Assembly: GCF_907165195.1 (NCBI RefSeq)
Contig: NZ_OU015584.1
Location: 1,054,001 to 1,118,000, forward strand
DNA length: 64,000 nt
Origin: Parvicella tangerina
Lineage (GTDB): Bacteria > Bacteroidota > Bacteroidia > Flavobacteriales_D > Parvicellaceae
Reading direction: 5' to 3'
The notes beneath the pieces are model-generated. The model saw only the letters and a list, made by a program, of their open reading frames with translations, ran no database searches and was not told the origin of the DNA. Every line of letters begins with the position of its first letter. Position 1 is the first letter of the stretch. The position numbers were made by a program, and so were the translations under genes. Shown here piece by piece: positions 1 through 64,000 of this stretch.

Positions 1-105
1 GTTAATAGCCCCAGAAACGGTCATGTTTCCTTCACTAACCATTATGTAATCCTTGTCAAGTACTTTATCGCCTAATACAGGATTTGAACTCTTGAATAAA
101 CTCAT
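1..105 (-). CDS. Bax inhibitor-1/YccA family membrane protein (N-terminal 35 residues, partial)
   Basis: The minus strand is open from an ATG at 105 to the window edge, giving 35 residues that begin MSLFKSSNPVLGDK and end with a VSEGNMTVSGAIN stretch. The MxxFKSSNPxL opening followed by a MTVxG motif is how I remember Bacteroidota Bax inhibitor-1/YccA-like proteins starting, with a short cytoplasmic tail before the first membrane helix. None of the expected helices lie inside the window, so this rests on the N-terminal motif only. It has the same orientation as the next ten genes. Confidence 0.55.
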   Translation of the reverse strand, partial: MSLFKSSNPVLGDKVLDKDYIMVSEGNMTVSGAIN

Positions 106-202
106 ATTTATAAATATTACTGTGGTGCCAAATTAATGATTCGAAACTGATTATGAACTCACAAATGGATTTCTTTTTACGTTTAAGTGAGCGTTATAGT
201 AG

Positions 203-919
203 TTAATCTCTGCTTCCGAGTAGTTGTAGAACCCAATAAACAAGTGAAGCTAAGGCACTTAATGCAGCAACAATGTATGTCATAGCAGCCCATTTCAATG
301 CATCTTTAGACATGACCAACTCTTCTTGCGTAACTATTCCGTTTCTCTCAATCCATGCCAGTGCTCTTTTAGAAGCATCAAATTCCACTGGTAGTGTTAC
401 TGCGCTAAATAGGAATAGTATTCCATTGGTAGCAATCATAATCCATATAATAGCCTCCACTGGTACAGCTTGATAAAGAGCATAACCTCCAAACAAGGCA
501 ATCATGATTACAATGTTCATGATCATGCCACTTGCATTTTGAAGAGGAACCAACTTAGACCTCAGTTTTAACGGGCCGTAACTAGTAGCGTGTTGTACAG
601 CATGTCCACATTCATGCGCAGCAATTGCAGCGGCTGCAGCGTTCGCTCCGTTGTAAACCCCTTGACTCAAGTTGACCGTTTTATTGAGCGGGTTATAATG
701 GTCGGTGAGGGTTCCATTCACAGAAGTTACTTTCACATCATAGATGCCATTATCGTACAGCATTTGCTCCGCTATTTCTCTTCCTGTCATTCCATTTTGT
801 AGTCTGACCTTAGCGTATTTGTGGAACTTTGACTTTAGTCTGGCACTAATTGCCATACCCAAGAACATGAAAGGCAATGCAATGAGCATTGGCCAAATAT
901 TTAATGTCATAAAATCCAT
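203..919 (-). CDS. Zinc metallopeptidase, YugP-type membrane protein
   Basis: This 238-residue protein carries an HECGH zinc-binding motif at residues 102-106. An N-terminal hydrophobic segment (about 8-25) and two or three C-terminal ones (about 130-180 and 213-235) fit an integral membrane protease. The layout matches the YugP / Zn_peptidase_2 family: GREIAEQML near residue 47, the NLSxGVYNG segment before the HExxH-like helix, and an LPVEFDAS segment that probably carries the third zinc ligand. Physiological substrates of the family are not established. The ATG at 919 matches the family start. It lies 65 bp downstream of queD. Confidence 0.85.
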   Translation of the reverse strand: MDFMTLNIWPMLIALPFMFLGMAISARLKSKFHKYAKVRLQNGMTGREIAEQMLYDNGIYDVKVTSVNGTLTDHYNPLNKTVNLSQGVYNGANAAAAAIAAHECGHAVQHATSYGPLKLRSKLVPLQNASGMIMNIVIMIALFGGYALYQAVPVEAIIWIMIATNGILFLFSAVTLPVEFDASKRALAWIERNGIVTQEELVMSKDALKWAAMTYIVAALSALASLVYWVLQLLGSRD

Positions 920-984
920 ACGTGATGCTTTTCCTGATCATTTTCAAAAATCTGACCAAGTGAAAAAGCTGGACAATTTGTCAT

Positions 985-1404
985 TTACTCTCCCCGATAT
1001 GTGACAAAATTGTTCTCTGATTCGTAAAGCTTCAACTCATGCAGTTCTGCACCTATTTCCTTAATCAGAGGGGCTAAAATCTTCCAGATTTCGATTGTTA
1101 GGATTTCTGTACTGGCTAACTTCCCTTTCATAAAGGGAACGTCAAGGTTGATATTCCGATGGTCTAACTGTTCGATCACTTCATTTTTGACAACATCACT
1201 TACTTTCTTTAAGTCAACACAATAACCTGTGTTTGGATCTGGTTCACCTTTCACGGTGACGAATAGCTCATAATTATGTCCATGCCAGTTCTTGTTTGCG
1301 CACTTTCCGAAGACATCTTCATTCTTTTCTCGACTCCATTTTGGATTGTACATTTGATGTGCAGCGTTAAACCGTTCTCTTCGAGTTACATAGACTAAGG
1401 GCAT
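985..1404 (-). CDS. queD: 6-carboxytetrahydropterin synthase (QueD / 6-pyruvoyl-tetrahydropterin synthase family)
   Basis: A 139-residue cytosolic enzyme of the T-fold family. QueD converts 7,8-dihydroneopterin triphosphate to 6-carboxytetrahydropterin, an early step toward queuosine and other 7-deazaguanines. Visible residues are zinc ligands H16 (FNAAH), H41 and H43 (HGHNY), the catalytic Cys35 (FGKC), and the later LDHRNIN and ASTEILTIEIW motifs. Length is typical. No other queuosine gene is adjacent, so a pterin-synthase role is not excluded. The promoter region contains a perfect palindrome and a TAACTTTA box, and a MerR gene ends just upstream. Confidence 0.9.
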   Translation of the reverse strand: MPLVYVTRRERFNAAHQMYNPKWSREKNEDVFGKCANKNWHGHNYELFVTVKGEPDPNTGYCVDLKKVSDVVKNEVIEQLDHRNINLDVPFMKGKLASTEILTIEIWKILAPLIKEIGAELHELKLYESENNFVTYRGE

Positions 1405-1444
1405 ATTCCTGATGATTTGATTCAGGTATAAAGTTAGTAATTAG

Positions 1445-1460
1445 TTGTCATTAATGACAA
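1445..1460. promoter_or_regulatory. Perfect 16-bp palindrome in the queD promoter region
   Basis: TTGTCATT-AATGACAA is an uninterrupted palindrome. On the minus strand a TTTG (overlapping its edge) and a TAACTTTA box are separated by 21 bp, and the palindrome lies in that spacer. MerR-family regulators typically bind dyads inside long promoter spacers, and the gene just upstream encodes a MerR-type protein. It has no T-tract, so a terminator is less likely. The regulator assignment is inference. Confidence 0.4.
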
Positions 1461-1475
1461 ATTGAATAAGCGTAT

Positions 1476-1817
1476 TCAAAGAGCTTCTTTCACTTCAAGA
1501 AGGAATGATTTTACTTTTTCTAATCGTTGCACCAGCTCGAGGGTTTCAAAGCTTTCTTCCTTGTTTCCTCTTATTTGGTCCTTAGCCCCCTGAAGTGTAA
1601 AACCACGCTCTTTAACCAGGTGATAGATCAAGTGAAAATTCTCAACATCTTCCTTTGTGAAAAGGCGATTGCCTTTTTTGTTTTTGTTAGGTTTGATGAT
1701 GTCAAACTCCTTTTCCCAAAACCGAATTAAGGATGTATTAACGTCAAACATCTTCGCAACTTCACCGATGCTGTAGTATAATTTTTCTATGGGTTTCTTT
1801 ACGTAGGGCATATCCAA
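1476..1817 (-). CDS. MerR family transcriptional regulator
   Basis: A 113-residue protein with an N-terminal MerR winged helix-turn-helix: YYSIGEVAKMFDVN at about residues 14-27, then the TSLIRFWEKEF wing helix and the GNRLFTKEDV segment. A helical region with the usual GFTLQGAKDQI signature and a short C-terminal dimerisation coil follow. No effector-binding domain is present. Stand-alone small MerR proteins of this form are common in Flavobacteriia and their ligand is unknown. It lies between the TPR gene and queD. Its own upstream region has a TACTTTTA box, a near match to the Bacteroidota -7 element. Confidence 0.85.
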   Translation of the reverse strand: MDMPYVKKPIEKLYYSIGEVAKMFDVNTSLIRFWEKEFDIIKPNKNKKGNRLFTKEDVENFHLIYHLVKERGFTLQGAKDQIRGNKEESFETLELVQRLEKVKSFLLEVKEAL

Positions 1818-1883
1818 GTATAAAAGTAATTGAATAATAACGCCTTAATGATGAATTGATTTTTTTTGCTCAACAGTGAAATG

Positions 1884-3749
1884 TTAATTTTCAATGTGAG
1901 GAGGTTCAGACCAGATGTCGTCTGACGAGCTATTGCTAGGTGCAATTTCTCGATATCTTTTTCTGCTTTGAACGCCAAACAAGCTGCCCTGATAATTGAA
2001 GATGATCTGCTTGTAATAGTTTGCGGCTACTTCAGGTTGATTCAATCGATAGTCATAGATTTGAGCTAATTCATAAAGTGCATTGTCTGCTAAAATATCT
2101 GTTGGATAGGTTTTGACAATTTCCTCCAAGTACTCAATAGCTGCGGTAATATTTTGTTCTTGCAGAGCGATTTCACTTTTTTTCCAAAGAATTTCATCGT
2201 TCAAAGAGTGATAAGTGTACATGGCGTTGATGCTGTCAAATTTTTGAATGGCAGCATCGAATTTATGCTGTTTAATTAATAGGTCTGCGGCAGCAAATAG
2301 TTGCATTGTTACTTGCGTAGTATCCATATTGTAATTGTCCGTGATCAACATACTTAACTCCATTGCATCATTAGCTATTAGTTTTGATGTTGAAGCTTTA
2401 AGTACATCCAATTGTCCTTGCGCATAGTCAAAATCACCAGCATAGTAAAAAACCTGAGCGGCTTTGAACTTTGCCAGATGACCAATTTTATCTTCTTTAA
2501 AATCTTTTTCTACCTGCATGAAGAGAAGGGATGCGTCCCAAATTCTCTCATCAACTACCATAAGATCTCCTAGTTCTATCTTGATCTCTCCTTGGACTTT
2601 CTTATTGATACCAGGAACAGTTAGTAAATCTTCTAAAATGGTTATTCCTTTTTTGGGATTATCGAGGTAATAGCCCTCTAGATAGGCTAACTCACGGTAA
2701 AGTTGGGCGGTATAAGCACTTTTTCCGAGCTGGTTAATTGATTCCGTGTAATTTTGCTTTAACTCCTGCAAGTCTTCATCAGTGTAGGTTCCTCGTTCGA
2801 GGATCTTCTTTTTTAAGGCTGATATTTTGTAAATCTTTGCTTCTCGATAGTAAGGCTGGTTATCGCCCAGTTCTATGACATAATCAAAGCATTTAATAGC
2901 TTGTTCGTACTGCTCGTTGTTAATACAAGTAACTCCAAGATCTTTGATGCGTTGACCATCGTTCTTTTCTTTTTTGTCTAGTGCTTTTAGTTGAATGAAG
3001 GCGCCAGCATAGTTTTCTGAAAGCATGTATACCCAAGCCAGCATCTCGTTGTAAATCGTTTTGTTCGGGAAAGATTGCGTCCTTTTGATTAAGTTGGTCT
3101 TAACCGTATCTACACTGGCAAAATTGCTTTTAAAGTCAATGCTGTTGGCTAGCGTACTTTGGATAGAAACCATGTACCTGGGGTCATCATGAATAATGTC
3201 TAATAGTGAATTAACCATCAATTCTATTTTCCCTTGTCTACCATAAAGCAGGGCAATATTTCTGAGGTACATATTACTGGATCCGGCAAATTTACTTGCT
3301 TGTTCGTAGGTAGCGATTGCAAGGTTTAATTTGTTTCTTTTTTCAAAAGCTTTTGCGATACCCGTTATGGATTTATAAGGTGTGGTTTTGTTGATTTGAT
3401 CAATGCCTTCCTGAAATGACTCTGTGGCTTTATCCCATTCTTCTTCAAGTTCATAGATGAGGCCATCATAAACGTATAAGCTGAGATCTTCAGGGTAGGA
3501 TTTTTTCTGCTTTTTACAAAGCTTATGTGCTTCTTTAAAGTCCTCCAGATAGACCAAACTTTGATAGTAAGGGTCAAAAATGGCGGATGAATTGTCTTCA
3601 GGATAAATTTTTTCAAAATAGATGACTGCTTTGTCAAATTCACCTTCTTCATAATAACTGAAGGCTAATTGTTTGTCCATGTCTGTTTGCGCCAGCCCGA
3701 ATCCTGCTGTAAGAAACAAAAGAAATGATATGTGCCATTTACTCCACAT
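1884..3749 (-). CDS. Exported tetratricopeptide-repeat protein
   Basis: This 621-residue protein starts with a signal peptide (hydrophobic core about residues 7-20, probable cleavage after GLAQ). The rest is almost entirely helical repeats with TPR spacing. Examples are AFSYYEEGEFDKAVIYFEKI near the start, EQYEQAIKCFDYVIELGD in the middle, and ITAAIEYLEEIVKTYPTDILADNALYELAQIY near the end, where it resembles YfgC/BamD-type scaffolds. It is probably a periplasmic or outer-membrane protein-interaction scaffold; the partner is unknown. Its start overlaps the stop of the upstream lipoprotein gene by 11 nt, so the two are probably translationally coupled downstream of serS. Confidence 0.8.
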   Translation of the reverse strand: MWSKWHISFLLFLTAGFGLAQTDMDKQLAFSYYEEGEFDKAVIYFEKIYPEDNSSAIFDPYYQSLVYLEDFKEAHKLCKKQKKSYPEDLSLYVYDGLIYELEEEWDKATESFQEGIDQINKTTPYKSITGIAKAFEKRNKLNLAIATYEQASKFAGSSNMYLRNIALLYGRQGKIELMVNSLLDIIHDDPRYMVSIQSTLANSIDFKSNFASVDTVKTNLIKRTQSFPNKTIYNEMLAWVYMLSENYAGAFIQLKALDKKEKNDGQRIKDLGVTCINNEQYEQAIKCFDYVIELGDNQPYYREAKIYKISALKKKILERGTYTDEDLQELKQNYTESINQLGKSAYTAQLYRELAYLEGYYLDNPKKGITILEDLLTVPGINKKVQGEIKIELGDLMVVDERIWDASLLFMQVEKDFKEDKIGHLAKFKAAQVFYYAGDFDYAQGQLDVLKASTSKLIANDAMELSMLITDNYNMDTTQVTMQLFAAADLLIKQHKFDAAIQKFDSINAMYTYHSLNDEILWKKSEIALQEQNITAAIEYLEEIVKTYPTDILADNALYELAQIYDYRLNQPEVAANYYKQIIFNYQGSLFGVQSRKRYREIAPSNSSSDDIWSEPPHIEN

Positions 3750-4278
3750 TTTCTAGTAAAATATTCTGAACTTTTGAGGCCACGGAATCATGAACACTGA
3801 TGATAAAGTCATAATTATAGAGTAGAGTACCCACATTTTTGCTAAGTTCATCCAGGTTGTTTTGTTCATTCTTCAGAAATGTCTCTAAACTATCATTAAA
3901 ATCAGCTTTATTCTCCATGTCTGTCTGAAGCGTTTTCAATTGCTTATCCATGAATTCAATTTGCATGCCAACTGCGTAATATTCATCTTCAAAACCTTTT
4001 GCACTATGTTTAATCCCTTTGTAAAAGTTGACTAATTTGGTGACGTTCTCATCAACCGTATCTGGTTTGTAATAGGTTTTGATCTGCTTCATGTTCTTTA
4101 GGTACATTTCCATGGCATAATTAACTTTAGCTATGTCTACCTGTCCGTATGTCTGCTTAACTCCCGAGAGGACTTCTTGCATACCTTCCACATCTTCAAT
4201 TTCATCTTCATAAGGGTTTGCACAAGCAACCATCAGCACAGTTAAAATAAAAACTATACCTATTGTCCAGTTCTTCAT
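3739..4278 (-). CDS. Small hypothetical lipoprotein
   Basis: I chose the ATG at 4278. It gives a clean lipoprotein signal (MKNWTIGIVFILTVLMVAC) with Cys at residue 19, and it avoids running back into serS, whose stop is 10 nt upstream. The mature part, about 160 residues, is acidic and mainly helical with coiled-coil character (FMDKQLKTLQTDMENKADFN). I recognise no domain. It sits between serS and a TPR protein and overlaps the latter, so it may act with the TPR scaffold at the outer membrane. The serS link looks like shared transcription only. Confidence 0.7.
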   Translation of the reverse strand: MKNWTIGIVFILTVLMVACANPYEDEIEDVEGMQEVLSGVKQTYGQVDIAKVNYAMEMYLKNMKQIKTYYKPDTVDENVTKLVNFYKGIKHSAKGFEDEYYAVGMQIEFMDKQLKTLQTDMENKADFNDSLETFLKNEQNNLDELSKNVGTLLYNYDFIISVHDSVASKVQNILLENVE

Positions 4279-4288
4279 GACGTTTTTT

Positions 4289-5560
4289 TTAGTTGATAAT
4301 ATCAAATCCAGTGTAAGGTACCAAAACTTTAGGAATTTTGACACCGTTTTCGGTTTGGTTATTTTCCAGAATAGAGGCTAAAATTCTTGGTAGGGCTAAA
4401 GCTGATCCGTTTAAGGTGTGAGCTAATTTGGGCTTGTTTGCCCCCTCTTTAAATCGCAGTTTTAGTCGATTCGCCTGAAAGGATTCAAAGTTACTGATCG
4501 AACTGACTTCAAGCCATTTTTCTTGTGCTGCTGAGTAAACTTCCATATCGTAAGTAAGCGCTGAGGTAAATCCTAAGTCTCCACCACAGAGTCGGGCAAC
4601 ACGGTAGGGTAGTTCTAGTTTATCCAGAAGACCTTTTACGTGATTAACCATTTCGGTTAATGTATCGTAGCTCTTGTCTGGATGTGCAATCTGAACAATT
4701 TCAACTTTGTCAAATTGATGAAGCCTGTTCAGTCCTCTAACGTCTTTTCCGTATGATCCAGCTTCTCTTCTGAAGCATGGCGTATAACCTACATTTTTAA
4801 TTGGGAAATCAGTGTCCTTAAGAACTACATTTCTGTAGATATTTGTGATAGGGACTTCTGCAGTTGGTATCAGGTAAAGATTATCGGTGGTGCAGTGATA
4901 CATCTGTCCTTCTTTGTCTGGAAGCTGTCCTGTGCCAAACCCAGAGTCTTCATTTACGAGGTGAGGAGGAATTACCTCTTCGTAGCCTGCTTTGATCGCT
5001 TCATCCAGGAAAAAATTAATTAGCGCTCGTTGAAGCCTAGCGCCCTTGCCTTTGTAAACAGGAAATCCTGCACCCGTTATCTTTACACCTAATTCAAAGT
5101 CGATTAGGTTGTATTGCTTGGCCAATTCCCAGTGTGGAACAGCTCCTTCAAATAGGGAAGGAACATTTCCAAATTCTTCAATAATTTCATTTTCTTCATC
5201 AGAATTACCTGCGGGAACCAACGGATTGGGAATATTTGGTATTCTGTAAAGAATTTCAGTAATGGCTTCTTCAATTTCTTGAAGTTTATTCTTTAGGGTA
5301 GTAGAGTTTTCTTTTAGAGAAGCTGTTTTTTCTTTAAGTTCATTCGCTTCAGTAGCTTTTCCTGTTTTGAAAAGTTCACCTATTTGTTTCGATAACGCGT
5401 TTAACTCCTGCAGTTCAGTGTCCATTTGATGTTGAGTGGCTCTTCTGTCTTCGTCTAATTTGATCACTGCAGAAAGATCTTGAGTCGCATCAATATTTCT
5501 GACTTTTAACGATTTAATGAGGTCATCTTTGTGTTCTCTGATTCGCGTAAGCTCTAACAT
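4289..5560 (-). CDS. serS: Seryl-tRNA synthetase
   Basis: A 423-residue class II aminoacyl-tRNA synthetase that charges tRNA-Ser (and tRNA-Sec where present). The first ~105 residues form the antiparallel coiled-coil arm that binds the long variable arm of tRNA-Ser. The catalytic core shows PTAEVPITN (serine recognition), motif 2 FRREAGSYGKDVRG, and the motif 3 region with LNGSALALPRILASILEN. Length and start are typical. It is the first gene of a probable three-gene minus-strand operon. The rplU-rpmA terminator lies about 50 bp upstream, so serS should have its own promoter in that gap. Confidence 0.97.
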   Translation of the reverse strand: MLELTRIREHKDDLIKSLKVRNIDATQDLSAVIKLDEDRRATQHQMDTELQELNALSKQIGELFKTGKATEANELKEKTASLKENSTTLKNKLQEIEEAITEILYRIPNIPNPLVPAGNSDEENEIIEEFGNVPSLFEGAVPHWELAKQYNLIDFELGVKITGAGFPVYKGKGARLQRALINFFLDEAIKAGYEEVIPPHLVNEDSGFGTGQLPDKEGQMYHCTTDNLYLIPTAEVPITNIYRNVVLKDTDFPIKNVGYTPCFRREAGSYGKDVRGLNRLHQFDKVEIVQIAHPDKSYDTLTEMVNHVKGLLDKLELPYRVARLCGGDLGFTSALTYDMEVYSAAQEKWLEVSSISNFESFQANRLKLRFKEGANKPKLAHTLNGSALALPRILASILENNQTENGVKIPKVLVPYTGFDIIN

Positions 5561-5611
5561 GGTTTAGTTTTTTGATGTCTGTTTATTCGGTTAATATAGC
5601 GCTGTGAAAAT

Positions 5612-5643
5612 AAAAAAAAACCCTGACGCATAGGCCAGGGTTT
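5612..5643 (-). terminator. Rho-independent terminator of the rplU-rpmA operon
   Basis: On the minus strand, AAACCCTG and CAGGGTTT form an 8-bp stem (5618-5625 with 5636-5643) around a 10-nt loop, followed by a long T run. It lies 36 bp past the rpmA stop and before serS. Confidence 0.9.
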
Positions 5644-5678
5644 GAATAAATATAGTAAATAGAATTGAGTCTGATAAA

Positions 5679-5936
5679 TTACTCAGCAGGAATTACAGAT
5701 ACGTAAGATTTGTTATTCGCTTTCTTTCTGAACTGAACAGTTCCGTCAGTTAGCGCAAAAAGTGTATGATCTTTACCCATACCTACGTTTTCTCCTGGAT
5801 TATGCTGAGTTCCTCTCTGACGAACAATAATGTTCCCTGCTACCGCAGCTTGTCCACCAAATAACTTAACTCCTAATCTCTTTGAATGAGATTCACGACC
5901 GTTTTTCGAACTACCGACTCCTTTTTTGTGTGCCAT
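5679..5936 (-). CDS. rpmA: 50S ribosomal protein L27
   Basis: An 85-residue L27 with the conserved start [16 protein letters not shown], then [10 protein letters not shown] and the [10 protein letters not shown] and [17 protein letters not shown] motifs. L27 reaches the peptidyl-transferase centre through its N-terminal tail. No cleavable N-terminal extension of the Firmicutes type is present. It is second in the rplU-rpmA pair, 35 nt after rplU. Confidence 0.98.
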
Positions 5937-5971
5937 TTTATTTCGATTTTAATTCGTTAATTCTACAATTA

Positions 5972-6487
5972 TTAGCTTAGCGCTTCAATAAGTTCAGCTT
6001 TCTTCATTGAAGAGTATCCTGAAATTTCTTTAGCCTTAGCCATCTCTTTTAGTTCAGCAACTGTTTTACTGCTCAAGTCATCAGAACTTGCTGCAGCTTC
6101 TTTTGGAGCTTCCGCTTTCGGTTCTTCTTTTTTGGCTGGTGCCTTTTCAGTTTTAGGAGCTGATTTCTTTGCTCCACTTGCTAAAATATCAGCGATAGAA
6201 ATTTCTGTAAATTTCTGTCTGTGACCGTTTGATTTTTGGTAACCTTTTCTTCTTTTCTTTTTGAAGACGATTACCTTATCTCCTTGAACGTGACGTTCAA
6301 TGGTTGCTTTAACTAAAGCACCTGCTACAGCTGGGGCGCCAACGTTAACTTTGCCTTCATCATCGATTAAAAGAACTTGATCAAACTCTACTTTGTCTCC
6401 TTCTTTTCCTTCAAGACGATGAACGAACAAACGCTGATCTTTTGCAACTTTGAATTGTTGCCCTGCTATCTCTACAATTGCGTACAT
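5972..6487 (-). CDS. rplU: 50S ribosomal protein L21 with a Rho_N/SAP-like C-terminal extension
   Basis: Residues 1-~103 are a normal L21 ([18 protein letters not shown], then [17 protein letters not shown]), which binds 23S rRNA. The bacterial protein is usually about 100-105 residues, but this one has 171. After a Lys/Pro/Ala/Glu linker (about 108-137) comes a compact final ~33-residue domain with the pattern [17 protein letters not shown] followed by [12 protein letters not shown]. That matches the Rho N-terminal (Rho_N) or SAP/HeH helix-extension-helix signature. The same pattern occurs at the start of this organism's Rho (49948). The role of the extension is unknown. Confidence 0.95.
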
Positions 6488-6517
6488 ATTCGTTTATGTT
6501 TAAATTTTTAAGGGCTG

Positions 6518-6525
6518 CAAATATA
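6518..6525 (-). promoter_or_regulatory. rplU promoter -7 box (TATATTTG)
   Basis: The minus strand reads TATATTTG, an exact match to the Bacteroidota -7 consensus TAnnTTTG, 30 nt before the rplU ATG. No clear -33 TTTG is visible. Confidence 0.5.
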
Positions 6526-6553
6526 GGGATATTTTTGATACGAGAAAGGACTT

Positions 6554-7306
6554 TTAGAATAAAAAGATCTTTAAAATCAGAAATAACATAAATCCAAAAC
6601 TAAAGTACCACGCTTTATCGTCCATCCAATCGTGCTTGATATATTTTTTTCGAGTGTACTGGACTAGCTTCTTTCTGATATGGTTTCTAAAGACAAAGCC
6701 AAGTAAAATACCCAAAATACCACAAACAAAGTGCGCAGTATTACCAAGTACAATCTTCCCAACCAGATCAGACTGTGCATCAAAATAGATCGGGATGATG
6801 GAGAATACAACTGGAGCAACTAACCAAAGCGCTATTTGAATTCCCCAAAGTGTTTTATAATAATCGTCAAATACGGTGTTCGTCTTTACATATCGCCCCT
6901 CAAATAAGACGATAAACATCATCCCTGAGTAGGTCATGATAAGTGGGGTTAATCCATGTCCGATCATTAACAACAATCGATGAATAAGGATGTAAGCAAC
7001 ATAGGATATTAACGTGGCTACCAAAAAGCGGAAACTTCCAATAACTTTTTCAAGAAATGAAGCGACAAAGTAGAAGAGAACCACGTTGGCAAGTAAATGT
7101 ATAATCGTTGTAGTCGTGCTGTAACCGTGACAGAAAGGTACAGTCATTCTTGTTGTAAAAGAAACCCCTAGAGAGTCATGTACTCCATAATTTAACCTTA
7201 GCTGAGGAGCGATAATCAGCATCACGGTCATCAATAAAGCTGTTATTACCAGAACCGCACTAACACGTGGTTTAATTCTGAGGTCACTTCTTATCTGGTC
7301 AAACAT
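6554..7306 (-). CDS. Rhomboid-like membrane protein with degenerate active-site motif
   Basis: A 250-residue polytopic protein with about six or seven helices. Rhomboid features are HLLANVVLFYF around residues 70-80 (the family HLxxN motif), an MTYSGMMF segment with Ser127 where family members have GxSG, and GNTAHFVCGILGILLG with His192 in the place of the catalytic His. The first Gly of GxSG is replaced by Thr, so the Ser/His dyad may be intact but the oxyanion turn is altered. It may be an inactive rhomboid or an unusual active one. Its start overlaps the end of the helicase gene by 8 nt. Confidence 0.6.
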   Translation of the reverse strand: MFDQIRSDLRIKPRVSAVLVITALLMTVMLIIAPQLRLNYGVHDSLGVSFTTRMTVPFCHGYSTTTTIIHLLANVVLFYFVASFLEKVIGSFRFLVATLISYVAYILIHRLLLMIGHGLTPLIMTYSGMMFIVLFEGRYVKTNTVFDDYYKTLWGIQIALWLVAPVVFSIIPIYFDAQSDLVGKIVLGNTAHFVCGILGILLGFVFRNHIRKKLVQYTRKKYIKHDWMDDKAWYFSFGFMLFLILKIFLF

Positions 7307-10300
7307 GGATGATTGAAATTTTATCTATCGACAAATATATCAAATACAACTTAATCGGTTTTTGATAGATATGTTCGAGTACATGTCCATATTTTAGTAT
7401 TTGCTGTCTGTGTTGTGCCGACTCACTGCCTGTTTTGAAATCGAGCACAATAATTTCATTTTCTTTTATCAAGACTTTATCTGGGCGAAGAATTTCTCCA
7501 TGAGATGCAGCAATACTTCTTTCGGACATGACCTCAAGTGTTCCTTGAAATAAGGATTGAATCTTGCTGCTTTTCGTATAGCTTTCCAAGATTGTCTCAA
7601 TCGAAGATCTTCTGGGCTGCCATTCTTTATGTTTCTTGATAAACTGATCAAAGGTCTTTGGAGCATCCTTCAATACATCGATGTCTTGCAGGAGTTCGTG
7701 TATGATCATACCCCAACTGCGCTCTGAGTAGGTGTCTCCTTCCTTCTCCTCATGATTTGGCGTAGCTAAGATTAATGTGTTTCTCCAGGTTTTTGTCTTC
7801 TTAGTTGAAAGATGTAAAACCTGTGAATAGGAGTCGCCTGTTTTTGAGTGATAGCGAGTTGGAGTCCCAATAGCTAACTTATTTTCGGAGCTATCATAGT
7901 TTTCGTGAGATTCAATTAGATTGATCTGATTTTTCACCAGTGATGAAGCTCGGTTTTCTTCGAGGTGAATGTATAAGCGGTTTTCAGCTCGAGTGTAGGC
8001 TACGTAAATTAAGTTAATGAGGTCTAAGGTGGTTAACTCTTCATTGTCATTCTTTGTTTTTTGGATGTTTTCATCAGGAATGTTCTTTCCTGGGTTCATG
8101 TTGATTTCATTCAGCCCTAAATCACTGATTAATTCACTTGAAAGCCATAATGAATCGTTGCTGCTATTGTCGATCCGTCTCGGAATAAAAACCACAGGGA
8201 ATTGAAGTCCTTTTGACTTATGAATAGTCATTATCGTAATGGCATTCGTGTTTTCTGGAGGTACAACGCTGCTGTTTAAGATTTTCTCTTCAAAATAGTC
8301 AATAAAACGATTGGTCTGTTGACCATTCTTTTGCTGGAAATCGTAGGTGGCGTTTAATAGCCTGTCAACATAGAGGTCTTCTCTCGATATTTCCAGTGTC
8401 CTCAGAAGGTAATCTACCTGATCAAATATAGAAAGGGTGGTGAAGAACGACTTTTCGAACATCGGTATTTCCTGACTTAAAAACTCATCAAACTTATACC
8501 CCTTGCTAAAGAAGTTGTTTTCGGCAGCAGGTATCCTGTATTTCTGAAAAAGACGAAATAACCCTTTCTGATCATAGTAGGAGAAGACGCTAAGAACATT
8601 TTCATCAGTTGGTCTGCTCAAAGCTTTGAGAAAGGCAAGGATCAACTTTACGTCATTGGAGTCACTCAGTAATAAACTTTCCTGAGAGGAAACCGGAAGA
8701 TCATTTTCTTTGAGGTACGCTGCGAGTTCGGTTCCCTCACTGTTTCTTCGAACCAGAATACACAGGTCACGAAATGAATATCCATCTTTCAGGCAAGAAT
8801 CAATTTGGTTCAGAAGGTCTTTGTCGTACGGATGGTCCGTGTTATAATCTGTTTTCGATTTTTTAATGGAAACCTCTACATAGCCTATTTCCTCCCGTTT
8901 AGGGTGTTGTTGGATGTCGGTGTAAGTGTTGTGAAGTAAAGAAGATTCAAGACTTGACATCATTTTCGGGAATAGCCAGTTGTTGAACTGAATCACGGCT
9001 TTTGCAGAACGATAATTATCCTCTAGTACGTAGCCTTCATGACTGTTTTGAAAACTTTGGTTAATCACTGCAGATTCCGGAGTGTTGAAACTAACATTGG
9101 GCAGGTCGATGAATTGCTGAGCATTTCCTCCTCTCCATCTATAAATCGATTGTTTCGCATCTCCAACAATGAGGCTTTCGTTGCCACTGGCCAGTGAGTC
9201 ATGAATAAGCGGAATCAGATTTTGCCATTGTAAAGTAGAGGTGTCTTGAAATTCATCAATAAAATAGTTTTCGAAGCGAGCACCAATCTTTTCGTAGATG
9301 TACGGAGCAGATTCTTTACTAATGATATCAGATATGATTTGGTTTAACTCACCGATCAATAGGATGTTATTGTCTTTTTTTAACTTTTCTATTTGTCGTT
9401 GAACATCATTTAATAAGGCAAAAGAGAGTAAGTTTTTATCTATATTTCTAAGAAATATCTCTTGATTGATGTTGGTGTTTGTTTGCAGAAATAGCTGTTG
9501 TAACTTGTGATCATTTGTATTGATGATGTTGACCAGTTCAGGGAGTTCTTTTTCCGCTTTTTTGGAAATCCATTTACCTTCTTTGATGTTGTTGATTTGG
9601 GTTTCTGATAGCACATCCGGAACTTTGTTGTAATCATCAATTCCATTAAGGATTTTGGTGTATTTTGAATTGCCGAATTTTAGCTCACTCAGATACTCGC
9701 CAAGAATTGATTGGATTTTCACACTGTTTCCTATGGACGCTGTTCTTAAGGACTTGATCTTGTCCTTTATTTCTTTTCTAACGTCAACAAAAAAAGAAAG
9801 GTCTTTGTCTTTGTAGAATTCAAGTTTTTCTACAGATTCTTCTTTTCCAAGAATTTTTGCTCTTTCATTAAGAGCATACTCAATATTGGGTTGATCCTCC
9901 AGATCAATGAGCTGTTGGTAGTATTCAATAAGGATTCTTGTTAACTGTTCATCATTTCCCAGTTCTTGTAAAACTTCATCTATGCATCGAGCTGTAATGC
10001 CATCGAAGTCAAAAGTGAGCTCAAAGTTGGTGGTAAGTCCCAATTCGCGGGAAAATGATCGGATGATTCGGTGAACGAACTTGTCAATGGTGAGTATGTT
10101 TAAATGCCCATAGTGATGTAGAATGTTTGTGAGTAGGCTGTCTGATTTTTCAGCTAGCTCCATAGGAGACAAACCAGTTGATCGAACATAATCCTCAATG
10201 AAACTGGTATCCTCTCCTTTTTTTAGCTTTTTTAAACCTTGCAAAACCCGTTCTTTCATCTCTTTTGACGCCTTGTTTGTAAACGTAATTGCCAGAATTC

Positions 10301-10436
10301 GTCTGAACTTATCGGGGTTTTTGGCTTTTAAAATGAGCGAAAGGTAATTAAGTACCAGTTGGTAGGTTTTTCCACTGCCAGCGGATGATTTGTATATTTT
10401 CAGCGAGGGTTGTTTCGTTTCCAAGTTGCGCTCCAT
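7299..10436 (-). CDS. UvrD/RecB-type helicase-nuclease (AddA-like)
   Basis: A 1045-residue superfamily 1A DNA helicase with a C-terminal PD-(D/E)XK nuclease. It has Walker A (SSAGSGKTYQ, about residues 17-26), motif Ia (ILAITFTNKASKEMKERV), motif II with DEFQDTSTLQW, GDAKQSIYRWRGG (motif III), and motifs V/VI (MTIHKSKGLQFPVV, VAYTRAENRLYI). Near the end comes IVLDFKTG, a nuclease core motif. Such proteins resect double-strand breaks for recombination, usually with an AddB-like partner, and none is seen here. I prefer the ATG at 10436 to an in-frame one at 10472 because a -7-like box lies at 10448-10455, between them. Confidence 0.88.
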   Translation of the reverse strand: MERNLETKQPSLKIYKSSAGSGKTYQLVLNYLSLILKAKNPDKFRRILAITFTNKASKEMKERVLQGLKKLKKGEDTSFIEDYVRSTGLSPMELAEKSDSLLTNILHHYGHLNILTIDKFVHRIIRSFSRELGLTTNFELTFDFDGITARCIDEVLQELGNDEQLTRILIEYYQQLIDLEDQPNIEYALNERAKILGKEESVEKLEFYKDKDLSFFVDVRKEIKDKIKSLRTASIGNSVKIQSILGEYLSELKFGNSKYTKILNGIDDYNKVPDVLSETQINNIKEGKWISKKAEKELPELVNIINTNDHKLQQLFLQTNTNINQEIFLRNIDKNLLSFALLNDVQRQIEKLKKDNNILLIGELNQIISDIISKESAPYIYEKIGARFENYFIDEFQDTSTLQWQNLIPLIHDSLASGNESLIVGDAKQSIYRWRGGNAQQFIDLPNVSFNTPESAVINQSFQNSHEGYVLEDNYRSAKAVIQFNNWLFPKMMSSLESSLLHNTYTDIQQHPKREEIGYVEVSIKKSKTDYNTDHPYDKDLLNQIDSCLKDGYSFRDLCILVRRNSEGTELAAYLKENDLPVSSQESLLLSDSNDVKLILAFLKALSRPTDENVLSVFSYYDQKGLFRLFQKYRIPAAENNFFSKGYKFDEFLSQEIPMFEKSFFTTLSIFDQVDYLLRTLEISREDLYVDRLLNATYDFQQKNGQQTNRFIDYFEEKILNSSVVPPENTNAITIMTIHKSKGLQFPVVFIPRRIDNSSNDSLWLSSELISDLGLNEINMNPGKNIPDENIQKTKNDNEELTTLDLINLIYVAYTRAENRLYIHLEENRASSLVKNQINLIESHENYDSSENKLAIGTPTRYHSKTGDSYSQVLHLSTKKTKTWRNTLILATPNHEEKEGDTYSERSWGMIIHELLQDIDVLKDAPKTFDQFIKKHKEWQPRRSSIETILESYTKSSKIQSLFQGTLEVMSERSIAASHGEILRPDKVLIKENEIIVLDFKTGSESAQHRQQILKYGHVLEHIYQKPIKLYLIYLSIDKISIIHV

Positions 10437-10464
10437 TGATTTTACGCTAAAAATAACAAATTGA

Positions 10465-10496
10465 TTTGCCAATCCATGTATTTAGCAGTAAATTTG
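10465..10496 (+). promoter_or_regulatory. Promoter TTTG-N20-TAAATTTG directly upstream of the DUF2452 gene
   Basis: TTTG at 10465-10468 and TAAATTTG at 10489-10496 match the Bacteroidota -33/-7 elements with a 20-bp spacer. The start codon follows only 5 nt after the -7 box, so the transcript may be leaderless or nearly so. It also excludes the longer reading of this gene that would begin at 10466. Confidence 0.55.
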
Positions 10497-10501
10497 ATTT
10501 G

Positions 10502-10945
10502 ATGAGTGATAAAAAACAAAATATCCAGAATCCTATAGATAAGGATACCATTACCGAAACTCCGGGTACATTGACTTATGGGCATCATCGAGGAAGTCTT
10601 CCTGTAGCTCCAACTAAAGAGGGGCAGATGAAAGGTCAGGCGCTTGCAGCGATGGAACATCAAACGGATATGCAGCTCGACCAAATTAAAAAACAAATGG
10701 AGTTGTTAGCAGCACAGGCTTCAAAAATTCAGCAGCGTGTTACCGTTTCTGAGCAGATCTATGGTGCAGAAATGAGGTTTGAGCCCCTAATAAATCATGT
10801 TTATCATCTCTATGAAAAAGAAGATAATAAGCATGTGTTGTCGTTAATTCACCCCAAGGATTGGGGAAGAAAAGGTTGTCCTTTTAAATTTGTTGCCACT
10901 GTAAGATTGTTAGCTGATCACACTTGGGATATCTTGGAAGATTAA
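10502..10945 (+). CDS. DUF2452 domain protein
   Basis: A 147-residue cytoplasmic protein starting MSDKKQNIQNP. The central part (MEHQTDMQLDQIKKQMELLAAQ, broken here after MELL) is helical, and the C-terminal part contains FEPLINHVYHLYEKEDNK then LSLIHPKDWG and a final VRLLADHTWDIL. This is the DUF2452 signature as I remember it. No function is known for the family. It is divergent from the helicase gene with 65 bp between starts and is followed 7 nt later by a small T9SS-sorted protein. Confidence 0.8.
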   Translation: MSDKKQNIQNPIDKDTITETPGTLTYGHHRGSLPVAPTKEGQMKGQALAAMEHQTDMQLDQIKKQMELLAAQASKIQQRVTVSEQIYGAEMRFEPLINHVYHLYEKEDNKHVLSLIHPKDWGRKGCPFKFVATVRLLADHTWDILED

Positions 10946-10952
10946 ACCGAAG

Positions 10953-11558
10953 ATGATGAAACTTAAGTTTTTCATAGCGCTTCTTTTTGCTGGCTTTAGT
11001 TCGTATGGTCAGGATATTACTTTTGTGTCTGATTTTGAGCTGCTCGAGGTTCAGAATGGCATTTTCGTGAATTGGGAAATTGATAGCGGTTATACTTGCC
11101 AGGGAGTAGATATTCTGCGCTCTGATGATGGAGTAGACTTCTACGAAGTTGGCCACATTTCTGGTGTTTGTGGAAGTTTATCGAAGTCAGTGGCTTATTC
11201 TTTTTTAGATGATAGCCCTTCTCCCGGTATAACGAATCATTACCGGTTAAAGTTAAACGGAAAGGGATATACGGAGATTTTGAGTCTGTTTTACCAGAGC
11301 GTTCCTGATCAAGGAGTGTTAGTTTTTCCGAATCCATCTTTGGATAGAAATGTAACGGTAAAATATGCAAACCCCAATCAGGAGAAAATGCAGATTGAGA
11401 TCTATGATATTAATGGGCACTTGGTCTTTAGACAAATTTCTGCAACTAATGAAGTACGAATTAATCTAGGGGCTTATCAAAGTGGTGCTTATATAGTTCG
11501 GGTTAGTTCACAAGAAGAATCAAGAACATTGGATTTCTCTACGTTAATTCTGAATTAA
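10953..11558 (+). CDS. Small exported protein with T9SS type A sorting domain
   Basis: A 201-residue protein with a signal peptide ([20 protein letters not shown]) and a fibronectin/jelly-roll-like N-terminal domain whose [19 protein letters not shown] pattern is typical of T9SS cargo. It ends in a Por secretion tail: [17 protein letters not shown], then [14 protein letters not shown] and [13 protein letters not shown]. Type A tails direct export across the outer membrane by the type IX system and anchoring to A-LPS. No catalytic domain fits in the remaining ~110 residues. Its stop overlaps the convergent Kazal gene's stop by 4 nt. Confidence 0.8.
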
Positions 11559-11758
11559 GGACATTCACCTGCCGTGTAATCTACACCAGCACATTCCGCT
11601 TCGCAGGAGTTTCCATATGTTTTATCGTTACAACCACAAACTGGGTCATATTGAAGGGTGCAAATACAATCAGGATTAGTTGTTGCGGTACAATTTGATT
11701 TTTCACAAGAAGTGAGCCCCAAGGAAGTCAGTAAAAATAGGTAAGTTATTTGCTTCAT
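11555..11758 (-). CDS. Kazal-type protease-inhibitor lipoprotein
   Basis: A 67-residue protein with a lipoprotein signal ending LTSC (Cys18). The rest is one Kazal domain, with the pattern [18 protein letters not shown], an upstream CIC pair and a final YTAGEC. Kazal domains inhibit serine proteases by a canonical loop; here the P1 region falls in the CTLQYDPVC segment. As an outer-membrane-linked lipoprotein it could protect the cell from its own or foreign secreted proteases. The stop codon shares TTAA with the stop of the convergent T9SS gene. Confidence 0.85.
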
Positions 11759-11791
11759 TGAGAACTCAAACGCAGTTTAAAGTATTTTATT

Positions 11792-12016
11792 TTAAACAGC
11801 CTCCACTTTTGTGATCTCTGGCAGAGAAGATTTCAGCGCTTCTTCCAGACCAGCTTTAAGCGTCATCGCACTCATGTTACAAGTTTTACATGCACCGATG
11901 AGTTTTACTCGAACCACGTTTTCATTGGTGATTTCCACCAACTCCATATCACCCCCATCACTATGCAGGTAGGGACGCAATTGCTCGATTGCCGCATTTA
12001 CTTTTTCTTCAAGCAT
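11792..12016 (-). CDS. NifU-like Fe-S cluster carrier (Nfu C-terminal domain)
   Basis: A 74-residue single-domain Nfu protein. It starts with the helix MLEEKVNAAIEQLRPYLHSDGGDMELVEI and has the CxxC iron-sulphur ligand motif in GACKTCNMSAMTLKAGLEEAL (each broken across this sentence's parts in the sequence at 11880-11990). Such proteins assemble or carry [4Fe-4S] clusters to client enzymes. It lies 14 nt downstream of mrp, another Fe-S carrier, so a joint cluster-delivery role is likely. A TATCTTTG box at 12021-12028 (minus) sits 4 nt before the ATG and may give a second, leaderless transcript. Confidence 0.93.
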   Translation of the reverse strand: MLEEKVNAAIEQLRPYLHSDGGDMELVEITNENVVRVKLIGACKTCNMSAMTLKAGLEEALKSSLPEITKVEAV

Positions 12017-12030
12017 AATACAAAGATATA

Positions 12031-13149
12031 CTAACTAGAGCATTTTGGCGCTCCATATTCCACTTTTACAACTTCAGTTGGGGCTTTTGTCTTATTTCTA
12101 AGGTCAATTTGTTCAATTACGTTATCCGTCATTTCTTTAAATGCGATAGCGTTCGGAGTGGTGTCCTGCAAGATTGCAGGTCTTCCAACATCACCACTTT
12201 CACGGATACTCTGTACCAGAGGTATTTGTCCTAACAAAGGAACCTCAAGCTGAGCAGCAAGATGTTTCGCCCCTTCATTACCAAAGATGAAGTATTTGTT
12301 GTCAGGTAATTCTGCTGGTGTGAACCAAGACATGTTTTCTACAATACCCAATACCGGAACGTTTATAGAGTCTAATTGGAACATGCTCACACCTTTTCTA
12401 GCATCTGCTAAAGCAATGTTTTGAGGAGTTGAAACAATCACAGCACCTGTAATAGGTAGACTTTGAACCAGTGTTAAATGAATATCTCCAGTTCCAGGAG
12501 GGAGGTCAAGTAAAAGATAGTCTAACTCACCCCAATCAGCATCAAAAACCATTTGGGATAGCGCTTTGGTAGCCATTGGTCCTCTCCAAATAACGGCTTG
12601 GTTGACATCTGCGAAGAATCCTATTGATAGCAATTTCACCCCATAGCTTTCCACAGGAATGATAACCTGTTTTCCATCCACAACTTTGCCCTTGGGCTTT
12701 TCATGTTGTACATCAAACATGAGCGGTTGCGAAGGACCATAGATGTCAGCATCTACCAAACCAACTTTATAACCTTTTTGAGCAAGACCGAGCGCCAGAT
12801 TTGCAGTAATCGTAGATTTACCAACTCCCCCTTTGCCACTTGCAACGGCAATGATGTTCTTAATTCCTTTAACTTTGGTCTCATTAGCTTCAGCTTTTTT
12901 CATAGCCACAACTTCACAGTTTACCTTGACCTCTTTTCCAAAATTTCTATGAATAGCAAATTCACAGGCCTCCTGCATTCTATTTCGAGAGTGCATTGCT
13001 GCATTCTGAACAGCTACTTTAAAAGAAACTTCTTTGTCTCCTACCTGCAGATCAGTGACAAGATCCTGTGATACAATATCTTTTTTTAAATCAGGTTCAA
13101 CTACCTTTTTTAAAGCTTCTAAAACCGATTCTTTTGTTAATTCTTTCAT
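12031..13149 (-). CDS. mrp: Mrp/ApbC/NBP35 family Fe-S carrier ATPase
   Basis: A 372-residue protein with an N-terminal MIP18/DUF59 domain (residues 1-~90, starting MKELTKESVLEALKKV). A deviant Walker A P-loop follows, AVASGKGGVGKSTITANLAL, then VDADIYGPSQP, YLLLDLPPGTGD and switch motifs. Mrp proteins bind and transfer [4Fe-4S] clusters and need ATP hydrolysis. The usual C-terminal CxxC is not obvious before the final KCSS. I took the ATG at 13149 because the -7 box at 13166-13173 lies inside the alternative longer frame. nifU follows directly. Confidence 0.93.
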   Translation of the reverse strand: MKELTKESVLEALKKVVEPDLKKDIVSQDLVTDLQVGDKEVSFKVAVQNAAMHSRNRMQEACEFAIHRNFGKEVKVNCEVVAMKKAEANETKVKGIKNIIAVASGKGGVGKSTITANLALGLAQKGYKVGLVDADIYGPSQPLMFDVQHEKPKGKVVDGKQVIIPVESYGVKLLSIGFFADVNQAVIWRGPMATKALSQMVFDADWGELDYLLLDLPPGTGDIHLTLVQSLPITGAVIVSTPQNIALADARKGVSMFQLDSINVPVLGIVENMSWFTPAELPDNKYFIFGNEGAKHLAAQLEVPLLGQIPLVQSIRESGDVGRPAILQDTTPNAIAFKEMTDNVIEQIDLRNKTKAPTEVVKVEYGAPKCSS

Positions 13150-13165
13150 ATCTTGCGTATTGGTG

Positions 13166-13173
13166 CAAAGATA
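13166..13173 (-). promoter_or_regulatory. mrp promoter -7 box (TATCTTTG)
   Basis: An exact TAnnTTTG match on the minus strand, 16 nt before the chosen ATG. A TTG lies 21 bp further upstream. It supports the shorter mrp start. Confidence 0.5.
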
Positions 13174-13221
13174 TTGAATATTAACTTGAAAGAACAACTT
13201 AAAAGTCTAGCACGAAATTTG

Positions 13222-13229
13222 TATATTTG
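13222..13229 (+). promoter_or_regulatory. -7 box (TATATTTG) upstream of the SFPD-repeat gene
   Basis: An exact match to TAnnTTTG, 25 nt before the ATG at 13255, in the divergent region shared with mrp. The -33 element is not clear. Confidence 0.45.
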
Positions 13230-13254
13230 ACTAACCGAATAAAAAAGGATTAAA

Positions 13255-13680
13255 ATGAAAAAAATTATTACCACCGCATTGCTACTGGCTTTTATTGTTG
13301 CAGGAATGTCTTTTTCTTTCCGTCAGGCAGAAAGGACTTACTCAATGAATAGCTACGAAAAAGTTTATAAAACAGAGATTAAAGAACTAACTCCAGAAGA
13401 GAAACTCAACGCTTTTGAATATTTTTCTGCAACGAGTGACTGTTCGTTCAAAGGAATTGAATTGAAAGGTAAAGTGAAGTTTGTAACTTCTTTTCCAGAT
13501 ATCAAAATTCAGTATGTAACTTCATTTCCAGATATCAAGGTGAAGCACGTTACCTCTTTCCCTGATGACTGTGGAGAGTGGCAAATTGTGGAATCATTTC
13601 CAGATTTTGAAGTGCAGGTGGTGACTTCTTTCCCTGATTTAAAGGTCCAGTTGGTTGAATCTTTCCCAGGAATGAATTAA
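13255..13680 (+). CDS. SFPD-repeat exported protein, probable 7(1) septoil-knot domain
   Basis: A 141-residue protein with a signal peptide (KKIITTALLLAFIVAGMSFSF). After residue ~60 it is a ladder of short beta-type repeats of about 11-13 residues. Each is built on VTSFPDIK or VESFPDFE, with six SF-P-D/G motifs in the last 75 residues and one DDCGEW insertion. As I recall it, this sequence class is named for the 7(1) septoil knot, one of the most complex known protein knots. No biochemical role is known to me. The next gene (10 nt on) is also exported, so they may be co-expressed. Confidence 0.6.
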   Translation: MKKIITTALLLAFIVAGMSFSFRQAERTYSMNSYEKVYKTEIKELTPEEKLNAFEYFSATSDCSFKGIELKGKVKFVTSFPDIKIQYVTSFPDIKVKHVTSFPDDCGEWQIVESFPDFEVQVVTSFPDLKVQLVESFPGMN

Positions 13681-13689
13681 TTTTGTCTT

Positions 13690-14403
13690 ATGGAAAAAAC
13701 AATTTTTAACTTAAGAAACATAGTGAGCAGCATCTTCGTGATGCTGTTTTTTTTGACATTGGGTTCAGCTCAGGATTGCGCCTCTTTTATGCCAATGGAA
13801 GAAGGCTATAAATGGGAGGTCACTAATTTCAACAAAAAAGGTAAAGAACAAGGTACGGTTACCCACACCGTGAAATCTGCTTCGGTGGAGGGTGGTGTAG
13901 CTAATGCTGAGTTAGAAATGGTAACTTCAGATGGAAAGGAGGAGCATTCAACTACCTATCAGTTCATGTGCGAAGGGAGTACTTTTAAGATGAGTATGAA
14001 TATCTTTCTTCCTGATGAAACCATGGAGCAAATGCAAAACATGGAATCTATGGAAGTGGAAATGGATATGGAGGATATGGAGTTTCCAACGGTTTTGGAA
14101 GTCGGGCAGGAATTGAAAGACGCAAATATGACCATGGAAGCGAAGATGAATGGGATGAAAGTCATGAGTATGACCACCTTAATCAAGGATCGTAAAGTGG
14201 TTGCAAAAGAAAGTGTAACTACATCCGCAGGTACTTATGAGTGCTTTAAAGTAGAACAGGTTTCAGCGATCAAAATGGGATTTGTGAATCGAGAGTATAA
14301 AAGTGTTTCCTATATAGCTGAAGGTGTTGGTGTGGTAAGGTCAGAGAGTTACGACAAAAAAGGGAACCTTGATTCTTATTCTGAGATCACCAAGATCTAC
14401 TAA
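13690..14403 (+). CDS. TapB-like / DUF3108-like exported protein
   Basis: A 237-residue protein with a signal peptide ending near GSAQ. The mature part begins DCASFMPMEEGYKWEVTNF and has alternating beta segments, and the YECFKVEQ and YIAEGVGVVRSE motifs near the end are shared with TapB/DUF3108-like proteins. These resemble LolA/VioE-type half-barrels. A Met/Glu-rich run (MEQMQNMESMEVEMDMEDME, residues ~114-133) is unusual and may be a loop. Function is unknown. It lies between the knotted-repeat protein and trmN6. Confidence 0.7.
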   Translation: MEKTIFNLRNIVSSIFVMLFFLTLGSAQDCASFMPMEEGYKWEVTNFNKKGKEQGTVTHTVKSASVEGGVANAELEMVTSDGKEEHSTTYQFMCEGSTFKMSMNIFLPDETMEQMQNMESMEVEMDMEDMEFPTVLEVGQELKDANMTMEAKMNGMKVMSMTTLIKDRKVVAKESVTTSAGTYECFKVEQVSAIKMGFVNREYKSVSYIAEGVGVVRSESYDKKGNLDSYSEITKIY

Positions 14404-14405
14404 AA

Positions 14406-15113
14406 TTGTTTCGGTATAAGCAGTTTGTGATTGATGATTCCAACAGTGCCATGAAAGTGGGTACAGACGGAACCATGCTCGGATGTTGGGTCAATACAGA
14501 TGGGGTTCAGTCAGTGCTTGATATTGGGTGCGGCTCAGGAGTGTTAACTACGATTTGTGCTCAAAAGAATTCAGAAGCCTTGATAACCGGTATTGATGTA
14601 GAAGAGGGCGCAATTAAGGATGCCAGTTCAAATACGGAGAATTTGCCAAAAAGTTGGCGGGATCGGATTACGATAACTCAAGTGAAGTTACAAGATTATC
14701 ATCCGGATCAACAGTTTGATCTCATATTATCCAATCCTCCGTTCTTCGAGAATAGTCAGGTATCTCCTGATGATGCCCGAAACTTTGCCCGGCATACATC
14801 CTCCCTCCATTACCGTGATATTATCAAATTCGCTAAGAATTATTTGTCAGAGAGCGGTCGTCTTAACCTTGTACTACCTTATGAGAATGGAAAAAAAGCT
14901 CAAGCAGAAGGAGAGGAAATGGGATTTTTTGTTTCAAGAACTTGTGTGGTGCGTCCCGTCCCACAAAAGCCACCACACCGTTTGATGATTGAGTTTTCAA
15001 ATGTAAAAACCCCTTTTAAAGAGGAGTTGTTAACCATTGAAACCGGTGTTCAGCGACACGACTACACAACAGCATATAAGGAGTTGGGGAAAGACTTCTA
15101 CCTTTACTTTTAA
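14406..15113 (+). CDS. trmN6: tRNA1(Val) A37 N6-methyltransferase
   Basis: A 235-residue class I SAM methyltransferase. MFRYKQFVIDDSNSAMKVGT is the typical start, followed by SAM-binding motif I VLDIGCGSGVLT and the catalytic NPPFF motif (LILSNPPFFENS), which marks N6-adenine methylation. TrmN6 (YfiC) methylates A37 of tRNA-Val. The start codon is TTG, 2 nt after the previous stop. It is accepted because the family normally begins with MFxFKQF and no suitable ATG exists. Translation is probably coupled to the upstream gene. Confidence 0.88.
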   Translation: MFRYKQFVIDDSNSAMKVGTDGTMLGCWVNTDGVQSVLDIGCGSGVLTTICAQKNSEALITGIDVEEGAIKDASSNTENLPKSWRDRITITQVKLQDYHPDQQFDLILSNPPFFENSQVSPDDARNFARHTSSLHYRDIIKFAKNYLSESGRLNLVLPYENGKKAQAEGEEMGFFVSRTCVVRPVPQKPPHRLMIEFSNVKTPFKEELLTIETGVQRHDYTTAYKELGKDFYLYF

Positions 15114-15139
15114 GAAGACATCCGTTGCCTAGCTACTTA

Positions 15140-15170
15140 TTGCAAAGAAGATTGTTTTGAATTAACTTTG
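15140..15170 (+). promoter_or_regulatory. Promoter TTG-N20-TAACTTTG for the mutL-rhomboid cluster
   Basis: TTG at 15140-15142 and TAACTTTG at 15163-15170 are separated by 20 bp. The ATG at 15179 follows after 8 nt, so the 5' leader must be a few bases at most. Confidence 0.5.
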
Positions 15171-15178
15171 TAGCAGTT

Positions 15179-15493
15179 ATGAAATTCCCAAGTTTTTCAA
15201 AAATAAACAAGCATCGAAAGTTTCACTATACTCCGATGTATTACGATCCTGAGAAAGAGGAGCTGGATGAACGTGTGAAAATGGCAAAGATCAAATACGG
15301 TATTGAGGAAGGAGACGAAACACTGAAGCGAAAGATTAGAATGCAAGACCAGTTTAAAGAAAGTAAGTCTGCCATGGATTCGATGAAGCGTTGGAATAGC
15401 TCCATTCGTTTATTTGTAATTCTTGGGATAATAATTTATTTGGCATACATCGTTTTTGCCAACTTAGATGGCTTCCTAGGGAAAATCCTTTAA
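15179..15493 (+). CDS. Small single-pass membrane protein upstream of mutL
   Basis: A 104-residue basic protein with a charged N-terminal part (KINKHRKFHYTPMYYDPEKE), a helical middle, and one membrane helix at about residues 76-95 (LFVILGIIIYLAYIVFANLD). I recall small proteins of this form directly before mutL in many Flavobacteriia, sometimes labelled 'riboflavin synthase subunit beta'. Nothing in this sequence supports a riboflavin role. It probably anchors in the inner membrane with a cytoplasmic N-terminus. Confidence 0.7.
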   Translation: MKFPSFSKINKHRKFHYTPMYYDPEKEELDERVKMAKIKYGIEEGDETLKRKIRMQDQFKESKSAMDSMKRWNSSIRLFVILGIIIYLAYIVFANLDGFLGKIL

Positions 15494-15515
15494 CTTCGCG
15501 TTTTCAAGTTAGGAC

Positions 15516-17387
15516 ATGCCGGATATAGTCAAACTTTTATCGGATAACATTGCGAATCAGATAGCGGCTGGTGAGGTGGTTCAGCGTCCCGCATCTGCAA
15601 TTAAGGAACTCCTGGAAAATGCAATAGATTCTGGAGCTTCTAAAGTTGATGTCGTAATCAAGGATGCAGGAAAAACATTAATGCAGGTCATCGATAACGG
15701 TTGCGGAATGACCGAAACTGATGCTCGAATGGCTTTTGAACGTCACGCTACCTCCAAGATTGCTACTTCTGATGATTTATTCAACATAAGAACTAAAGGT
15801 TTTAGAGGTGAAGCACTAGCTTCAATTGCGGCCGTAGCTCAGGTTGAACTCAAAACACGTCAGCATGATGTAGAGTTGGGTAATAAACTGAAAATTGAGG
15901 GAAGTAAGGTAATTGAGCAAGATCATATAAGTTGTCCAGTTGGGTCTAACTTTATGGTGAAAAACCTCTTTTTCAATGTTCCTGCGAGAAGAAATTTCCT
16001 GAAGTCTAATGCGGTAGAAACGCGTCATATCATAGATGAAATAGAGCGTGTTGCATTGGCGCATCCAGATGTTCATTTTACATTTCATAACAATGGCTCA
16101 GAAGTGTTTAATCTTCCTCCTGGTAATCACCGACAACGCATTGTCGGGATCTTCGGTAAACGTTATAATGAAAGACTGGTTCCGATTCAGGAAGAAACAA
16201 CAATCGTCAACTTGTCTGGATATGTTATCAAGCCTGAGTTTTGTAAGCGTACTAGGGGAGAACAATTTTTCTTTGTTAATAATCGATTTATCAAGAATCA
16301 TTATTTGAACAATGCCGTTAAGCGCGCCTATGATCAGTTGTTGAATAAAGATCAGTACGCTTCTTATTTTATTTTTATGGAGTTAGATCCTAAAACGATC
16401 GATATTAATATACACCCTACCAAGACCGAAGTGAAGTTTGAGGATGATAAATCGATGTATGCCATCATCAATAGCGCTGTCAGAAATTCATTGGGTAAGT
16501 TTAACATAGCTCCAACCATAGATTTTAATCAGGAGAATTCTTTCAATGTGCCTCCTATTCCAAAGAATAAAGTCATTGTGGAGCCACAGGTAAAAGTAGA
16601 TCCAACTTTTAATCCTTTTAAGGAAGATGGTTCATCTTCGGGTGGTCAGAGAAGCAGTTCGAGTGGGGGAGGCAATAGTTTTCGCATTCGGCAGTCTGCC
16701 CAGCAGATTGAAGCCAATCTTGAAATGCTATCCAATGCCAATGCAGATGCAGAACAACTGAAGATGTCTGACAATATTTCAGACGAATCGAATTTGGAAC
16801 GAAATTCGACAGGGAAAGTGATGTATGGGGCGGAAAAAACGTCTCAACTACATGGTAAGTACATTCTGACTCAGGTGAGAAGTAGTTTGATCATTATTGA
16901 TCAGCATCGTGCCCATTGTCAGGTGTTGTTTGAACGATTCAAATCCATGATGGAACAAGGTGAAGTAATGACCCAGCGGTTGTTATTTCCTCAAATGGTG
17001 GAGTTGGACTCCAGCGACTATGGTGTTATGATGGATTTGTTGCCAGAAGTGAAAAAGTTAGGTTTTGATATGGAGAGCCTCGGAAAAAATACGATCACGA
17101 TCAATGGCGTGCCTGTTGGAATGAAGGAGGATGACTTGGGAAAAGTAGTAGAAGGATTTATAGAACAGTGTAAAGATAACGCATCGTTGGTGACAAAGGA
17201 AAAAGATCAGATGGCCTGGAACCTGGCAAAGAGTGGGAGTATAAAAAGAGGGAAGCTGTTGTCCTTAGAAGAAATGAATATGCTCATTGATGAATTGTTT
17301 GGATGTGCAAGTAGTGAGTACGACTTTAAAGGAAATAAGATTGTGGTAAGAATGGAAGAGTCAGAAATTGATGAAAAATTTGCATAG
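15516..17387 (+). CDS. mutL: DNA mismatch repair protein MutL
   Basis: A 623-residue GHKL ATPase. ATP-binding motifs are KELLENAIDSGA, VIDNGCGM and TKGFRGEALASIAAV. A disordered Ser/Gly-rich linker (about 370-400) separates the N-terminal ATPase from the C-terminal dimerisation domain. MutL links MutS mismatch recognition to strand removal. The C-terminal endonuclease motif DQHA(X)2E(X)4E is changed to DQHRAHCQVLFE and the later CPHGRP zinc motif is missing, so intrinsic nicking is unlikely. Its stop is directly followed by the rhomboid ATG. Confidence 0.97.
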   Translation: MPDIVKLLSDNIANQIAAGEVVQRPASAIKELLENAIDSGASKVDVVIKDAGKTLMQVIDNGCGMTETDARMAFERHATSKIATSDDLFNIRTKGFRGEALASIAAVAQVELKTRQHDVELGNKLKIEGSKVIEQDHISCPVGSNFMVKNLFFNVPARRNFLKSNAVETRHIIDEIERVALAHPDVHFTFHNNGSEVFNLPPGNHRQRIVGIFGKRYNERLVPIQEETTIVNLSGYVIKPEFCKRTRGEQFFFVNNRFIKNHYLNNAVKRAYDQLLNKDQYASYFIFMELDPKTIDINIHPTKTEVKFEDDKSMYAIINSAVRNSLGKFNIAPTIDFNQENSFNVPPIPKNKVIVEPQVKVDPTFNPFKEDGSSSGGQRSSSSGGGNSFRIRQSAQQIEANLEMLSNANADAEQLKMSDNISDESNLERNSTGKVMYGAEKTSQLHGKYILTQVRSSLIIIDQHRAHCQVLFERFKSMMEQGEVMTQRLLFPQMVELDSSDYGVMMDLLPEVKKLGFDMESLGKNTITINGVPVGMKEDDLGKVVEGFIEQCKDNASLVTKEKDQMAWNLAKSGSIKRGKLLSLEEMNMLIDELFGCASSEYDFKGNKIVVRMEESEIDEKFA

Positions 17388-18104
17388 ATGTTAGATCAGT
17401 TGTTTAGAAATATGCCTCCAGTGGTCAAGAATTTACTGATCATCAATGTGTTGGTATTCATTGTTGTGCGCATTGCTGAGTGGAAGGGGGTTGATTTGGT
17501 AACCTTGTTGGCACTGAATCACTACTCTAATGAAGGGTTTTACCCCTTTCAATACGTTACTTCAATGTTCTTGCATTACGACTTATTTCATTTGTTTGCT
17601 AACATGCTGGGGTTGGTTTCATTTGGCTCAAACCTCGAACGATTTATAGGGCCCAAGAAAATGTTAATCTTGTACGTAGTTTCTGGACTAGCAGGTAACT
17701 TTTTCTATCACGGATTTCACATGGCTGAACTATGGTTTTTTGGTGAGAATATCTTCAATGGAACGTTAGATTACGAGAGGTTTATATACAACTTGAATAA
17801 TGGCGATAATGTGGAGTTAGTTTCTCGCATTGTAATGTCAAAAGCGCTCGGTGCATCTGGAGCTGTATTTGGTATCTTCGCTGGAGTGTATAGATATTTT
17901 CCAAATACGGAAGTGATGTTGCTGTTCCCGCCTATACCACTTAAGATAAAATGGCTGTTTGCAGTACTGATGATCGGATCAGTAGTGTTATCAATATATC
18001 CATTTATGATGCAGGGAATTGCGCACATGGCTCACTTTGGTGGGGGATTAGCTGGATTGATTTTGGTGGAAATTTGGCAAAAAGATAAAACAACGTTCTA
18101 CTGA
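17388..18104 (+). CDS. Rhomboid family intramembrane serine protease
   Basis: A 238-residue membrane protein. The active-site serine lies in GASGAVFG (Ser157) and the histidine in AHFGGGLAGL (His216), with the HLFANM motif near residue 68. Hydrophobic segments fit six helices. Rhomboids cleave membrane-spanning substrates. The ATG immediately follows the mutL stop and its own stop overlaps the next ATG, so the three genes form an operon. An unusual long loop (about 105-150) precedes the catalytic helix. Confidence 0.9.
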   Translation: MLDQLFRNMPPVVKNLLIINVLVFIVVRIAEWKGVDLVTLLALNHYSNEGFYPFQYVTSMFLHYDLFHLFANMLGLVSFGSNLERFIGPKKMLILYVVSGLAGNFFYHGFHMAELWFFGENIFNGTLDYERFIYNLNNGDNVELVSRIVMSKALGASGAVFGIFAGVYRYFPNTEVMLLFPPIPLKIKWLFAVLMIGSVVLSIYPFMMQGIAHMAHFGGGLAGLILVEIWQKDKTTFY

Positions 18105-19006
18105 TGAGTACGGTAATGGATAGTATAAAATATCAATTTAGGCAAGGAGGAATGTACTTGAACCTGTTCTACGTTAATGTGGGAGTTTTTCTGGTTTTTT
18201 CCATCTTGATCTTACTGTCTGAATTAATGTTGAATCCATCTATAGTTGGCATTCCTTATAAGCTATTAGCGGTAAACACAGAGTTAAGTTCATTATTATA
18301 CAAACCCTGGACACTAATTACGAATGCTTTTGTTCATCGTGATTTTTTTCATCTCCTTTCCAACATGCTTTATCTATTCTTTTTGGGGGGAATGTTAGAA
18401 CAATACCTTGGGAAGAGAAAAATCTTATCCCTGTACTTACTCGGAGGTATAGTAGGGACACTTGTTCAGATAGCATCTAAGAATGCATTTCCACTATTCG
18501 CAAACATGCCAGATTATTACATTATAGGAGCTTCAGGCGCTGTGTTTGCGATAGCCGTGGGGTTGGTAACCTATAATCCGCAGTTGGAGGTGAGGTTGTT
18601 CGGGATCATTCCTGCCAAATTGATTTTTATTGTCGGTATTTTGTTTGCGCTTGAGTTTTTAAGACTTAGCAAAGTGGATGGCGTAGCTCATTTTGCTCAT
18701 GTAGGTGGAGGCTTGCTTGGTTTTATCAGTATGTATTATTATCGCAAGGGAACGGATATCTTAAGGTGGTTGGACAATTTGCAGGGAGTTTTTGCTGGAA
18801 AAAGGACGTATCGACCAAAAATGAAGGTGAAGCACTCTACCTTCAGAGAGCGAAGGCCAAAAGAAAAGCCACCACGTGATGACTATGATTACAATGCCTC
18901 GAAAGCAGCTCAGCAAGAGCGTTTAGACAAGATTCTGGACAAGATCAAGTACAAAGGTTATGATGGTCTGACCAAAGAGGAGAAGGAATTCCTCAATAGA
19001 TTTTAA
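18104..19006 (+). CDS. Rhomboid family serine protease with C-terminal cytoplasmic tail
   Basis: A 300-residue rhomboid with Ser145 in IGASGAVFAI and His199 in AHVGGGLLGF, plus HLLSNMLYLFFLGG near residue 83. After the last helix it has a basic, probably cytoplasmic tail of about 85 residues (KMKVKHSTFRERRPKEKPP), ending in a helical ERLDKILDKIKYKGYDGLT segment. That tail resembles ones seen in Bacteroidota rhomboids and may regulate or recruit. It overlaps the upstream rhomboid stop by 1 nt. Paralogous membrane proteases in tandem may form heteromers, though this is not shown. Confidence 0.9.
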   Translation: MSTVMDSIKYQFRQGGMYLNLFYVNVGVFLVFSILILLSELMLNPSIVGIPYKLLAVNTELSSLLYKPWTLITNAFVHRDFFHLLSNMLYLFFLGGMLEQYLGKRKILSLYLLGGIVGTLVQIASKNAFPLFANMPDYYIIGASGAVFAIAVGLVTYNPQLEVRLFGIIPAKLIFIVGILFALEFLRLSKVDGVAHFAHVGGGLLGFISMYYYRKGTDILRWLDNLQGVFAGKRTYRPKMKVKHSTFRERRPKEKPPRDDYDYNASKAAQQERLDKILDKIKYKGYDGLTKEEKEFLNRF

Positions 19007-19020
19007 CTTATCTTCGTTGT

Positions 19021-20172
19021 GTGATCTCCTATCTAGTAGCAACATTCCAAAAGCAAAATGTATTCAACAAGCTGGTATTGTGGTTGAATCTTTTTGTTAT
19101 TCTGCTATTACTAATTAGCTATACCGCACCATTTATTAATCCGAAGACTTCTGTTTTTTTTGCATACATGGGGTTGTTGTATCCCGTTTTCGCTGGTGTT
19201 AATTTACTTTTTTCGGTTTACTGGGTCTTATGGAAAAAACACCTTTTTATCTATTCACTAGCGGCCATCATGCTCGGGTTATTATCCTTTAGTCGCTTTT
19301 TTCAAATGACGTTCTATCAGCCCGCATCAGAGCATACGAATAAGATCGAAGTAATGAGCTTTAATGTAAGACTATTTGATCTTTATAATTGGACAGGAAA
19401 CCTCGAAAGCAAGGAAAATATTCAGAAGTTTATTAAGCAGGAGAATGTTGACGTTATTTGCTTTCAGGAATACTATAGAGGTGTTAAGGTGCATTTCTCG
19501 GTGCGGGAGTTTATGGAACAAGAAGTTGGGTATACCTACTGCTATGAGCATATCACAACCTCAGCTAAAGAGAAGGATGGTGTTGGAAACAACCTGTTTG
19601 GATCAGCCATATTTTCTAAATATCCATTTATTGATTCTGGTTATGTGGAGTTTGAGAACGATGAAAATAATCACGTGTCCTGGATAGATATTGTCAAAGG
19701 AGAGGACACATTGCGGATTGTTAATGCACACATCGGGTCTATGCGCTTACAAAATGCCGATTATCAACTCATCGGAGGGAATGATAACAAGAAGTGGGCA
19801 CGCGAAAAACAGTTTCCGCAAGATATTTTTACGAGGATGACTAGGGGGTTTTACAGACGAGAAGAGCAGTTGGTAACATTTAAAAAATTCTTAAGCACCT
19901 CACCTTATCGAGTTGTGGTTTGTGTAGATCTAAATGATACTCCGAATTCCTATGCCTATAATGAAATGGTTGAAAAACTGAAAGATGCCTTCATGATCTC
20001 TGGTTGGGGATTGGGAAGTACCTACGTAGGAGAGAATATCTTTAATCGAATCATGCCAGTTAATCGCATTGATTACATCTTTCACAGCGAAGGAATAGAT
20101 TCTAGGAATTTTACTACGCACAAGGAAAAGTTGTCAGACCATAAGGCCATTTCTTGTGAGGTTTGGTTTTAG
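19021..20172 (+). CDS. Endonuclease/exonuclease/phosphatase (EEP) family membrane protein
   Basis: A 383-residue protein with three N-terminal hydrophobic segments (about 15-100), followed by an EEP domain. Motifs are MSFNVRLFD, DVICFQEYY (metal-binding Glu), DLNDTPNSYAY and IDYIFHS, then SDHKAI near the end. The substrate (DNA, inositol phosphate or lipid) cannot be told from sequence. The start is GTG, 14 nt after the rhomboid gene, and an ATCTTCG-type -7-like element lies just upstream. Its stop overlaps a remnant methyltransferase end on the other strand. Confidence 0.85.
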   Translation: MISYLVATFQKQNVFNKLVLWLNLFVILLLLISYTAPFINPKTSVFFAYMGLLYPVFAGVNLLFSVYWVLWKKHLFIYSLAAIMLGLLSFSRFFQMTFYQPASEHTNKIEVMSFNVRLFDLYNWTGNLESKENIQKFIKQENVDVICFQEYYRGVKVHFSVREFMEQEVGYTYCYEHITTSAKEKDGVGNNLFGSAIFSKYPFIDSGYVEFENDENNHVSWIDIVKGEDTLRIVNAHIGSMRLQNADYQLIGGNDNKKWAREKQFPQDIFTRMTRGFYRREEQLVTFKKFLSTSPYRVVVCVDLNDTPNSYAYNEMVEKLKDAFMISGWGLGSTYVGENIFNRIMPVNRIDYIFHSEGIDSRNFTTHKEKLSDHKAISCEVWF

Positions 20173-20211
20173 CCAATCACAAAAATACAAGGACGTTTGT
20201 GCAAGTTGGGA
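20169..20211 (-). pseudogene. 3' remnant of a second SAM-methyltransferase gene copy
   Basis: On the minus strand this reads PNLHKRPCIFVIG then stop, matching PNLHKRPCIFVLD-stop at the end of the intact methyltransferase gene at 25977. The 27 bp at 20185-20211 are identical to 25993-26019. The last five codons differ only by L/I, D/G and synonymous changes, which points to a true coding relic and not chance. The remnant stop shares TTAG with the EEP stop. Upstream of it the reading frame no longer matches the family. Confidence 0.75.
20185..20211. repeat. 27-bp direct repeat, left copy
   Basis: Identical to 25993-26019 and lying inside the methyltransferase 3' remnant. With the right copy it flanks a 5.8-kb segment carrying only the giant T9SS gene. 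Confidence 0.9.
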
Positions 20212-20334
20212 TACAAAAGTTGTTGTTTCAAATGAATTTAAGTATATTATTCTGTTTTAAATAGATTCATGCCCTCCAATCAAAACGATAAGCGAAGATT
20301 TTTGTCAGTCTAGTAGTGTAACACTAGGCAACTA

Positions 20335-20363
20335 TTTGAAATGTAATTAGTTGTTTACTTTAG
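20335..20363 (+). promoter_or_regulatory. Promoter TTTG-N17-TACTTTAG of the giant T9SS gene
   Basis: TTTG at 20335-20338 and TACTTTAG at 20356-20363 (7 of 8 to TAnnTTTG at the defined positions) are separated by 17 bp, about 67 nt before the ATG at 20431. Confidence 0.4.
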
Positions 20364-20430
20364 CACCCCCCTCGATGAAGAATCTTCCGTTATTAAGAAT
20401 AGGCCGAACTATAAAATCTTACTTTGACTA

Positions 20431-23400
20431 ATGCTCAATAGGAACTACCTCATACTAATTACCTTATTGCTGCAATCCTCGCTGTTCGCACAAAATTGGA
20501 TTACTCGCGCTGGAGGTGGAGGAATGGATGAATCCTATGATGTAGAAGTAGATGCTTCGGGCAATTATTATTCAACAGGGTATCTATCTACATCAACTGA
20601 TTTTGGAGGGTCTATTGTGGTATCCTCAGCAGGTGCAAGTGATATATACGTTGCTCAGTCGTCTAATTCAGGAAACTTTGTTTGGGCAAAAACATTTGGG
20701 GGAAACTTTGCAGACAGAGGGTATGATATTGATGTTGATGATGATGGAAGTTCGGTGATTACTGGCTTTTTTACAGGTACAGCGCAATTTGATGGAGTTA
20801 CTCTGATAAGTACCACTAATTCACAAGACCTATTTGTGGTTAAATTAGATAATACAGGTAACGTTGTGTGGGCAATATCTGATGGAGGATCGGGGGCTGA
20901 AACAGGATATGCAGTAGCATTTGATCACTCAGGAAACGTTGTTGTAACAGGTCAATTCAGAGGAGTTACCTCTATAGCTGGTAATACTTTTGTTTCCGAA
21001 GTTGATCCAAATACTGGTTTGGAAACATTTGATATTTTCGTTGCCAAATATGATAGCAACGGAAGCCCTCTGTGGTCTCATTCAGGTACTTCGATTTATG
21101 ATAATAGGGGATTGGCTATAGATGTAGATCATGATAACAATATTGTTCTAACGGGCCAATTTACCGATACGCTAACCCTTGCAGGGGTAGTTTATCCCAA
21201 TACAATCTATAATGCTGGTTTGATTTGCCAATTGGATTCGCTAGGAAATGTTAATTGGTTTCGGAGGTTGGGGGCTTATCAAACCATGGCTTATGACGTT
21301 GAAGTGAATGCACAAGGGGAAATCTTTACCACAGGTGACTTTATGGGGAACATGTTCATTATTGATTCTACCTTGACCAATTACTCTATTTCAGGAAATT
21401 ACACTTACCATGTCTTTCTTTTGAAGTTTGATGTTGGCGGTCATGTATTGTGGGGCAACTCTTTTAGCTCTGAAGATAGAGTTTCATCAAAGGCTATTGC
21501 ATTACATCAAAATGGAGATATATTCATTACTGGAACTTTCAAATGCAACCTTACTGATTTTACAGATTCTCTGGGAACAGGACTATTTAATTCTGTTGGT
21601 TTTTATGATGTTTTTCAAGCAAGATTTTTATCGGATGGATCAAGAGATTGGGTTATGCAAACAGGAGGGCAGCGAGATGACTATTCTTCTGGAATAGCGG
21701 TTTTTAACACTAATTATCCTGTGGTAAGTGGAAGTTTTGATGAATATTTGAATTTTCCTGTAAATGCTGTTTCATTTGGTTCAGGGTTGTCTGGGAATAG
21801 TTTTGTACAACCCAATGGTTTTGGAAGTTATTATAGTTGTGGCCAATCGTATAAGTTTTTGAAATCTAATGGAGGAAAGGATATATATGTTGGAAATACC
21901 TATCATAGCTTGAATCAACATTACTACTATTACGATAACTTTTCTTTGCCGAGTGGAACTTGTTCGGGGTGGGTGGAACCATGCTTTAATCAGTTATCTA
22001 CAGAACAATGTTTGCCAGATTCAGTTGAAGCATGTGTAATGATGAATCTAACCATTTATCCCAATACTGTGGGCGCTGGAATTTCCCAAGACGCTCAGTT
22101 CTATTCAACAAGTCAGCCTTATCACCCGTATAACTCAAATAATGGTTACGCTGGATATATCCACCACATTGGTCCATACTGGGACTATTCTTACAACCTA
22201 TCGAATGATTCTGTCGATTACATAGGGGTTAGTGCTACAACAAATGTATTTGCCAACGTTTCAAGAAAGGATGGTTGTGATAGTTATTCAGACACTATTC
22301 ACGTTACTATTCATCCACAACCTAATATGCCGCTTCTATCCGATGATCATGGATTTAATAATCAGGATAGTGTTTGGTCAACTATTTATGCCTGTTTTCC
22401 AGACACCGCAAATTTTGAATTAGCCGGAATTGGTCTTCAAGATAGTATCTCCTTAATAAGTGAGCTTGGGTACGCTTTTTTGCAAGACTCAACAGGGGCA
22501 GTTTTCGATACAGATGATATTGATGTGTTCATAGTTGATTCCAACGGATGTGAAAACACGAAAGAAATTCATATTCAGATGGATCACCCCGTTCTTGATA
22601 CCATTGTGCCATATTTGATGTTATTTGATCAGGTTGATTTTAATGATAGTATTGAAATATGCAAAGGAGATAAAATCAATGTTCGCGTTTATGATTCATT
22701 ACATACTATCGTAGGAGATATTTATGAATATTTTTATACAGATGCTTTATATCATCAAAATTGGAATATTGGAGTGTCTAATAATTGTTTGAATAATGAA
22801 TGTCTTTCCGTGGATTATTATCCTTTAAACTCCGGATGGGTTCCATTTGAAGTGAATTTTACACTAGGTTATGATAATTACTGTGGTTTAGACACCACTC
22901 ACTATTTTATTTCGGATTCATTCTATGTACATCTAAACCCATTACCGCCACAACCCCCCATTGTGCTAGATGGAGATCAGGATTTTTGTCCAGGAGACAC
23001 TGTTAATGTTTGGGCAGATACCGTTGTTCAAGGAGGGGAATGGAGTGGCCCATTTATCGGTGTTAATAATGCGGGTGATAGCCTTTATGTAATCCTGCCA
23101 GGAACCTACAGTTACGAGTATGTAGTTGTAGACTCAATTACGGGTTGTAATGCTGATTATGAGGAAATACTTTACTTGAACAGTAAGTCTCCTCCAAACA
23201 TTTATATAGACTCTGGAAACAATATTATTTGTCCATTTGATTCGCTTTTGCTAACGGCAGACCCGGGTATTGCATATGATTGGGTTGGTCCTGATGGAAT
23301 GTCCATTGGGAATACACAAAGCATTTATGTACATGACCCTGGATTTTATCACTGCATTATAACAGACGCTGATCTCTGCGAAATGAATTCCAACTCTATC

Positions 23401-25974
23401 GAGCTCATAGAATATTCAACACCCTTCTTAGAAGTGTTACCAGGTAACGAGCTTTGTCACTATGGTAGTATTGATATTCTTGCAGTTCATACTGGTTCCC
23501 CTTCATTCAATTGGCTAAATCCCTCGGGAATTACGAGTAATCAAATAACCGTTACAACTGCTGGTACATATATTTGTGAAGTTTCTCAATGCGGCATATC
23601 AACAATGGACAGTGTAGTCATTACTAATTCTACCATTATGCCAATTATTACGCCTCTAACAGATACAGTGATTTGTCAAGGTGATACAGCCGAACTAACT
23701 GTTACACCATCTGCCTTGATGGACTATGAATGGAGTAATAATGTTGGTTTTAGCACGTACGCCCAAATTACGGAACCAGGTACTTATACGGTTACAGCAT
23801 ATGATTACACTGGATGTTCAGGTACGTCTGCTCCTGTGACGATCGCTTTTCATCCGAGTTCTTCAACTCCAGTTGCAGTTAATGATACTGTTTGTCTTGG
23901 AATGGATGCACAACTAACTACAAACGCAGTTTATGACGTGAATTGGTATGATCAAAATGGTCAACTCCTAGCTACTACTGATACACTATCCATTTCCAGT
24001 TTGACTGCGGATACTGTTTTCTTCGTGACTCAAAGCGATGCGTTCTGTGAAAGTGAATCAGTTCCTGTTTTTGGAATAGTCTCTACCGCATCCTTAGAGA
24101 ATCAAATCACGTCTGTAGATACTGTATTCTGTGCAGGTGATACTGGCGTGTTTGTGTCTGACCAATTTGCAGTTGAATACGAATGGACATTGCCTGATGG
24201 AGTAACCATCAATAGCTCTTCTTCACTTCTTGAACTATCGAATATGGATACTATGATGACAGGTTGGCTGACCTTACAACTCTCTGACCAATTTTGTTCA
24301 GGAGAGGTAGACTCTATTAAAATCAGTGTGCACTCTTTGCCAGACTTGTTTCTTCCTATAGAAGATACGATATGTCAGGATGATCATTTGATAGTCAGTA
24401 TTCTGTCAGGTCATGGAGATTCCATTTATGTTGATCAAGTATTTCAATCTACCGATTCAGTAAATTTCTATGCGGATACTGGAAGCTATCAAATTACATC
24501 GGTAAATAGTGTTGGATGCTCTGTTGATAGCATATACCATTTATTTGGTCACGATTTGCAAAATCCAATAACAATATCCGATGATGTGCTCTGTGGAGAT
24601 TCTATTTATATTCTAAACTTTCCAGATTCAGTTTTTTATGAGTGGAATAGTCAAGTAAATTATGGAATTTCAGACACTTTGTTTTTGACTAATGATTCGG
24701 TTAATATTCCATATTGGCAGATTGATTCGAATGGCTGTGAGACATCATTACATGCATTCAACCTATTGATGACCAGTGATTCGGCTGAAGCCATCTTTTA
24801 TGGAGATTCGATAGTTTGCGAGGGTGATTCGGTAGTATTAGTAGGGTTGGGTAATGCTGATAATTATTATTGGGAATCATCAGGTGGGGCGTTACTTACA
24901 GGAAATTCAATAGTTTTTACACCGAGTCAAGGAGAGTTTATTTGGTACTACACAGAAACAGATGGATGCTGGAGCGATTCTGTATTCCTGTATCCGACAG
25001 TAGTTGAAGAGCTATTAACGCCAGTAGTTCAAATCAGTGATTCAGTCTATTGCTTCGGAGACTCGATAACATTGGAGTTTAATAACTTCTATGATTCACT
25101 TTCTTATTGGTTGATGCCTAACCAAGTAAATTCTTATGATAGCGTAATGCATCTCGTGGTTGGAGCAAATAATATTGGAGATTATTACGCAATCACCAGT
25201 AATCAGGGGTGTGTTTCTATGGAGTTGCAAACGGTTAATGTCTCTGGTTTTCCGATAAGCCCACTTTCTTTTTACCCTGATACGATTGAAGTGTGCGAAG
25301 TCGACTCTATTAGTTTTAATCTATTTGTAGATACGAATCTGCAATATCAGTATGAGATTGATGGTACGATTTATACGGATAGTCTCATAGAGCTATCTGC
25401 TCCAATATCATTTATTGAAGATCCGATCTTTATTGCATTAACGGATACTAACGGTTGTTCGCTTACAGATTCTGTTCAACTAGTTGTTTACGAACAACCC
25501 TTGTATGATCTTGTGGATACAATAATTTGTAATGGCGATACATTACAAATTGATTTAAACAATGATTTTGAGGAGTATTTTTGGTCTGATGGGACAACCA
25601 TTTCTTCAAATGTATTCACAGATAGCGGTTATTATTTTCTAGAAGTTTTTAATGGACCTTGTTATAACTTCACTGACTTCAGTCTTGCGACCATGGATTG
25701 TACCCCTCAAATGGCGAATGTGTTTACTCCAAACAATGATGGAGTAAATGATGTTTATCGATTCGTTTCTGGAGAATTAAAGTCTATGCATTTGATTATT
25801 TTTAATCGATGGGGTGCAGTTGTATTTGAGTCAAGTAAACCATACCTGCAGTGGGATGGAACTAATAATTATGGGAAGCCTTTAGCAGATGGAGTCTATT
25901 ATTACGTGTTAGAAGGGGAGACCACAGAACTCTTTCTATTTGAAGAATCAGGGTTTATTCAGTTGATGAGGTAA
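20431..25974 (+). CDS. Giant cell-surface protein with gliding-motility-type (T9SS type B) C-terminal domain
   Basis: A 1847-residue secreted protein with a signal peptide (LILITLLLQSSLFAQ). Residues ~25-470 contain SBBP-like beta-propeller repeats of the form DVDDDGSSVITGFF and WAKTFGGNFADRGYDI. The central ~1200 residues are Ig-like beta modules with many ICQGDT or DTVFCAGDT motifs and Asp/Ser/Thr-rich character. The end (VFTPNNDGVNDVYRF, then IFNRWGAVVFESS, WDGTNNYGKPLADGVYYY) is a gliding-motility-associated type B sorting domain. It is probably a surface adhesin. Its stop is 2 nt from the stop of the convergent methyltransferase gene, and the gene is flanked by direct repeats. Confidence 0.85.
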   Translation: MLNRNYLILITLLLQSSLFAQNWITRAGGGGMDESYDVEVDASGNYYSTGYLSTSTDFGGSIVVSSAGASDIYVAQSSNSGNFVWAKTFGGNFADRGYDIDVDDDGSSVITGFFTGTAQFDGVTLISTTNSQDLFVVKLDNTGNVVWAISDGGSGAETGYAVAFDHSGNVVVTGQFRGVTSIAGNTFVSEVDPNTGLETFDIFVAKYDSNGSPLWSHSGTSIYDNRGLAIDVDHDNNIVLTGQFTDTLTLAGVVYPNTIYNAGLICQLDSLGNVNWFRRLGAYQTMAYDVEVNAQGEIFTTGDFMGNMFIIDSTLTNYSISGNYTYHVFLLKFDVGGHVLWGNSFSSEDRVSSKAIALHQNGDIFITGTFKCNLTDFTDSLGTGLFNSVGFYDVFQARFLSDGSRDWVMQTGGQRDDYSSGIAVFNTNYPVVSGSFDEYLNFPVNAVSFGSGLSGNSFVQPNGFGSYYSCGQSYKFLKSNGGKDIYVGNTYHSLNQHYYYYDNFSLPSGTCSGWVEPCFNQLSTEQCLPDSVEACVMMNLTIYPNTVGAGISQDAQFYSTSQPYHPYNSNNGYAGYIHHIGPYWDYSYNLSNDSVDYIGVSATTNVFANVSRKDGCDSYSDTIHVTIHPQPNMPLLSDDHGFNNQDSVWSTIYACFPDTANFELAGIGLQDSISLISELGYAFLQDSTGAVFDTDDIDVFIVDSNGCENTKEIHIQMDHPVLDTIVPYLMLFDQVDFNDSIEICKGDKINVRVYDSLHTIVGDIYEYFYTDALYHQNWNIGVSNNCLNNECLSVDYYPLNSGWVPFEVNFTLGYDNYCGLDTTHYFISDSFYVHLNPLPPQPPIVLDGDQDFCPGDTVNVWADTVVQGGEWSGPFIGVNNAGDSLYVILPGTYSYEYVVVDSITGCNADYEEILYLNSKSPPNIYIDSGNNIICPFDSLLLTADPGIAYDWVGPDGMSIGNTQSIYVHDPGFYHCIITDADLCEMNSNSIELIEYSTPFLEVLPGNELCHYGSIDILAVHTGSPSFNWLNPSGITSNQITVTTAGTYICEVSQCGISTMDSVVITNSTIMPIITPLTDTVICQGDTAELTVTPSALMDYEWSNNVGFSTYAQITEPGTYTVTAYDYTGCSGTSAPVTIAFHPSSSTPVAVNDTVCLGMDAQLTTNAVYDVNWYDQNGQLLATTDTLSISSLTADTVFFVTQSDAFCESESVPVFGIVSTASLENQITSVDTVFCAGDTGVFVSDQFAVEYEWTLPDGVTINSSSSLLELSNMDTMMTGWLTLQLSDQFCSGEVDSIKISVHSLPDLFLPIEDTICQDDHLIVSILSGHGDSIYVDQVFQSTDSVNFYADTGSYQITSVNSVGCSVDSIYHLFGHDLQNPITISDDVLCGDSIYILNFPDSVFYEWNSQVNYGISDTLFLTNDSVNIPYWQIDSNGCETSLHAFNLLMTSDSAEAIFYGDSIVCEGDSVVLVGLGNADNYYWESSGGALLTGNSIVFTPSQGEFIWYYTETDGCWSDSVFLYPTVVEELLTPVVQISDSVYCFGDSITLEFNNFYDSLSYWLMPNQVNSYDSVMHLVVGANNIGDYYAITSNQGCVSMELQTVNVSGFPISPLSFYPDTIEVCEVDSISFNLFVDTNLQYQYEIDGTIYTDSLIELSAPISFIEDPIFIALTDTNGCSLTDSVQLVVYEQPLYDLVDTIICNGDTLQIDLNNDFEEYFWSDGTTISSNVFTDSGYYFLEVFNGPCYNFTDFSLATMDCTPQMANVFTPNNDGVNDVYRFVSGELKSMHLIIFNRWGAVVFESSKPYLQWDGTNNYGKPLADGVYYYVLEGETTELFLFEESGFIQLMR

Positions 25975-25976
25975 GA

Positions 25977-26678
25977 TTAATCCAAAACAAATATACAAGG
26001 ACGTTTGTGCAAGTTGGGAATATTTTTCTTCCAAAAATGAACTGGATGCGTTTGGATGAACTCAGCTTCTAGCGTAATATCTGCCGCAATACACAACATC
26101 GTTTCAGGGTGTAACGTAGCGAGTAAATCTTCCAGAAACTGTTGGTTTCTAAAAGGTGTTTCCATGAATAGCTGGGTAGTGCCTTTTCTCGCATCACTCT
26201 CTAACCCTCTAATCTCGTGTTTGCGTTTTGATTTGTCTCTGGTGAGGTAGCCATTGAATTTAAATGATTGTCCATTAAAGCCACTTCCCATCAAAGCCAT
26301 CAATATAGAATTAGGACCAACATAGGGAGTTACGCGAATACCTCTTTTATGAGCAATACTTACCAGATCACTGCCAGGGTCAGCAACGGCAGGACAACCT
26401 GCCTCAGAAATCATCCCAACATCATGACCATCCAAACATGGATTAAGAAAAGAATTCACCTGCTCTGGTTGAGTGTGTTTGTTGAGTTCATAAAAGCTGA
26501 TGCTATCAATATCAACTTCTCGATCAATCTTTTTAAGGTATCGTCTGGTTGTCTTAATGTTCTCTACAACAAGGTGTTTAAATTGAATGATGTGCTCTAA
26601 AATGTTATTGGGGATAACATCATTTACAGCGCTGTCTCCCAGTGTCATTGGCAATAGATAAAGTCGACCTTTTTTCAT
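25977..26678 (-). CDS. SAM-dependent methyltransferase (RsmI-like tetrapyrrole-methylase fold)
   Basis: A 233-residue protein of the TP_methylase superfamily. MKKGRLYLLPMTLGDS is the start, and the MISEAGCPAVADPGSDLV motif (residues ~92-109) and YVGPNSILMALMGSGF match RsmI, which methylates C1402 of 16S rRNA. RsmI itself usually has a longer C-terminal domain, and this shorter paralogue is common in Bacteroidota. Its exact target is uncertain. Its 3' end is duplicated at 20169-20211, on the other side of the giant gene. Confidence 0.85.
   Translation of the reverse strand: MKKGRLYLLPMTLGDSAVNDVIPNNILEHIIQFKHLVVENIKTTRRYLKKIDREVDIDSISFYELNKHTQPEQVNSFLNPCLDGHDVGMISEAGCPAVADPGSDLVSIAHKRGIRVTPYVGPNSILMALMGSGFNGQSFKFNGYLTRDKSKRKHEIRGLESDARKGTTQLFMETPFRNQQFLEDLLATLHPETMLCIAADITLEAEFIQTHPVHFWKKNIPNLHKRPCIFVLD
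25993..26019. repeat. 27-bp direct repeat, right copy
   Basis: Identical to 20185-20211. It lies inside the 3' end of the intact methyltransferase gene, close to its stop codon. Confidence 0.9.
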
Positions 26679-26732
26679 GATTTAAAGGTAATATCTATTC
26701 TTTTATCCAATAACTTTAAGGAAAGTATTTCT

Positions 26733-27542
26733 ATGAATAAAATTAGAATACATTTGCCGAAATTTTTTGAAATGAAAGCTATCGCCTACCATCTTGACAC
26801 AAGACCCAACATGTCGAACTTCCATCAGCTGGATGGCTATACGGTACTTAAACGTGATCGTTATTTTGTGCTCTTAGAAAAGGAAGACAACAAAACGGTT
26901 TATCTGAAAGACTATGGTAGTGTTGTCTTTTTAGGTTGGTCAGGACATGAGATCAAGATCTTTCTCAAGGATAAGTTTAGTGTGTCTGATATGACCAAAC
27001 TTAAGTCAGAAGAGTTTGAAGTAGAGCAATCGGGAGTTGCTGATCACCGTGTGAATTTCGATACGATCATTGTCCCTAACCTTACTACTGAAGTAATTCA
27101 TATCATTAGCTTAAACCTCGCTCAATCTGTTGTGTTGTCTCATTATCAGGAAATGGCTGACGATATTTTATCAGCATCATCTGCCGTTACTGCCGAGTTA
27201 AAAGATCAGGGAAGAGTACCCATAAGTAGAAAGGAGTTAAGGAAACTATTGGGTAGAGCGATTGTTTTAAAGAATACTGTTGCTGAGAATCTCTATATTT
27301 TTGAAACTCCTGAGTTTGCGAGTAGCGTTGAAGAGTTAGCGCAAATAGACACAGATCTCAATGAGAATTTGGATATTCTCAATCGGTTCAGGAGTTTACA
27401 ACACAACTTAAGTACGGTGACTGACTCGCTCTCTTTCTTAATGGATATTCTTCAGCATAAACACAGCTCTGTCCTCGAATGGATCATTATCCTTTTGATT
27501 CTGATCGAAGTGATTCAAGTCCTTTTTGAAAAGTTAATTTAG
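26733..27542 (+). CDS. RMD1/DUF155 family membrane protein
   Basis: A 269-residue protein. The N-terminal ~120 residues carry the DUF155 fold seen in yeast Rmd1 and mitochondrial RMND1 (VLLEKEDNKTVYLKDYGSVVF, here shown in part). A helical coiled-coil region includes LGRAIVLKNTVAENLYIFETPEF and LQHNLSTVTDSLSFLMDIL. A single C-terminal helix (IIILLILIEVIQVLFEKL) anchors it. In mitochondria RMND1 supports translation; bacterial members are uncharacterised. The stop overlaps the stop of the convergent phosphatase gene by 4 nt (TTAG). Confidence 0.8.
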   Translation: MNKIRIHLPKFFEMKAIAYHLDTRPNMSNFHQLDGYTVLKRDRYFVLLEKEDNKTVYLKDYGSVVFLGWSGHEIKIFLKDKFSVSDMTKLKSEEFEVEQSGVADHRVNFDTIIVPNLTTEVIHIISLNLAQSVVLSHYQEMADDILSASSAVTAELKDQGRVPISRKELRKLLGRAIVLKNTVAENLYIFETPEFASSVEELAQIDTDLNENLDILNRFRSLQHNLSTVTDSLSFLMDILQHKHSSVLEWIIILLILIEVIQVLFEKLI

Positions 27543-27997
27543 GATAGGTGCTTCTCGATAATTAGATCGGTCGCTTTATCGAGCATTTCAAATACGTTCT
27601 TGAATCCTTCTTCACCACCATAATAAGGGTCGGGAACATTGATGTTTTTTCCTGACTCTAATTCGTTCATGATCATGATCACTTTTTGAGCTTCAGCTTC
27701 TGATTCGGTCATATTCAGAACATTATTGTAGTTGGAAGAATCCATAACATAAATGAGGTCGAAGTATTCAATATCTCTTCTCTTAATTTGACGTGAACGT
27801 TGATAAGAGATATCAATACCATTAATAAGAGCAATTTCCATTGATCTCGAATCGGGGTATTCACCATCATGAAGTCCATTGGTTCCAGCAGAGTCGATTA
27901 TGGCCTTCAGGCCTCGTTGATCTACTTTGTGTTGAAGGATTCCATGTGCTAGTGGGGATCTACAGATATTACCCAAACAAACCATTAGTATTTTCAT
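27539..27997 (-). CDS. Low-molecular-weight protein-tyrosine phosphatase
   Basis: A 152-residue LMW-PTP. The start MKILMVCLGNICRSP carries the P-loop CX5R (CLGNICR), and the general-acid loop is VPDPYYGG near residue 117. These enzymes dephosphorylate tyrosine-phosphorylated proteins; the bacterial ones often control capsule or polysaccharide export. No tyrosine kinase or capsule gene is near. I use the ATG at 27997, not one 9 codons upstream, because the P-loop normally lies within the first 15 residues and the pckA terminator runs into the longer version. Confidence 0.9.
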   Translation of the reverse strand: MKILMVCLGNICRSPLAHGILQHKVDQRGLKAIIDSAGTNGLHDGEYPDSRSMEIALINGIDISYQRSRQIKRRDIEYFDLIYVMDSSNYNNVLNMTESEAEAQKVIMIMNELESGKNINVPDPYYGGEEGFKNVFEMLDKATDLIIEKHLS

Positions 27998-28005
27998 AAG
28001 CAAAC

Positions 28006-28042
28006 ATAAAAAAGCGTCACCCACAAAATATGAATGACGCTT
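28006..28042 (-). terminator. Rho-independent terminator of pckA
   Basis: On the minus strand AAGCGTCA pairs with TGACGCTT (28035-28042 and 28012-28019) around a 15-nt loop, followed by a T run. It starts 20 nt after the pckA stop. Confidence 0.85.
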
Positions 28043-28061
28043 ATTTGATTAGTTTAATGTA

Positions 28062-29675
28062 TTAAGCTGTTGCATTTACTTTTGGCGCAGCATTTAAGAT
28101 TTCCTCATTTGCGTTGTCTGCAAATTGCTCAAAATTATTGACGAATTTCTGAGCTAAAGAATTAGCTGTCTCATCATAAGCTGCTTTATCTGCCCAAGTA
28201 TTCTTAGGGTGAAGAATTTCATTAGGTACATCCGGACAATCATCTGGCATCGCCAAACCAAACACTTCATGATTAGTGTAAGATACGCTGTCAAGTTTTC
28301 CTTCTAAGGCTGCAGTAATCATTGCTCTAGTGTACTTCAGTTTCATTCTGCTTCCCACGCCATAAGCGCCACCAGACCATCCAGTGTTAATTAACCATAC
28401 GTTCACGTTTCCTTCCGTAACTTTACTACCCAGCATTTCTGCATATTTTGTAGGGTGAAGAGGTAAAAATGGAGCTCCAAAACAAGCAGAGAATACTGTT
28501 GTTGGCTCCGTAATTCCAGCTTCAGTTCCAGCTACTTTAGCCGTATAACCTGAAATGAAGTGATACATCGCCTGTCCCTTCGTTAATTTAGAGATTGGAG
28601 GTAAAACACCATAAGCATCACACGTCAGGAAGAAGATATTCTTCGGTGCAGTTCCTTTACTTCCTTCTGCAATGTTATCAATGTGGTGAATTGGGTAACT
28701 CACTCGAGTGTTTTGGGTTTTTGAACAGTCAGCAAAGTCTACGGTTGAAGTTCCCTCGTAAAAGTTGATGTTCTCCAGTATAGCTCCAAATTTGATTGCT
28801 CCCCAGATTTGAGGCTCTTTCTCTTGAGATAAGTCTATACATTTTGCATAACATCCTCCTTCAAAGTTAAATACTGAGTCTCCTGACCATCCATGCTCAT
28901 CATCACCAATCAATTTTCTTTTAGGATCCGCACTCAAGGTTGTCTTCCCAGTTCCTGAAAGTCCGAAGAAAATTGCCGTGTCTCCACCCTCACCAATGTT
29001 AGCAGAGCAGTGCATGGATAGAACGTCTTTCTCATGTGGAAGAATGAAGTTCAGTACAGAGAAAATTCCTTTTTTGATTTCTCCAGTATACCCCGTTCCA
29101 CCGATAATGATTTTTTTATCTGTAAAGTTGATGATAGCAAAATTATGCTGTCTCGTTCCATCTTCTTCAGGGTCTGCGTAAAAACCTGGCGCATTAATGA
29201 TGTGCCATTCTGGTTCGAAATTCTTTAATTCTTCCTGCGTTGGACGCTGGAACATGTTGTTGGCAAACTGATTAGACCATGGAAACTCATTGATCACACG
29301 GATATTTAATCGATATCTGTCATCAGCACAAGCATACGCATCTCTGACGTAAACATCCTTGTTCTGAAGGTATGAAGTGATTTTGCCATAAAGCTTTTTG
29401 TAGTTTTCTGCTTCAAACTTGATATTGATATCTCCCCACCAAACCGCATCTCTAGTTTTGTCATCCAAAACAATAAATCGGTCTTTAGGAGATCTACCTG
29501 TAAATTCTCCTGTATCAACAGCTATTGCTCCGGTGTCAGCCAGAACACCCATTCCGTTGATAATTGTCTCTTCCACTAGTTCTGCTGGGGAAAGGTTCCA
29601 GAAGGCATTTGCTACGTTACCCAACCCTAGTTCTTTAAGGTTTGAAGTGCTTGGCTTTAATCCAAATTCATTCAT
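28062..29675 (-). CDS. pckA: Phosphoenolpyruvate carboxykinase (ATP)
   Basis: A 537-residue cytosolic enzyme that interconverts oxaloacetate plus ATP with PEP, CO2 and ADP, for gluconeogenesis or anaplerosis. Visible motifs are TGRSPKDRF (substrate loop, near residue 59), the kinase P-loop GLSGTGKTTLSAD, LIGDDEHGW and FSACFGAPF. Length is typical of the ATP-type family. A single-gene unit is likely, with a -7 box at 29703-29710 and a strong terminator after it. Confidence 0.97.
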   Translation of the reverse strand: MNEFGLKPSTSNLKELGLGNVANAFWNLSPAELVEETIINGMGVLADTGAIAVDTGEFTGRSPKDRFIVLDDKTRDAVWWGDINIKFEAENYKKLYGKITSYLQNKDVYVRDAYACADDRYRLNIRVINEFPWSNQFANNMFQRPTQEELKNFEPEWHIINAPGFYADPEEDGTRQHNFAIINFTDKKIIIGGTGYTGEIKKGIFSVLNFILPHEKDVLSMHCSANIGEGGDTAIFFGLSGTGKTTLSADPKRKLIGDDEHGWSGDSVFNFEGGCYAKCIDLSQEKEPQIWGAIKFGAILENINFYEGTSTVDFADCSKTQNTRVSYPIHHIDNIAEGSKGTAPKNIFFLTCDAYGVLPPISKLTKGQAMYHFISGYTAKVAGTEAGITEPTTVFSACFGAPFLPLHPTKYAEMLGSKVTEGNVNVWLINTGWSGGAYGVGSRMKLKYTRAMITAALEGKLDSVSYTNHEVFGLAMPDDCPDVPNEILHPKNTWADKAAYDETANSLAQKFVNNFEQFADNANEEILNAAPKVNATA

Positions 29676-29702
29676 ATTGTGTGTTTTGTAATTTCAGTAA
29701 TA

Positions 29703-29710
29703 CAAAAGTA
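29703..29710 (-). promoter_or_regulatory. pckA promoter -7 box (TACTTTTG)
   Basis: An exact TAnnTTTG match on the minus strand, 27 nt before the ATG. No clear TTTG at -33. Confidence 0.45.
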
Positions 29711-29834
29711 AATCAATTTGAAGGTTAATAATGTCTTAACACACCGGTTTTTTCCACACATTTCCTTTAGATGTTTAAAACTTATGGCGAGTGGAAAGAA
29801 TTGGAAGACGAATATTTAGCTTATTTTGAGGTGA

Positions 29835-30746
29835 ATGTTCAGAAAAGAAGTTCAGATATCACCTTCCGATCTTCGGATCAATTATGCGCAGCAGCTCATT
29901 ACGATAGGTTCTTGTTTCAGCGACTCTATAGGCTTGAGGATGGAGACTGTTCGGATGGGGATCATGCGAAATCCTTTCGGTACGATATTTCATCCCATAG
30001 CACTCAGTAATTTAGTGAAGGGTCTGAAAGATGGACGAGTCCTTGAGCGAGATCAGTATTTTTTTGATTGGCAATTGGGTGGACGGATTTTTGCTGATTC
30101 CAAGGCTGAAATGGAACAGAAAAAGTCAACGTTGAGAAATGACTTTCAAGATCAGTTGAAGCGTGCTGATATGGTGATCGTGACGTTTGGAACTGCTTGG
30201 GGATATGTAGAGAAGGAAACGGGTGAAGTGGTGGCAAACTGCCATAAGATGCCTCAAAAGTTGTTCGAGAAACGGCTGTTTAGTGTTAATGAAATTGCTG
30301 CAGAATGGAAATCGGTTTTAAAAGCTTTTGAGCATGTAAACTGGGTTTTCACAGTGAGTCCCGTCAGACACTGGAAGGATGGCGTTCGAGAGAATAATGT
30401 CTCGAAAGGAATATTGCATCAAGTTATCCATGAGCTTCTTGAGGTGGAGAATGCCCATTATTTTCCAGCTTATGAAATTTTATTGGATGAACTTCGAGAC
30501 TATCGTTTTTATGCTTCCGATTGGCTTCATCCTAGTAAGGAAGCTGAAGATTATATTTGGAAAAAATTCAGAGCTACTTACTTTTCGGAAGAAACTGATC
30601 AAATGGTCAATAAGGTAGAGCAGTTATTGCATGCACGACAACATGAAGTTATTCATCCCAATTCAGTAGCAAGCAAGCGATTTCTTGCCCATTTGAAAGA
30701 ACAAGAAGAGGAAATAGAAAAACTACTTAAACAAGCGAAGAGTTAA
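29835..30746 (+). CDS. GSCFA domain protein
   Basis: A 303-residue protein with the family hallmark GSCFSDSIG (residues ~25-33), then MRNPFGTIFHPIAL and later VFTVSPVRHWKDG and FPAYEILLDELRDYRFYASD with a DWLHPS end motif. GSCFA proteins look like SGNH/GDSL hydrolases: the Ser of GSCF and the DWLHP segment are candidate catalytic parts. No substrate is known. An overlapping 79-aa ORF at 29771-30010 is a shadow of it. The stop overlaps the convergent aldehyde dehydrogenase stop by 4 nt. Confidence 0.88.
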   Translation: MFRKEVQISPSDLRINYAQQLITIGSCFSDSIGLRMETVRMGIMRNPFGTIFHPIALSNLVKGLKDGRVLERDQYFFDWQLGGRIFADSKAEMEQKKSTLRNDFQDQLKRADMVIVTFGTAWGYVEKETGEVVANCHKMPQKLFEKRLFSVNEIAAEWKSVLKAFEHVNWVFTVSPVRHWKDGVRENNVSKGILHQVIHELLEVENAHYFPAYEILLDELRDYRFYASDWLHPSKEAEDYIWKKFRATYFSEETDQMVNKVEQLLHARQHEVIHPNSVASKRFLAHLKEQEEEIEKLLKQAKS

Positions 30747-32101
30747 CGTATACACAATTTGATCTCTGTCATTTCCTCCATTGCATAAAGAATCCCCTCT
30801 CTACCAAAACCAGAATCTTTGATACCTCCGTAAGGCATTTCGTCTTTTCTGAATCCTGGAATGCCATTGATGATCACTCCGCCAACATCGAGGTGGTCAA
30901 ACATGTAATCTTTCACTTTTGCTGAAGTTGTAAATACACCTGCTTGAAGGCCATATTTGCTATTGTTGATTTGGTAAGCACCTGCTTCATAATCTCGAAC
31001 AGCGTTTAAGACTCCAACAGGACCAAAGGCCTCTTCTGTAAAGAGCTTGATGCTCGAACTACCACCTTCAATTAAGGTAGGGGCAAGAATTGGCGGCTGA
31101 GTTGATTGGGCCTGACCACCTACAAGAATTTTACCTCCTGAGTCCTCTGCTTCTTTGATCCAATCCAGTAATCGCCTCAAATGAACCTCATCTATTAGCG
31201 GACTGTTGGTTACGTTGTCTATTGGATTTCCTGATGTAACTTGCTTGAAGGCAGCTATCAGTGCTTCTTTGAAATCTTCATAAATGTGTTCATGAACAAA
31301 GATTCGTTGAGTAGAAATACAGATTTGACCTGCAAAGAGGGTAGTGGCTTTTGCGATCTTCGTAGCGAGACCAGTAAGTTCTGCAGATTCGTCTATGTAA
31401 ACAGCTGCATTCCCTCCAAGTTCTAAAATAACTTTCTTTTTAGGAACTAATGACTTAATGTGCCATCCAACCTGATCTGAACCAGTGAAAGAAATGAGGT
31501 TAGTCTTGGGATGTTTTACAATGAATTCAGCATTTTCATTTGAGCAGTGGGTAATGGTGACTAATCCTTTGGGTACCGTTTGGTTGATCTCTTTTACTAA
31601 GAAATCCAGTGTTAAGGGAGTGTACGGTGAAGGTTTGATCAGGATCACATTTCCAGAAGCAATAGCTGGAATAATCTTGTGCAGTGCAAGGTTCAACGGG
31701 AAGTTAAATGGACTGATCCCAAAGACAATGCCTACTGGAAAACGTCTGTAAAAAGACTCCTTGAATGAAGTGTCTTTAAGGTCGATATCTAGCTCTTGAA
31801 TTGCTGTTTTATTGAAGTATTTTAAGCCAAGTTCAGCCGTTCGAATACTCCGGTCTAACTCTGATTTGGCATAGAAAATAGGTTTCCCAGTTTCTTGACT
31901 GATCAGTTCAACCAGCTTGTTTTTGTGTGCTTTTAAACAAGAGATGATTACCTCGATATACTTTTTCCTTGTTTGGGAGTCAGACAACTTATAATTTTGG
32001 TAAAAGTCAGTTGCCTGCTGAAGTTTTTGCTCTATGATAATCCTGTCATCTAGATCGATGGTCCCAATTGTTTTATTTGAATATTTGTCTAAAACCTTCA
32101 T
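30743..32101 (-). CDS. NAD(P)-dependent aldehyde dehydrogenase
   Basis: A 452-residue member of the aldehyde dehydrogenase superfamily. It has the GISPFNFPLNLALHKIIPAI segment, the general-base motif ELGGNAAVYID, and the nucleophile Cys in FAGQICISTQRIFV. Near the end it has EEAFGPVGVLNAV, YGLQAGVFT and PYGGIKDSGFGREG. It resembles succinate-semialdehyde or lactaldehyde dehydrogenases and phosphorylating-independent GAPDH, but substrate cannot be fixed. Slightly shorter than the usual ~475 residues. Confidence 0.88.
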   Translation of the reverse strand: MKVLDKYSNKTIGTIDLDDRIIIEQKLQQATDFYQNYKLSDSQTRKKYIEVIISCLKAHKNKLVELISQETGKPIFYAKSELDRSIRTAELGLKYFNKTAIQELDIDLKDTSFKESFYRRFPVGIVFGISPFNFPLNLALHKIIPAIASGNVILIKPSPYTPLTLDFLVKEINQTVPKGLVTITHCSNENAEFIVKHPKTNLISFTGSDQVGWHIKSLVPKKKVILELGGNAAVYIDESAELTGLATKIAKATTLFAGQICISTQRIFVHEHIYEDFKEALIAAFKQVTSGNPIDNVTNSPLIDEVHLRRLLDWIKEAEDSGGKILVGGQAQSTQPPILAPTLIEGGSSSIKLFTEEAFGPVGVLNAVRDYEAGAYQINNSKYGLQAGVFTTSAKVKDYMFDHLDVGGVIINGIPGFRKDEMPYGGIKDSGFGREGILYAMEEMTEIKLCIR

Positions 32102-32159
32102 GATAAGTTATGAATCATTATTTTTATCGCACTAACTCCATAAAGTTATTCATTACAGC

Positions 32160-33932
32160 GTGTTAAGGCAGACTATTCTCTTATTATTTTTCCTGATCAC
32201 AGAAATCGTGTGTTTTTCTCAAACACGAGATGAAATAGAAGCCTTGTGTTCGTTGGGGTACAATGATATTATTGGCGATCTCGAGGGTAAAAGAGATCAG
32301 TATGAAGAAGCACTTGCAGCGGCAAAGGAATTCGGAATGGACGATGAGGTTGCTCTGATTCTTGAACGTCTCGCGTTGATCAGTCACTACTTGCATGATT
32401 TTGAAAAAGCACTTAAGTACAGTTTTGAAGCCGTAGATTATTATGAGTCAAAAGGCGATCTTAAGAAGTTGGCAAACCTGTACACAGATCTTGGGTTTTC
32501 TATCAAACACATCCAACTTGATCGGAGTATAGAGTATTTCAGAGCGGCATTAAAGATTAATCAGTTGCAAAACATGGGAGCTGATCAAGCGAAGTACTTT
32601 AATAACTATGGTACTTTAATGGGAATGTCCGGAAAGTTGGATAGCGCCCTTTATTATCATTTAAAATCGTTGGAGGTTTGCATTGCCTATAAAGATTCAT
32701 TGGCGATGCCCTACAGTTTGAATAATGCGGCTGTTATCTACAGTAAAATGGGGTCGTATAAAAAGGCTTTTGAATTTATGGATCAAAGTGATGCCATTAG
32801 AAAACTCGAAGATAATGACCTTAGTTGGGCGGATAATTTAGCCTATCGAGCTGATATTTTCTACGAAATGGAAGCCTATGATAGCGCAGCTGTTTATTAT
32901 GAGCAAGCATTGGAACTTTCTCAAACATCAAAATTCGTAAATCTAATCACGTTTTCTTTGGAAAGGCTATCGTATTGTTACGAGAAACTCAATGATGCTG
33001 AACAAGCGATGAAGTATTATAAACTGCTCAATGAACACAAGGACAGTTTGTTGTCTGCAGAGACCAATGCAGCAATTGCCTCACTCCAGGAAGAGTTTAA
33101 TGCTGCTGAAAAACAAAAAAAAATTGCAGAACAATCTTTAGAGCTGACCAAGCAAGACCTTAAAATAGAGCGTCAGGAAAAGCGAGAACTTTATATAATC
33201 TTTAGTGTCTTGGCGCTCATACTTTTTGGAGGATGGGTCATCTATTTTCAAGTGAGAAAAAGAAAAACCGAACGATTGAAGCTAGAGCATGCAAAAGCAA
33301 TGGAAAAAGCTGAACTGGAAAAGCAGTTCGTAGAGGAGAAGTTGAGGATAGGCCGGGAACTGCACGATAGTATTGGAGCGCAATTAACATTCATGATCAG
33401 TTCGGTGGATAACCTTTCTTATTTGGAGAAGGAGGAGAAAGTATTGTTAAGGTTAAATAAGATCAGTGATTTTGGTAGAAATACGATGAAAGAGCTCAGA
33501 ACCACCATTTGGGCAATGAAAAATGATGATGGTACGCTCAATGATCTTGTTTTGAAAATTAATGAATTGAAAATAAGCGTTCAGGAGGTAATTGATTTGA
33601 AAGTGAGTGTTCGTCTCTCACTGGATCATCGGCTAAATGCTTTGGAATTGCTCAATCTTTATAGAATTGTACAGGAATTTGTCCAGAATACGGTGAAGTA
33701 TGCAGAGGCCTCCTTCGTGTCAATAGCATTTGATTTAATAGACGATAAGATTAATATGGTCTTAAAAGATGATGGAAAAGGTTTTGATGTGGCGGCCAAC
33801 CAGTATGCTGGAAACGGATTGGCAAACATGCAACAGCGATGTGAATCTATTAAAGGTAAGTTTCAGTTGTCGTCTGGAGCCGCAGGAACAGAGCTGGTAT
33901 GTACCCTGTCAGGGAGTGGTGAGAATACGTAG
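32160..33932 (+). CDS. Sensor histidine kinase with periplasmic TPR domain (NarX/DesK-type)
   Basis: A 590-residue protein with a signal peptide (MLRQTILLLFFLITEIVCFSQ), TPR repeats over residues ~50-310 (FEKALKYSFEAVDYYESKGD), and a coiled coil. One membrane helix follows (about 342-360, LYIIFSVLALILFGGWVIYF). The HisKA_3 core has His in GRELHDSIGAQLTFM, and a HATPase_c domain has DDGKGFDVAA and GNGLANMQQR. GTG at 32160 starts the signal peptide cleanly. The NarL-type regulator follows 62 nt later and is the likely partner. The sensed signal is unknown. Confidence 0.88.
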   Translation: MLRQTILLLFFLITEIVCFSQTRDEIEALCSLGYNDIIGDLEGKRDQYEEALAAAKEFGMDDEVALILERLALISHYLHDFEKALKYSFEAVDYYESKGDLKKLANLYTDLGFSIKHIQLDRSIEYFRAALKINQLQNMGADQAKYFNNYGTLMGMSGKLDSALYYHLKSLEVCIAYKDSLAMPYSLNNAAVIYSKMGSYKKAFEFMDQSDAIRKLEDNDLSWADNLAYRADIFYEMEAYDSAAVYYEQALELSQTSKFVNLITFSLERLSYCYEKLNDAEQAMKYYKLLNEHKDSLLSAETNAAIASLQEEFNAAEKQKKIAEQSLELTKQDLKIERQEKRELYIIFSVLALILFGGWVIYFQVRKRKTERLKLEHAKAMEKAELEKQFVEEKLRIGRELHDSIGAQLTFMISSVDNLSYLEKEEKVLLRLNKISDFGRNTMKELRTTIWAMKNDDGTLNDLVLKINELKISVQEVIDLKVSVRLSLDHRLNALELLNLYRIVQEFVQNTVKYAEASFVSIAFDLIDDKINMVLKDDGKGFDVAANQYAGNGLANMQQRCESIKGKFQLSSGAAGTELVCTLSGSGENT

Positions 33933-33994
33933 AGTTGCGTATATGAAGCGGTTTGGAATAAGCTAAATTTGTGTTGAATTAAAACGAAAATGTC

Positions 33995-34645
33995 ATGATA
34001 AAGGTTGCTGTAGCTGAGGATAATGATTTTTTAGCAGAATCTATCAAAGAAAAGCTATCCCTTTTTGAGGGTGAGCTGAAGTATAAATATAGAGGAAGGA
34101 ATGGCAGCCACTTGCTAGCTTTGTTGGAGGAAGATGCTAACCTGGATCTGATCCTAATGGATATTGAAATGCCAATGATGAACGGTATCAAGGCTACGGA
34201 ACAAATCAAACTAAAGTACCCACATATCAAAGTGATCATGCTTACAGTCTTTGATGATGAGGAAAATATTTTTAATGCAATTCGGGCTGGTGCTGATGGA
34301 TACTTGTTAAAAGATGAATCTCCAAAAGTCGTGTTTGAAGGAATCAAACAAATGATGAATGGAGGTGCTCCAATGTCTCCGGCTATTGCGGCTAAAACTC
34401 TAAAATTGCTGCGAAATCCTCTTGCTGATATGGCAGGTCAAAAATCTGAGGATTATGAATTGACGAAAAGGGAAGTTCAGGTTTTGGAACAACTTTGTAC
34501 GGGATTAGATTATAAGTCGATAGGTGAGAACTTGAACATTAGTACAGGAACTGTTAGAAAACACATCGAGAATATTTACAGTAAACTTCATGTAAATAAT
34601 AAAGTAGAGGCGATAAATAAAGCCAACAGGGAACGTCTTGTCTGA
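33995..34645 (+). CDS. NarL/LuxR-type response regulator
   Basis: A 216-residue regulator with a receiver domain (phospho-acceptor Asp56 in LILMDIEMP, Thr/Lys in VIMLTVF and GYLLKDES) and a LuxR-type HTH (LTKREVQVLEQLCTGLDYKS, STGTVRKHIENIYSKL). It is the partner of the upstream histidine kinase. Targets cannot be assigned. Its stop lies 2 nt from the stop of the convergent S9 peptidase gene. Confidence 0.93.
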   Translation: MIKVAVAEDNDFLAESIKEKLSLFEGELKYKYRGRNGSHLLALLEEDANLDLILMDIEMPMMNGIKATEQIKLKYPHIKVIMLTVFDDEENIFNAIRAGADGYLLKDESPKVVFEGIKQMMNGGAPMSPAIAAKTLKLLRNPLADMAGQKSEDYELTKREVQVLEQLCTGLDYKSIGENLNISTGTVRKHIENIYSKLHVNNKVEAINKANRERLV

Positions 34646-34647
34646 GT

Positions 34648-36786
34648 TTACTCAGTAATACCCTCTAGCATAAACATAAACGCATATTCTCTTGCCACTT
34701 CTTTGAGGTATTCAAATCTGCCACTAGCTCCTCCATGTCCGGCACTCATGTTGGTATGTAGCAAAACTAGATTGGTGTCTGTTTTCATGGTTCGCAACTT
34801 GGCAACCCATTTTGCAGGTTCCCAATATTGAACTTGTGAATCGTGAAAACCAGTGGTGATCAACATGTTTGTATACGCCTGTTCTTTAACTTGATCGTAA
34901 GGAGAGTAACTGAGCATGTAGTCGTAATACTCCTTATTGTTCGGGTTGCCCCATTCATCATATTCGCCAGTAGTCAGGGGAATAGATTCATCCAGCATTG
35001 TGGTTACCACATCAACAAAGGGAACTTGAGCAATGATTCCGTTGTAAAGATCCGAACCTTCGTTTGAAACTACCCCCATGAGTAGCCCCCCTGCAGATCC
35101 GCCCATCGCATAGCAATGATCAGAAGAGGTATAGCCTTTTTCAATAAGGAATTTTGTGCAGTCCATAAAGTCGTTGAAAGTATTCCATTTTTTCAGTAGT
35201 TTGCCATCTTCGTACCACTTCCTTCCTAACTCCTGACCTCCTCTTATGTGCGCAATGGCAAAGACAAAACCTCGATTCAGCAAACTGATTCTGGAGCTAC
35301 TAAAGTAAGGATCTTCACTACTACCATAGCTACCGTAGGCATAAAGCAAAAGTGGTGTTTCTGCTCCTAATTTCGTGGTGTTTTTGTACACGAGTGAAAT
35401 GGGAACTTTTACTCCGTCTCTGGCAGTAGCAAATAATCTTTTAGATGTGTATTCATTTGGATCATATCCTCCAACGATTTCTTGTTGTTTTAGAATCTCT
35501 TGATCCTTGGTCTCCATGTCAAATTCATAAGTTGTTCCTGGAGTAGTAAGAGAGGAATACCAAAACCTCAGTTTTGAGGTGTTGTATTCAGAGTTTCCTG
35601 AGGTATATGCTACATAAGAGTTATCATTAAATGGTAAATAATATTCTTCTCCACCATTGGATGGGATAATACGAATATGATTCAATCCCTTACTTCTTTC
35701 TTCGATGACAAGGAAATTTTCAAATACGGTAAGGTATTCCAGTAAAACATCGTCTCTGTGAGGGATTAAGGTCTTCCAACAATCCGATTTCGTACAACCT
35801 GACTCAGCCGTCATCAACTGAAAGTTTGTCGCACCATCTTTGTTCGTCAAAACATAGAATAAATCATCCTTAGCATGATAAACCGAGTATTCTAAGCCTT
35901 TAGTTCTTGGATGGAAAACTTGAAATTGTCCATTGGGATTGTCTGATGATAGGATTAATGTTTCAGTCGTAAGAGTGGAGTAGTTTTCAATCATAATATA
36001 TGCATCAGACTTCGATCTAAAAACATAGGTGGAGAAAGTGTCATCTTCCTCGAAATAAACTTCTTCATCTTCAGAGGCAAGATCTCCCAATTGATGCTTC
36101 ATTACTTTGTCTGATCGCAGTGTTTGAGGGTTTTGAGCGCTGTAGAACAGGGTGGTGTTGTCGTCAGCCCAAGCCAGACTGCCATCGCCATATTGTAAAA
36201 CTTCTGGATAGATTTCACCCGTAACTAAGTTCTTAATTTGAATATCGTAAAGTCTTCTGGAAAGTGTATCAATCGCAAAAGCCATTAATTCATTGTTCGG
36301 ACTGATCTCATAGCCACCCATATCGAAGTATTCATACCCTTCAGCCAATTCATTTCCATCAAGCAAAACCTGTTCTGCAGTGAAGTTTCTGTCTTTTGAT
36401 CGAACGTAGATCGGATATTCACCTCCTTCCACAGTTTTCGTCTTGTAATAATAACCATTGCGGTAAACAGGAACACTTTCATCTTGTTCCTTCATTCGGC
36501 CTTTCATTTCTTGGTACAGTTCTTCTTGAAGCGACTCGGTTTCAGCCATTTGTGTGGCGGTGTAATTATTCTCGGCTTCCAGATAGGCTTTTACTTCTGG
36601 GTTTTTACGGTCATTCAACCAGTAATAGTTATCAATGCGTTCATCACCATGCGCGGTTAATGTATGTGGCTTAATCTTACAAACAGGTGGTTTCATATTG
36701 GTTGGGTTCGAAGCAGAACTTTTTTCAGTATTTTCTGAGCAGCTCAAGAAAAACAGGATGGTGGATAAAAAGAATATTTTCTTCAT
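34648..36786 (-). CDS. S9 family oligopeptidase lipoprotein (prolyl oligopeptidase / oligopeptidase B type)
   Basis: A 712-residue serine peptidase. A lipoprotein signal ends at FFLSC (Cys16). A beta-propeller (about 60-430) precedes the alpha/beta hydrolase domain with nucleophile Ser in GGSAGGLLMG, Asp in TGFHDSQVQYWEP, and His in NMSAGHGGASGR. The residues after the Ser match oligopeptidase B (cleavage after basic residues) more than classical POP. It is probably periplasmic or attached to the outer membrane. A -7 box is at 36803-36810. Confidence 0.93.
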   Translation of the reverse strand: MKKIFFLSTILFFLSCSENTEKSSASNPTNMKPPVCKIKPHTLTAHGDERIDNYYWLNDRKNPEVKAYLEAENNYTATQMAETESLQEELYQEMKGRMKEQDESVPVYRNGYYYKTKTVEGGEYPIYVRSKDRNFTAEQVLLDGNELAEGYEYFDMGGYEISPNNELMAFAIDTLSRRLYDIQIKNLVTGEIYPEVLQYGDGSLAWADDNTTLFYSAQNPQTLRSDKVMKHQLGDLASEDEEVYFEEDDTFSTYVFRSKSDAYIMIENYSTLTTETLILSSDNPNGQFQVFHPRTKGLEYSVYHAKDDLFYVLTNKDGATNFQLMTAESGCTKSDCWKTLIPHRDDVLLEYLTVFENFLVIEERSKGLNHIRIIPSNGGEEYYLPFNDNSYVAYTSGNSEYNTSKLRFWYSSLTTPGTTYEFDMETKDQEILKQQEIVGGYDPNEYTSKRLFATARDGVKVPISLVYKNTTKLGAETPLLLYAYGSYGSSEDPYFSSSRISLLNRGFVFAIAHIRGGQELGRKWYEDGKLLKKWNTFNDFMDCTKFLIEKGYTSSDHCYAMGGSAGGLLMGVVSNEGSDLYNGIIAQVPFVDVVTTMLDESIPLTTGEYDEWGNPNNKEYYDYMLSYSPYDQVKEQAYTNMLITTGFHDSQVQYWEPAKWVAKLRTMKTDTNLVLLHTNMSAGHGGASGRFEYLKEVAREYAFMFMLEGITE

Positions 36787-36802
36787 AGTGAATTTGTTGT
36801 GA

Positions 36803-36810
36803 CAAATATA
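36803..36810 (-). promoter_or_regulatory. S9 peptidase promoter -7 box (TATATTTG)
   Basis: An exact TAnnTTTG match on the minus strand, 16 nt before the ATG. Confidence 0.45.
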
Positions 36811-36828
36811 GACAAACCATTATTGTGC

Positions 36829-37764
36829 TCATATTCCGATAATATCAAGGTCTTTATTTTGATAATTCGAAACAGAGAGTCTAGGGGTTACGAGTTCTTT
36901 AATTAACGTTGAAAGCGTTTGAATCGTTTTGGGGTTGACAACCTGACGGTAGCTTACAATACTTATTTCACGTACAGGAATTGGTTTTTTAAATGGACTC
37001 AGTTTACGCTTGCGCTGCTCAGGAAGTTGAAGGCAATAGAGTTCAGGAAGTAATGTTAACCCTCCAAACTGATCGGTGATATTGATTAATGTTTCAAAAG
37101 AATTAGCCTCAAGTCGTAGCTTGGATTCATCAACTTTTTTCTCTTGAAGTTCACATATCGTAATGGCTTGATTTCTGAAGCAGTGTCCTTCTTCCAAAAG
37201 CCATATCTCTTTGTTTTTCACTTCGCTGGAGGTGATGTAATCTTTCTTTGAATTATCAAGCCCATAGACCAACATAGGTTCATAATAAAGGATGTATTCC
37301 TCTAGGGTATCCTCATTCAACGGAGTGGCAAGAATGCCTAGGTCAATCTTGTCCATTTGAAGATGATGGACGATTTCTTCAGTAGTAATTTCGTTTACGA
37401 TGAGTTTGAGGTCAGGGTAGCTTTTCATGATTTCAGGAAGAATGATCGGCAACAAGGAGGAGGCGATAGTAGGAATTATTCCTATTCTAATCGTCCCAGA
37501 CATAAAACTGTCCGTTTCTTTGATTCCAATGAGTTCACGCTGAAGACTGAGGATATTTCTTGCTTTTTCCATCACCTCTAGTCCCTGATCTGTTGTTTTA
37601 ATGGGTTTATGCGAACGGTCGAAAATGGAGAACCCAAGTTCTTCCTCTAGCTTAATGATCATTGCACTGAGCGTAGCTTGTGTCACATGACAACTCTCTG
37701 CTGCTTTTCCAAAGTGCTGATGCCGATGAACGGCCAGAATATATTCTAATTGCTGAAAATTCAT
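36829..37764 (-). CDS. oxyR: OxyR, hydrogen-peroxide-responsive LysR-type regulator
   Basis: A 311-residue LysR-type protein. It has an N-terminal winged HTH (FGKAAESCHVTQATLSAMI, about 18-36) and a C-terminal sensor domain. The redox pair is conserved: GHC-FRNQAITI-C places Cys195 and Cys204 with the same 8-residue spacing as E. coli Cys199/Cys208, which form a disulphide on peroxide exposure. In Bacteroidota OxyR activates ahpC, dps and related genes; an ahpC-trx-dps cluster lies 2.4 kb away. An ATAG-N7-CTAT dyad sits in its own leader. Confidence 0.93.
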   Translation of the reverse strand: MNFQQLEYILAVHRHQHFGKAAESCHVTQATLSAMIIKLEEELGFSIFDRSHKPIKTTDQGLEVMEKARNILSLQRELIGIKETDSFMSGTIRIGIIPTIASSLLPIILPEIMKSYPDLKLIVNEITTEEIVHHLQMDKIDLGILATPLNEDTLEEYILYYEPMLVYGLDNSKKDYITSSEVKNKEIWLLEEGHCFRNQAITICELQEKKVDESKLRLEANSFETLINITDQFGGLTLLPELYCLQLPEQRKRKLSPFKKPIPVREISIVSYRQVVNPKTIQTLSTLIKELVTPRLSVSNYQNKDLDIIGI

Positions 37765-37765
37765 G

Positions 37766-37780
37766 ATAGATAATAACTAT
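37766..37780. promoter_or_regulatory. OxyR-like half operator in the oxyR leader
   Basis: ATAG (37766-37769), 7 nt, CTAT (37777-37780), extended to TGATAG-N7-CTATCA. This equals half of the OxyR consensus (ATAG-N7-CTAT-N7-ATAG-N7-CTAT). It lies between the -7 box and the oxyR ATG, a position suited to negative autoregulation. Confidence 0.6.
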
Positions 37781-37788
37781 CAAAGATA
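37781..37788 (-). promoter_or_regulatory. oxyR promoter -7 box (TATCTTTG)
   Basis: An exact TAnnTTTG match on the minus strand, 16 nt before the oxyR ATG and directly next to the ATAG-N7-CTAT dyad. Confidence 0.45.
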
Positions 37789-37807
37789 AGTATCAATTTG
37801 ACATTAA

Positions 37808-40018
37808 TTAACGAATAAGGTTCACATGACCTTTAGCCTTTTTGTACTCTAATTGACCTTCTTCCTTATAATTTAAGGTCCATATATAACTATTTTCTGG
37901 AACTACTTTTCCGTTGAATTTTCCATCCCAGGTCTCACTGATGTCACTAGATTCCCAGATTAATTGTCCCCAGCGATTAAATATCCTTAGGTGATATTCT
38001 GCAGGGATTACGCCAGAAAAAACAGGGCCGAATAGGTCGTTGATACCGTCATTATTTGGAGTGAATGTGTTAGGAATGTAAAAGGAAAGCTCGTTCTGAA
38101 CTTCAATATCTTTACAGTTAATCGTTTCACACCCAAAAGAATTCGTGGCCGTTAAACAGATCGTGTAAGTAGCTGGAGTAGCAGGAAGATCTACCACTAC
38201 GGTCTCAGATTGAGAGGTTTGACTTAACCCGTTGTCTCCGAATAATTGCCAAAAGACTTGATCCGTGTTAATCGATGTATTTGTCAGTTCCAGACTACTA
38301 TTTTCTGTGGTGATTAGCTGGGGAGAATAGGTGAAATTGGCGATTGGTGTAGGGGTTGCTTCTATGTAATTAGAGTAGGTCGTGGTTGATGTGCATCCCA
38401 CTGAAGAAGTCACGGTGTAACTGATATCGTATTCTCCAGATACGAACGTATGAGATGCTTGATCACAACTGGTGCTGGTATTTCCATCACCGAAGTCCCA
38501 AAGGCATGAGGTGTTTGATGATGTACTTGAAAAAGTAACGCTCAGAGGAGAGCATCCATAGAGCGTGTCTGCAACAAAGTTGGAGTTGGGTGAAGGGTTA
38601 ATAACCAGAGAGAACGTATCTGCAATAGCGGTACAGCCTGATGTAGTAACGGGTGTGACTTCAATGTCGACTGCTATGGGAGAACCGGTTCCGTTGTTCG
38701 CAATAAAGTCAGGCAAGTTTCCAGAACCACTGACACCAAAACCAACATTTTGTCCAGAAATAACGTTCCAATTGGTGTTTAGTCCAGATGGTTGAGTTTG
38801 AAATGGCGTGAAAGCAACTAAATCACCGCTGCATACCGATAAGTCAGCATAGCTATTCATCGTTGGACTTTCTGTTATGGTTAGTGTTGTCGTAGCATTG
38901 GGTGCGCAATTTGCACTTGGTACGTAGGTTATTGTATACGTTCCTGAAGTGCTGGTTGAAGCTGTTACCTCACCATTTGATGGATTTATAGACAACCCTG
39001 TCGGAGTAGAAGAAAAAGTCCCATTAGTAGACCCAATTATTGAAGGTGAAGAAGGTTGATCAGAACTGCAAAACGTTGCCGAAGAATAAGAAATCTCTGT
39101 TTCGTCATAAACAGTTAGGGAAAAAGTGTAAGTATCCGTGTGGGTGCCACATCCACTGGTAACTGCAGCAGAAGAAGTGGCCGTTAATGTCACGGTGTAC
39201 GTTCCTGGAGATGAATAAGTGTGTTGAGGGAATTGTAAGCTTGAAGTATTCCCATCGCCAAAGTCCCAGGACCACTGATCAGGACAGGGGTATGACCAGT
39301 CGTTAAAATCATATTCTCCGAAGTTTCCAGTACATGAAGCGGTAGCATTCGCCTCGATGGAAGCGTCACAAATTGTCCAATTGTCTATTGTCGCTCCGTA
39401 GTTATTACATTGTGTCCCTGTGGATATTCTAAACCTAAATTCAACCTGAGGCAGCCCGCCCAGTGATGAAATACATTTCCTTACCGTCACCCAATTCGTG
39501 GGAGCACCCGTTCCACTAAAGCAACCACCCACATTTCCTCCCCAGTTGTCTGGGTAGTTGTACCAGTTTAATTCATAACATCCACCATTTCCTGCCGGAG
39601 GAGATACAATTTGCCAGGATGTTCCTCCGTCTGTGCTATATTCCATCCAGATCTCATCATAAGAAGTGCTGGCCTCATTGCTCCAGTAAAAATAGAACTC
39701 GAGATAGGGATCGGTAACTTGAGAAAAGTCATATACTGGAGATCTCGCCCACGAATCTTCATTGGAGTTATACGTACTTGTTGGCGTATTTCCTCCAAGA
39801 ATCAAACAGTTGCCACCTCCTGTGATGTCGTCTGCAATATGGAGTTTATTAGGGTTTGCGTAGGTCCATGAGGAATTGCTGCCACCAAATGTCCAGGGGT
39901 TACCATTGTCAAAGTTCTCTGAAACACATCCATTTGCTGGTACAGTTATTTGGCTATAAACCAAAGCATTTTTTAGCAGTAGTAGTGTTGCAAAAATTAT
40001 GAACTGATTCAGGCGCAT
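37808..40018 (-). CDS. Exported PKD-domain protein with T9SS type B sorting domain
   Basis: A 736-residue secreted protein. The ATG at 40018 gives a signal peptide (FIIFATLLLLKNALVYSQ). The first ~200 residues form a MAM/jelly-roll-like domain (DPYLEFYFYWSNEASTSYDE), followed by PKD modules marked by WSWDFGDGNTSSLQFPQHTY and CLWDFGDGNTSTS. The end (NTFTPNNDGINDLFGPV, FNRWGQLIWESS, WDGKFNGKVVPENSYIW) is a gliding-motility-associated type B domain. It is a likely surface protein. It lies upstream of oxyR on the same strand (43-bp gap) and is divergent from ahpC; whether peroxide controls it is open. TAATTTTG at 40039-40046 is its probable -7 box. Confidence 0.83.
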   Translation of the reverse strand: MRLNQFIIFATLLLLKNALVYSQITVPANGCVSENFDNGNPWTFGGSNSSWTYANPNKLHIADDITGGGNCLILGGNTPTSTYNSNEDSWARSPVYDFSQVTDPYLEFYFYWSNEASTSYDEIWMEYSTDGGTSWQIVSPPAGNGGCYELNWYNYPDNWGGNVGGCFSGTGAPTNWVTVRKCISSLGGLPQVEFRFRISTGTQCNNYGATIDNWTICDASIEANATASCTGNFGEYDFNDWSYPCPDQWSWDFGDGNTSSLQFPQHTYSSPGTYTVTLTATSSAAVTSGCGTHTDTYTFSLTVYDETEISYSSATFCSSDQPSSPSIIGSTNGTFSSTPTGLSINPSNGEVTASTSTSGTYTITYVPSANCAPNATTTLTITESPTMNSYADLSVCSGDLVAFTPFQTQPSGLNTNWNVISGQNVGFGVSGSGNLPDFIANNGTGSPIAVDIEVTPVTTSGCTAIADTFSLVINPSPNSNFVADTLYGCSPLSVTFSSTSSNTSCLWDFGDGNTSTSCDQASHTFVSGEYDISYTVTSSVGCTSTTTYSNYIEATPTPIANFTYSPQLITTENSSLELTNTSINTDQVFWQLFGDNGLSQTSQSETVVVDLPATPATYTICLTATNSFGCETINCKDIEVQNELSFYIPNTFTPNNDGINDLFGPVFSGVIPAEYHLRIFNRWGQLIWESSDISETWDGKFNGKVVPENSYIWTLNYKEEGQLEYKKAKGHVNLIR

Positions 40019-40038
40019 AAACTTATCTTCTCTCGGTG

Positions 40039-40046
40039 CAAAATTA
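40039..40046 (-). promoter_or_regulatory. -7 box (TAATTTTG) of the T9SS/PKD gene
   Basis: An exact TAnnTTTG match on the minus strand, 20 nt before the ATG at 40018; it confirms the shorter start. Confidence 0.45.
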
Positions 40047-40050
40047 CTCA

Positions 40051-40074
40051 ATTGACATGAGAATGCATGTCAAT
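40051..40074. promoter_or_regulatory. Inverted repeat in the T9SS/ahpC divergent region
   Basis: ATTGACATG, 6 nt, CATGTCAAT: perfect 9-bp arms. It abuts the OxyR-like site on one side and the -7 box of the T9SS gene on the other. It could bind a second regulator or OxyR. Confidence 0.45.
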
Positions 40075-40109
40075 AGTTTTTGTCTATATAATATATAGTT
40101 TATTTCGTT
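40073..40109. promoter_or_regulatory. OxyR-like operator upstream of ahpC
   Basis: ATAG (40073-40076), N7, CTAT (40084-40087), N7, ATAG (40095-40098), N7, CGTT (40106-40109; consensus CTAT). Three of four elements are exact and all spacings are 7 nt, as in the E. coli OxyR consensus. It ends at the ahpC -33 element, the place for an activator. Confidence 0.7.
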
Positions 40110-40139
40110 TGTGTCTATATGTTGTCTCCAGTAAGTTTG
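40108..40139 (+). promoter_or_regulatory. ahpC promoter TTTG-N20-TAAGTTTG
   Basis: TTTG at 40108-40111 and TAAGTTTG at 40132-40139 (exact TAnnTTTG) with a 20-bp spacer. The -7 box ends 36 nt before the ahpC ATG, and the OxyR-like site abuts the -33 element. Confidence 0.65.
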
Positions 40140-40175
40140 TATCGAAATCAATTACAAATCAAAAAAATAAATATT

Positions 40176-40802
40176 ATGGCAGTAATAGGACAACAATTTC
40201 CAAACTTAACGGTAAACGCGATGGACGAAATGGGAGATACCTTTTCGTTGAACGTGCTAGATGAGGCAAAGAATAATAAACAGAAAGTGCTTCTGTTTTG
40301 GTATCCAAAGGACTTTACCTTCGTTTGCCCGACAGAGTTGCATGCGTTTCAGGCTGCACTGGCCGAATTTGAGAAACGAAACACCAAGATCATTGGTGCT
40401 TCATGCGATACAGCTGAAGTTCATTTTGCTTGGCTTAACACAGCTAAAGATAATGGAGGAATTGAAGGGGTTACCTACCCAATTTTGGCTGATAGTAATC
40501 GGAATTTAGCGAAAACTCTAGGCATACTGGATAGTCAAACTTCGCCAGATAGTGATGATCTACTAAGTGGTGATCATGTTACCTACCGAGCAACTTATCT
40601 GATTGACGAAGATGGTGTGGTTTTTCATGAAGGCATTAATCACATGCCGCTAGGAAGAAATGTGAATGAGTTTCTTAGATTAATTGATGCTTACACGCAT
40701 GTTCAACAGCATGGAGAAGTATGCCCTGCTAACTGGGAGGAAGGAAAGGAAGCAATGAAAGCCGATTCAAAAGGTGTTGCAGAGTATTTGTCGAATCATT
40801 AA
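40176..40802 (+). CDS. ahpC: Typical 2-Cys peroxiredoxin (AhpC/Prx1)
   Basis: A 208-residue thiol peroxidase that reduces H2O2 and organic peroxides. It has the peroxidatic Cys51 in FVCPTELHAF, the resolving Cys183 in HGEVCPANWEEG, and a C-terminal arm. I use the ATG at 40176 (MAVIGQQFPNLTV), not an in-frame ATG 19 codons earlier, because the -7 box lies between them. It is first in a four-gene oxidative-stress cluster (ahpC-trx-DUF6952-dps). No ahpF is present, so the downstream thioredoxin may be the reductant. Confidence 0.95.
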   Translation: MAVIGQQFPNLTVNAMDEMGDTFSLNVLDEAKNNKQKVLLFWYPKDFTFVCPTELHAFQAALAEFEKRNTKIIGASCDTAEVHFAWLNTAKDNGGIEGVTYPILADSNRNLAKTLGILDSQTSPDSDDLLSGDHVTYRATYLIDEDGVVFHEGINHMPLGRNVNEFLRLIDAYTHVQQHGEVCPANWEEGKEAMKADSKGVAEYLSNH

Positions 40803-40815
40803 AATAACGATCAAA

Positions 40816-41130
40816 ATGTATACGGAGTTACAAGAAGACAACCTCGGTGAGGTAATCAAAGAAAAGCAGAATGTCTTAGTGCAATTTTCAGCGGGATGGT
40901 GCGGAAACTGCAGGATTATGAAGCCTAAGTTCAAGCGATTTGCTGGAGAACATGAAGATTTTGAATTTGTCGTTGTAGACGCTGAAAAGTTTCCCAATTC
41001 TAGAGGCTTGGCTAAAGTAGATAACTTACCCACTTTCGCAGCATTCAAAGGTGGAGACTTTGTTAATCAGATTCAAACGAATAAAGCAGAATCATTAAAA
41101 GATTTTATACATGAAACTACCAGTAATTAA
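40816..41130 (+). CDS. Thioredoxin-family protein
   Basis: A 104-residue thioredoxin fold starting MYTELQEDNLGEVI. The redox site is CGNC (in SAGWCGNCRIMKP), not the usual CGPC, and the cis-Pro loop is DNLPTFAAFKGG. It is 13 nt after ahpC and overlaps the next gene by 20 nt, so it is likely dedicated to recycling the peroxiredoxin. Confidence 0.92.
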   Translation: MYTELQEDNLGEVIKEKQNVLVQFSAGWCGNCRIMKPKFKRFAGEHEDFEFVVVDAEKFPNSRGLAKVDNLPTFAAFKGGDFVNQIQTNKAESLKDFIHETTSN

Positions 41131-41365
41131 ACATATTAGTAACTTTATCGAAGAGCATGATGTAGACTTTGTTCATGAGTCCATTGAACTTCTGGAGTAT
41201 TTGTCGGAGAGCCCTGGTATCAAAGATGAAGAACTGGATGTGATTGGGGAGTTGCTTTCAAATATGTATGGTTCAATTGAAGTTCAAAAGAAAATTGAAG
41301 AAGGAGTTCCTCAACGAGAAGCATTAAATGGTTTCATGCAGCGTGTTATGGGATCTATAAATTAA
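41111..41365 (+). CDS. DUF6952-type small protein
   Basis: An 84-residue acidic helical protein. It has HISNFIEEHDVDFVHESIEL, then DEELDVIGELLSNMYGSIEV and a final FMQRVMGSI. I recall this conserved small family next to thioredoxin and peroxiredoxin genes in Flavobacteriia, with no known function. It overlaps the thioredoxin gene by 20 nt, suggesting translational coupling and a redox-linked role. Confidence 0.75.
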   Translation: MKLPVIKHISNFIEEHDVDFVHESIELLEYLSESPGIKDEELDVIGELLSNMYGSIEVQKKIEEGVPQREALNGFMQRVMGSIN

Positions 41366-41375
41366 AAAAGAAAAA

Positions 41376-41852
41376 ATGAAAAATTTAAACAGAATAGGAT
41401 TGGAGATAGAAAAGAGTAATGAACTTGTCGGACAATTGAGCGATTTGCTCTCAAATTACTCAGTATTCTATCAGAACGTGAGAGGTTATCACTGGAATAT
41501 TAAAGGTGATAATTTCTTTGAGTTACACATCAAATTTGAAGAATTATACGATGATTTGGTGCTCAAGATTGATGAAATTGCAGAAAGAATACTTACGCTA
41601 GGTAGTGAGCCAGAAAATCGTTACTCGGTTTATTTGTCGCAAAGTGTGATTAAAGAAGCTACGGACTTGACCAATGGCAAGGTGGCGGTTCAGGATATAC
41701 TGGATAGTTTCAAGGTGCTTTTGATCAAGCAGAGAACGATAATGGATTTCGCAGATGAAATGGGGGATGAAGGCACCAATGCCTTGATGAGTGATTATAT
41801 CAGGGAACAAGAAAAGTTAATCTGGATGTATTCAGCTTACCTCAAACAGTAA
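41376..41852 (+). CDS. dps: Dps family DNA-protection ferritin
   Basis: A 158-residue Dps. The ferroxidase site is between subunits: YHWNIKGDNFFELHIKFEEL carries the His and Asp/Glu ligands, and DEIAERILTLGSEP the partner ligands. Dps dodecamers oxidise Fe(II) with H2O2 and protect DNA. It is last in the ahpC operon and is followed by a strong terminator, so it should share peroxide control. Confidence 0.95.
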   Translation: MKNLNRIGLEIEKSNELVGQLSDLLSNYSVFYQNVRGYHWNIKGDNFFELHIKFEELYDDLVLKIDEIAERILTLGSEPENRYSVYLSQSVIKEATDLTNGKVAVQDILDSFKVLLIKQRTIMDFADEMGDEGTNALMSDYIREQEKLIWMYSAYLKQ

Positions 41853-41880
41853 ACGCAACCTAGAAAAAGGAGAAAAAACA

Positions 41881-41914
41881 AAAGGAGGTCTATGATATAG
41901 TACCTCCTTTTTTG
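41881..41914. terminator. Bidirectional rho-independent terminator after dps
   Basis: AAAGGAGGT (41881-41889) pairs with ACCTCCTTT (41902-41910) around a 12-nt loop, followed by T's on the plus strand. On the minus strand a T-rich stretch also follows. It serves dps and the convergent TonB-receptor gene. Confidence 0.9.
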
Positions 41915-41933
41915 ATGAAAACAGATGTAAAAT

Positions 41934-44822
41934 CTATTTCAACGTGTAGCTAATTGATGCAGATATTGTTCTGCCTTGTAATAGGTAGTCGTATACTTGC
42001 GGATCTGTATTGTATGATTCATACCATCTTCTTTGAGCAAAGTTCAGGATGTTTTGCGCGGTTAAACTTCCTTTCCATTGCATATTTTTTCCGAACTTTT
42101 TACTGATCTTGAAGTTCAAACTGTGGAATGGTTGTTCATAAACATCAGGAATTGCTCCAATACCGATAACTGCTAAGCGTTTTCCTTGGACGTTATAGCT
42201 CAAGTTAGCATCGATTCCTAGAGAATCTTGACTAAATGAAATAAATGCATTCACTAAGTACGGTGATTGTCCAAACATAGGTCTGTAGTCGCCAATGGTT
42301 TCTCCTTCTCGCGCATTTGCTTGTCGAATCTCCTTTTCAGTATATTGATCAGTCCCTTTGTCAATCAAGATCTTATTCATATCGATCTGAGATTTAACGT
42401 AGGTAAAGTTGGCTCCGATATAGAGTTTTACGTAGTCCTTTTCAACCCACCCAATTCGCTTTCTAGCCTCAAGTTCAATACCGTATACGTCTGCCTCACC
42501 AGCATTTGTTGGTTTAACTTCGTTGGGTGCTACTTCAAAAGAAACGATCTCAATCGGATTGATAAACTTTTTATAGAAGGCACTAACACTTAGTACTTCT
42601 GTTCTCCCATAAAAATACTCCCATCTTAGATCGGCATTGTGAATGACCGTTTGTAAAAGGTCAATATTCCCATTGTATCTTCTTCCCTGAAGTGGGTCAT
42701 AGATCTGAGCTATTGACTTTTCACGGAATGATGGTCTCGCCAGCGTTTGAGCATAAGAGGCTCTCACATTCATGGTTTCAAATAAGGAGTCTTTTATCGC
42801 ATAGACTAAATTCACGGCAGGTAAAAAGTTTAATTCATCCAGAACAGTACTGTCATTAAAAATAACCGTTCCCGTGTTGTTCTCACCAGAATACTTGTTG
42901 ATCACCTTTTCAGCTCTAACCCCGTAAACTGCTTTGAATTTCTCCGTAACAGGTAGTTCATTCATTACATAGGCAGCAAATACAGCCTGTCTAGCATCAA
43001 AAGTATTAGCCAGCTCTCTCTCTCCGCTAGCGTACGTACCTTCGTCTGTTTCTACTGTCCAGATGTTTTCATCTTGAAAAAAGTAGTTCGGATCAAACTG
43101 GTCAATATCCACGTTATTGCCTTCAATGTCGAAGATGAAATCATAAATTCTGTATGATCTTGATTTGTAAACCTCAGATAGCCCGAATTTAATCTTAGAT
43201 TCTAGTGAGTCTTTCTTTTTGAACGCATATTCAAAATCAACTTTTGAGTTCAGGTTGTACTCACTAAGATCCCTGAATATCCTTCTGATTTCACTACCAA
43301 CACTTGGGTTCAATCCGTAGGTGTAAGGAATATTATTCTCTGGATTCCCTTCTCTTTCTAGAATAGTAGATCGAATGTCGGGATCACTAATTGTAGAGTA
43401 AGAAGGGGAGATCGACCAGTTGGCTGTCCACTTATTCTTTTTCAACGTATGTTTTCCGGATAAATTCAAATTAGAAACCGATCGCTGCGTGTACTGTAAA
43501 CTTTGTTTGAACAACGTTGCAGGGTTTAACTCAAAATTTACTTCGTTTAAACTGGCTGCTGTTGATTGTCCGTTTTGAGTGTGAAACAAGTTCAATGAAA
43601 GCTTATGTCGCTTATTAATCTTAATGGACTGACCCAACAACGCTGACCAGATCACGTTTTGTTGTCCCATTTGTCCACTGGATTTTCTGTCTGGAAACAG
43701 GTCATACACAGAAGCATCTGGATCTTTTCGGAAAGCATTATACCTTACATCGTCATAATAATTGTAATTGTTCTGGTAGTTTACGTAAAAGTTGTATCCG
43801 TAATCTAAGTCTTTCTTTTCACTATTGATCTGATTCCCAATTCCAAAAGAATAACTTTGATTCATCATCGCTGTAGCAGGAGCAACTGCCATTTGTTGAT
43901 TAAACTTCTTGGTTAATGTGGTCAAGTATTCTTTACCTTCTGTTGGATCAGGAAAATTAACAGTCGGTGAAACTGGCATTTTTCTTGTCCCATCGTCTAT
44001 TCCTAGAAAATCTAAGTTCCCTTTTGGATAAAGAATAAAATCTGGGTTAAATGTGGTGATGGTATTGTATCCGAAACCAGCTTTAAAAGAAAGTGTCTTT
44101 TGAGTAGGAAAATCTTTAGTTACAATGTTTACGAGTCCTCCAGTATAGTCTCCGGGTAACTCAGGGGTGAATGTTTTATAAACGGTGATGTTGTCAATTA
44201 AGTTAGTTGGAAAAATATCCATTTGAATGGTGTTTCGATCAGGATCTAACCCAGGAATCACCATGCCATTTAAAATGGTTTTGGTATATCGATCTCCTAA
44301 CCCTCGAACGTAAACATATTTTCCGCCTTCAACAGAAACTCCGGTAACTCTTTTGATGACTTCTCCGGCATCTCCATCACCTGTTTTTTTCATTTGTTCT
44401 GAAGAAGTACCATCCACCATGTTGGTTGACTTCATTTTTTCACGGTCGAAAGCGGCCATGGTGTTAGATGCCTTTTTCTCAACGACCACTTTTACCTCTC
44501 CTAATATGTCAGAAGAAGTTCCCATGGCAATGTTTTCCACATAGGTTTCTCCAGCTTCAACTGTCATTTCTTTTTCTATACTCGTGAACGAAGTGAAGGA
44601 GAATACAATGGTATAGGTACCTGCATCGAGTTTTAAAGTGAAGTTTCCATCCAGGTCTGAAGTTGTACCTTTTGATACATCATCTTTAACATAGATGTTA
44701 GCAAATGGAAGTGTCTCTCCATTTGACTTGTCAGTAATTTGTCCTCTAATGATTGCTTTCTGCGCAACAGCAGTAAAGCCAAGAATAAATAAAATTGCTA
44801 CACCAATTAATCTTGTTTTCAT
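41934..44822 (-). CDS. TonB-dependent receptor with carboxypeptidase-regulatory-like domain
   Basis: A 962-residue outer-membrane transporter. The ATG at 44822 gives a signal peptide (IGVAILFILGFTAVAQ). A CarboxypepD_reg-like domain (GQITDKSNGETLPFANIYV) follows, then a plug domain (VTGVSVEGGKYVYVRGLGDR, here quoted in part) and a 22-strand barrel ending in YTLK. A beta-helix lipoprotein gene lies immediately upstream. Such receptors import large substrates using TonB/ExbBD energy. A perfect 16-bp hairpin sits between the two genes. Substrate is not given by sequence; a phosphate-linked role is possible from the upstream operator. Confidence 0.92.
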   Translation of the reverse strand: MKTRLIGVAILFILGFTAVAQKAIIRGQITDKSNGETLPFANIYVKDDVSKGTTSDLDGNFTLKLDAGTYTIVFSFTSFTSIEKEMTVEAGETYVENIAMGTSSDILGEVKVVVEKKASNTMAAFDREKMKSTNMVDGTSSEQMKKTGDGDAGEVIKRVTGVSVEGGKYVYVRGLGDRYTKTILNGMVIPGLDPDRNTIQMDIFPTNLIDNITVYKTFTPELPGDYTGGLVNIVTKDFPTQKTLSFKAGFGYNTITTFNPDFILYPKGNLDFLGIDDGTRKMPVSPTVNFPDPTEGKEYLTTLTKKFNQQMAVAPATAMMNQSYSFGIGNQINSEKKDLDYGYNFYVNYQNNYNYYDDVRYNAFRKDPDASVYDLFPDRKSSGQMGQQNVIWSALLGQSIKINKRHKLSLNLFHTQNGQSTAASLNEVNFELNPATLFKQSLQYTQRSVSNLNLSGKHTLKKNKWTANWSISPSYSTISDPDIRSTILEREGNPENNIPYTYGLNPSVGSEIRRIFRDLSEYNLNSKVDFEYAFKKKDSLESKIKFGLSEVYKSRSYRIYDFIFDIEGNNVDIDQFDPNYFFQDENIWTVETDEGTYASGERELANTFDARQAVFAAYVMNELPVTEKFKAVYGVRAEKVINKYSGENNTGTVIFNDSTVLDELNFLPAVNLVYAIKDSLFETMNVRASYAQTLARPSFREKSIAQIYDPLQGRRYNGNIDLLQTVIHNADLRWEYFYGRTEVLSVSAFYKKFINPIEIVSFEVAPNEVKPTNAGEADVYGIELEARKRIGWVEKDYVKLYIGANFTYVKSQIDMNKILIDKGTDQYTEKEIRQANAREGETIGDYRPMFGQSPYLVNAFISFSQDSLGIDANLSYNVQGKRLAVIGIGAIPDVYEQPFHSLNFKISKKFGKNMQWKGSLTAQNILNFAQRRWYESYNTDPQVYDYLLQGRTISASISYTLK

Positions 44823-44843
44823 CGGTTTTTGTTCTTTATAAGA

Positions 44844-44877
44844 AAATCCAATGCGAGGGAACCCTCGCATTGGATTT
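44844..44877 (-). terminator. 16-bp perfect hairpin between the lipoprotein and TonB-receptor genes
   Basis: The 16 nt at 44844-44859 are fully complementary to 44862-44877 with only 2 nt between. On the minus strand it is followed by ATTTTCTT. It ends about 20 nt before the receptor ATG, leaving no room for another promoter, so it probably acts as a partial terminator or mRNA-stability element. Confidence 0.75.
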
Positions 44878-44902
44878 GATTAAGTGTATATGAAACTATA
44901 AA

Positions 44903-46264
44903 TTAAATTTTCCCTTTAGCTGAAGCCCAAGTCCAAGAGAAGCTAGACATTGTAGCTCCCGTAGTAGCTGCAGATACAACTGAAGAACCAGCAGTAGTTA
45001 CAGCAGACTCAGCAGTAGCTTCGTATGATGAAGTACAAACGTCATTTGAAGAAAGTTCAACTGATCCGTTGTATACATCCACAACATCAGAGATCGTTAG
45101 CGAAGATGATACAAACTCTGAGTTAGAGATCGTTAAAGTTGGAGTTCCAGACGTTAGGTGAGTGTAAGCATCAGACTTGTCTGTACAAGCTACAGTATCT
45201 GTAAAAGAAGCTCTTACTTTAACCATTTTGCTTGTGTATCCTTGCCAGTATACGTTAGAAATAGTTCCTTGAGCTTTTGACTTCAAATCAGCACCTGTTC
45301 CAGTCCCATCAGTTGTCCAGATTGAACCGTTAGAAAGCGTGAACATACCTGTTGTATGCGTTGAACCTTCTGGTCCGTCAATTTCAAGACCTTCATCTGT
45401 GTCAATTCCATGAATAACAGCAAAGTTGTTAACTGTTCCAGCGTAATTCATATCGATATCAACTCCGTCATCACCCTGAAAAGCAATCAATAGGTTGTCA
45501 ACATCTACAGTTCCACCAAAGAATTCGATACCGTCATCTAGGTTAGCCACAACTTCAATGTTGCTAAGTGTAGTTCCAGTACCAACACCACCAAGTGTAA
45601 GTCCGTTGATTTCATTTCCTGCACCGATCAAGGCACCACCATGTCTGATAGAAACATAAGACATTGTTCCTGAGTTATCCGCAGCATTAGATCCTCCGAA
45701 AGTTCCGTAAGAATCTGTTGCAGGAATACCTTCAATCTGAGACTCAGTGTCACCATCACCAGCAGAGATAGGAGCGTATCCAAGGATGATAACACCACCC
45801 CATTTTCCATTGTCTGTCTCATCAAGGTTAGTTCCTACTGTTTGTCCGATTTCAATATTGTCTAAAACTGAAGTAAAGATAATTGGCGAAGAAGCAGTAC
45901 CAACAGCGTTGATTTTAGCACCTCTTGCAATGATCAATGCTGATGCATTAGTTCCAGTTCCTTCTTGTCCTTTAATGATTGTTCCTGGTTCAATTGTTAA
46001 TGTAGCACCATTATCTACAACAACTTTACCATCTAGTTCGTAAATTTTGTCATTCGTCCATGTAGTATTAGAAGTGATCGAACCAGAAACTACTTCATTT
46101 GTTTCTTCTGGTTCTGCATACGTACATGATCCGTCATCTTTTTTAGCTTTTTCATTGTAGTTCTCAGCAGTTTCGTCTGTACATCCTTTCTTACAAGATG
46201 TCATAGATACTGAAGCAGCAACTAAGGCAGCCAATCCAATTTTTGTGATGTTCTTTGTGTTCAT
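44903..46264 (-). CDS. Right-handed beta-helix lipoprotein paired with a TonB receptor
   Basis: A 453-residue protein. The ATG at 46264 gives a lipoprotein signal (KIGLAALVAASVSMTSC) with Cys about residue 25. A CTDETAENYNEKAKKDDGSC (TSP3-like) segment follows, then a long beta-helix (GATLTIEPGTIIKGQEG, SNIEVVANLDDGIEFFGGTV, YAGTVNNFAVIHGIDTDEG). This type of lipoprotein often sits next to a TonB receptor in marine Bacteroidota; the pair may act like SusC/SusD. It is first in the operon and has a Pho-box-like repeat about 100 bp upstream. Confidence 0.78.
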   Translation of the reverse strand: MNTKNITKIGLAALVAASVSMTSCKKGCTDETAENYNEKAKKDDGSCTYAEPEETNEVVSGSITSNTTWTNDKIYELDGKVVVDNGATLTIEPGTIIKGQEGTGTNASALIIARGAKINAVGTASSPIIFTSVLDNIEIGQTVGTNLDETDNGKWGGVIILGYAPISAGDGDTESQIEGIPATDSYGTFGGSNAADNSGTMSYVSIRHGGALIGAGNEINGLTLGGVGTGTTLSNIEVVANLDDGIEFFGGTVDVDNLLIAFQGDDGVDIDMNYAGTVNNFAVIHGIDTDEGLEIDGPEGSTHTTGMFTLSNGSIWTTDGTGTGADLKSKAQGTISNVYWQGYTSKMVKVRASFTDTVACTDKSDAYTHLTSGTPTLTISNSEFVSSSLTISDVVDVYNGSVELSSNDVCTSSYEATAESAVTTAGSSVVSAATTGATMSSFSWTWASAKGKI

Positions 46265-46362
46265 TTCTTTTCTGTGTTTAGTTTGATTGAATTTCACGAT
46301 GCAAAAATGAAGCAATCAATTTAACTGCTGCTTATCTTAAAATTACGAGTAAATAAAGGTTG

Positions 46363-46380
46363 TGTTACCTCAATGTTACC
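46363..46380. promoter_or_regulatory. Pho-box-like direct repeat TGTTACC-N4-TGTTACC
   Basis: Two identical 7-mers with 4 nt between them (11-bp phasing), the architecture of PhoB/OmpR operators. On the minus strand a TAATTTTA -7-like box follows about 17 bp after the second 7-mer. The neighbouring gene encodes an OmpR/PhoB-type regulator. Confidence 0.55.
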
Positions 46381-46566
46381 AGTGTGCAGAATTTGAACTA
46401 TTTGTAAGAAAATGGTTTTTTAAGAGGTCGGATGATTTGAGTGAACACCTATTGTTTTCAGGTGTTTTAGGTTGTTTTTAATCAAATGTTAATAAAATAT
46501 AAACGAGGTCTCAATCTATTAAAAATGTAATAAAAGGTGTTTAAGATTCAAGTTATTCATCAAAAA

Positions 46567-46574
46567 TAGCTTTG
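46567..46574 (+). promoter_or_regulatory. -7 box (TAGCTTTG) of the OmpR-type regulator
   Basis: An exact TAnnTTTG match, 20 nt before the ATG at 46595. No clear -33 TTG. Confidence 0.45.
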
Positions 46575-46594
46575 TGGTGAAATAATAGTTAATC

Positions 46595-47305
46595 ATGAAC
46601 AAGATTCTCATAGCTGATGATGACCAGGAAATACTGACGTTTCTCACGTACAATTTCGAAAAAGAAAACTTCAGAGTGCATAAAGCTTCAAATGGTGAAG
46701 AAGCAGTTGAAAAGGCAAAAATAATTAAACCGGATATTATACTAATGGATTTAATGATGCCTGTAATGGATGGCGTAGAGGCAACTTATCATATTAAGAA
46801 TAATGAAAAGCTTAATTCCATTCCAATTATAATGGTGTCTGCCAGGTCAGAAGATTACTCAATAATAGCAGGTTTAGATGGTGGGGCGGACGACTATGTT
46901 GTTAAACCTGTTCGATTTAAGGTCTTGCTGAAAAAGATCGAGTCACTTCTTAAAAGGAGGTCGAAAACCTCAAAAGCCAATTTGACAAGTGAGTACAATG
47001 ACGGGAGACTCTACCTCAATAGAGCCTCACATGAGGTGAAATTCAACGGTGAGCCTATAGAGTTAGCGAATAAAGAGTTTGACCTAGTTTCTCTTTTGGT
47101 TACTCAGCCTGAAAAGGTTTTTTCTAGAGAAGAGATTTTAACTAAAATTTGGAATAGAGAGGTCTTAGTGGGTGAAAGGACTATTGATGTTCATGTAAGA
47201 AAACTCCGGTCAAAATTCGGAAAGGAGTTTATTAAAACAGTAAATGGTGTGGGGTATAAATACATTGTAAGGAAAAGTGAAGAACAAAAATCAAGTAGTC
47301 GCTAA
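46595..47305 (+). CDS. OmpR/PhoB-type response regulator
   Basis: A 236-residue regulator. The receiver has DDD near residues 8-10, acceptor Asp52 in LMDLMMPVMDG and Lys in VVKPVRF. The winged-helix DNA-binding domain has LANKEFDLVSLLVTQPEKVF and ERTIDVHVRKLRSKFG, then KTVNGVGYKY, closely like PhoB. No histidine kinase is adjacent; the overlapping next gene encodes a SpoIIE-type phosphatase. It is divergent from the lipoprotein/TonB operon and may control it. Confidence 0.9.
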   Translation: MNKILIADDDQEILTFLTYNFEKENFRVHKASNGEEAVEKAKIIKPDIILMDLMMPVMDGVEATYHIKNNEKLNSIPIIMVSARSEDYSIIAGLDGGADDYVVKPVRFKVLLKKIESLLKRRSKTSKANLTSEYNDGRLYLNRASHEVKFNGEPIELANKEFDLVSLLVTQPEKVFSREEILTKIWNREVLVGERTIDVHVRKLRSKFGKEFIKTVNGVGYKYIVRKSEEQKSSSR

Positions 47306-49313
47306 GTGGAATAACTTTCCGATCTTTTATAAAACACTGATCTCATTTATTAGTGTTCTCTTCTTGTGTTTGATCGTTTTTGGTTTTTGGAATGTAATGA
47401 TGACAAAAAAGCAAGAATTGATCGAACTGAAACGCGAATTGTATAAGTTAGAGGGAGATCTTAATTTATCAGTTGTTTCGGCTAACGAGTTTTTGCTCTG
47501 GGATACAAAAGATGTCGCTTTCTATGAGTCAGGCACATCCAAACATATCAATGATTTTTACCAAGGGATTGAGGAAACAGGAGATGAAGTTGAGCAATTG
47601 CATTCTTCTACTGTTTTGGATAATGCAGAAATTAAGTTGAGTTTGTTGGGCATTTCCAATCAGCTGGATGAACTCAGAACACTATTTGATCAGTCCAAAT
47701 CGTTGGTCTTGGCTAAGGGTTTTTATGATTTTGGCTTAGTTGGTGATTTCAGAAATACTGCTCATGAACTAGAAGCAAGTTATACGGCTGTTATTGGGTT
47801 GGATAATTTACTCATGCTGAGGAGACATGAAAAGGATTACTTGCTCAGAAGTGATGAAAAGTACTTAGCCAAATTTGTAAATAAAGCCGCAGACGTAGTG
47901 CTGAACGTTCAGGCACAGCCTATTTCACCTGTGCTTAAGGAGCAGGTAATTGACCACCTGCATGAGTACAGAAGGCTATTTATTAGCTATCATCTTTATG
48001 ATCGACAATTGGCTGGAGAGAATGGACTTTTTCAGACATTTTATGATAAGTCAAATAACATTCTGTCTGATTTGGCATTGATAGATCAGGAGTTTGATTT
48101 TTATATCCATGAAACGGATCGGTTTTATACAGTCGTGCTAGTCGTAACGATGGGCTTGCTGGTGGGCTTGACATTCTTTTTTATTGTCCAACTGTCAAGA
48201 AGCTTATCAAGCCCAATTCGAAAATTAAACGTAGGTATAAGGAATTTTGTGGAGAGTGACTTCCAGTCGAAATCATACTTAGGTTCCAGAAGAAGAACGG
48301 ATGAAATTGGCTCGCTAACCAACAACTTCTATCGATTACAGATTGAGATTGCTGATACGTTCCGCAAATACCGGGAGGAAGCAGAGATCAAACATGGAAA
48401 ATTGGTTCGGCAAAAGGAACGAATTGAGATTCAAAAATTCTTGCTGAATGAACACCGGGAAATGCTGTCAGAGACTAATAAACGTATCCAGGAAAGTTTG
48501 AACTATGCCAAGCGAATTCAAAGTAATCTTTTGCCAGAACTTAATAGCCAATTGTTACAGGTAGCAGGATTTGAGCTATGGTACAAACCGAAGGATGTCG
48601 TTAGTGGTGATTTTTATTGGTGCCATCAAAAAGACGGGTGTATTTATCTTGCCCTTGCTGATTGTACTGGTCATGGGGTGCCTGGGGCAATTTTGAGTGT
48701 TTTGGGAATAAGTATGCTGGATGCTGCTGTAAATCAGAGAGATTTGGACCTCCCATCTGAAGTGTTGTCCTTCACTAATGAGGAGATAATCAGGATACTT
48801 AACAAAGAATCTTCAGGAGATGCTTTGTTTGATAGTATTGATATGACCCTGCTAAAGTTAGATCCCAAAAGAAAGGAGTTAATCGTTTGTTCAGCAAACA
48901 CTGATTACGTAATCATTGCTGAAGGTAAGGTAATACGAAAAAAACCTTCCAGATGTTCTGTAGGTTCTTCTCACTTATACGGGTATAGTGGTAATTATTA
49001 TGAGGATGACATCTACAACTATAAGGACCTTGAAGGCATATTCTTGTATTCTGATGGTATCGTAGATCAATTCAGTGAAAGAACCAACAAAAAGTTCAAG
49101 TGGAAGCGTTTTGCTGATATTCTTGCTTCGGGAGGTGAACTCTCAGAGATGGTAAATAATATGAAAATGGAAGTGAGCAGGTGGAAAGGTTCACAAGAAC
49201 AGACAGATGACATTACCTTTATAGGTATTGCCTTAAACGATTCAAAGATTTCACCTTCAGTAGTGGCAGCAAAGACAGCGTCAACGGTTAGCGAAGACGT
49301 TCAACGGATTTGA
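47277..49313 (+). CDS. Membrane SpoIIE-type (PP2C) phosphatase with HAMP domain
   Basis: A 678-residue protein. Helices at about 19-40 and 283-305 bracket a periplasmic helical sensor of ~240 residues (MCP/DAHL-like). HAMP (LSRSLSSPIRKLNVGIRNFV) and a coiled coil lead to a PP2C domain with KDVVSGDFYW, LADCTGHGVPGA and YSDGIVDQFSE. Such proteins act on serine/threonine-phosphorylated anti-anti-sigma-like partners or are signalling outputs. It starts at GTG and overlaps the regulator gene by 29 nt, so strong coupling is likely. Confidence 0.88.
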   Translation: MKNKNQVVAKWNNFPIFYKTLISFISVLFLCLIVFGFWNVMMTKKQELIELKRELYKLEGDLNLSVVSANEFLLWDTKDVAFYESGTSKHINDFYQGIEETGDEVEQLHSSTVLDNAEIKLSLLGISNQLDELRTLFDQSKSLVLAKGFYDFGLVGDFRNTAHELEASYTAVIGLDNLLMLRRHEKDYLLRSDEKYLAKFVNKAADVVLNVQAQPISPVLKEQVIDHLHEYRRLFISYHLYDRQLAGENGLFQTFYDKSNNILSDLALIDQEFDFYIHETDRFYTVVLVVTMGLLVGLTFFFIVQLSRSLSSPIRKLNVGIRNFVESDFQSKSYLGSRRRTDEIGSLTNNFYRLQIEIADTFRKYREEAEIKHGKLVRQKERIEIQKFLLNEHREMLSETNKRIQESLNYAKRIQSNLLPELNSQLLQVAGFELWYKPKDVVSGDFYWCHQKDGCIYLALADCTGHGVPGAILSVLGISMLDAAVNQRDLDLPSEVLSFTNEEIIRILNKESSGDALFDSIDMTLLKLDPKRKELIVCSANTDYVIIAEGKVIRKKPSRCSVGSSHLYGYSGNYYEDDIYNYKDLEGIFLYSDGIVDQFSERTNKKFKWKRFADILASGGELSEMVNNMKMEVSRWKGSQEQTDDITFIGIALNDSKISPSVVAAKTASTVSEDVQRI

Positions 49314-49746
49314 CAAGTTCCTCGTCTTTCTTGATTCTTCTGTTGGCCAGAAAAGTGAAGGCAAAAGCAATTACTGGCATGTACAAACCAAATTGAAACT
49401 TGATGGATTCTTCAGACATGGATAAACCGTCTGCTATACGGGTGGTATCAAAAAACAACATAACCACCATTCCCAGAATTAAAAGGTAATTGATTTTCCC
49501 CAGGTTTAATTGACGTTTTCTGTTCTTAAACTGAGTGATTCCAAAAAGAGCAAGTCCAACAATCAGCGCTATGATGATGTAATAAGGAAACCAAACTGAA
49601 ACACTATCAGATTTCGGAGATAGTCCAAATAGGTTAAAAGAAACATCACCCGATTCCATTGGGTAAATTGCAAATGGAAGTGCTAGTGTTAAACACATGC
49701 TAATGATAACTAATGCAAGATAAATAGTTTGTGCTCTTTGCCACAT
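49288..49746 (-). CDS. DUF4293 four-helix membrane protein
   Basis: A 152-residue protein starting MWQRAQTIYLALVIIS. Four hydrophobic helices are visible (about 6-26, 57-75, 85-105, 120-140). It matches DUF4293, a Bacteroidota family with no known function. The ATG at 49746 is preferred because a TATATTTG box at 49762-49769 lies inside the longer alternative. Its 3' end overlaps the convergent phosphatase gene by 26 nt. It is divergent from rho, with which I recall it being associated. Confidence 0.85.
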   Translation of the reverse strand: MWQRAQTIYLALVIISMCLTLALPFAIYPMESGDVSFNLFGLSPKSDSVSVWFPYYIIIALIVGLALFGITQFKNRKRQLNLGKINYLLILGMVVMLFFDTTRIADGLSMSEESIKFQFGLYMPVIAFAFTFLANRRIKKDEELVKSVERLR

Positions 49747-49761
49747 AATGAGATTTTTTTG

Positions 49762-49769
49762 CAAATATA
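49762..49769 (-). promoter_or_regulatory. DUF4293 promoter -7 box (TATATTTG)
   Basis: An exact TAnnTTTG match on the minus strand, 15 nt before the chosen ATG. Confidence 0.5.
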
Positions 49770-49835
49770 CATGTTCCGCCAAAAGACGTTAGCGTAAAAA
49801 AAAATATAAATTCGATGATGAATATAAATTAATTG

Positions 49836-49843
49836 TATATTTG
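49836..49843 (+). promoter_or_regulatory. rho promoter -7 box (TATATTTG)
   Basis: An exact TAnnTTTG match. It leaves a leader of about 100 nt before the rho ATG at 49948, long enough for autoregulation, which is known for rho in other bacteria. Confidence 0.45.
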
Positions 49844-49947
49844 TCTAGTGTTAAGACAAAGCGGGCTTGAATCTGGAGCCATTCACTTTGTTATTTTCAA
49901 TGAAGATTTTGAAATAATTCAATAAAGACAATCACTATTTTTCTTTT

Positions 49948-51645
49948 ATGTACGATATTAAGCAATTAAGCAGCCTGAAGTTGGCTGAGTTGAAGGAGGT
50001 TGCCCAGAAACAAGGGTTAACGAAGTATGAGAGGCTGAAAAAACAAGACTTGATCTATAAGATTTTAGACGAGCAGGCTGAGGTTTTAGCAAAAAAATCA
50101 GATGCTGGCGATAACAAACAGAGCAAGAGGCCACGAAAAAAGACCAACCCTCCTGCTAATCAACAAAATGAAAAGAAGGCTCCTGCCAAGCAAGAGAATT
50201 CTTCTAAAGATGGAGGAAGATCCCGAAACCCTAGAAATAATAACCAGAACAAGGATCAAGAAGGAGGAGATCTTTTCAGTCAGAATAAGTCGGACGACAA
50301 GCCTGAATCAAATCAGGAAAAAAGGAATCCAAGATCCAACAAGTCGGATAATAAAAACTCCAACAACAACAACAATAATAATAATAATAACGGTAATAAC
50401 AATAACAACAATAACCGTCAGAACAATAATAACAACAATAACAGATCCAATCGTAAAGACAATAACAGCGGAGGACGTCATAGAAAGCAAGAAAAGAAGG
50501 ACCCTGCGCTTGAGCATGGTTACAACTTTGATGGAATGGTCTTCAATGAAGGGGTGCTGGAGTTAATGCCTGAAGGTTATGGGTTTTTAAGATCATCAGA
50601 TTATAACTACCTCAACTCTCCTGATGATGTTTATGTATCTCAGTCGCAAGTGAAAATGTATGGGCTTAAAACTGGAGATACGGTTAAGGCAATGATCCGT
50701 CCACCAAGAGAAGGTGAGCGATATTTTCCGCTGATCGAAGTAGAGCAAGTTAATGGTAGAGACCCTGAATGGATCAGAGATAGAGTGCCGTTTAAATATC
50801 TTACTCCACTTTTTCCTGATGAAAGAATTAAGTTAACAGGACATGATAATGAGTCAATGAGTACGCGTATCATGGATCTATTCTCACCTATCGGGAAAGG
50901 ACAACGTGGAATGATCGTGGCTCAACCGAAAACAGGTAAAACAGTGTTGTTGAAAGATGTTGCAAATGCCATCGCTGCGAATCACCCGGAGATTTATCTG
51001 ATTGTTTTATTGATCGATGAGCGACCAGAGGAGGTGACCGATATGAAACGAAGTGTTAAGGCAGAAGTTGTGGCTTCAACATTTGATGAGCCTGCTGATC
51101 GACACGTAAAAGTGGCAAATATTGTTCTCGAGAAGGCAAAAAGAATGACAGAAAGTGGTCACGATGTTTGTATCCTTCTGGATAGTATTACGCGACTGGC
51201 AAGAGCTTACAATACGGTTATGCCTGCGTCAGGTAAAGTACTTACAGGAGGTGTGGATGCAAATGCACTTCAACGACCAAAACGTTTCTTTGGTGCTGCA
51301 AGAAAAATAGAGAATGGAGGTTCTTTAACGATCCTTGCAACAGCGCTAACGGATACCGGCTCTAAAATGGATGAGGTCATCTTTGAAGAGTTTAAAGGTA
51401 CGGGTAACATGGAATTGCAATTGGATAGAAAGATCGCCAATAGAAGAATATTCCCGGCAATTGATATACTGGCATCTGGTACAAGACGGGAAGATCTATT
51501 GATGGGGAAAGAAGAGTTACAGAGAGTATGGTTACTAAGAAAGTACCTCGCAGATATGAACCCGATCGAAGCAATGGAGTTCTTGAAAGATAGACTAGCT
51601 GGAACGTCTAGTAATGAGGAATTCCTCGTGTCTATGAATGGATAA
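49948..51645 (+). CDS. rho: Transcription termination factor Rho with Asn-rich insertion
   Basis: A 565-residue RNA-dependent ATPase, about 145 residues longer than E. coli Rho. Residues 1-43 form the Rho_N helical domain ([20 protein letters not shown]). Residues ~45-185 are a low-complexity, Lys/Asn/Gln-rich insertion with long Asn runs (about 138-169). The cold-shock-like RNA-binding domain ([20 protein letters not shown]), Walker A ([14 protein letters not shown]), Walker B ([15 protein letters not shown]) and Q/R-loops ([20 protein letters not shown]) follow. All catalytic parts are intact. Such insertions are known in Bacteroidota Rho. Confidence 0.97.
50361..50453. repeat. AAC/AAT trinucleotide tract encoding poly-Asn in rho
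   Basis: A run of AAY codons interrupted by single Gly and Arg-Gln codons. It is an in-frame microsatellite, so copy number could vary without frameshift. Confidence 0.85.
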
Positions 51646-51656
51646 GCTATTAATGA

Positions 51657-52574
51657 ATGCGCGTATCAAAGATAAAGTACAAAGAACTGCTTGAGGCAGT
51701 AAATAAATTTGATAAAGCAAATATCAACACCGCTTACGCTACCATTCCTGAGGAGAATGATCTCGAGGAATTTTTGGAAGAATTGGTGTTGCCGGATAGT
51801 TTTTCTAACAAGAGTATTCTGGGAGTTGACATTTTTCAGTACAGCCAATATGAACTGAAAAAGCAAACACTCATTCCTTTTTTGTTTAAACTGATACAAG
51901 AAGCCGTTTTTAAGAATTGTGTGGAAGGAAACGGTTATCTTTTTCAGAAATACAGTGAATCGAAACTTGAGAAAGATTTTATCCCTACAGGTGATGGTGG
52001 TTTTCAGATTCTTGATACCCCCTTGCATGCAGTGAGCCTCGCAATTAATTATGAGCTTTTTATCAGGTACTATAATTCGTATCACTTTTATCCGAAGCTT
52101 AGAAAAATAATTGGTCCCATCTCGCTGAGATATTCCATTTCAACAGGGGCGATATTTCAGTTTAATGACAATTATTTCGGCCCCGGAATAATTAACTGTG
52201 CAAGAATGTTGTCAAAAGATAACCTGAACCGCTGCCTGATGGATCAGAGTACGCACGATTGGTTCATGCATACCATGATGGGCGTTGAGAACTTACAGTT
52301 TGTTTCTATTGATGATATCGCTACTTATCCTCACTTTGCGCTTTACGATAAGAAAGAACTGAATGGCTATGAAATGATCTTCCCACATGACAAGGATTTT
52401 GCTTTCCAGAAGATCATCTCAACAGATGTTCAGCAAATCGGAGAGATCAAAGCAAAGCATACAACGTTGAATATCTATAACCTTCATTTACAGTTTTTAG
52501 GTGCTATCCGGGAAGCAAAAGATAAGCCGATTGTGATCACAATTGGTAACCTCAACCTCAGTGGTATTGACTGA
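51657..52574 (+). CDS. Conserved hypothetical protein with class III nucleotidyl-cyclase-like motifs
   Basis: A 305-residue soluble protein of unknown function. Residues ~52-190 look like a class III cyclase domain. ILGVDIFQYSQYE places Asp58 like the first metal Asp of a cyclase (F-x-D-I-x-x-F-T). PTGDGGFQIL has Asp113 as in the second metal-binding GDG. LRYSISTGAIFQFNDNYFGP, then GIINCARML, resembles the RxGIHxG...GxxVNxAARL core, with Asn180 and Arg183 one position closer than usual. It begins 11 nt after rho. Cyclase activity is not established; it may be a degenerate, nucleotide-binding relative. Confidence 0.6.
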   Translation: MRVSKIKYKELLEAVNKFDKANINTAYATIPEENDLEEFLEELVLPDSFSNKSILGVDIFQYSQYELKKQTLIPFLFKLIQEAVFKNCVEGNGYLFQKYSESKLEKDFIPTGDGGFQILDTPLHAVSLAINYELFIRYYNSYHFYPKLRKIIGPISLRYSISTGAIFQFNDNYFGPGIINCARMLSKDNLNRCLMDQSTHDWFMHTMMGVENLQFVSIDDIATYPHFALYDKKELNGYEMIFPHDKDFAFQKIISTDVQQIGEIKAKHTTLNIYNLHLQFLGAIREAKDKPIVITIGNLNLSGID

Positions 52575-52678
52575 TTGCAGGGAATTGCACATTTTTCCTT
52601 TAATAAGTTGATTTGTAATTATATAGGCACTTGAAGAATGTAGCCTATTTTTACTATGTAATTAATCTTGATTAGAGT

Positions 52679-54025
52679 ATGGCTAGAGGGAAAAAGAAGT
52701 CCGAAAAGAAGATCTTCGTATTGGACACATCCGTTATCTTACACGACCACAATTCAATAATAAGTTTTGACGAGCACGATGTTGCTATACCCATTACCGT
52801 TTTAGAGGAGTTAGATAACTTCAAGATCGGTAACGAAACAAAAAACTTCGCTTGTCGGGAGTTCATCAGAATACTCGATAAACTTTCAAAAAATCAAACC
52901 CTGTTGGATTGGGTTCCGTTGAACGGTAGTGACAAAAAAGGAAAGTTCAAGATCATTATGCAGAATGAAAATGGTGATCTGAATGCAGAAGCAATTTTCG
53001 GAAGAAATAAGAACGACCATAAAATTCTTAATGCTGCGCTCACCTTAAAGGAGCAGGAGCCTGGAAGAAAAGTTATTCTGGTAAGTAAAGATATCAATTT
53101 AAGGCTGAAGGCCAAGGCGCTTAATTTACAGGCAGAAGATTACGAAACAGGTAAGATCAAAGAGGAAAGTACCGATTATTCAGGGCAGACGATTATTGAG
53201 AATGTAGACCCTGAGATCATTCAGGAGCTTTACAAGAATAATCAAACAGCCAATGTAGAAGTGCTGGGAGATAAAAAAGTGAGTAACGGATTTTATATCC
53301 TCAAGAATGATAAAAATTCTATTCTTTGTTTTTACAATCCGTTAAAGCAGGTTGTAGAACGAGTAGAAAAACAATATGTGTACGGAATTAAGCCCAAAAA
53401 TGCAGAGCAAACCTTTGCATTGCATGCTTTGCTGAATGATGACATTCGACTCGTTACCTTGCAAGGAGTAGCCGGAACAGGAAAAACATTGTTAGCCCTG
53501 GCTTCTGCACTGGAAAAAAGTAATAAATATCATCAGATTATTCTGGCGAGACCCATCGTGCCTTTGAGTAATAAAGATATTGGTTTTCTGCCCGGAAGTG
53601 CTGAGGACAAGGTAAATCCTTACATGCAGCCATTGTTTGATAATCTATCCTTCATTAAAAATCAGTTTGGTGAAAATGAGAAAAAGACCAAGAAGATATT
53701 GGAGATGGAAGAAAGCGGAAAGTTGAAGATTTCAGCGCTCGCTTTTATTCGGGGGCGTAGCTTGTCTAATGTGATCATGATTGTAGATGAAGCCCAGAAT
53801 CTGACTCCCCACGAAGTGAAGACCATCATTACACGGGCGGGAGAGAATACAAAAATCGTTTTCACCGGAGATGTGCACCAGATTGATACGCCTTATCTGG
53901 ACGAACAATCCAACGGCTTGAGTTATGTCATTGACCGTTTAAAAGGGAATGAGTTGTTTGCCCACATTCTGCTGGAAAAAGGAGAGCGTAGTGAGCTGGC
54001 GAATTTGGCCAATGAACTCCTTTAA
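52679..54025 (+). CDS. PhoH family ATPase with N-terminal PIN domain
   Basis: A 448-residue PhoH2-type protein. The PIN-like RNase domain (FVLDTSVILHDHNSII, about residues 12-27, then ITVLEELDNFK) spans ~10-150. The PhoH ATPase has Walker A GVAGTGKTLLALA and Walker B MIVDEAQNLTPHEVKTI, with TGDVHQIDTPYLD and a final GERSELANLA. PhoH2 proteins couple RNA unwinding to cleavage. Nothing here specifies regulation, although the name comes from phosphate regulation in E. coli. Confidence 0.93.
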   Translation: MARGKKKSEKKIFVLDTSVILHDHNSIISFDEHDVAIPITVLEELDNFKIGNETKNFACREFIRILDKLSKNQTLLDWVPLNGSDKKGKFKIIMQNENGDLNAEAIFGRNKNDHKILNAALTLKEQEPGRKVILVSKDINLRLKAKALNLQAEDYETGKIKEESTDYSGQTIIENVDPEIIQELYKNNQTANVEVLGDKKVSNGFYILKNDKNSILCFYNPLKQVVERVEKQYVYGIKPKNAEQTFALHALLNDDIRLVTLQGVAGTGKTLLALASALEKSNKYHQIILARPIVPLSNKDIGFLPGSAEDKVNPYMQPLFDNLSFIKNQFGENEKKTKKILEMEESGKLKISALAFIRGRSLSNVIMIVDEAQNLTPHEVKTIITRAGENTKIVFTGDVHQIDTPYLDEQSNGLSYVIDRLKGNELFAHILLEKGERSELANLANELL

Positions 54026-54040
54026 GGTTACAGGCTGACT

Positions 54041-54083
54041 TTACTTGTCATTTCGACTGTAGCGCAGCGGAATGGAGAAATCT
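54041..54083. repeat. 43-bp REP-like repeat, copy 1
   Basis: Identical over 43 bp to 54252-54294. The motif (GTCATTTCGACTG, then GCGGAATGGAGAAATCT) is like a dispersed repeat I recall from many Bacteroidota genomes. Weaker similarity continues about 30 bp further. Confidence 0.8.
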
Positions 54084-54251
54084 CACGTTTCTAAGGTAAT
54101 TGCTTTCTGCTTTACTGTAGAGATGATAGAAGATTTATCTGAGCACTTTTGTCGTGTGGCAGATTGATGGAAGTGCTCACAGCTATTCTTAATAAGTCTA
54201 TTCCATCCACAGCAACGAAGTTTAGTTTTTGATTAGAACTGCTTGCCATTC

Positions 54252-54294
54252 TTACTTGTCATTTCGACTGTAGCGCAGCGGAATGGAGAAATCT
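54252..54294. repeat. 43-bp REP-like repeat, copy 2
   Basis: The second identical copy, 211 bp after the first. Each is followed by dyad-containing sequence (see the intergenic entry). Confidence 0.8.
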
Positions 54295-54565
54295 TTCACT
54301 CCGTAGTAATAGCTTTTTACTTTACCGTGGAGCAAATAGGAGAGTTTGTGTCAGCGCTTTTATTATGGTTAATAGAAGATTTCAGTTGCTCCATTTGCTC
54401 ACTAACCATGGAGTTTAGTTTTATGTTGAAATTAAAAAAGCAGTACATAATTTTATTCTCCATAATTAACAAAACTTAAAATTTATGCAAATGGGTAGAT
54501 TTAAAGGGTGAACGATTTGTTCAATTTTCAAGAAGTCAATAAATTAGCCGCTTTAATTGACTTTT

Positions 54566-57500
54566 ATGAAAAAGATTTTATTACTATCCCTAATCTCGTT
54601 GATGGCGAGTGCTTTTTCGGCACAGAGCGTACCTCAGAAAATAAATTATCAAGCTGTAGCCCGAGATGGAAGCGGTGAACTGATTACCAATTCATCGGTA
54701 AGTGTGGATATCAGTATTTTGTCTGGTAGTTCAACCGGTACGGTAGTATATGAAGAAACGCATGCGGTCACCACCAATAATTATGGTTTATTCTATTTTA
54801 AAATTGGAGAAGGCTCGGTAATTTCAGGAAGCATGACCGGGATTTCCTGGGGGAGTGCAGATCACTTTTTAAATGTGCAGGTAAACGGAGATGATTTGGG
54901 TACGGTTCAGTTGGTAAGCGTTCCGTATGCATTTCAGGCAGGTAATGCAGCGTCTATTGCCGGTAATGTAGTGAATACTACTGCACCAACCAACGGACAG
55001 GTATTGGTTTTCAATGGAACTACCGGAGAGTGGGAAGCACAAGCACCAAGTGGTTCGGCTGGAGCAAACTCAATCCTTACTTCAACTGTGGAGCCTGCAG
55101 GTGCAAATTGTACTTCAGGGGGGTATTTCATGGAATACGGAACGGATGATGACAATAGTGGTGTGCTGGATGCAGGAGAAGTGGATGGCAGTTATTATGT
55201 ATGTAACGGTACAGATGGAGTGGATGGGATTGATGGTGCAGATGGAGTAGATGGAACTTCTTTGGTTTGGTTGGGCAGTTTAGCTGCAGCTCCTTCAACG
55301 CCCAATCTAAATGAGGCATATTATAACATGACCACAGGACAGTCTGAAGTCTGGGATGGTAGTACATGGCAGGTTATTGCTGTAGATGGTATCGATGGTA
55401 CAGACGGAGTAGATGGAACTTCTTTGGTTTGGTTGGGCAGTTTGGCTACGGCTCCTTCAACGCCCAATCTAAACGAGGCATATTATAATACAACTACAGG
55501 ACAGTCTGAAGTCTGGGATGGTAGTACATGGCAAATTATTGCTGTAGATGGTATTGATGGTGCAGTGGGAGCTGATGGGAATACCTGGACGGTTGGATCA
55601 GGTGCTCCGACAGGAGGTGTTAATGCAGGTGATATGTATTTGGATAATTCAACCAATGATTATTACTCGTTTGATGGTTCTGCATGGAATTTGGAAGGAA
55701 ATTTATTAGGGACAGAGTCAATAACAACACTTGTAGATAATCTGGATGGAACTTTTACATATACGAGTGAGGATAATACAGTGACGACCTTTGATGCTAA
55801 CATTGATGATGCTGATGCTGATGTAACGAACGAACTACAAGATATTAGTTTTAATACGACAGGAGACAGTTTATTGATCACGAATGGTTCAGGGTTGGAG
55901 TTCTCATCAGTAGTACCATCGCCAGGACAAGTTTTGGGATGGAATGGAACAAGCTGGGAAGCACAGAATGCTGGAGTTGACACAGATGATCAGAGCATCA
56001 GCTTCAATGCCGCAGGAGATAGTATCACGATTACAGATGGCACGGGGTTGTTGTTTAGCGCAGCTGCTCCAGCCTCAGGACAAGTGTTGAGTTGGGACGG
56101 ATCACAATGGACGTCAATAGACCTATTAGATAACGATGCGGCCAACGAATTGCAAGACATCAGCTTCAATGCATCTGGAGATAGTTTATTAATCACTAAC
56201 GGAACAGGAGTACAGTTCTCAGCAGCTATTCCAACCACAGGTCAAGTGTTAGCATGGAACGGATCTAGCTGGGAAGCACAAAATGCAGGCGTAGATACCG
56301 ATGATCAAAGCATTGCCTTCAATACAGCAGGCGATAGCATCACCATTACAGATGGCACTGGGTTGTTGTTTAGCGCAGCTGCTCCAACCTCAGGACAAGT
56401 GTTGAGTTGGGACGGATCACAATGGACGTCAATTGATTTATTAGATAACGATGCGGCCAACGAATTGCAAGACATCAGCTTCAATGCATCTGGAGATAGT
56501 TTGTTAATCACTAACGGAACAGGAGTGCAGTTTTCAACAGTTATTCCAACCACAGGTCAAGTATTAGCATGGAACGGATCTAACTGGGAAGCACAAAATG
56601 CAGGCGTAGATACCGATGACCAAAGCATTGCATTCAATGCAGCAGGCGATAGTATCACCATTACCGATGGCACAGGATTATCGTTTAGCACAACAGCTCC
56701 AGCATTGGGTGAAGTATTAACATGGAACGGATCGAACTGGCAATCAATCGCATTATTAGATAACGATGCTACAAATGAATTTAATACATCATTTGGGCTT
56801 AATGGAACACTTGATAGCTTGGTTATTTCTGATGCGGGAACTAGTTATGCTGTTGCTTTAACTGATATTAGTTCTGCAGGATTGGATGAGGATCCAACTA
56901 ATGAGTACAACACTGCTTTTGGATTAAACGGATCTTTAGATAGTTTAATCATAGATGACATGGGTAATCACTTTGCAGTAGCATTGACGGATCTGAATAT
57001 AGCAGGATTGGATGAGGATCCAACCAATGAGTACAACACTGCTTTTGGATTAAACGGATCTTTAGATAGTTTGATCATAGATGACATGGGTAATCACTTT
57101 GCAGTAGCATTGACGGATCTGAATATAGCAGGATTGGATGAGGATCCAACGAATGAGTACAACACTGCTTTTGGATTAAACGGATCTTTAGATAGTTTGA
57201 TCATAGATGACATGGGTAATCACTTTGCAGTAGCATTGACGGATCTGAATATAGCAGGATTGGATGAGGATCCAACGAATGAGTACAACACTGCTTTTGG
57301 ATTAAACGGATCTTTAGATAGTTTGATTATAGACGATATGGGTAATCATTTTGCAGTAGCATTGACGGATCTGAATATAGCAGGATTGGATGAGGATCCA
57401 ACCAATGAGTACAACACTGCTTTTGGATTAAACGGATCTTTAGATAGTTTGATCATAGATGACATGGGTAATCACTTTGCAGTAGCATTGACGGATCTGA

Positions 57501-59989
57501 ATATAGCAGGATTGGATGAGGATCCAACTAATGAGTACAACACTGCTTTTGGATTAAACGGATCTTTAGATAGTTTGATTATAGACGATATGGGTAATCA
57601 CTTTGCAGTAGCATTGACGGATCTGAATATTGCAGGATTGGATGAAGATCCAACGAATGAATACAACACTGCTTTTGGATTAAATGGATCTTTAGATAGT
57701 TTGATCATAGATGACATGGGCAATCACTTTGCAGTAGCATTGACCGATTTGAATATAGCAGGGTTGGATGAGGATCCAAATAATGAGTTAATTACTGGAG
57801 GCACATTGAATGGAACTGACTTAGAGATCACCGATGCAGGAGGAACGACAATTATAGATTTATCAACTTTAGCAACAACTGAAACTACTACCACCTTGGT
57901 AGATAATCTGGATGGTACATTTACTTATACGAGTGAAGATTTAACGGTGACAACTTTTGATGCAAACATTGATGATGCCGATGCCAGCGTGACAAACGAA
58001 ATTCAGAATTTGAGTATCTCAGGAAACACAGTTTCGATTGACGGAGGAGGAACAGGTTTTGATCTTTCCGGTACACCACCAACGGCTAGTGATGTGTTGA
58101 CATGGAATGGTTCAGCGTGGGAGGCTCAAGGAGCGACAGGTGAAGCAAATACCGCTTCAAATCAAGGTGCTGGTGGAGTGGGACCTTACATCCAAAAAAC
58201 AGGAGTTGATTTAGAGTTTAAAAACTTGAATACAAACTCTACGGCTATTACGATAACAGATGATGCTGCTAATAGTGAAATTGACATAGATTTTGACGCT
58301 TCAACTCTTTCTGTGGGAGATCTTGGAGATGTAATATTGACTACTCCTTCAAATGGTCAGGTCTTAGAGTTCGATGGTTCGAATTGGGTAAATGTCTCTC
58401 CATCAACTGCAATTTTTGCGAATACAGGTACAGTAACTTCGAATGAGAATGGAGATTATGCAACCGATGATTTTGTATTTGGATCTCCGACTACTGCTTA
58501 CACTACTGAATCACAGAGATTCTTCTTTGATAAAAGTAAAGGTTCTTTTAGAGCTGGAGGAGGTATCGGTGCAGAATGGGATGATTTAAATGTAGGAGAT
58601 TACTCCATGGCTCTTGGGTTTGCCGCTACTGCAAGTGGTTATGGTTCATTTGCCGTATCCAATAATTCTGTTGCTTCTGGAGGAAACTCAATTGCAATAG
58701 GTCAGGGTACGATGGCAACATCATATGGTGAGGTAGCCGTTGGTTTTTATAATGTTTCATCCGCCCCAATCAATGCTGGCGGAATTGATCTTAATGATAT
58801 GGTGTTTTCTGTTGGTAATGGTACTTCAGGAACTCGTTCTAATGCTATTACGGTTTTAAAATCAGGAAACACTGGACTGGGTACAGTTGCTCCTACAGAG
58901 AAACTTCATGTTGTTAATGGATCTATAAAAATTGATGATGGAGCAAATCCATATACCCTGCCTGGTCAAGATGGTACTGGTGGTTATGTAATGCAAACGG
59001 ATGGTGCAGGTGTGGTGTCATGGGTCGATCCATCTTCTTTGGGTAGTTCATCAAGGCTAGAAGATGCCACTACTACTCCAGATACATATATTGATGTTGA
59101 TGTGCCAGGAGATGGTACAGAGGATATTATTCATTTCACTACTCTTGGGACTGAGGCGATGAACATTAATAGTTCAGGTTCGGTTGGAATTGGAATGGAC
59201 CCTGTTTTAACACAATCTAAGTTACACGTAGCTGATGTTAGCTCAAATGGTATAACAGTGGAAGTTTCTTCAGACTTAGCAGATGCACCTCATTTAAATT
59301 TATTGAGATCACGTGGTGGCGTTTTGAACGGGGCCCAAGGTGATGTGCAAAATTCCGATCAGCTCGGGTATATTGATTTCATAGGTTGGGGTGGTGCAGG
59401 ATTCCAACAACTTGGTGCACGAATTGAAGCAGTGGCAACAGAGAACTTTAGCTCTTCAACGAATTCTGGTTCGAAGTTAAGCTTCTCAACGGCCGAGAAT
59501 GGAATGGGATTTATCTCAGAAAGAATGGTGATTGACCAGAATGGTCATGTCGGAATTAACAGTCCGTCACCTAATAGTACACTTGAGGTAAACGGAGATA
59601 TTGGTTTGGGTGGAGCAGCGCTGGTTGAGTCTGCAGTAACGGTTACTTTGACTAATTATACAGGTGTTCCTTCCGTGAAAGGAGATATAGTGATTATTGA
59701 TCCTAATAATGATGGCGGTTTTATCAGAACAACTTCAGACGCTCACGCTTCGGTTGTTGGTGTTGTATATGAAAGTGGGGTTGCAGATGGAATGCCTTGT
59801 AAAGTGGCTATAAGTGGGGTAGTGCTTGTTAATGCTGATGTTAATACAGTTAGAGGTCAGCACGTTATTACAAGCGGCACTACTTCTGGATGGGCAGGAA
59901 GTATTGCCACTCCATCAGCAGGTACTTCGATTGGAATGTGGTTGCAAAATGTTACACCAGGTTCACAAGGTTTTGCCATCCTTAAGTAA
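54566..59989 (+). CDS. Large exported fibre-like protein with multiple internal repeats
   Basis: An 1807-residue protein. ATG at 54566 starts a signal peptide (KKILLLSLISLMASAFSAQ). A Bacteroidota N-terminal module (PQKINYQAVARDGSGE) is followed by a collagen-like GxxG tract and three repeat families: 54-aa (x2), 105-aa (x3) and 42-aa (x7). The C-terminal third has tail-fibre/YadA-head-like beta segments (GDYSMALGFAATASGYGS) and ends in QGFAILK with no recognisable T9SS domain. It is probably a surface or phage-fibre-like adhesin. Anchoring is unclear. It heads a three-gene cassette. Confidence 0.72.
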   Translation: MKKILLLSLISLMASAFSAQSVPQKINYQAVARDGSGELITNSSVSVDISILSGSSTGTVVYEETHAVTTNNYGLFYFKIGEGSVISGSMTGISWGSADHFLNVQVNGDDLGTVQLVSVPYAFQAGNAASIAGNVVNTTAPTNGQVLVFNGTTGEWEAQAPSGSAGANSILTSTVEPAGANCTSGGYFMEYGTDDDNSGVLDAGEVDGSYYVCNGTDGVDGIDGADGVDGTSLVWLGSLAAAPSTPNLNEAYYNMTTGQSEVWDGSTWQVIAVDGIDGTDGVDGTSLVWLGSLATAPSTPNLNEAYYNTTTGQSEVWDGSTWQIIAVDGIDGAVGADGNTWTVGSGAPTGGVNAGDMYLDNSTNDYYSFDGSAWNLEGNLLGTESITTLVDNLDGTFTYTSEDNTVTTFDANIDDADADVTNELQDISFNTTGDSLLITNGSGLEFSSVVPSPGQVLGWNGTSWEAQNAGVDTDDQSISFNAAGDSITITDGTGLLFSAAAPASGQVLSWDGSQWTSIDLLDNDAANELQDISFNASGDSLLITNGTGVQFSAAIPTTGQVLAWNGSSWEAQNAGVDTDDQSIAFNTAGDSITITDGTGLLFSAAAPTSGQVLSWDGSQWTSIDLLDNDAANELQDISFNASGDSLLITNGTGVQFSTVIPTTGQVLAWNGSNWEAQNAGVDTDDQSIAFNAAGDSITITDGTGLSFSTTAPALGEVLTWNGSNWQSIALLDNDATNEFNTSFGLNGTLDSLVISDAGTSYAVALTDISSAGLDEDPTNEYNTAFGLNGSLDSLIIDDMGNHFAVALTDLNIAGLDEDPTNEYNTAFGLNGSLDSLIIDDMGNHFAVALTDLNIAGLDEDPTNEYNTAFGLNGSLDSLIIDDMGNHFAVALTDLNIAGLDEDPTNEYNTAFGLNGSLDSLIIDDMGNHFAVALTDLNIAGLDEDPTNEYNTAFGLNGSLDSLIIDDMGNHFAVALTDLNIAGLDEDPTNEYNTAFGLNGSLDSLIIDDMGNHFAVALTDLNIAGLDEDPTNEYNTAFGLNGSLDSLIIDDMGNHFAVALTDLNIAGLDEDPNNELITGGTLNGTDLEITDAGGTTIIDLSTLATTETTTTLVDNLDGTFTYTSEDLTVTTFDANIDDADASVTNEIQNLSISGNTVSIDGGGTGFDLSGTPPTASDVLTWNGSAWEAQGATGEANTASNQGAGGVGPYIQKTGVDLEFKNLNTNSTAITITDDAANSEIDIDFDASTLSVGDLGDVILTTPSNGQVLEFDGSNWVNVSPSTAIFANTGTVTSNENGDYATDDFVFGSPTTAYTTESQRFFFDKSKGSFRAGGGIGAEWDDLNVGDYSMALGFAATASGYGSFAVSNNSVASGGNSIAIGQGTMATSYGEVAVGFYNVSSAPINAGGIDLNDMVFSVGNGTSGTRSNAITVLKSGNTGLGTVAPTEKLHVVNGSIKIDDGANPYTLPGQDGTGGYVMQTDGAGVVSWVDPSSLGSSSRLEDATTTPDTYIDVDVPGDGTEDIIHFTTLGTEAMNINSSGSVGIGMDPVLTQSKLHVADVSSNGITVEVSSDLADAPHLNLLRSRGGVLNGAQGDVQNSDQLGYIDFIGWGGAGFQQLGARIEAVATENFSSSTNSGSKLSFSTAENGMGFISERMVIDQNGHVGINSPSPNSTLEVNGDIGLGGAALVESAVTVTLTNYTGVPSVKGDIVIIDPNNDGGFIRTTSDAHASVVGVVYESGVADGMPCKVAISGVVLVNADVNTVRGQHVITSGTTSGWAGSIATPSAGTSIGMWLQNVTPGSQGFAILK
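55250..55573. repeat. Two 162-bp coding repeats
   Basis: Two copies of a 54-aa unit beginning DGTSLVWLGSLA and ending in WQVIAVDGIDG, 162 bp apart and in frame, within the fibre-like gene. Confidence 0.8.
55835..56779. repeat. Three 315-bp coding repeats
   Basis: Three exact-period 105-codon units beginning at 55835, 56150 and 56465. Each includes GDSLLITNG, GVDTDDQSI and SWDGSQW-type motifs (NGSNWQ in the third). Confidence 0.9.
56879..57760. repeat. Seven tandem 126-bp coding repeats
   Basis: Units of 42 codons start at 56879, 57005, 57131, 57257, 57383, 57509 and 57635. Protein units are identical (GLDEDPTNEYNTAFGLNGSL, then DSLIIDDMGNHFAVALTD, NIA) and DNA differs mostly at synonymous sites. 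A diverged copy precedes and a partial one follows. Confidence 0.95.
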
Positions 59990-59998
59990 TTGACAAAA

Positions 59999-62152
59999 AT
60001 GATGATGATGAAAAATTTATTACATATAGTTTTTGTTCTGCTTACGGTAACTATTGCCCACGGACAAGCTGAGTATCAATCTACTGGTTCTGGCGGTGCT
60101 TATGCCCTTTCAATTCCAGCTAATATTGATGCGCTAACACCTGGATTATCTTTTACGTTCAAAGCAAATCATGTGAGCGCCAATCCATCTACGCTTAATG
60201 TAAATGGTTTAGGAGCCGTTACAATCATGAAAGGTGTTTCAACTAATCTAGATGTCAATGACATTCTAGCTGGTCAGGTGGTAACAGTGGTATATGATGG
60301 TACGAACTTTCAAATGACTTCAGCTCCCGGGAGCATCGGAGCAAGCGGTAGCGACTCCGTTATTGCAGATGCTGATAGTGATACAGAGATCAATGTGGAA
60401 GCAGCCGCAGATCAAGATGTGATCCATTTTAATCTGGGAGATAATGCTGGTTATCCAGCAGCTGAGTATTTTACGATGATTGGGCCTAGACTGGATGTAA
60501 TTAATTCAGGATGGTCACTGTTTATCGGGAAGGATGCAGGAGTTAATGATGATCTTTCTTCTAATGCGAACACGTTTTTAGGTTATGAGTCTGGTAATCA
60601 GACCACTACCGGAAATCAAAATGTTGCTGTTGGTTATCAATCGTTGAGAAACAATCAGACAGGATTTTTGAATGTGGCCGTTGGTTCAGAAGCTTTGAAA
60701 TCAAATATGGCAGGAAATCAGAACGTAGCGATTGGTCAGCAGTCGTTATTAAATAATAATGCCAACGATAATATTGGTATCGGAAGGCAAACACTTTATA
60801 CGAATACAACGGGAACTCCTAATATTGCGATTGGTTCAAATTCCATGTATGCAAATACGACAGGAGCTGATAATATTGCCATTGGACTTAATTCCCTTCA
60901 ATCAAACACTACAGGATTTAACAATGTCGCTTTTGGTACGGATGCCCTGAGTTCTTCAGATGCCAGTCATAATGTAGCTATCGGAGCAGAAGCCATTGCT
61001 TACGGTACTGCTGGCAATGGAAATGTAGCCATAGGAACAGGGGCATTGTCTTTTTCTAATTCAAACAATAATGTGGCAATAGGTTATCAGTCCATGCGAA
61101 ATAATGCGGCTGGGTTTTCAAATACCGCTGTTGGATACGCAACTTTACCTAACAGTACAGGAAATTACAATGCCGTACTTGGACAATCTGCTGGAAATGC
61201 TCTTGGTGGAGGCAACCGAAACGTATTTATTGGTTTTGCGAGTGGTGGAAGTCTTACGAATGGGTCAGGTAATATTTTTATAGGAAATCAATCTGGAGGA
61301 ACGGTATCTTCTGCAAGTAACAAGTTGTACATTGAAAACTCCAACTCGGATACTCCTTTGATCTATGGTGATTTTAGTTCGGACGAGTTGGCGTTTAATG
61401 CAAAAGTAGGGATCGGTACATTAAATCCTAACAATAAGCTTTCAATTGTTACAGATGCTTCAGATGGTTTGGAAATGCAAACATATGGTGCTGGAAATAC
61501 AAATATGATGTCTTTTCTTCATTTTGGAGGTACTATTGGCAGTCCATCTACTACTACTAGTGGAACTTCTATTGGGACATCCCTCTACTCTGGTTATGGA
61601 ACATCAACAGATGTTGCTGCTGCAAGAATTAGAGTGGTTGCCGAATCTGTCTTCACTGATGCGAGTTCTCCAGGAGCTATTCTATTAGAAACGACTGCAA
61701 CAGGATCTAATTTTCCTACAGAGAAATTAAGAATCACATCAGAAGGAAATATTGGAGTGGGTAGTAATGCTCCTTCGGTAAAACTTGAAGTTGCTAATGG
61801 TGATGTGGCGATTTCAAATGATGATCATCGCTTGATGCGACTGGATGATGGTAGTGATTTGCTACCTGTTGCTTATGGTGTAATTAATGATGGGACAATA
61901 GAGTCGGCAGCAAGTACTTCAAACTTTACGGTTGTCAAATTGGGTAATGGTCAATATCAGGTAAACTATATTGGCTCAAGACCGTTTGGTGGCTTGGGAG
62001 AGTTTCAGGTTACTTGTACTCCATATTACCAGGGAGAAACCTTGGTTGCAACCTACCAATATTTAGGAGGCACATCTTTTGAAATATTTTTAACTAACCT
62101 TTCTGATATCCTAACTGATGGTGTCGTTTCATTCGAATTAAGAGTAAAATAA
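59999..62152 (+). CDS. Exported YadA-head/tail-fibre-like repeat protein
   Basis: A 717-residue protein with a signal peptide (NLLHIVFVLLTVTIAHGQ); several ATGs are adjacent, and I take the first at 59999. A TTG 9 nt earlier is the alternative. The N-terminal domain (~150 residues) is nearly identical to that of the next gene. A series of ~24-residue turn repeats follows (NVAVGYQSLRNNQTG, NIAIGSNSMYANTTG), the trimeric-autotransporter head pattern. The end (GVVSFELRVK) lacks a T9SS domain. It lies 9 nt after the upstream fibre gene, in an operon-like array. Confidence 0.78.
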   Translation: MMMMKNLLHIVFVLLTVTIAHGQAEYQSTGSGGAYALSIPANIDALTPGLSFTFKANHVSANPSTLNVNGLGAVTIMKGVSTNLDVNDILAGQVVTVVYDGTNFQMTSAPGSIGASGSDSVIADADSDTEINVEAAADQDVIHFNLGDNAGYPAAEYFTMIGPRLDVINSGWSLFIGKDAGVNDDLSSNANTFLGYESGNQTTTGNQNVAVGYQSLRNNQTGFLNVAVGSEALKSNMAGNQNVAIGQQSLLNNNANDNIGIGRQTLYTNTTGTPNIAIGSNSMYANTTGADNIAIGLNSLQSNTTGFNNVAFGTDALSSSDASHNVAIGAEAIAYGTAGNGNVAIGTGALSFSNSNNNVAIGYQSMRNNAAGFSNTAVGYATLPNSTGNYNAVLGQSAGNALGGGNRNVFIGFASGGSLTNGSGNIFIGNQSGGTVSSASNKLYIENSNSDTPLIYGDFSSDELAFNAKVGIGTLNPNNKLSIVTDASDGLEMQTYGAGNTNMMSFLHFGGTIGSPSTTTSGTSIGTSLYSGYGTSTDVAAARIRVVAESVFTDASSPGAILLETTATGSNFPTEKLRITSEGNIGVGSNAPSVKLEVANGDVAISNDDHRLMRLDDGSDLLPVAYGVINDGTIESAASTSNFTVVKLGNGQYQVNYIGSRPFGGLGEFQVTCTPYYQGETLVATYQYLGGTSFEIFLTNLSDILTDGVVSFELRVK
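60161..60483. repeat. 323-bp near-identical segment, copy 1
   Basis: Matches 62324-62646 with 7 differences in 323 bp, all synonymous. It encodes the shared N-terminal domain of two consecutive fibre proteins. Confidence 0.9.
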
Positions 62153-62158
62153 AGAACT

Positions 62159-64000
62159 ATGAACTGCTTAAAAAACATCCTGTATTTACTAGTTGGTATA
62201 CTTATGCTGAATAGTTCTGCTTTTGCTCAGGTTGAATACACCTCAACGGGTAGTGGAGGAGCCTATTCACTGGCCATACCTGCAAACATTAATGCATTAA
62301 CTCCTGGCTTGTCGTTTACGTTTAAAGCAAATCATGTGAGTGCCAATCCATCTACGCTTAATGTAAATGGTTTAGGAGCCGTTACAATCATGAAAGGTGT
62401 TTCAACTAATCTCGATGTCAATGATATTCTAGCTGGTCAGGTGGTAACAGTGGTATATGATGGTACGAACTTCCAAATGACTTCAGCTCCTGGGAGCATC
62501 GGAGCAAGCGGAAGCGACTCCGTTATTGCAGATGCTGATAGTGATACAGAGATCAATGTGGAAGCAGCCGCAGATCAAGATGTGATCCATTTTAATCTGG
62601 GAGATAACGCTGGTTATCCAGCAGCTGAGTATTTTACGATGATTGGACCGAGGTTGGAAGTGATTAATTCTGGGAATTCGGTGTTTTTTGGAGCTGGAGC
62701 TGGAGCAAATGATAATTTGGCATCCAATGGCAATGCTTTTATCGGAACTAATGCGGGTAACTCAAATCTTGATGGTCAGAATAATGTGGCAGTCGGATTA
62801 GATGCAATGCAGGCGCATACATCAGGTTATAATAATACAGCAATTGGACGAGCCGCTATGTATTCTACAACCACAGGAACTCATAATACGGCATTGGGTA
62901 GTGATGTCCTTTATTTGAATACAACAGGAACTTCGAATGTTGGTGCTGGTTATCAAGCACTCGGCTACAACATAACAGGCAGCGGTAATGTAGCACTAGG
63001 ACAATTTGCTCTAAGAACAAATTCTGCTGGGAATAACGGAACAGCTATCGGTCATAACGCGATGCAATACGCAAATGATAATGTTGCGTCATTTAATAAT
63101 GAAAATGTGGCATTGGGGTTTAGTGCACTTCGTGGATCGATAACGGCTGCTGCCAATACAGGGAACGGAAATGTAGCAGTTGGATATCAGACCTTACTGA
63201 ATTTTACCACAGCTCAATATAATGTTGCTGTAGGATCAAACTCACTTTTCACCAATGATACTGGGGATGATAATATAGCAGTAGGTGCATATTCTTTATA
63301 CAGTAATACATCTGGAGTCCGCAATGTTGCCATGGGAAGAAATGCATTGCAAATGAACACCACAGGAAATTATAATGTGGGTATTGGATATCAAGCGTTA
63401 GCATTAACAACAGGTTCTAACAACACTGCCGTTGGTTATGTTTCTGGATCAAATATAACATCGGGAATCGGTAACACTTTTTTAGGTTATCGAGTAGGTA
63501 TTGGAAATACCACTGGAGCAAATAACACTATTGTAGGAACCGAATCTGGGGACGTAAATGCCACGGGAAGTAACAATGTGTTGATCGGCTATAATGCTGA
63601 ATTGTCTGCAAATGGTCTGAACAATGCCATTGCAATCGGTTCTAATGCAGAAGTAGGAGCTGATAACTCACTTGTTTTAGGGTCAATTAATGGGGTAAAC
63701 GGAGCCACTGCAGATACAAAAGTAGGTATAGGCACTACGGTCCCAGCTGTAAGTCTTGACGTAGCTGGCACAGATGCTATTAAAGTCCCTGTAGGTACAA
63801 CTATTCAACGTCCGGGAACTCCAACTAAGGGAATGATTCGCTTCAATGATGATGTTATTAGTTACGAAGCTTATGATGGAACTTCATGGGTGAGTCTGGG
63901 AGGTGCTGGAGGTGACTTCTTTGCAGATGGATCAGTTCCAATGACTGGTGGTCTTGATATGAATAACAATTACATTGTTAACCTGAATGACCCTATAAAT
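62159..64000 (+). CDS. Exported tail-fibre/YadA-head-like protein (3' end beyond window)
   Basis: An open frame from the ATG at 62159 runs in frame to the last base (614 codons, no stop). A signal peptide (CLKNILYLLVGILMLNSSAFAQ, read from residue 3 in parts) precedes the N-terminal domain shared with the previous gene. About 15 head-type repeats follow (NVAVGLDAMQAHTSG). Near the end come PTKGMIRFNDDVISYEAYDG and MTGGLDMNNNYIVNLND, the latter typical of phage tail fibres. Partial at the right edge. It starts 6 nt after the upstream stop. Confidence 0.75.
   Translation, partial: MNCLKNILYLLVGILMLNSSAFAQVEYTSTGSGGAYSLAIPANINALTPGLSFTFKANHVSANPSTLNVNGLGAVTIMKGVSTNLDVNDILAGQVVTVVYDGTNFQMTSAPGSIGASGSDSVIADADSDTEINVEAAADQDVIHFNLGDNAGYPAAEYFTMIGPRLEVINSGNSVFFGAGAGANDNLASNGNAFIGTNAGNSNLDGQNNVAVGLDAMQAHTSGYNNTAIGRAAMYSTTTGTHNTALGSDVLYLNTTGTSNVGAGYQALGYNITGSGNVALGQFALRTNSAGNNGTAIGHNAMQYANDNVASFNNENVALGFSALRGSITAAANTGNGNVAVGYQTLLNFTTAQYNVAVGSNSLFTNDTGDDNIAVGAYSLYSNTSGVRNVAMGRNALQMNTTGNYNVGIGYQALALTTGSNNTAVGYVSGSNITSGIGNTFLGYRVGIGNTTGANNTIVGTESGDVNATGSNNVLIGYNAELSANGLNNAIAIGSNAEVGADNSLVLGSINGVNGATADTKVGIGTTVPAVSLDVAGTDAIKVPVGTTIQRPGTPTKGMIRFNDDVISYEAYDGTSWVSLGGAGGDFFADGSVPMTGGLDMNNNYIVNLNDPIN
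62324..62646. repeat. 323-bp near-identical segment, copy 2
   Basis: Matches 60161-60483 (see that entry), 2163 bp downstream. Both flanks diverge sharply. Confidence 0.9.

What the first reader, a model, noticed from the sequence alone, without database searches (positions are those of the whole stretch)
20169..26019. Giant T9SS gene flanked by 27-bp direct repeats that duplicate a neighbouring gene's 3' end
A remnant ending PNLHKRPCIFVIG-stop lies before the giant gene; the intact methyltransferase ending PNLHKRPCIFVLD-stop lies after it. 27 bp are identical. This is the footprint expected when a 5.8-kb segment enters at the 3' end of a gene and the end is rebuilt, like att sites, but no integrase is present. 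The EEP stop still overlaps the remnant stop by 4 nt, suggesting EEP and methyltransferase were originally convergent neighbours.
Basis: partly seen in the sequence, partly recalled or inferred. Interest (0 to 1): 0.75.

Follow-up and report, generated by a model that had tools for sequence, protein, structure and literature searches.

The report
Surface-protein gene inserted beside methyltransferase gene
A large secreted surface-protein gene sits in the junction between two older neighbouring genes and left a 43-base scrap of one neighbour's original end, a well-preserved but fairly ordinary insertion scar in which no mobile-element gene was found.

Summary
Exact 27-bp direct repeats (20185-20211, 25993-26019) flank the 1847-aa T9SS gene; the left copy lies in a 43-bp remnant of the methyltransferase (MT) 3' end. 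The 27-mer occurs only twice in the 3.98-Mb genome, even with 3 mismatches. Congener G002 has EEP and MT convergent, 1 nt apart, nothing between, in long synteny. The remnant keeps the C-terminal Gly of 14 of 15 relatives; today's MT has Asp. So DNA entered at the MT 3' end and the end was replaced.

The att-site reading is only partly supported: no integrase in the window, no second site, no such repeats at 43 other T9SS ORFs, none of the genome's recombinases matched near MT in 80 relatives. The gene family is old and widespread (56 of 399 genomes, own included); its sister in G003 lies elsewhere. Favoured mechanism (inferred): a single crossover at short homology with DNA carrying the giant gene and a diverged MT 3' end. 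Import of a whole giant-MT block, or a decayed integrase element, stays open. One local event; modest interest.

The parts
19021..20172 (+). EEP: endonuclease/exonuclease/phosphatase-family gene, old left neighbour; its stop overlaps the remnant stop by 4 nt
   Evidence: PF03372, 62.3 bits, cut-off 24.5; adjacent to MT in G002
20169..20211 (-). Remnant: last 14 codons (stop included) plus one base of the ancestral MT gene, ...PNLHKRPCIFVIG-stop
   Evidence: 37 of 43 bases equal the intact end
20185..20211 (+). Left copy of the 27-bp direct repeat
20212..20430 (+). Left end of the insert, leader of the giant gene; no resemblance to MT, G+C 0.315
   Evidence: sequence; G+C; promoter/terminator scan of 20100-20500 no better than shuffles
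20431..25974 (+). Giant gene, 1847 aa: SBBP-like propeller N-terminus, Ig_7 domain, T9SS type B C-terminal sorting domain
   Evidence: PF13585 68.6 bits (cut-off 27), PF19081 47.1 (27.3); TIGR04131 46.4 (35); NF047494 79.8, under its cut-off of 400
25977..25992 (-). Replaced end of MT (IFVLD-stop), 2 nt from the giant stop
25993..26019 (+). Right copy of the 27-bp direct repeat, inside the intact MT gene
25977..26678 (-). MT: intact SAM-dependent TP_methylase-family gene, 233 aa
   Evidence: PF00590 30.8 bits (cut-off 27.8); TIGR00096 95.1, under its cut-off 167.9
26733..27542 (+). D1: DUF155/RMND1-family gene between MT and LMWPTP, also absent from G002; a possible second, or the same, insertion
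   Evidence: PF02582 100.1 bits; in 3 of 39 family genomes, own included; not in G002's syntenic stretch
27539..28024 (-). LMWPTP-like gene, old right neighbour of MT (directly adjacent to it in G002)
   Evidence: named from recall, not from a family search; synteny

Best explanation
Shown: in this lineage about 5.8 kb of DNA, holding one gene of a T9SS type B secreted surface protein, was inserted exactly at the 3' end of the MT gene, between MT and its convergent neighbour EEP. The displaced old MT end stayed beside EEP as a 43-bp remnant, and MT got a similar but different end (IFVLD for IFVIG) 2 nt from the giant gene's stop. Inferred: the incoming DNA (a fragment closed into a circle, or something equivalent, perhaps from a related species) carried the giant gene next to a diverged MT-type 3' end and went in by one crossover within 27 bp of identity. 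That gives resident end + core on one side and incoming end + core + resident MT body on the other, with no resident base lost. MT stays complete, so the insertion is harmless to it; what is gained is a large surface protein.
For: Uninterrupted, convergent EEP-MT junction in congener G002 inside synteny that runs from mutL to PEPCK and beyond. Core only twice in the genome. The remnant keeps the Gly seen in 14 of 15 relatives at that position, today's MT has Asp, so the remnant is the old end. The new end still looks like an MT end (IFVL), which suggests it came from an MT homologue. Differences from the remnant cluster outside the core: 0 of 27 against 6 of 16, Fisher p 0.0013 (the core was defined by its identity, so this p is too favourable). 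No resident MT base is missing between the two copies. Circularisation of linear DNA followed by RecA-dependent single crossing-over is described in E. coli (PMC3240628, abstract seen). The giant family is patchy: strong matches in 2 of 39 family genomes and in 56 of 399 order genomes, own included.
Against: No donor with a giant gene convergent to an MT 3' end was found: of the 20 giant-gene stretches fetched from other genomes (of 54 other genomes with strong matches besides G003) and the two G003 contigs, only G164 has MT nearby, on the same strand and on the other side. No circular form was seen. The MT protein does not group firmly with congeners (clade with G001 and G002: p-AU 0.098; with G003 too: 0.18), while EEP and LMWPTP do, which leaves room for an imported MT. 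D1, also absent from G002, is not explained by this event.
Confidence: 0.45

Rival explanations
1. Block replacement: a foreign stretch with giant gene, a complete MT and perhaps D1 replaced the resident MT. The right joint was homologous (in or near LMWPTP), the left joint illegitimate inside the resident MT, 14 codons from its stop, so the resident tail survives. The 27-bp identity is then only a conserved piece shared by two MT alleles.
For: D1 on the other side of MT is also absent from G002 and found in only 3 of 39 family genomes, own included, so one event would explain both. MT does not group firmly with congeners although EEP and LMWPTP do. Pairs of relatives with 77-78% DNA identity have exact runs of 23-24 bp in their last 60 bases. 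Homology-facilitated illegitimate recombination is described (PMC3240628, abstract).
Against: Window MT against 15 relatives (57-64% identity) never shows a run over 17 bp, so the donor would have to be much closer than any relative held; differences cluster outside the core; MT being in the genus clade is not rejected.
Confidence: 0.25
2. Decayed integrase-type element (like a CIME): the repeats are attL and attR of an element that used the MT 3' end as attB, and which lost its integrase or was moved by one acting in trans.
For: Layout: a 27-bp direct repeat, one copy holding the target gene's end and the target gene kept intact. The review PMC5704250 (passages seen) gives 8-60 bp repeats for tyrosine recombinases, 3' ends of housekeeping genes as targets, and CIMEs that keep attL/attR without integration genes. 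The genome has 18 tyrosine-recombinase hits that could act in trans.
Against: No recombinase in the window; no other core copy; one gene only in the insert; no recombinase found near MT in 80 relatives (limited sensitivity); core not in viral contigs (exact 21-mer); insert start not in plasmid records; no repeat at 43 other T9SS ORFs.
Confidence: 0.17
3. Local duplication: the MT end was duplicated on insertion (a long target-site duplication) and the copies diverged afterwards.
For: Both copies end in a similar MT tail.
Against: 6 of 16 bases differ beyond the core and 0 of 27 in it, although the left copy is now non-coding; no transposase or terminal inverted repeat is apparent.
Confidence: 0.06

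Closest known systems
Integration by a single crossover of circularised DNA, and homology-facilitated illegitimate recombination (PMC3240628, abstract seen)
   Same: Short shared sequence at the joint, no dedicated recombinase needed, insert flanked by the shared sequence
   Different: Known from laboratory strains; here only the scar is seen, and donor and intermediate are missing
CIMEs, IMEs and genomic islands in gene 3' ends (PMC5704250 and PMC6764341, passages seen)
   Same: Direct repeats, one holding the target gene's end; target gene remains whole
   Different: No integrase, one gene only, single site, no relatives with other elements at the same gene end
Allelic exchange of T9SS-type surface proteins in Porphyromonas gingivalis (PMC5266723, abstract seen)
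   Same: Surface-protein genes that vary between genomes out of step with the tree
   Different: There alleles and domains are exchanged in place; here a whole gene appears at a new place

Membership tests
CIME / integrase-type element | Direct repeats at both ends, one holding the target gene's 3' end, target gene intact | tested here: met
CIME / integrase-type element | Integrase in the element (not required of a CIME) | tested here: not met
CIME / integrase-type element | The same gene end used as att site by related elements | tested here: not met
   No recombinase match in 80 MT loci by tblastn with this genome's recombinases; sensitivity limited, flanks of varying length
CIME / integrase-type element | Excision or mobilisation | not testable with these tools
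   needs cells or reads
Homology-facilitated illegitimate recombination | One homologous and one non-homologous joint, foreign donor | tested here: inconclusive
   Scar compatible, donor not found
T9SS type B secreted protein | C-terminal sorting domain over the curated cut-off | tested here: met
   PF13585 68.6 against 27; TIGR04131 46.4 against 35
RsmI (TIGR00096) | Score over the curated cut-off | tested here: not met
   95.1 against 167.9; a second homologue of the MT, 25% identical, lies at 3,215,997

The most novel reading that the evidence does not exclude
A recombinase-free, single-gene 'cassette' of a T9SS surface protein moves between gene 3' ends of Flavobacteriales by carrying a look-alike of its target gene's end, served in trans by a chromosomal tyrosine recombinase.
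Probability: 0.07. Interest if true: 0.65.

Novelty: new member of a known kind. Interest (0 to 1): 0.3.

Why it matters
It is a clean fossil of how one large surface-protein gene came to its place: old end, new end and empty site can all be named. It shows that such genes, old and patchy across the order, can change place without an attached recombinase, and that the gap between convergent genes is a harmless landing place. It does not reveal a new system.

Tried and rejected
General mobility of T9SS genes with flanking repeats: rejected for this genome. 43 other T9SS ORFs had no direct repeat over 14 bp between 1.6-kb flanks. One search had picked the wrong ORF in four stretches (L231, L244, L250, L256) and is superseded for them; 3 ORFs were dropped for short flanks. 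The 43 ORFs were found with a home-made CHU_C model in the 43 stretches and need not match the 43 other Pfam hits one to one.

Wider scan for direct repeats of at least 20 bp, 1-15 kb apart, in 414,182 bases (window plus 43 stretches, overlaps counted twice): besides the pair in question, one repeat at 60179/62342 in pieces, one pair each in L243 and L254 (inside giant ORFs by their coordinates), and 21 in L238 that were not printed and whose place was not checked.

A second copy or source of the insert in the genome: none; one 52-bp match at 81% only. Neighbours of the G003 giant gene: one has no match here, the other has three paralogues at 32-34%, so no old site could be named. Giant gene beside MT in a donor: not found; 20 stretches of 54 possible genomes were looked at, besides G003. 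D1 with flanking gene-end remnants: none seen. Core in viral contigs and insert start in plasmids: none. Tree test for an imported MT: undecided. Literature: three listings, passages of two papers, abstract and outline of two; no search was made for this very locus in print.

Full report
What is there. The window lies in a one-contig genome of 3,980,026 bases. EEP (19021-20172, +) is followed by the giant gene (20431-25974, +, 1847 aa) and the methyltransferase gene MT (25977-26678, -). The exact 27-bp repeat is at 20185-20211 and 25993-26019. The left copy is part of a 43-bp remnant of an MT 3' end whose stop overlaps the EEP stop; the right copy is inside the intact MT. The core has no third copy within 3 mismatches. 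The other ORFs listed between the copies lie within the giant gene in other frames.

The genes. The giant protein has the T9SS type B sorting domain (PF13585, TIGR04131), an Ig_7 domain and a weak SBBP-propeller match at its N-terminus. MT is a TP_methylase-family protein under the RsmI cut-off. EEP is of the Exo_endo_phos family. G+C of the giant gene is 0.38, of the whole window 0.391, so composition does not mark it as foreign.

Empty site. In 60 genomes searched with MT and with EEP (own included), by the listed places MT and EEP lie side by side only in G002, of the same genus. Its stretch (L143) has mutL, two rhomboid-like genes, EEP, MT, LMWPTP and PEPCK in the order of the window, with MT (10039-10740) and EEP (10742-11896) convergent and 1 nt apart, and neither giant gene nor D1. 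Of 95 MT loci looked at (three of them double), only this one has EEP beside MT; 82 have at least 1.5 kb past the MT end. So there is one comparator, but a strong one, and the 4-nt overlap of EEP with the remnant in the window agrees with it.

Which end is old. At the third last to last positions of MT, 14 of 15 relatives have a Gly that the remnant keeps (VIG) and the intact MT lacks (VLD). The remnant, beside EEP, is thus the old end. The new end is not random: IFVL is typical of the family.

The giant family. Strong matches (E <= 1e-40) occur in 56 of 399 order genomes, own included; in the family only here and in G003. In G003 the gene is split over two contigs (read here as one gene cut by a contig end; that genome is 74% complete) and its neighbours are others. 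In trees of two parts of the protein the window and G003 copies are sisters (SH-aLRT 97 and 99, with 20 homologues chosen from the best matches). So the gene is not a newcomer from far away; it has either moved within the genus or been passed between its members.

How it got there. Resident tail, core, insert, incoming tail, core, resident body, with no base of the resident MT lost: that is the layout of one crossover between the chromosome and a circle, by an integrase or by short homology. For the integrase there is only the layout. Against it: no recombinase in the window though 18 hits exist elsewhere, a single site, 43 other T9SS ORFs without such repeats, 80 MT loci without a match to this genome's recombinases. 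I therefore favour short-homology recombination (0.45). The contrast 0 of 27 against 6 of 16 differences (Fisher p 0.0013) speaks for two already diverged MT ends that met in the core, but the core was chosen by its identity, so the p is too good.

What speaks for the rival. D1 on the other side of MT is also missing in G002 and rare in the family (3 of 39, own included). MT does not join its congeners firmly, while EEP and LMWPTP do. An import of giant gene, MT and D1 as one block would explain all this in one step; it needs a donor MT with 86% identity (37 of 43) to the resident tail, nearer than any relative held (57-64% over the gene). I give it 0.25.

Known kinds. The scar resembles CIMEs and islands in gene 3' ends (PMC5704250, PMC6764341, passages) and single-crossover or homology-facilitated insertion (PMC3240628, abstract). 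It is filed as a new example of a known kind of insertion, not as a mobile element.

Noticed in passing
window 26733-27542: D1, a DUF155/RMND1-family gene between MT and LMWPTP, absent from the syntenic stretch of G002 and found in only 3 of 39 family genomes, own included; no gene-end remnant beside it.
   Followed up: partly
L146, L147, L148, L149, L150, L151: In six genomes of two other genera of the family a CHU_C gene lies 1.5-1.8 kb upstream of MT, before LMWPTP; the gene between is PorP/SprF in the two tested. These giants are not orthologues of the window's.
   Followed up: partly
L312 8094-14830: G164 (another family) has a relative of the window's giant gene, then one gene, LMWPTP and MT, all on one strand. 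Possibly coincidence, possibly a trace of an old neighbourhood.
   Followed up: partly
L260-L264, L266, L268 (genome 1.799-1.812 Mb and 3.837 Mb): Tyrosine-recombinase genes in close pairs or groups, elsewhere in the genome.
   Followed up: no
window 60179-60483 and 62342-62646: A direct repeat in pieces, 2163 bp apart, beside a large repetitive ORF.
   Followed up: no
window 5179 and 7448: An 18-bp A+T-rich exact direct repeat, 2.3 kb apart, on both sides of the ORF at 6554-7306.
   Followed up: no
genome 3,215,997-3,216,572: A second homologue of the MT, 25% identical; it may be the true RsmI (guess, not tested).
   Followed up: no
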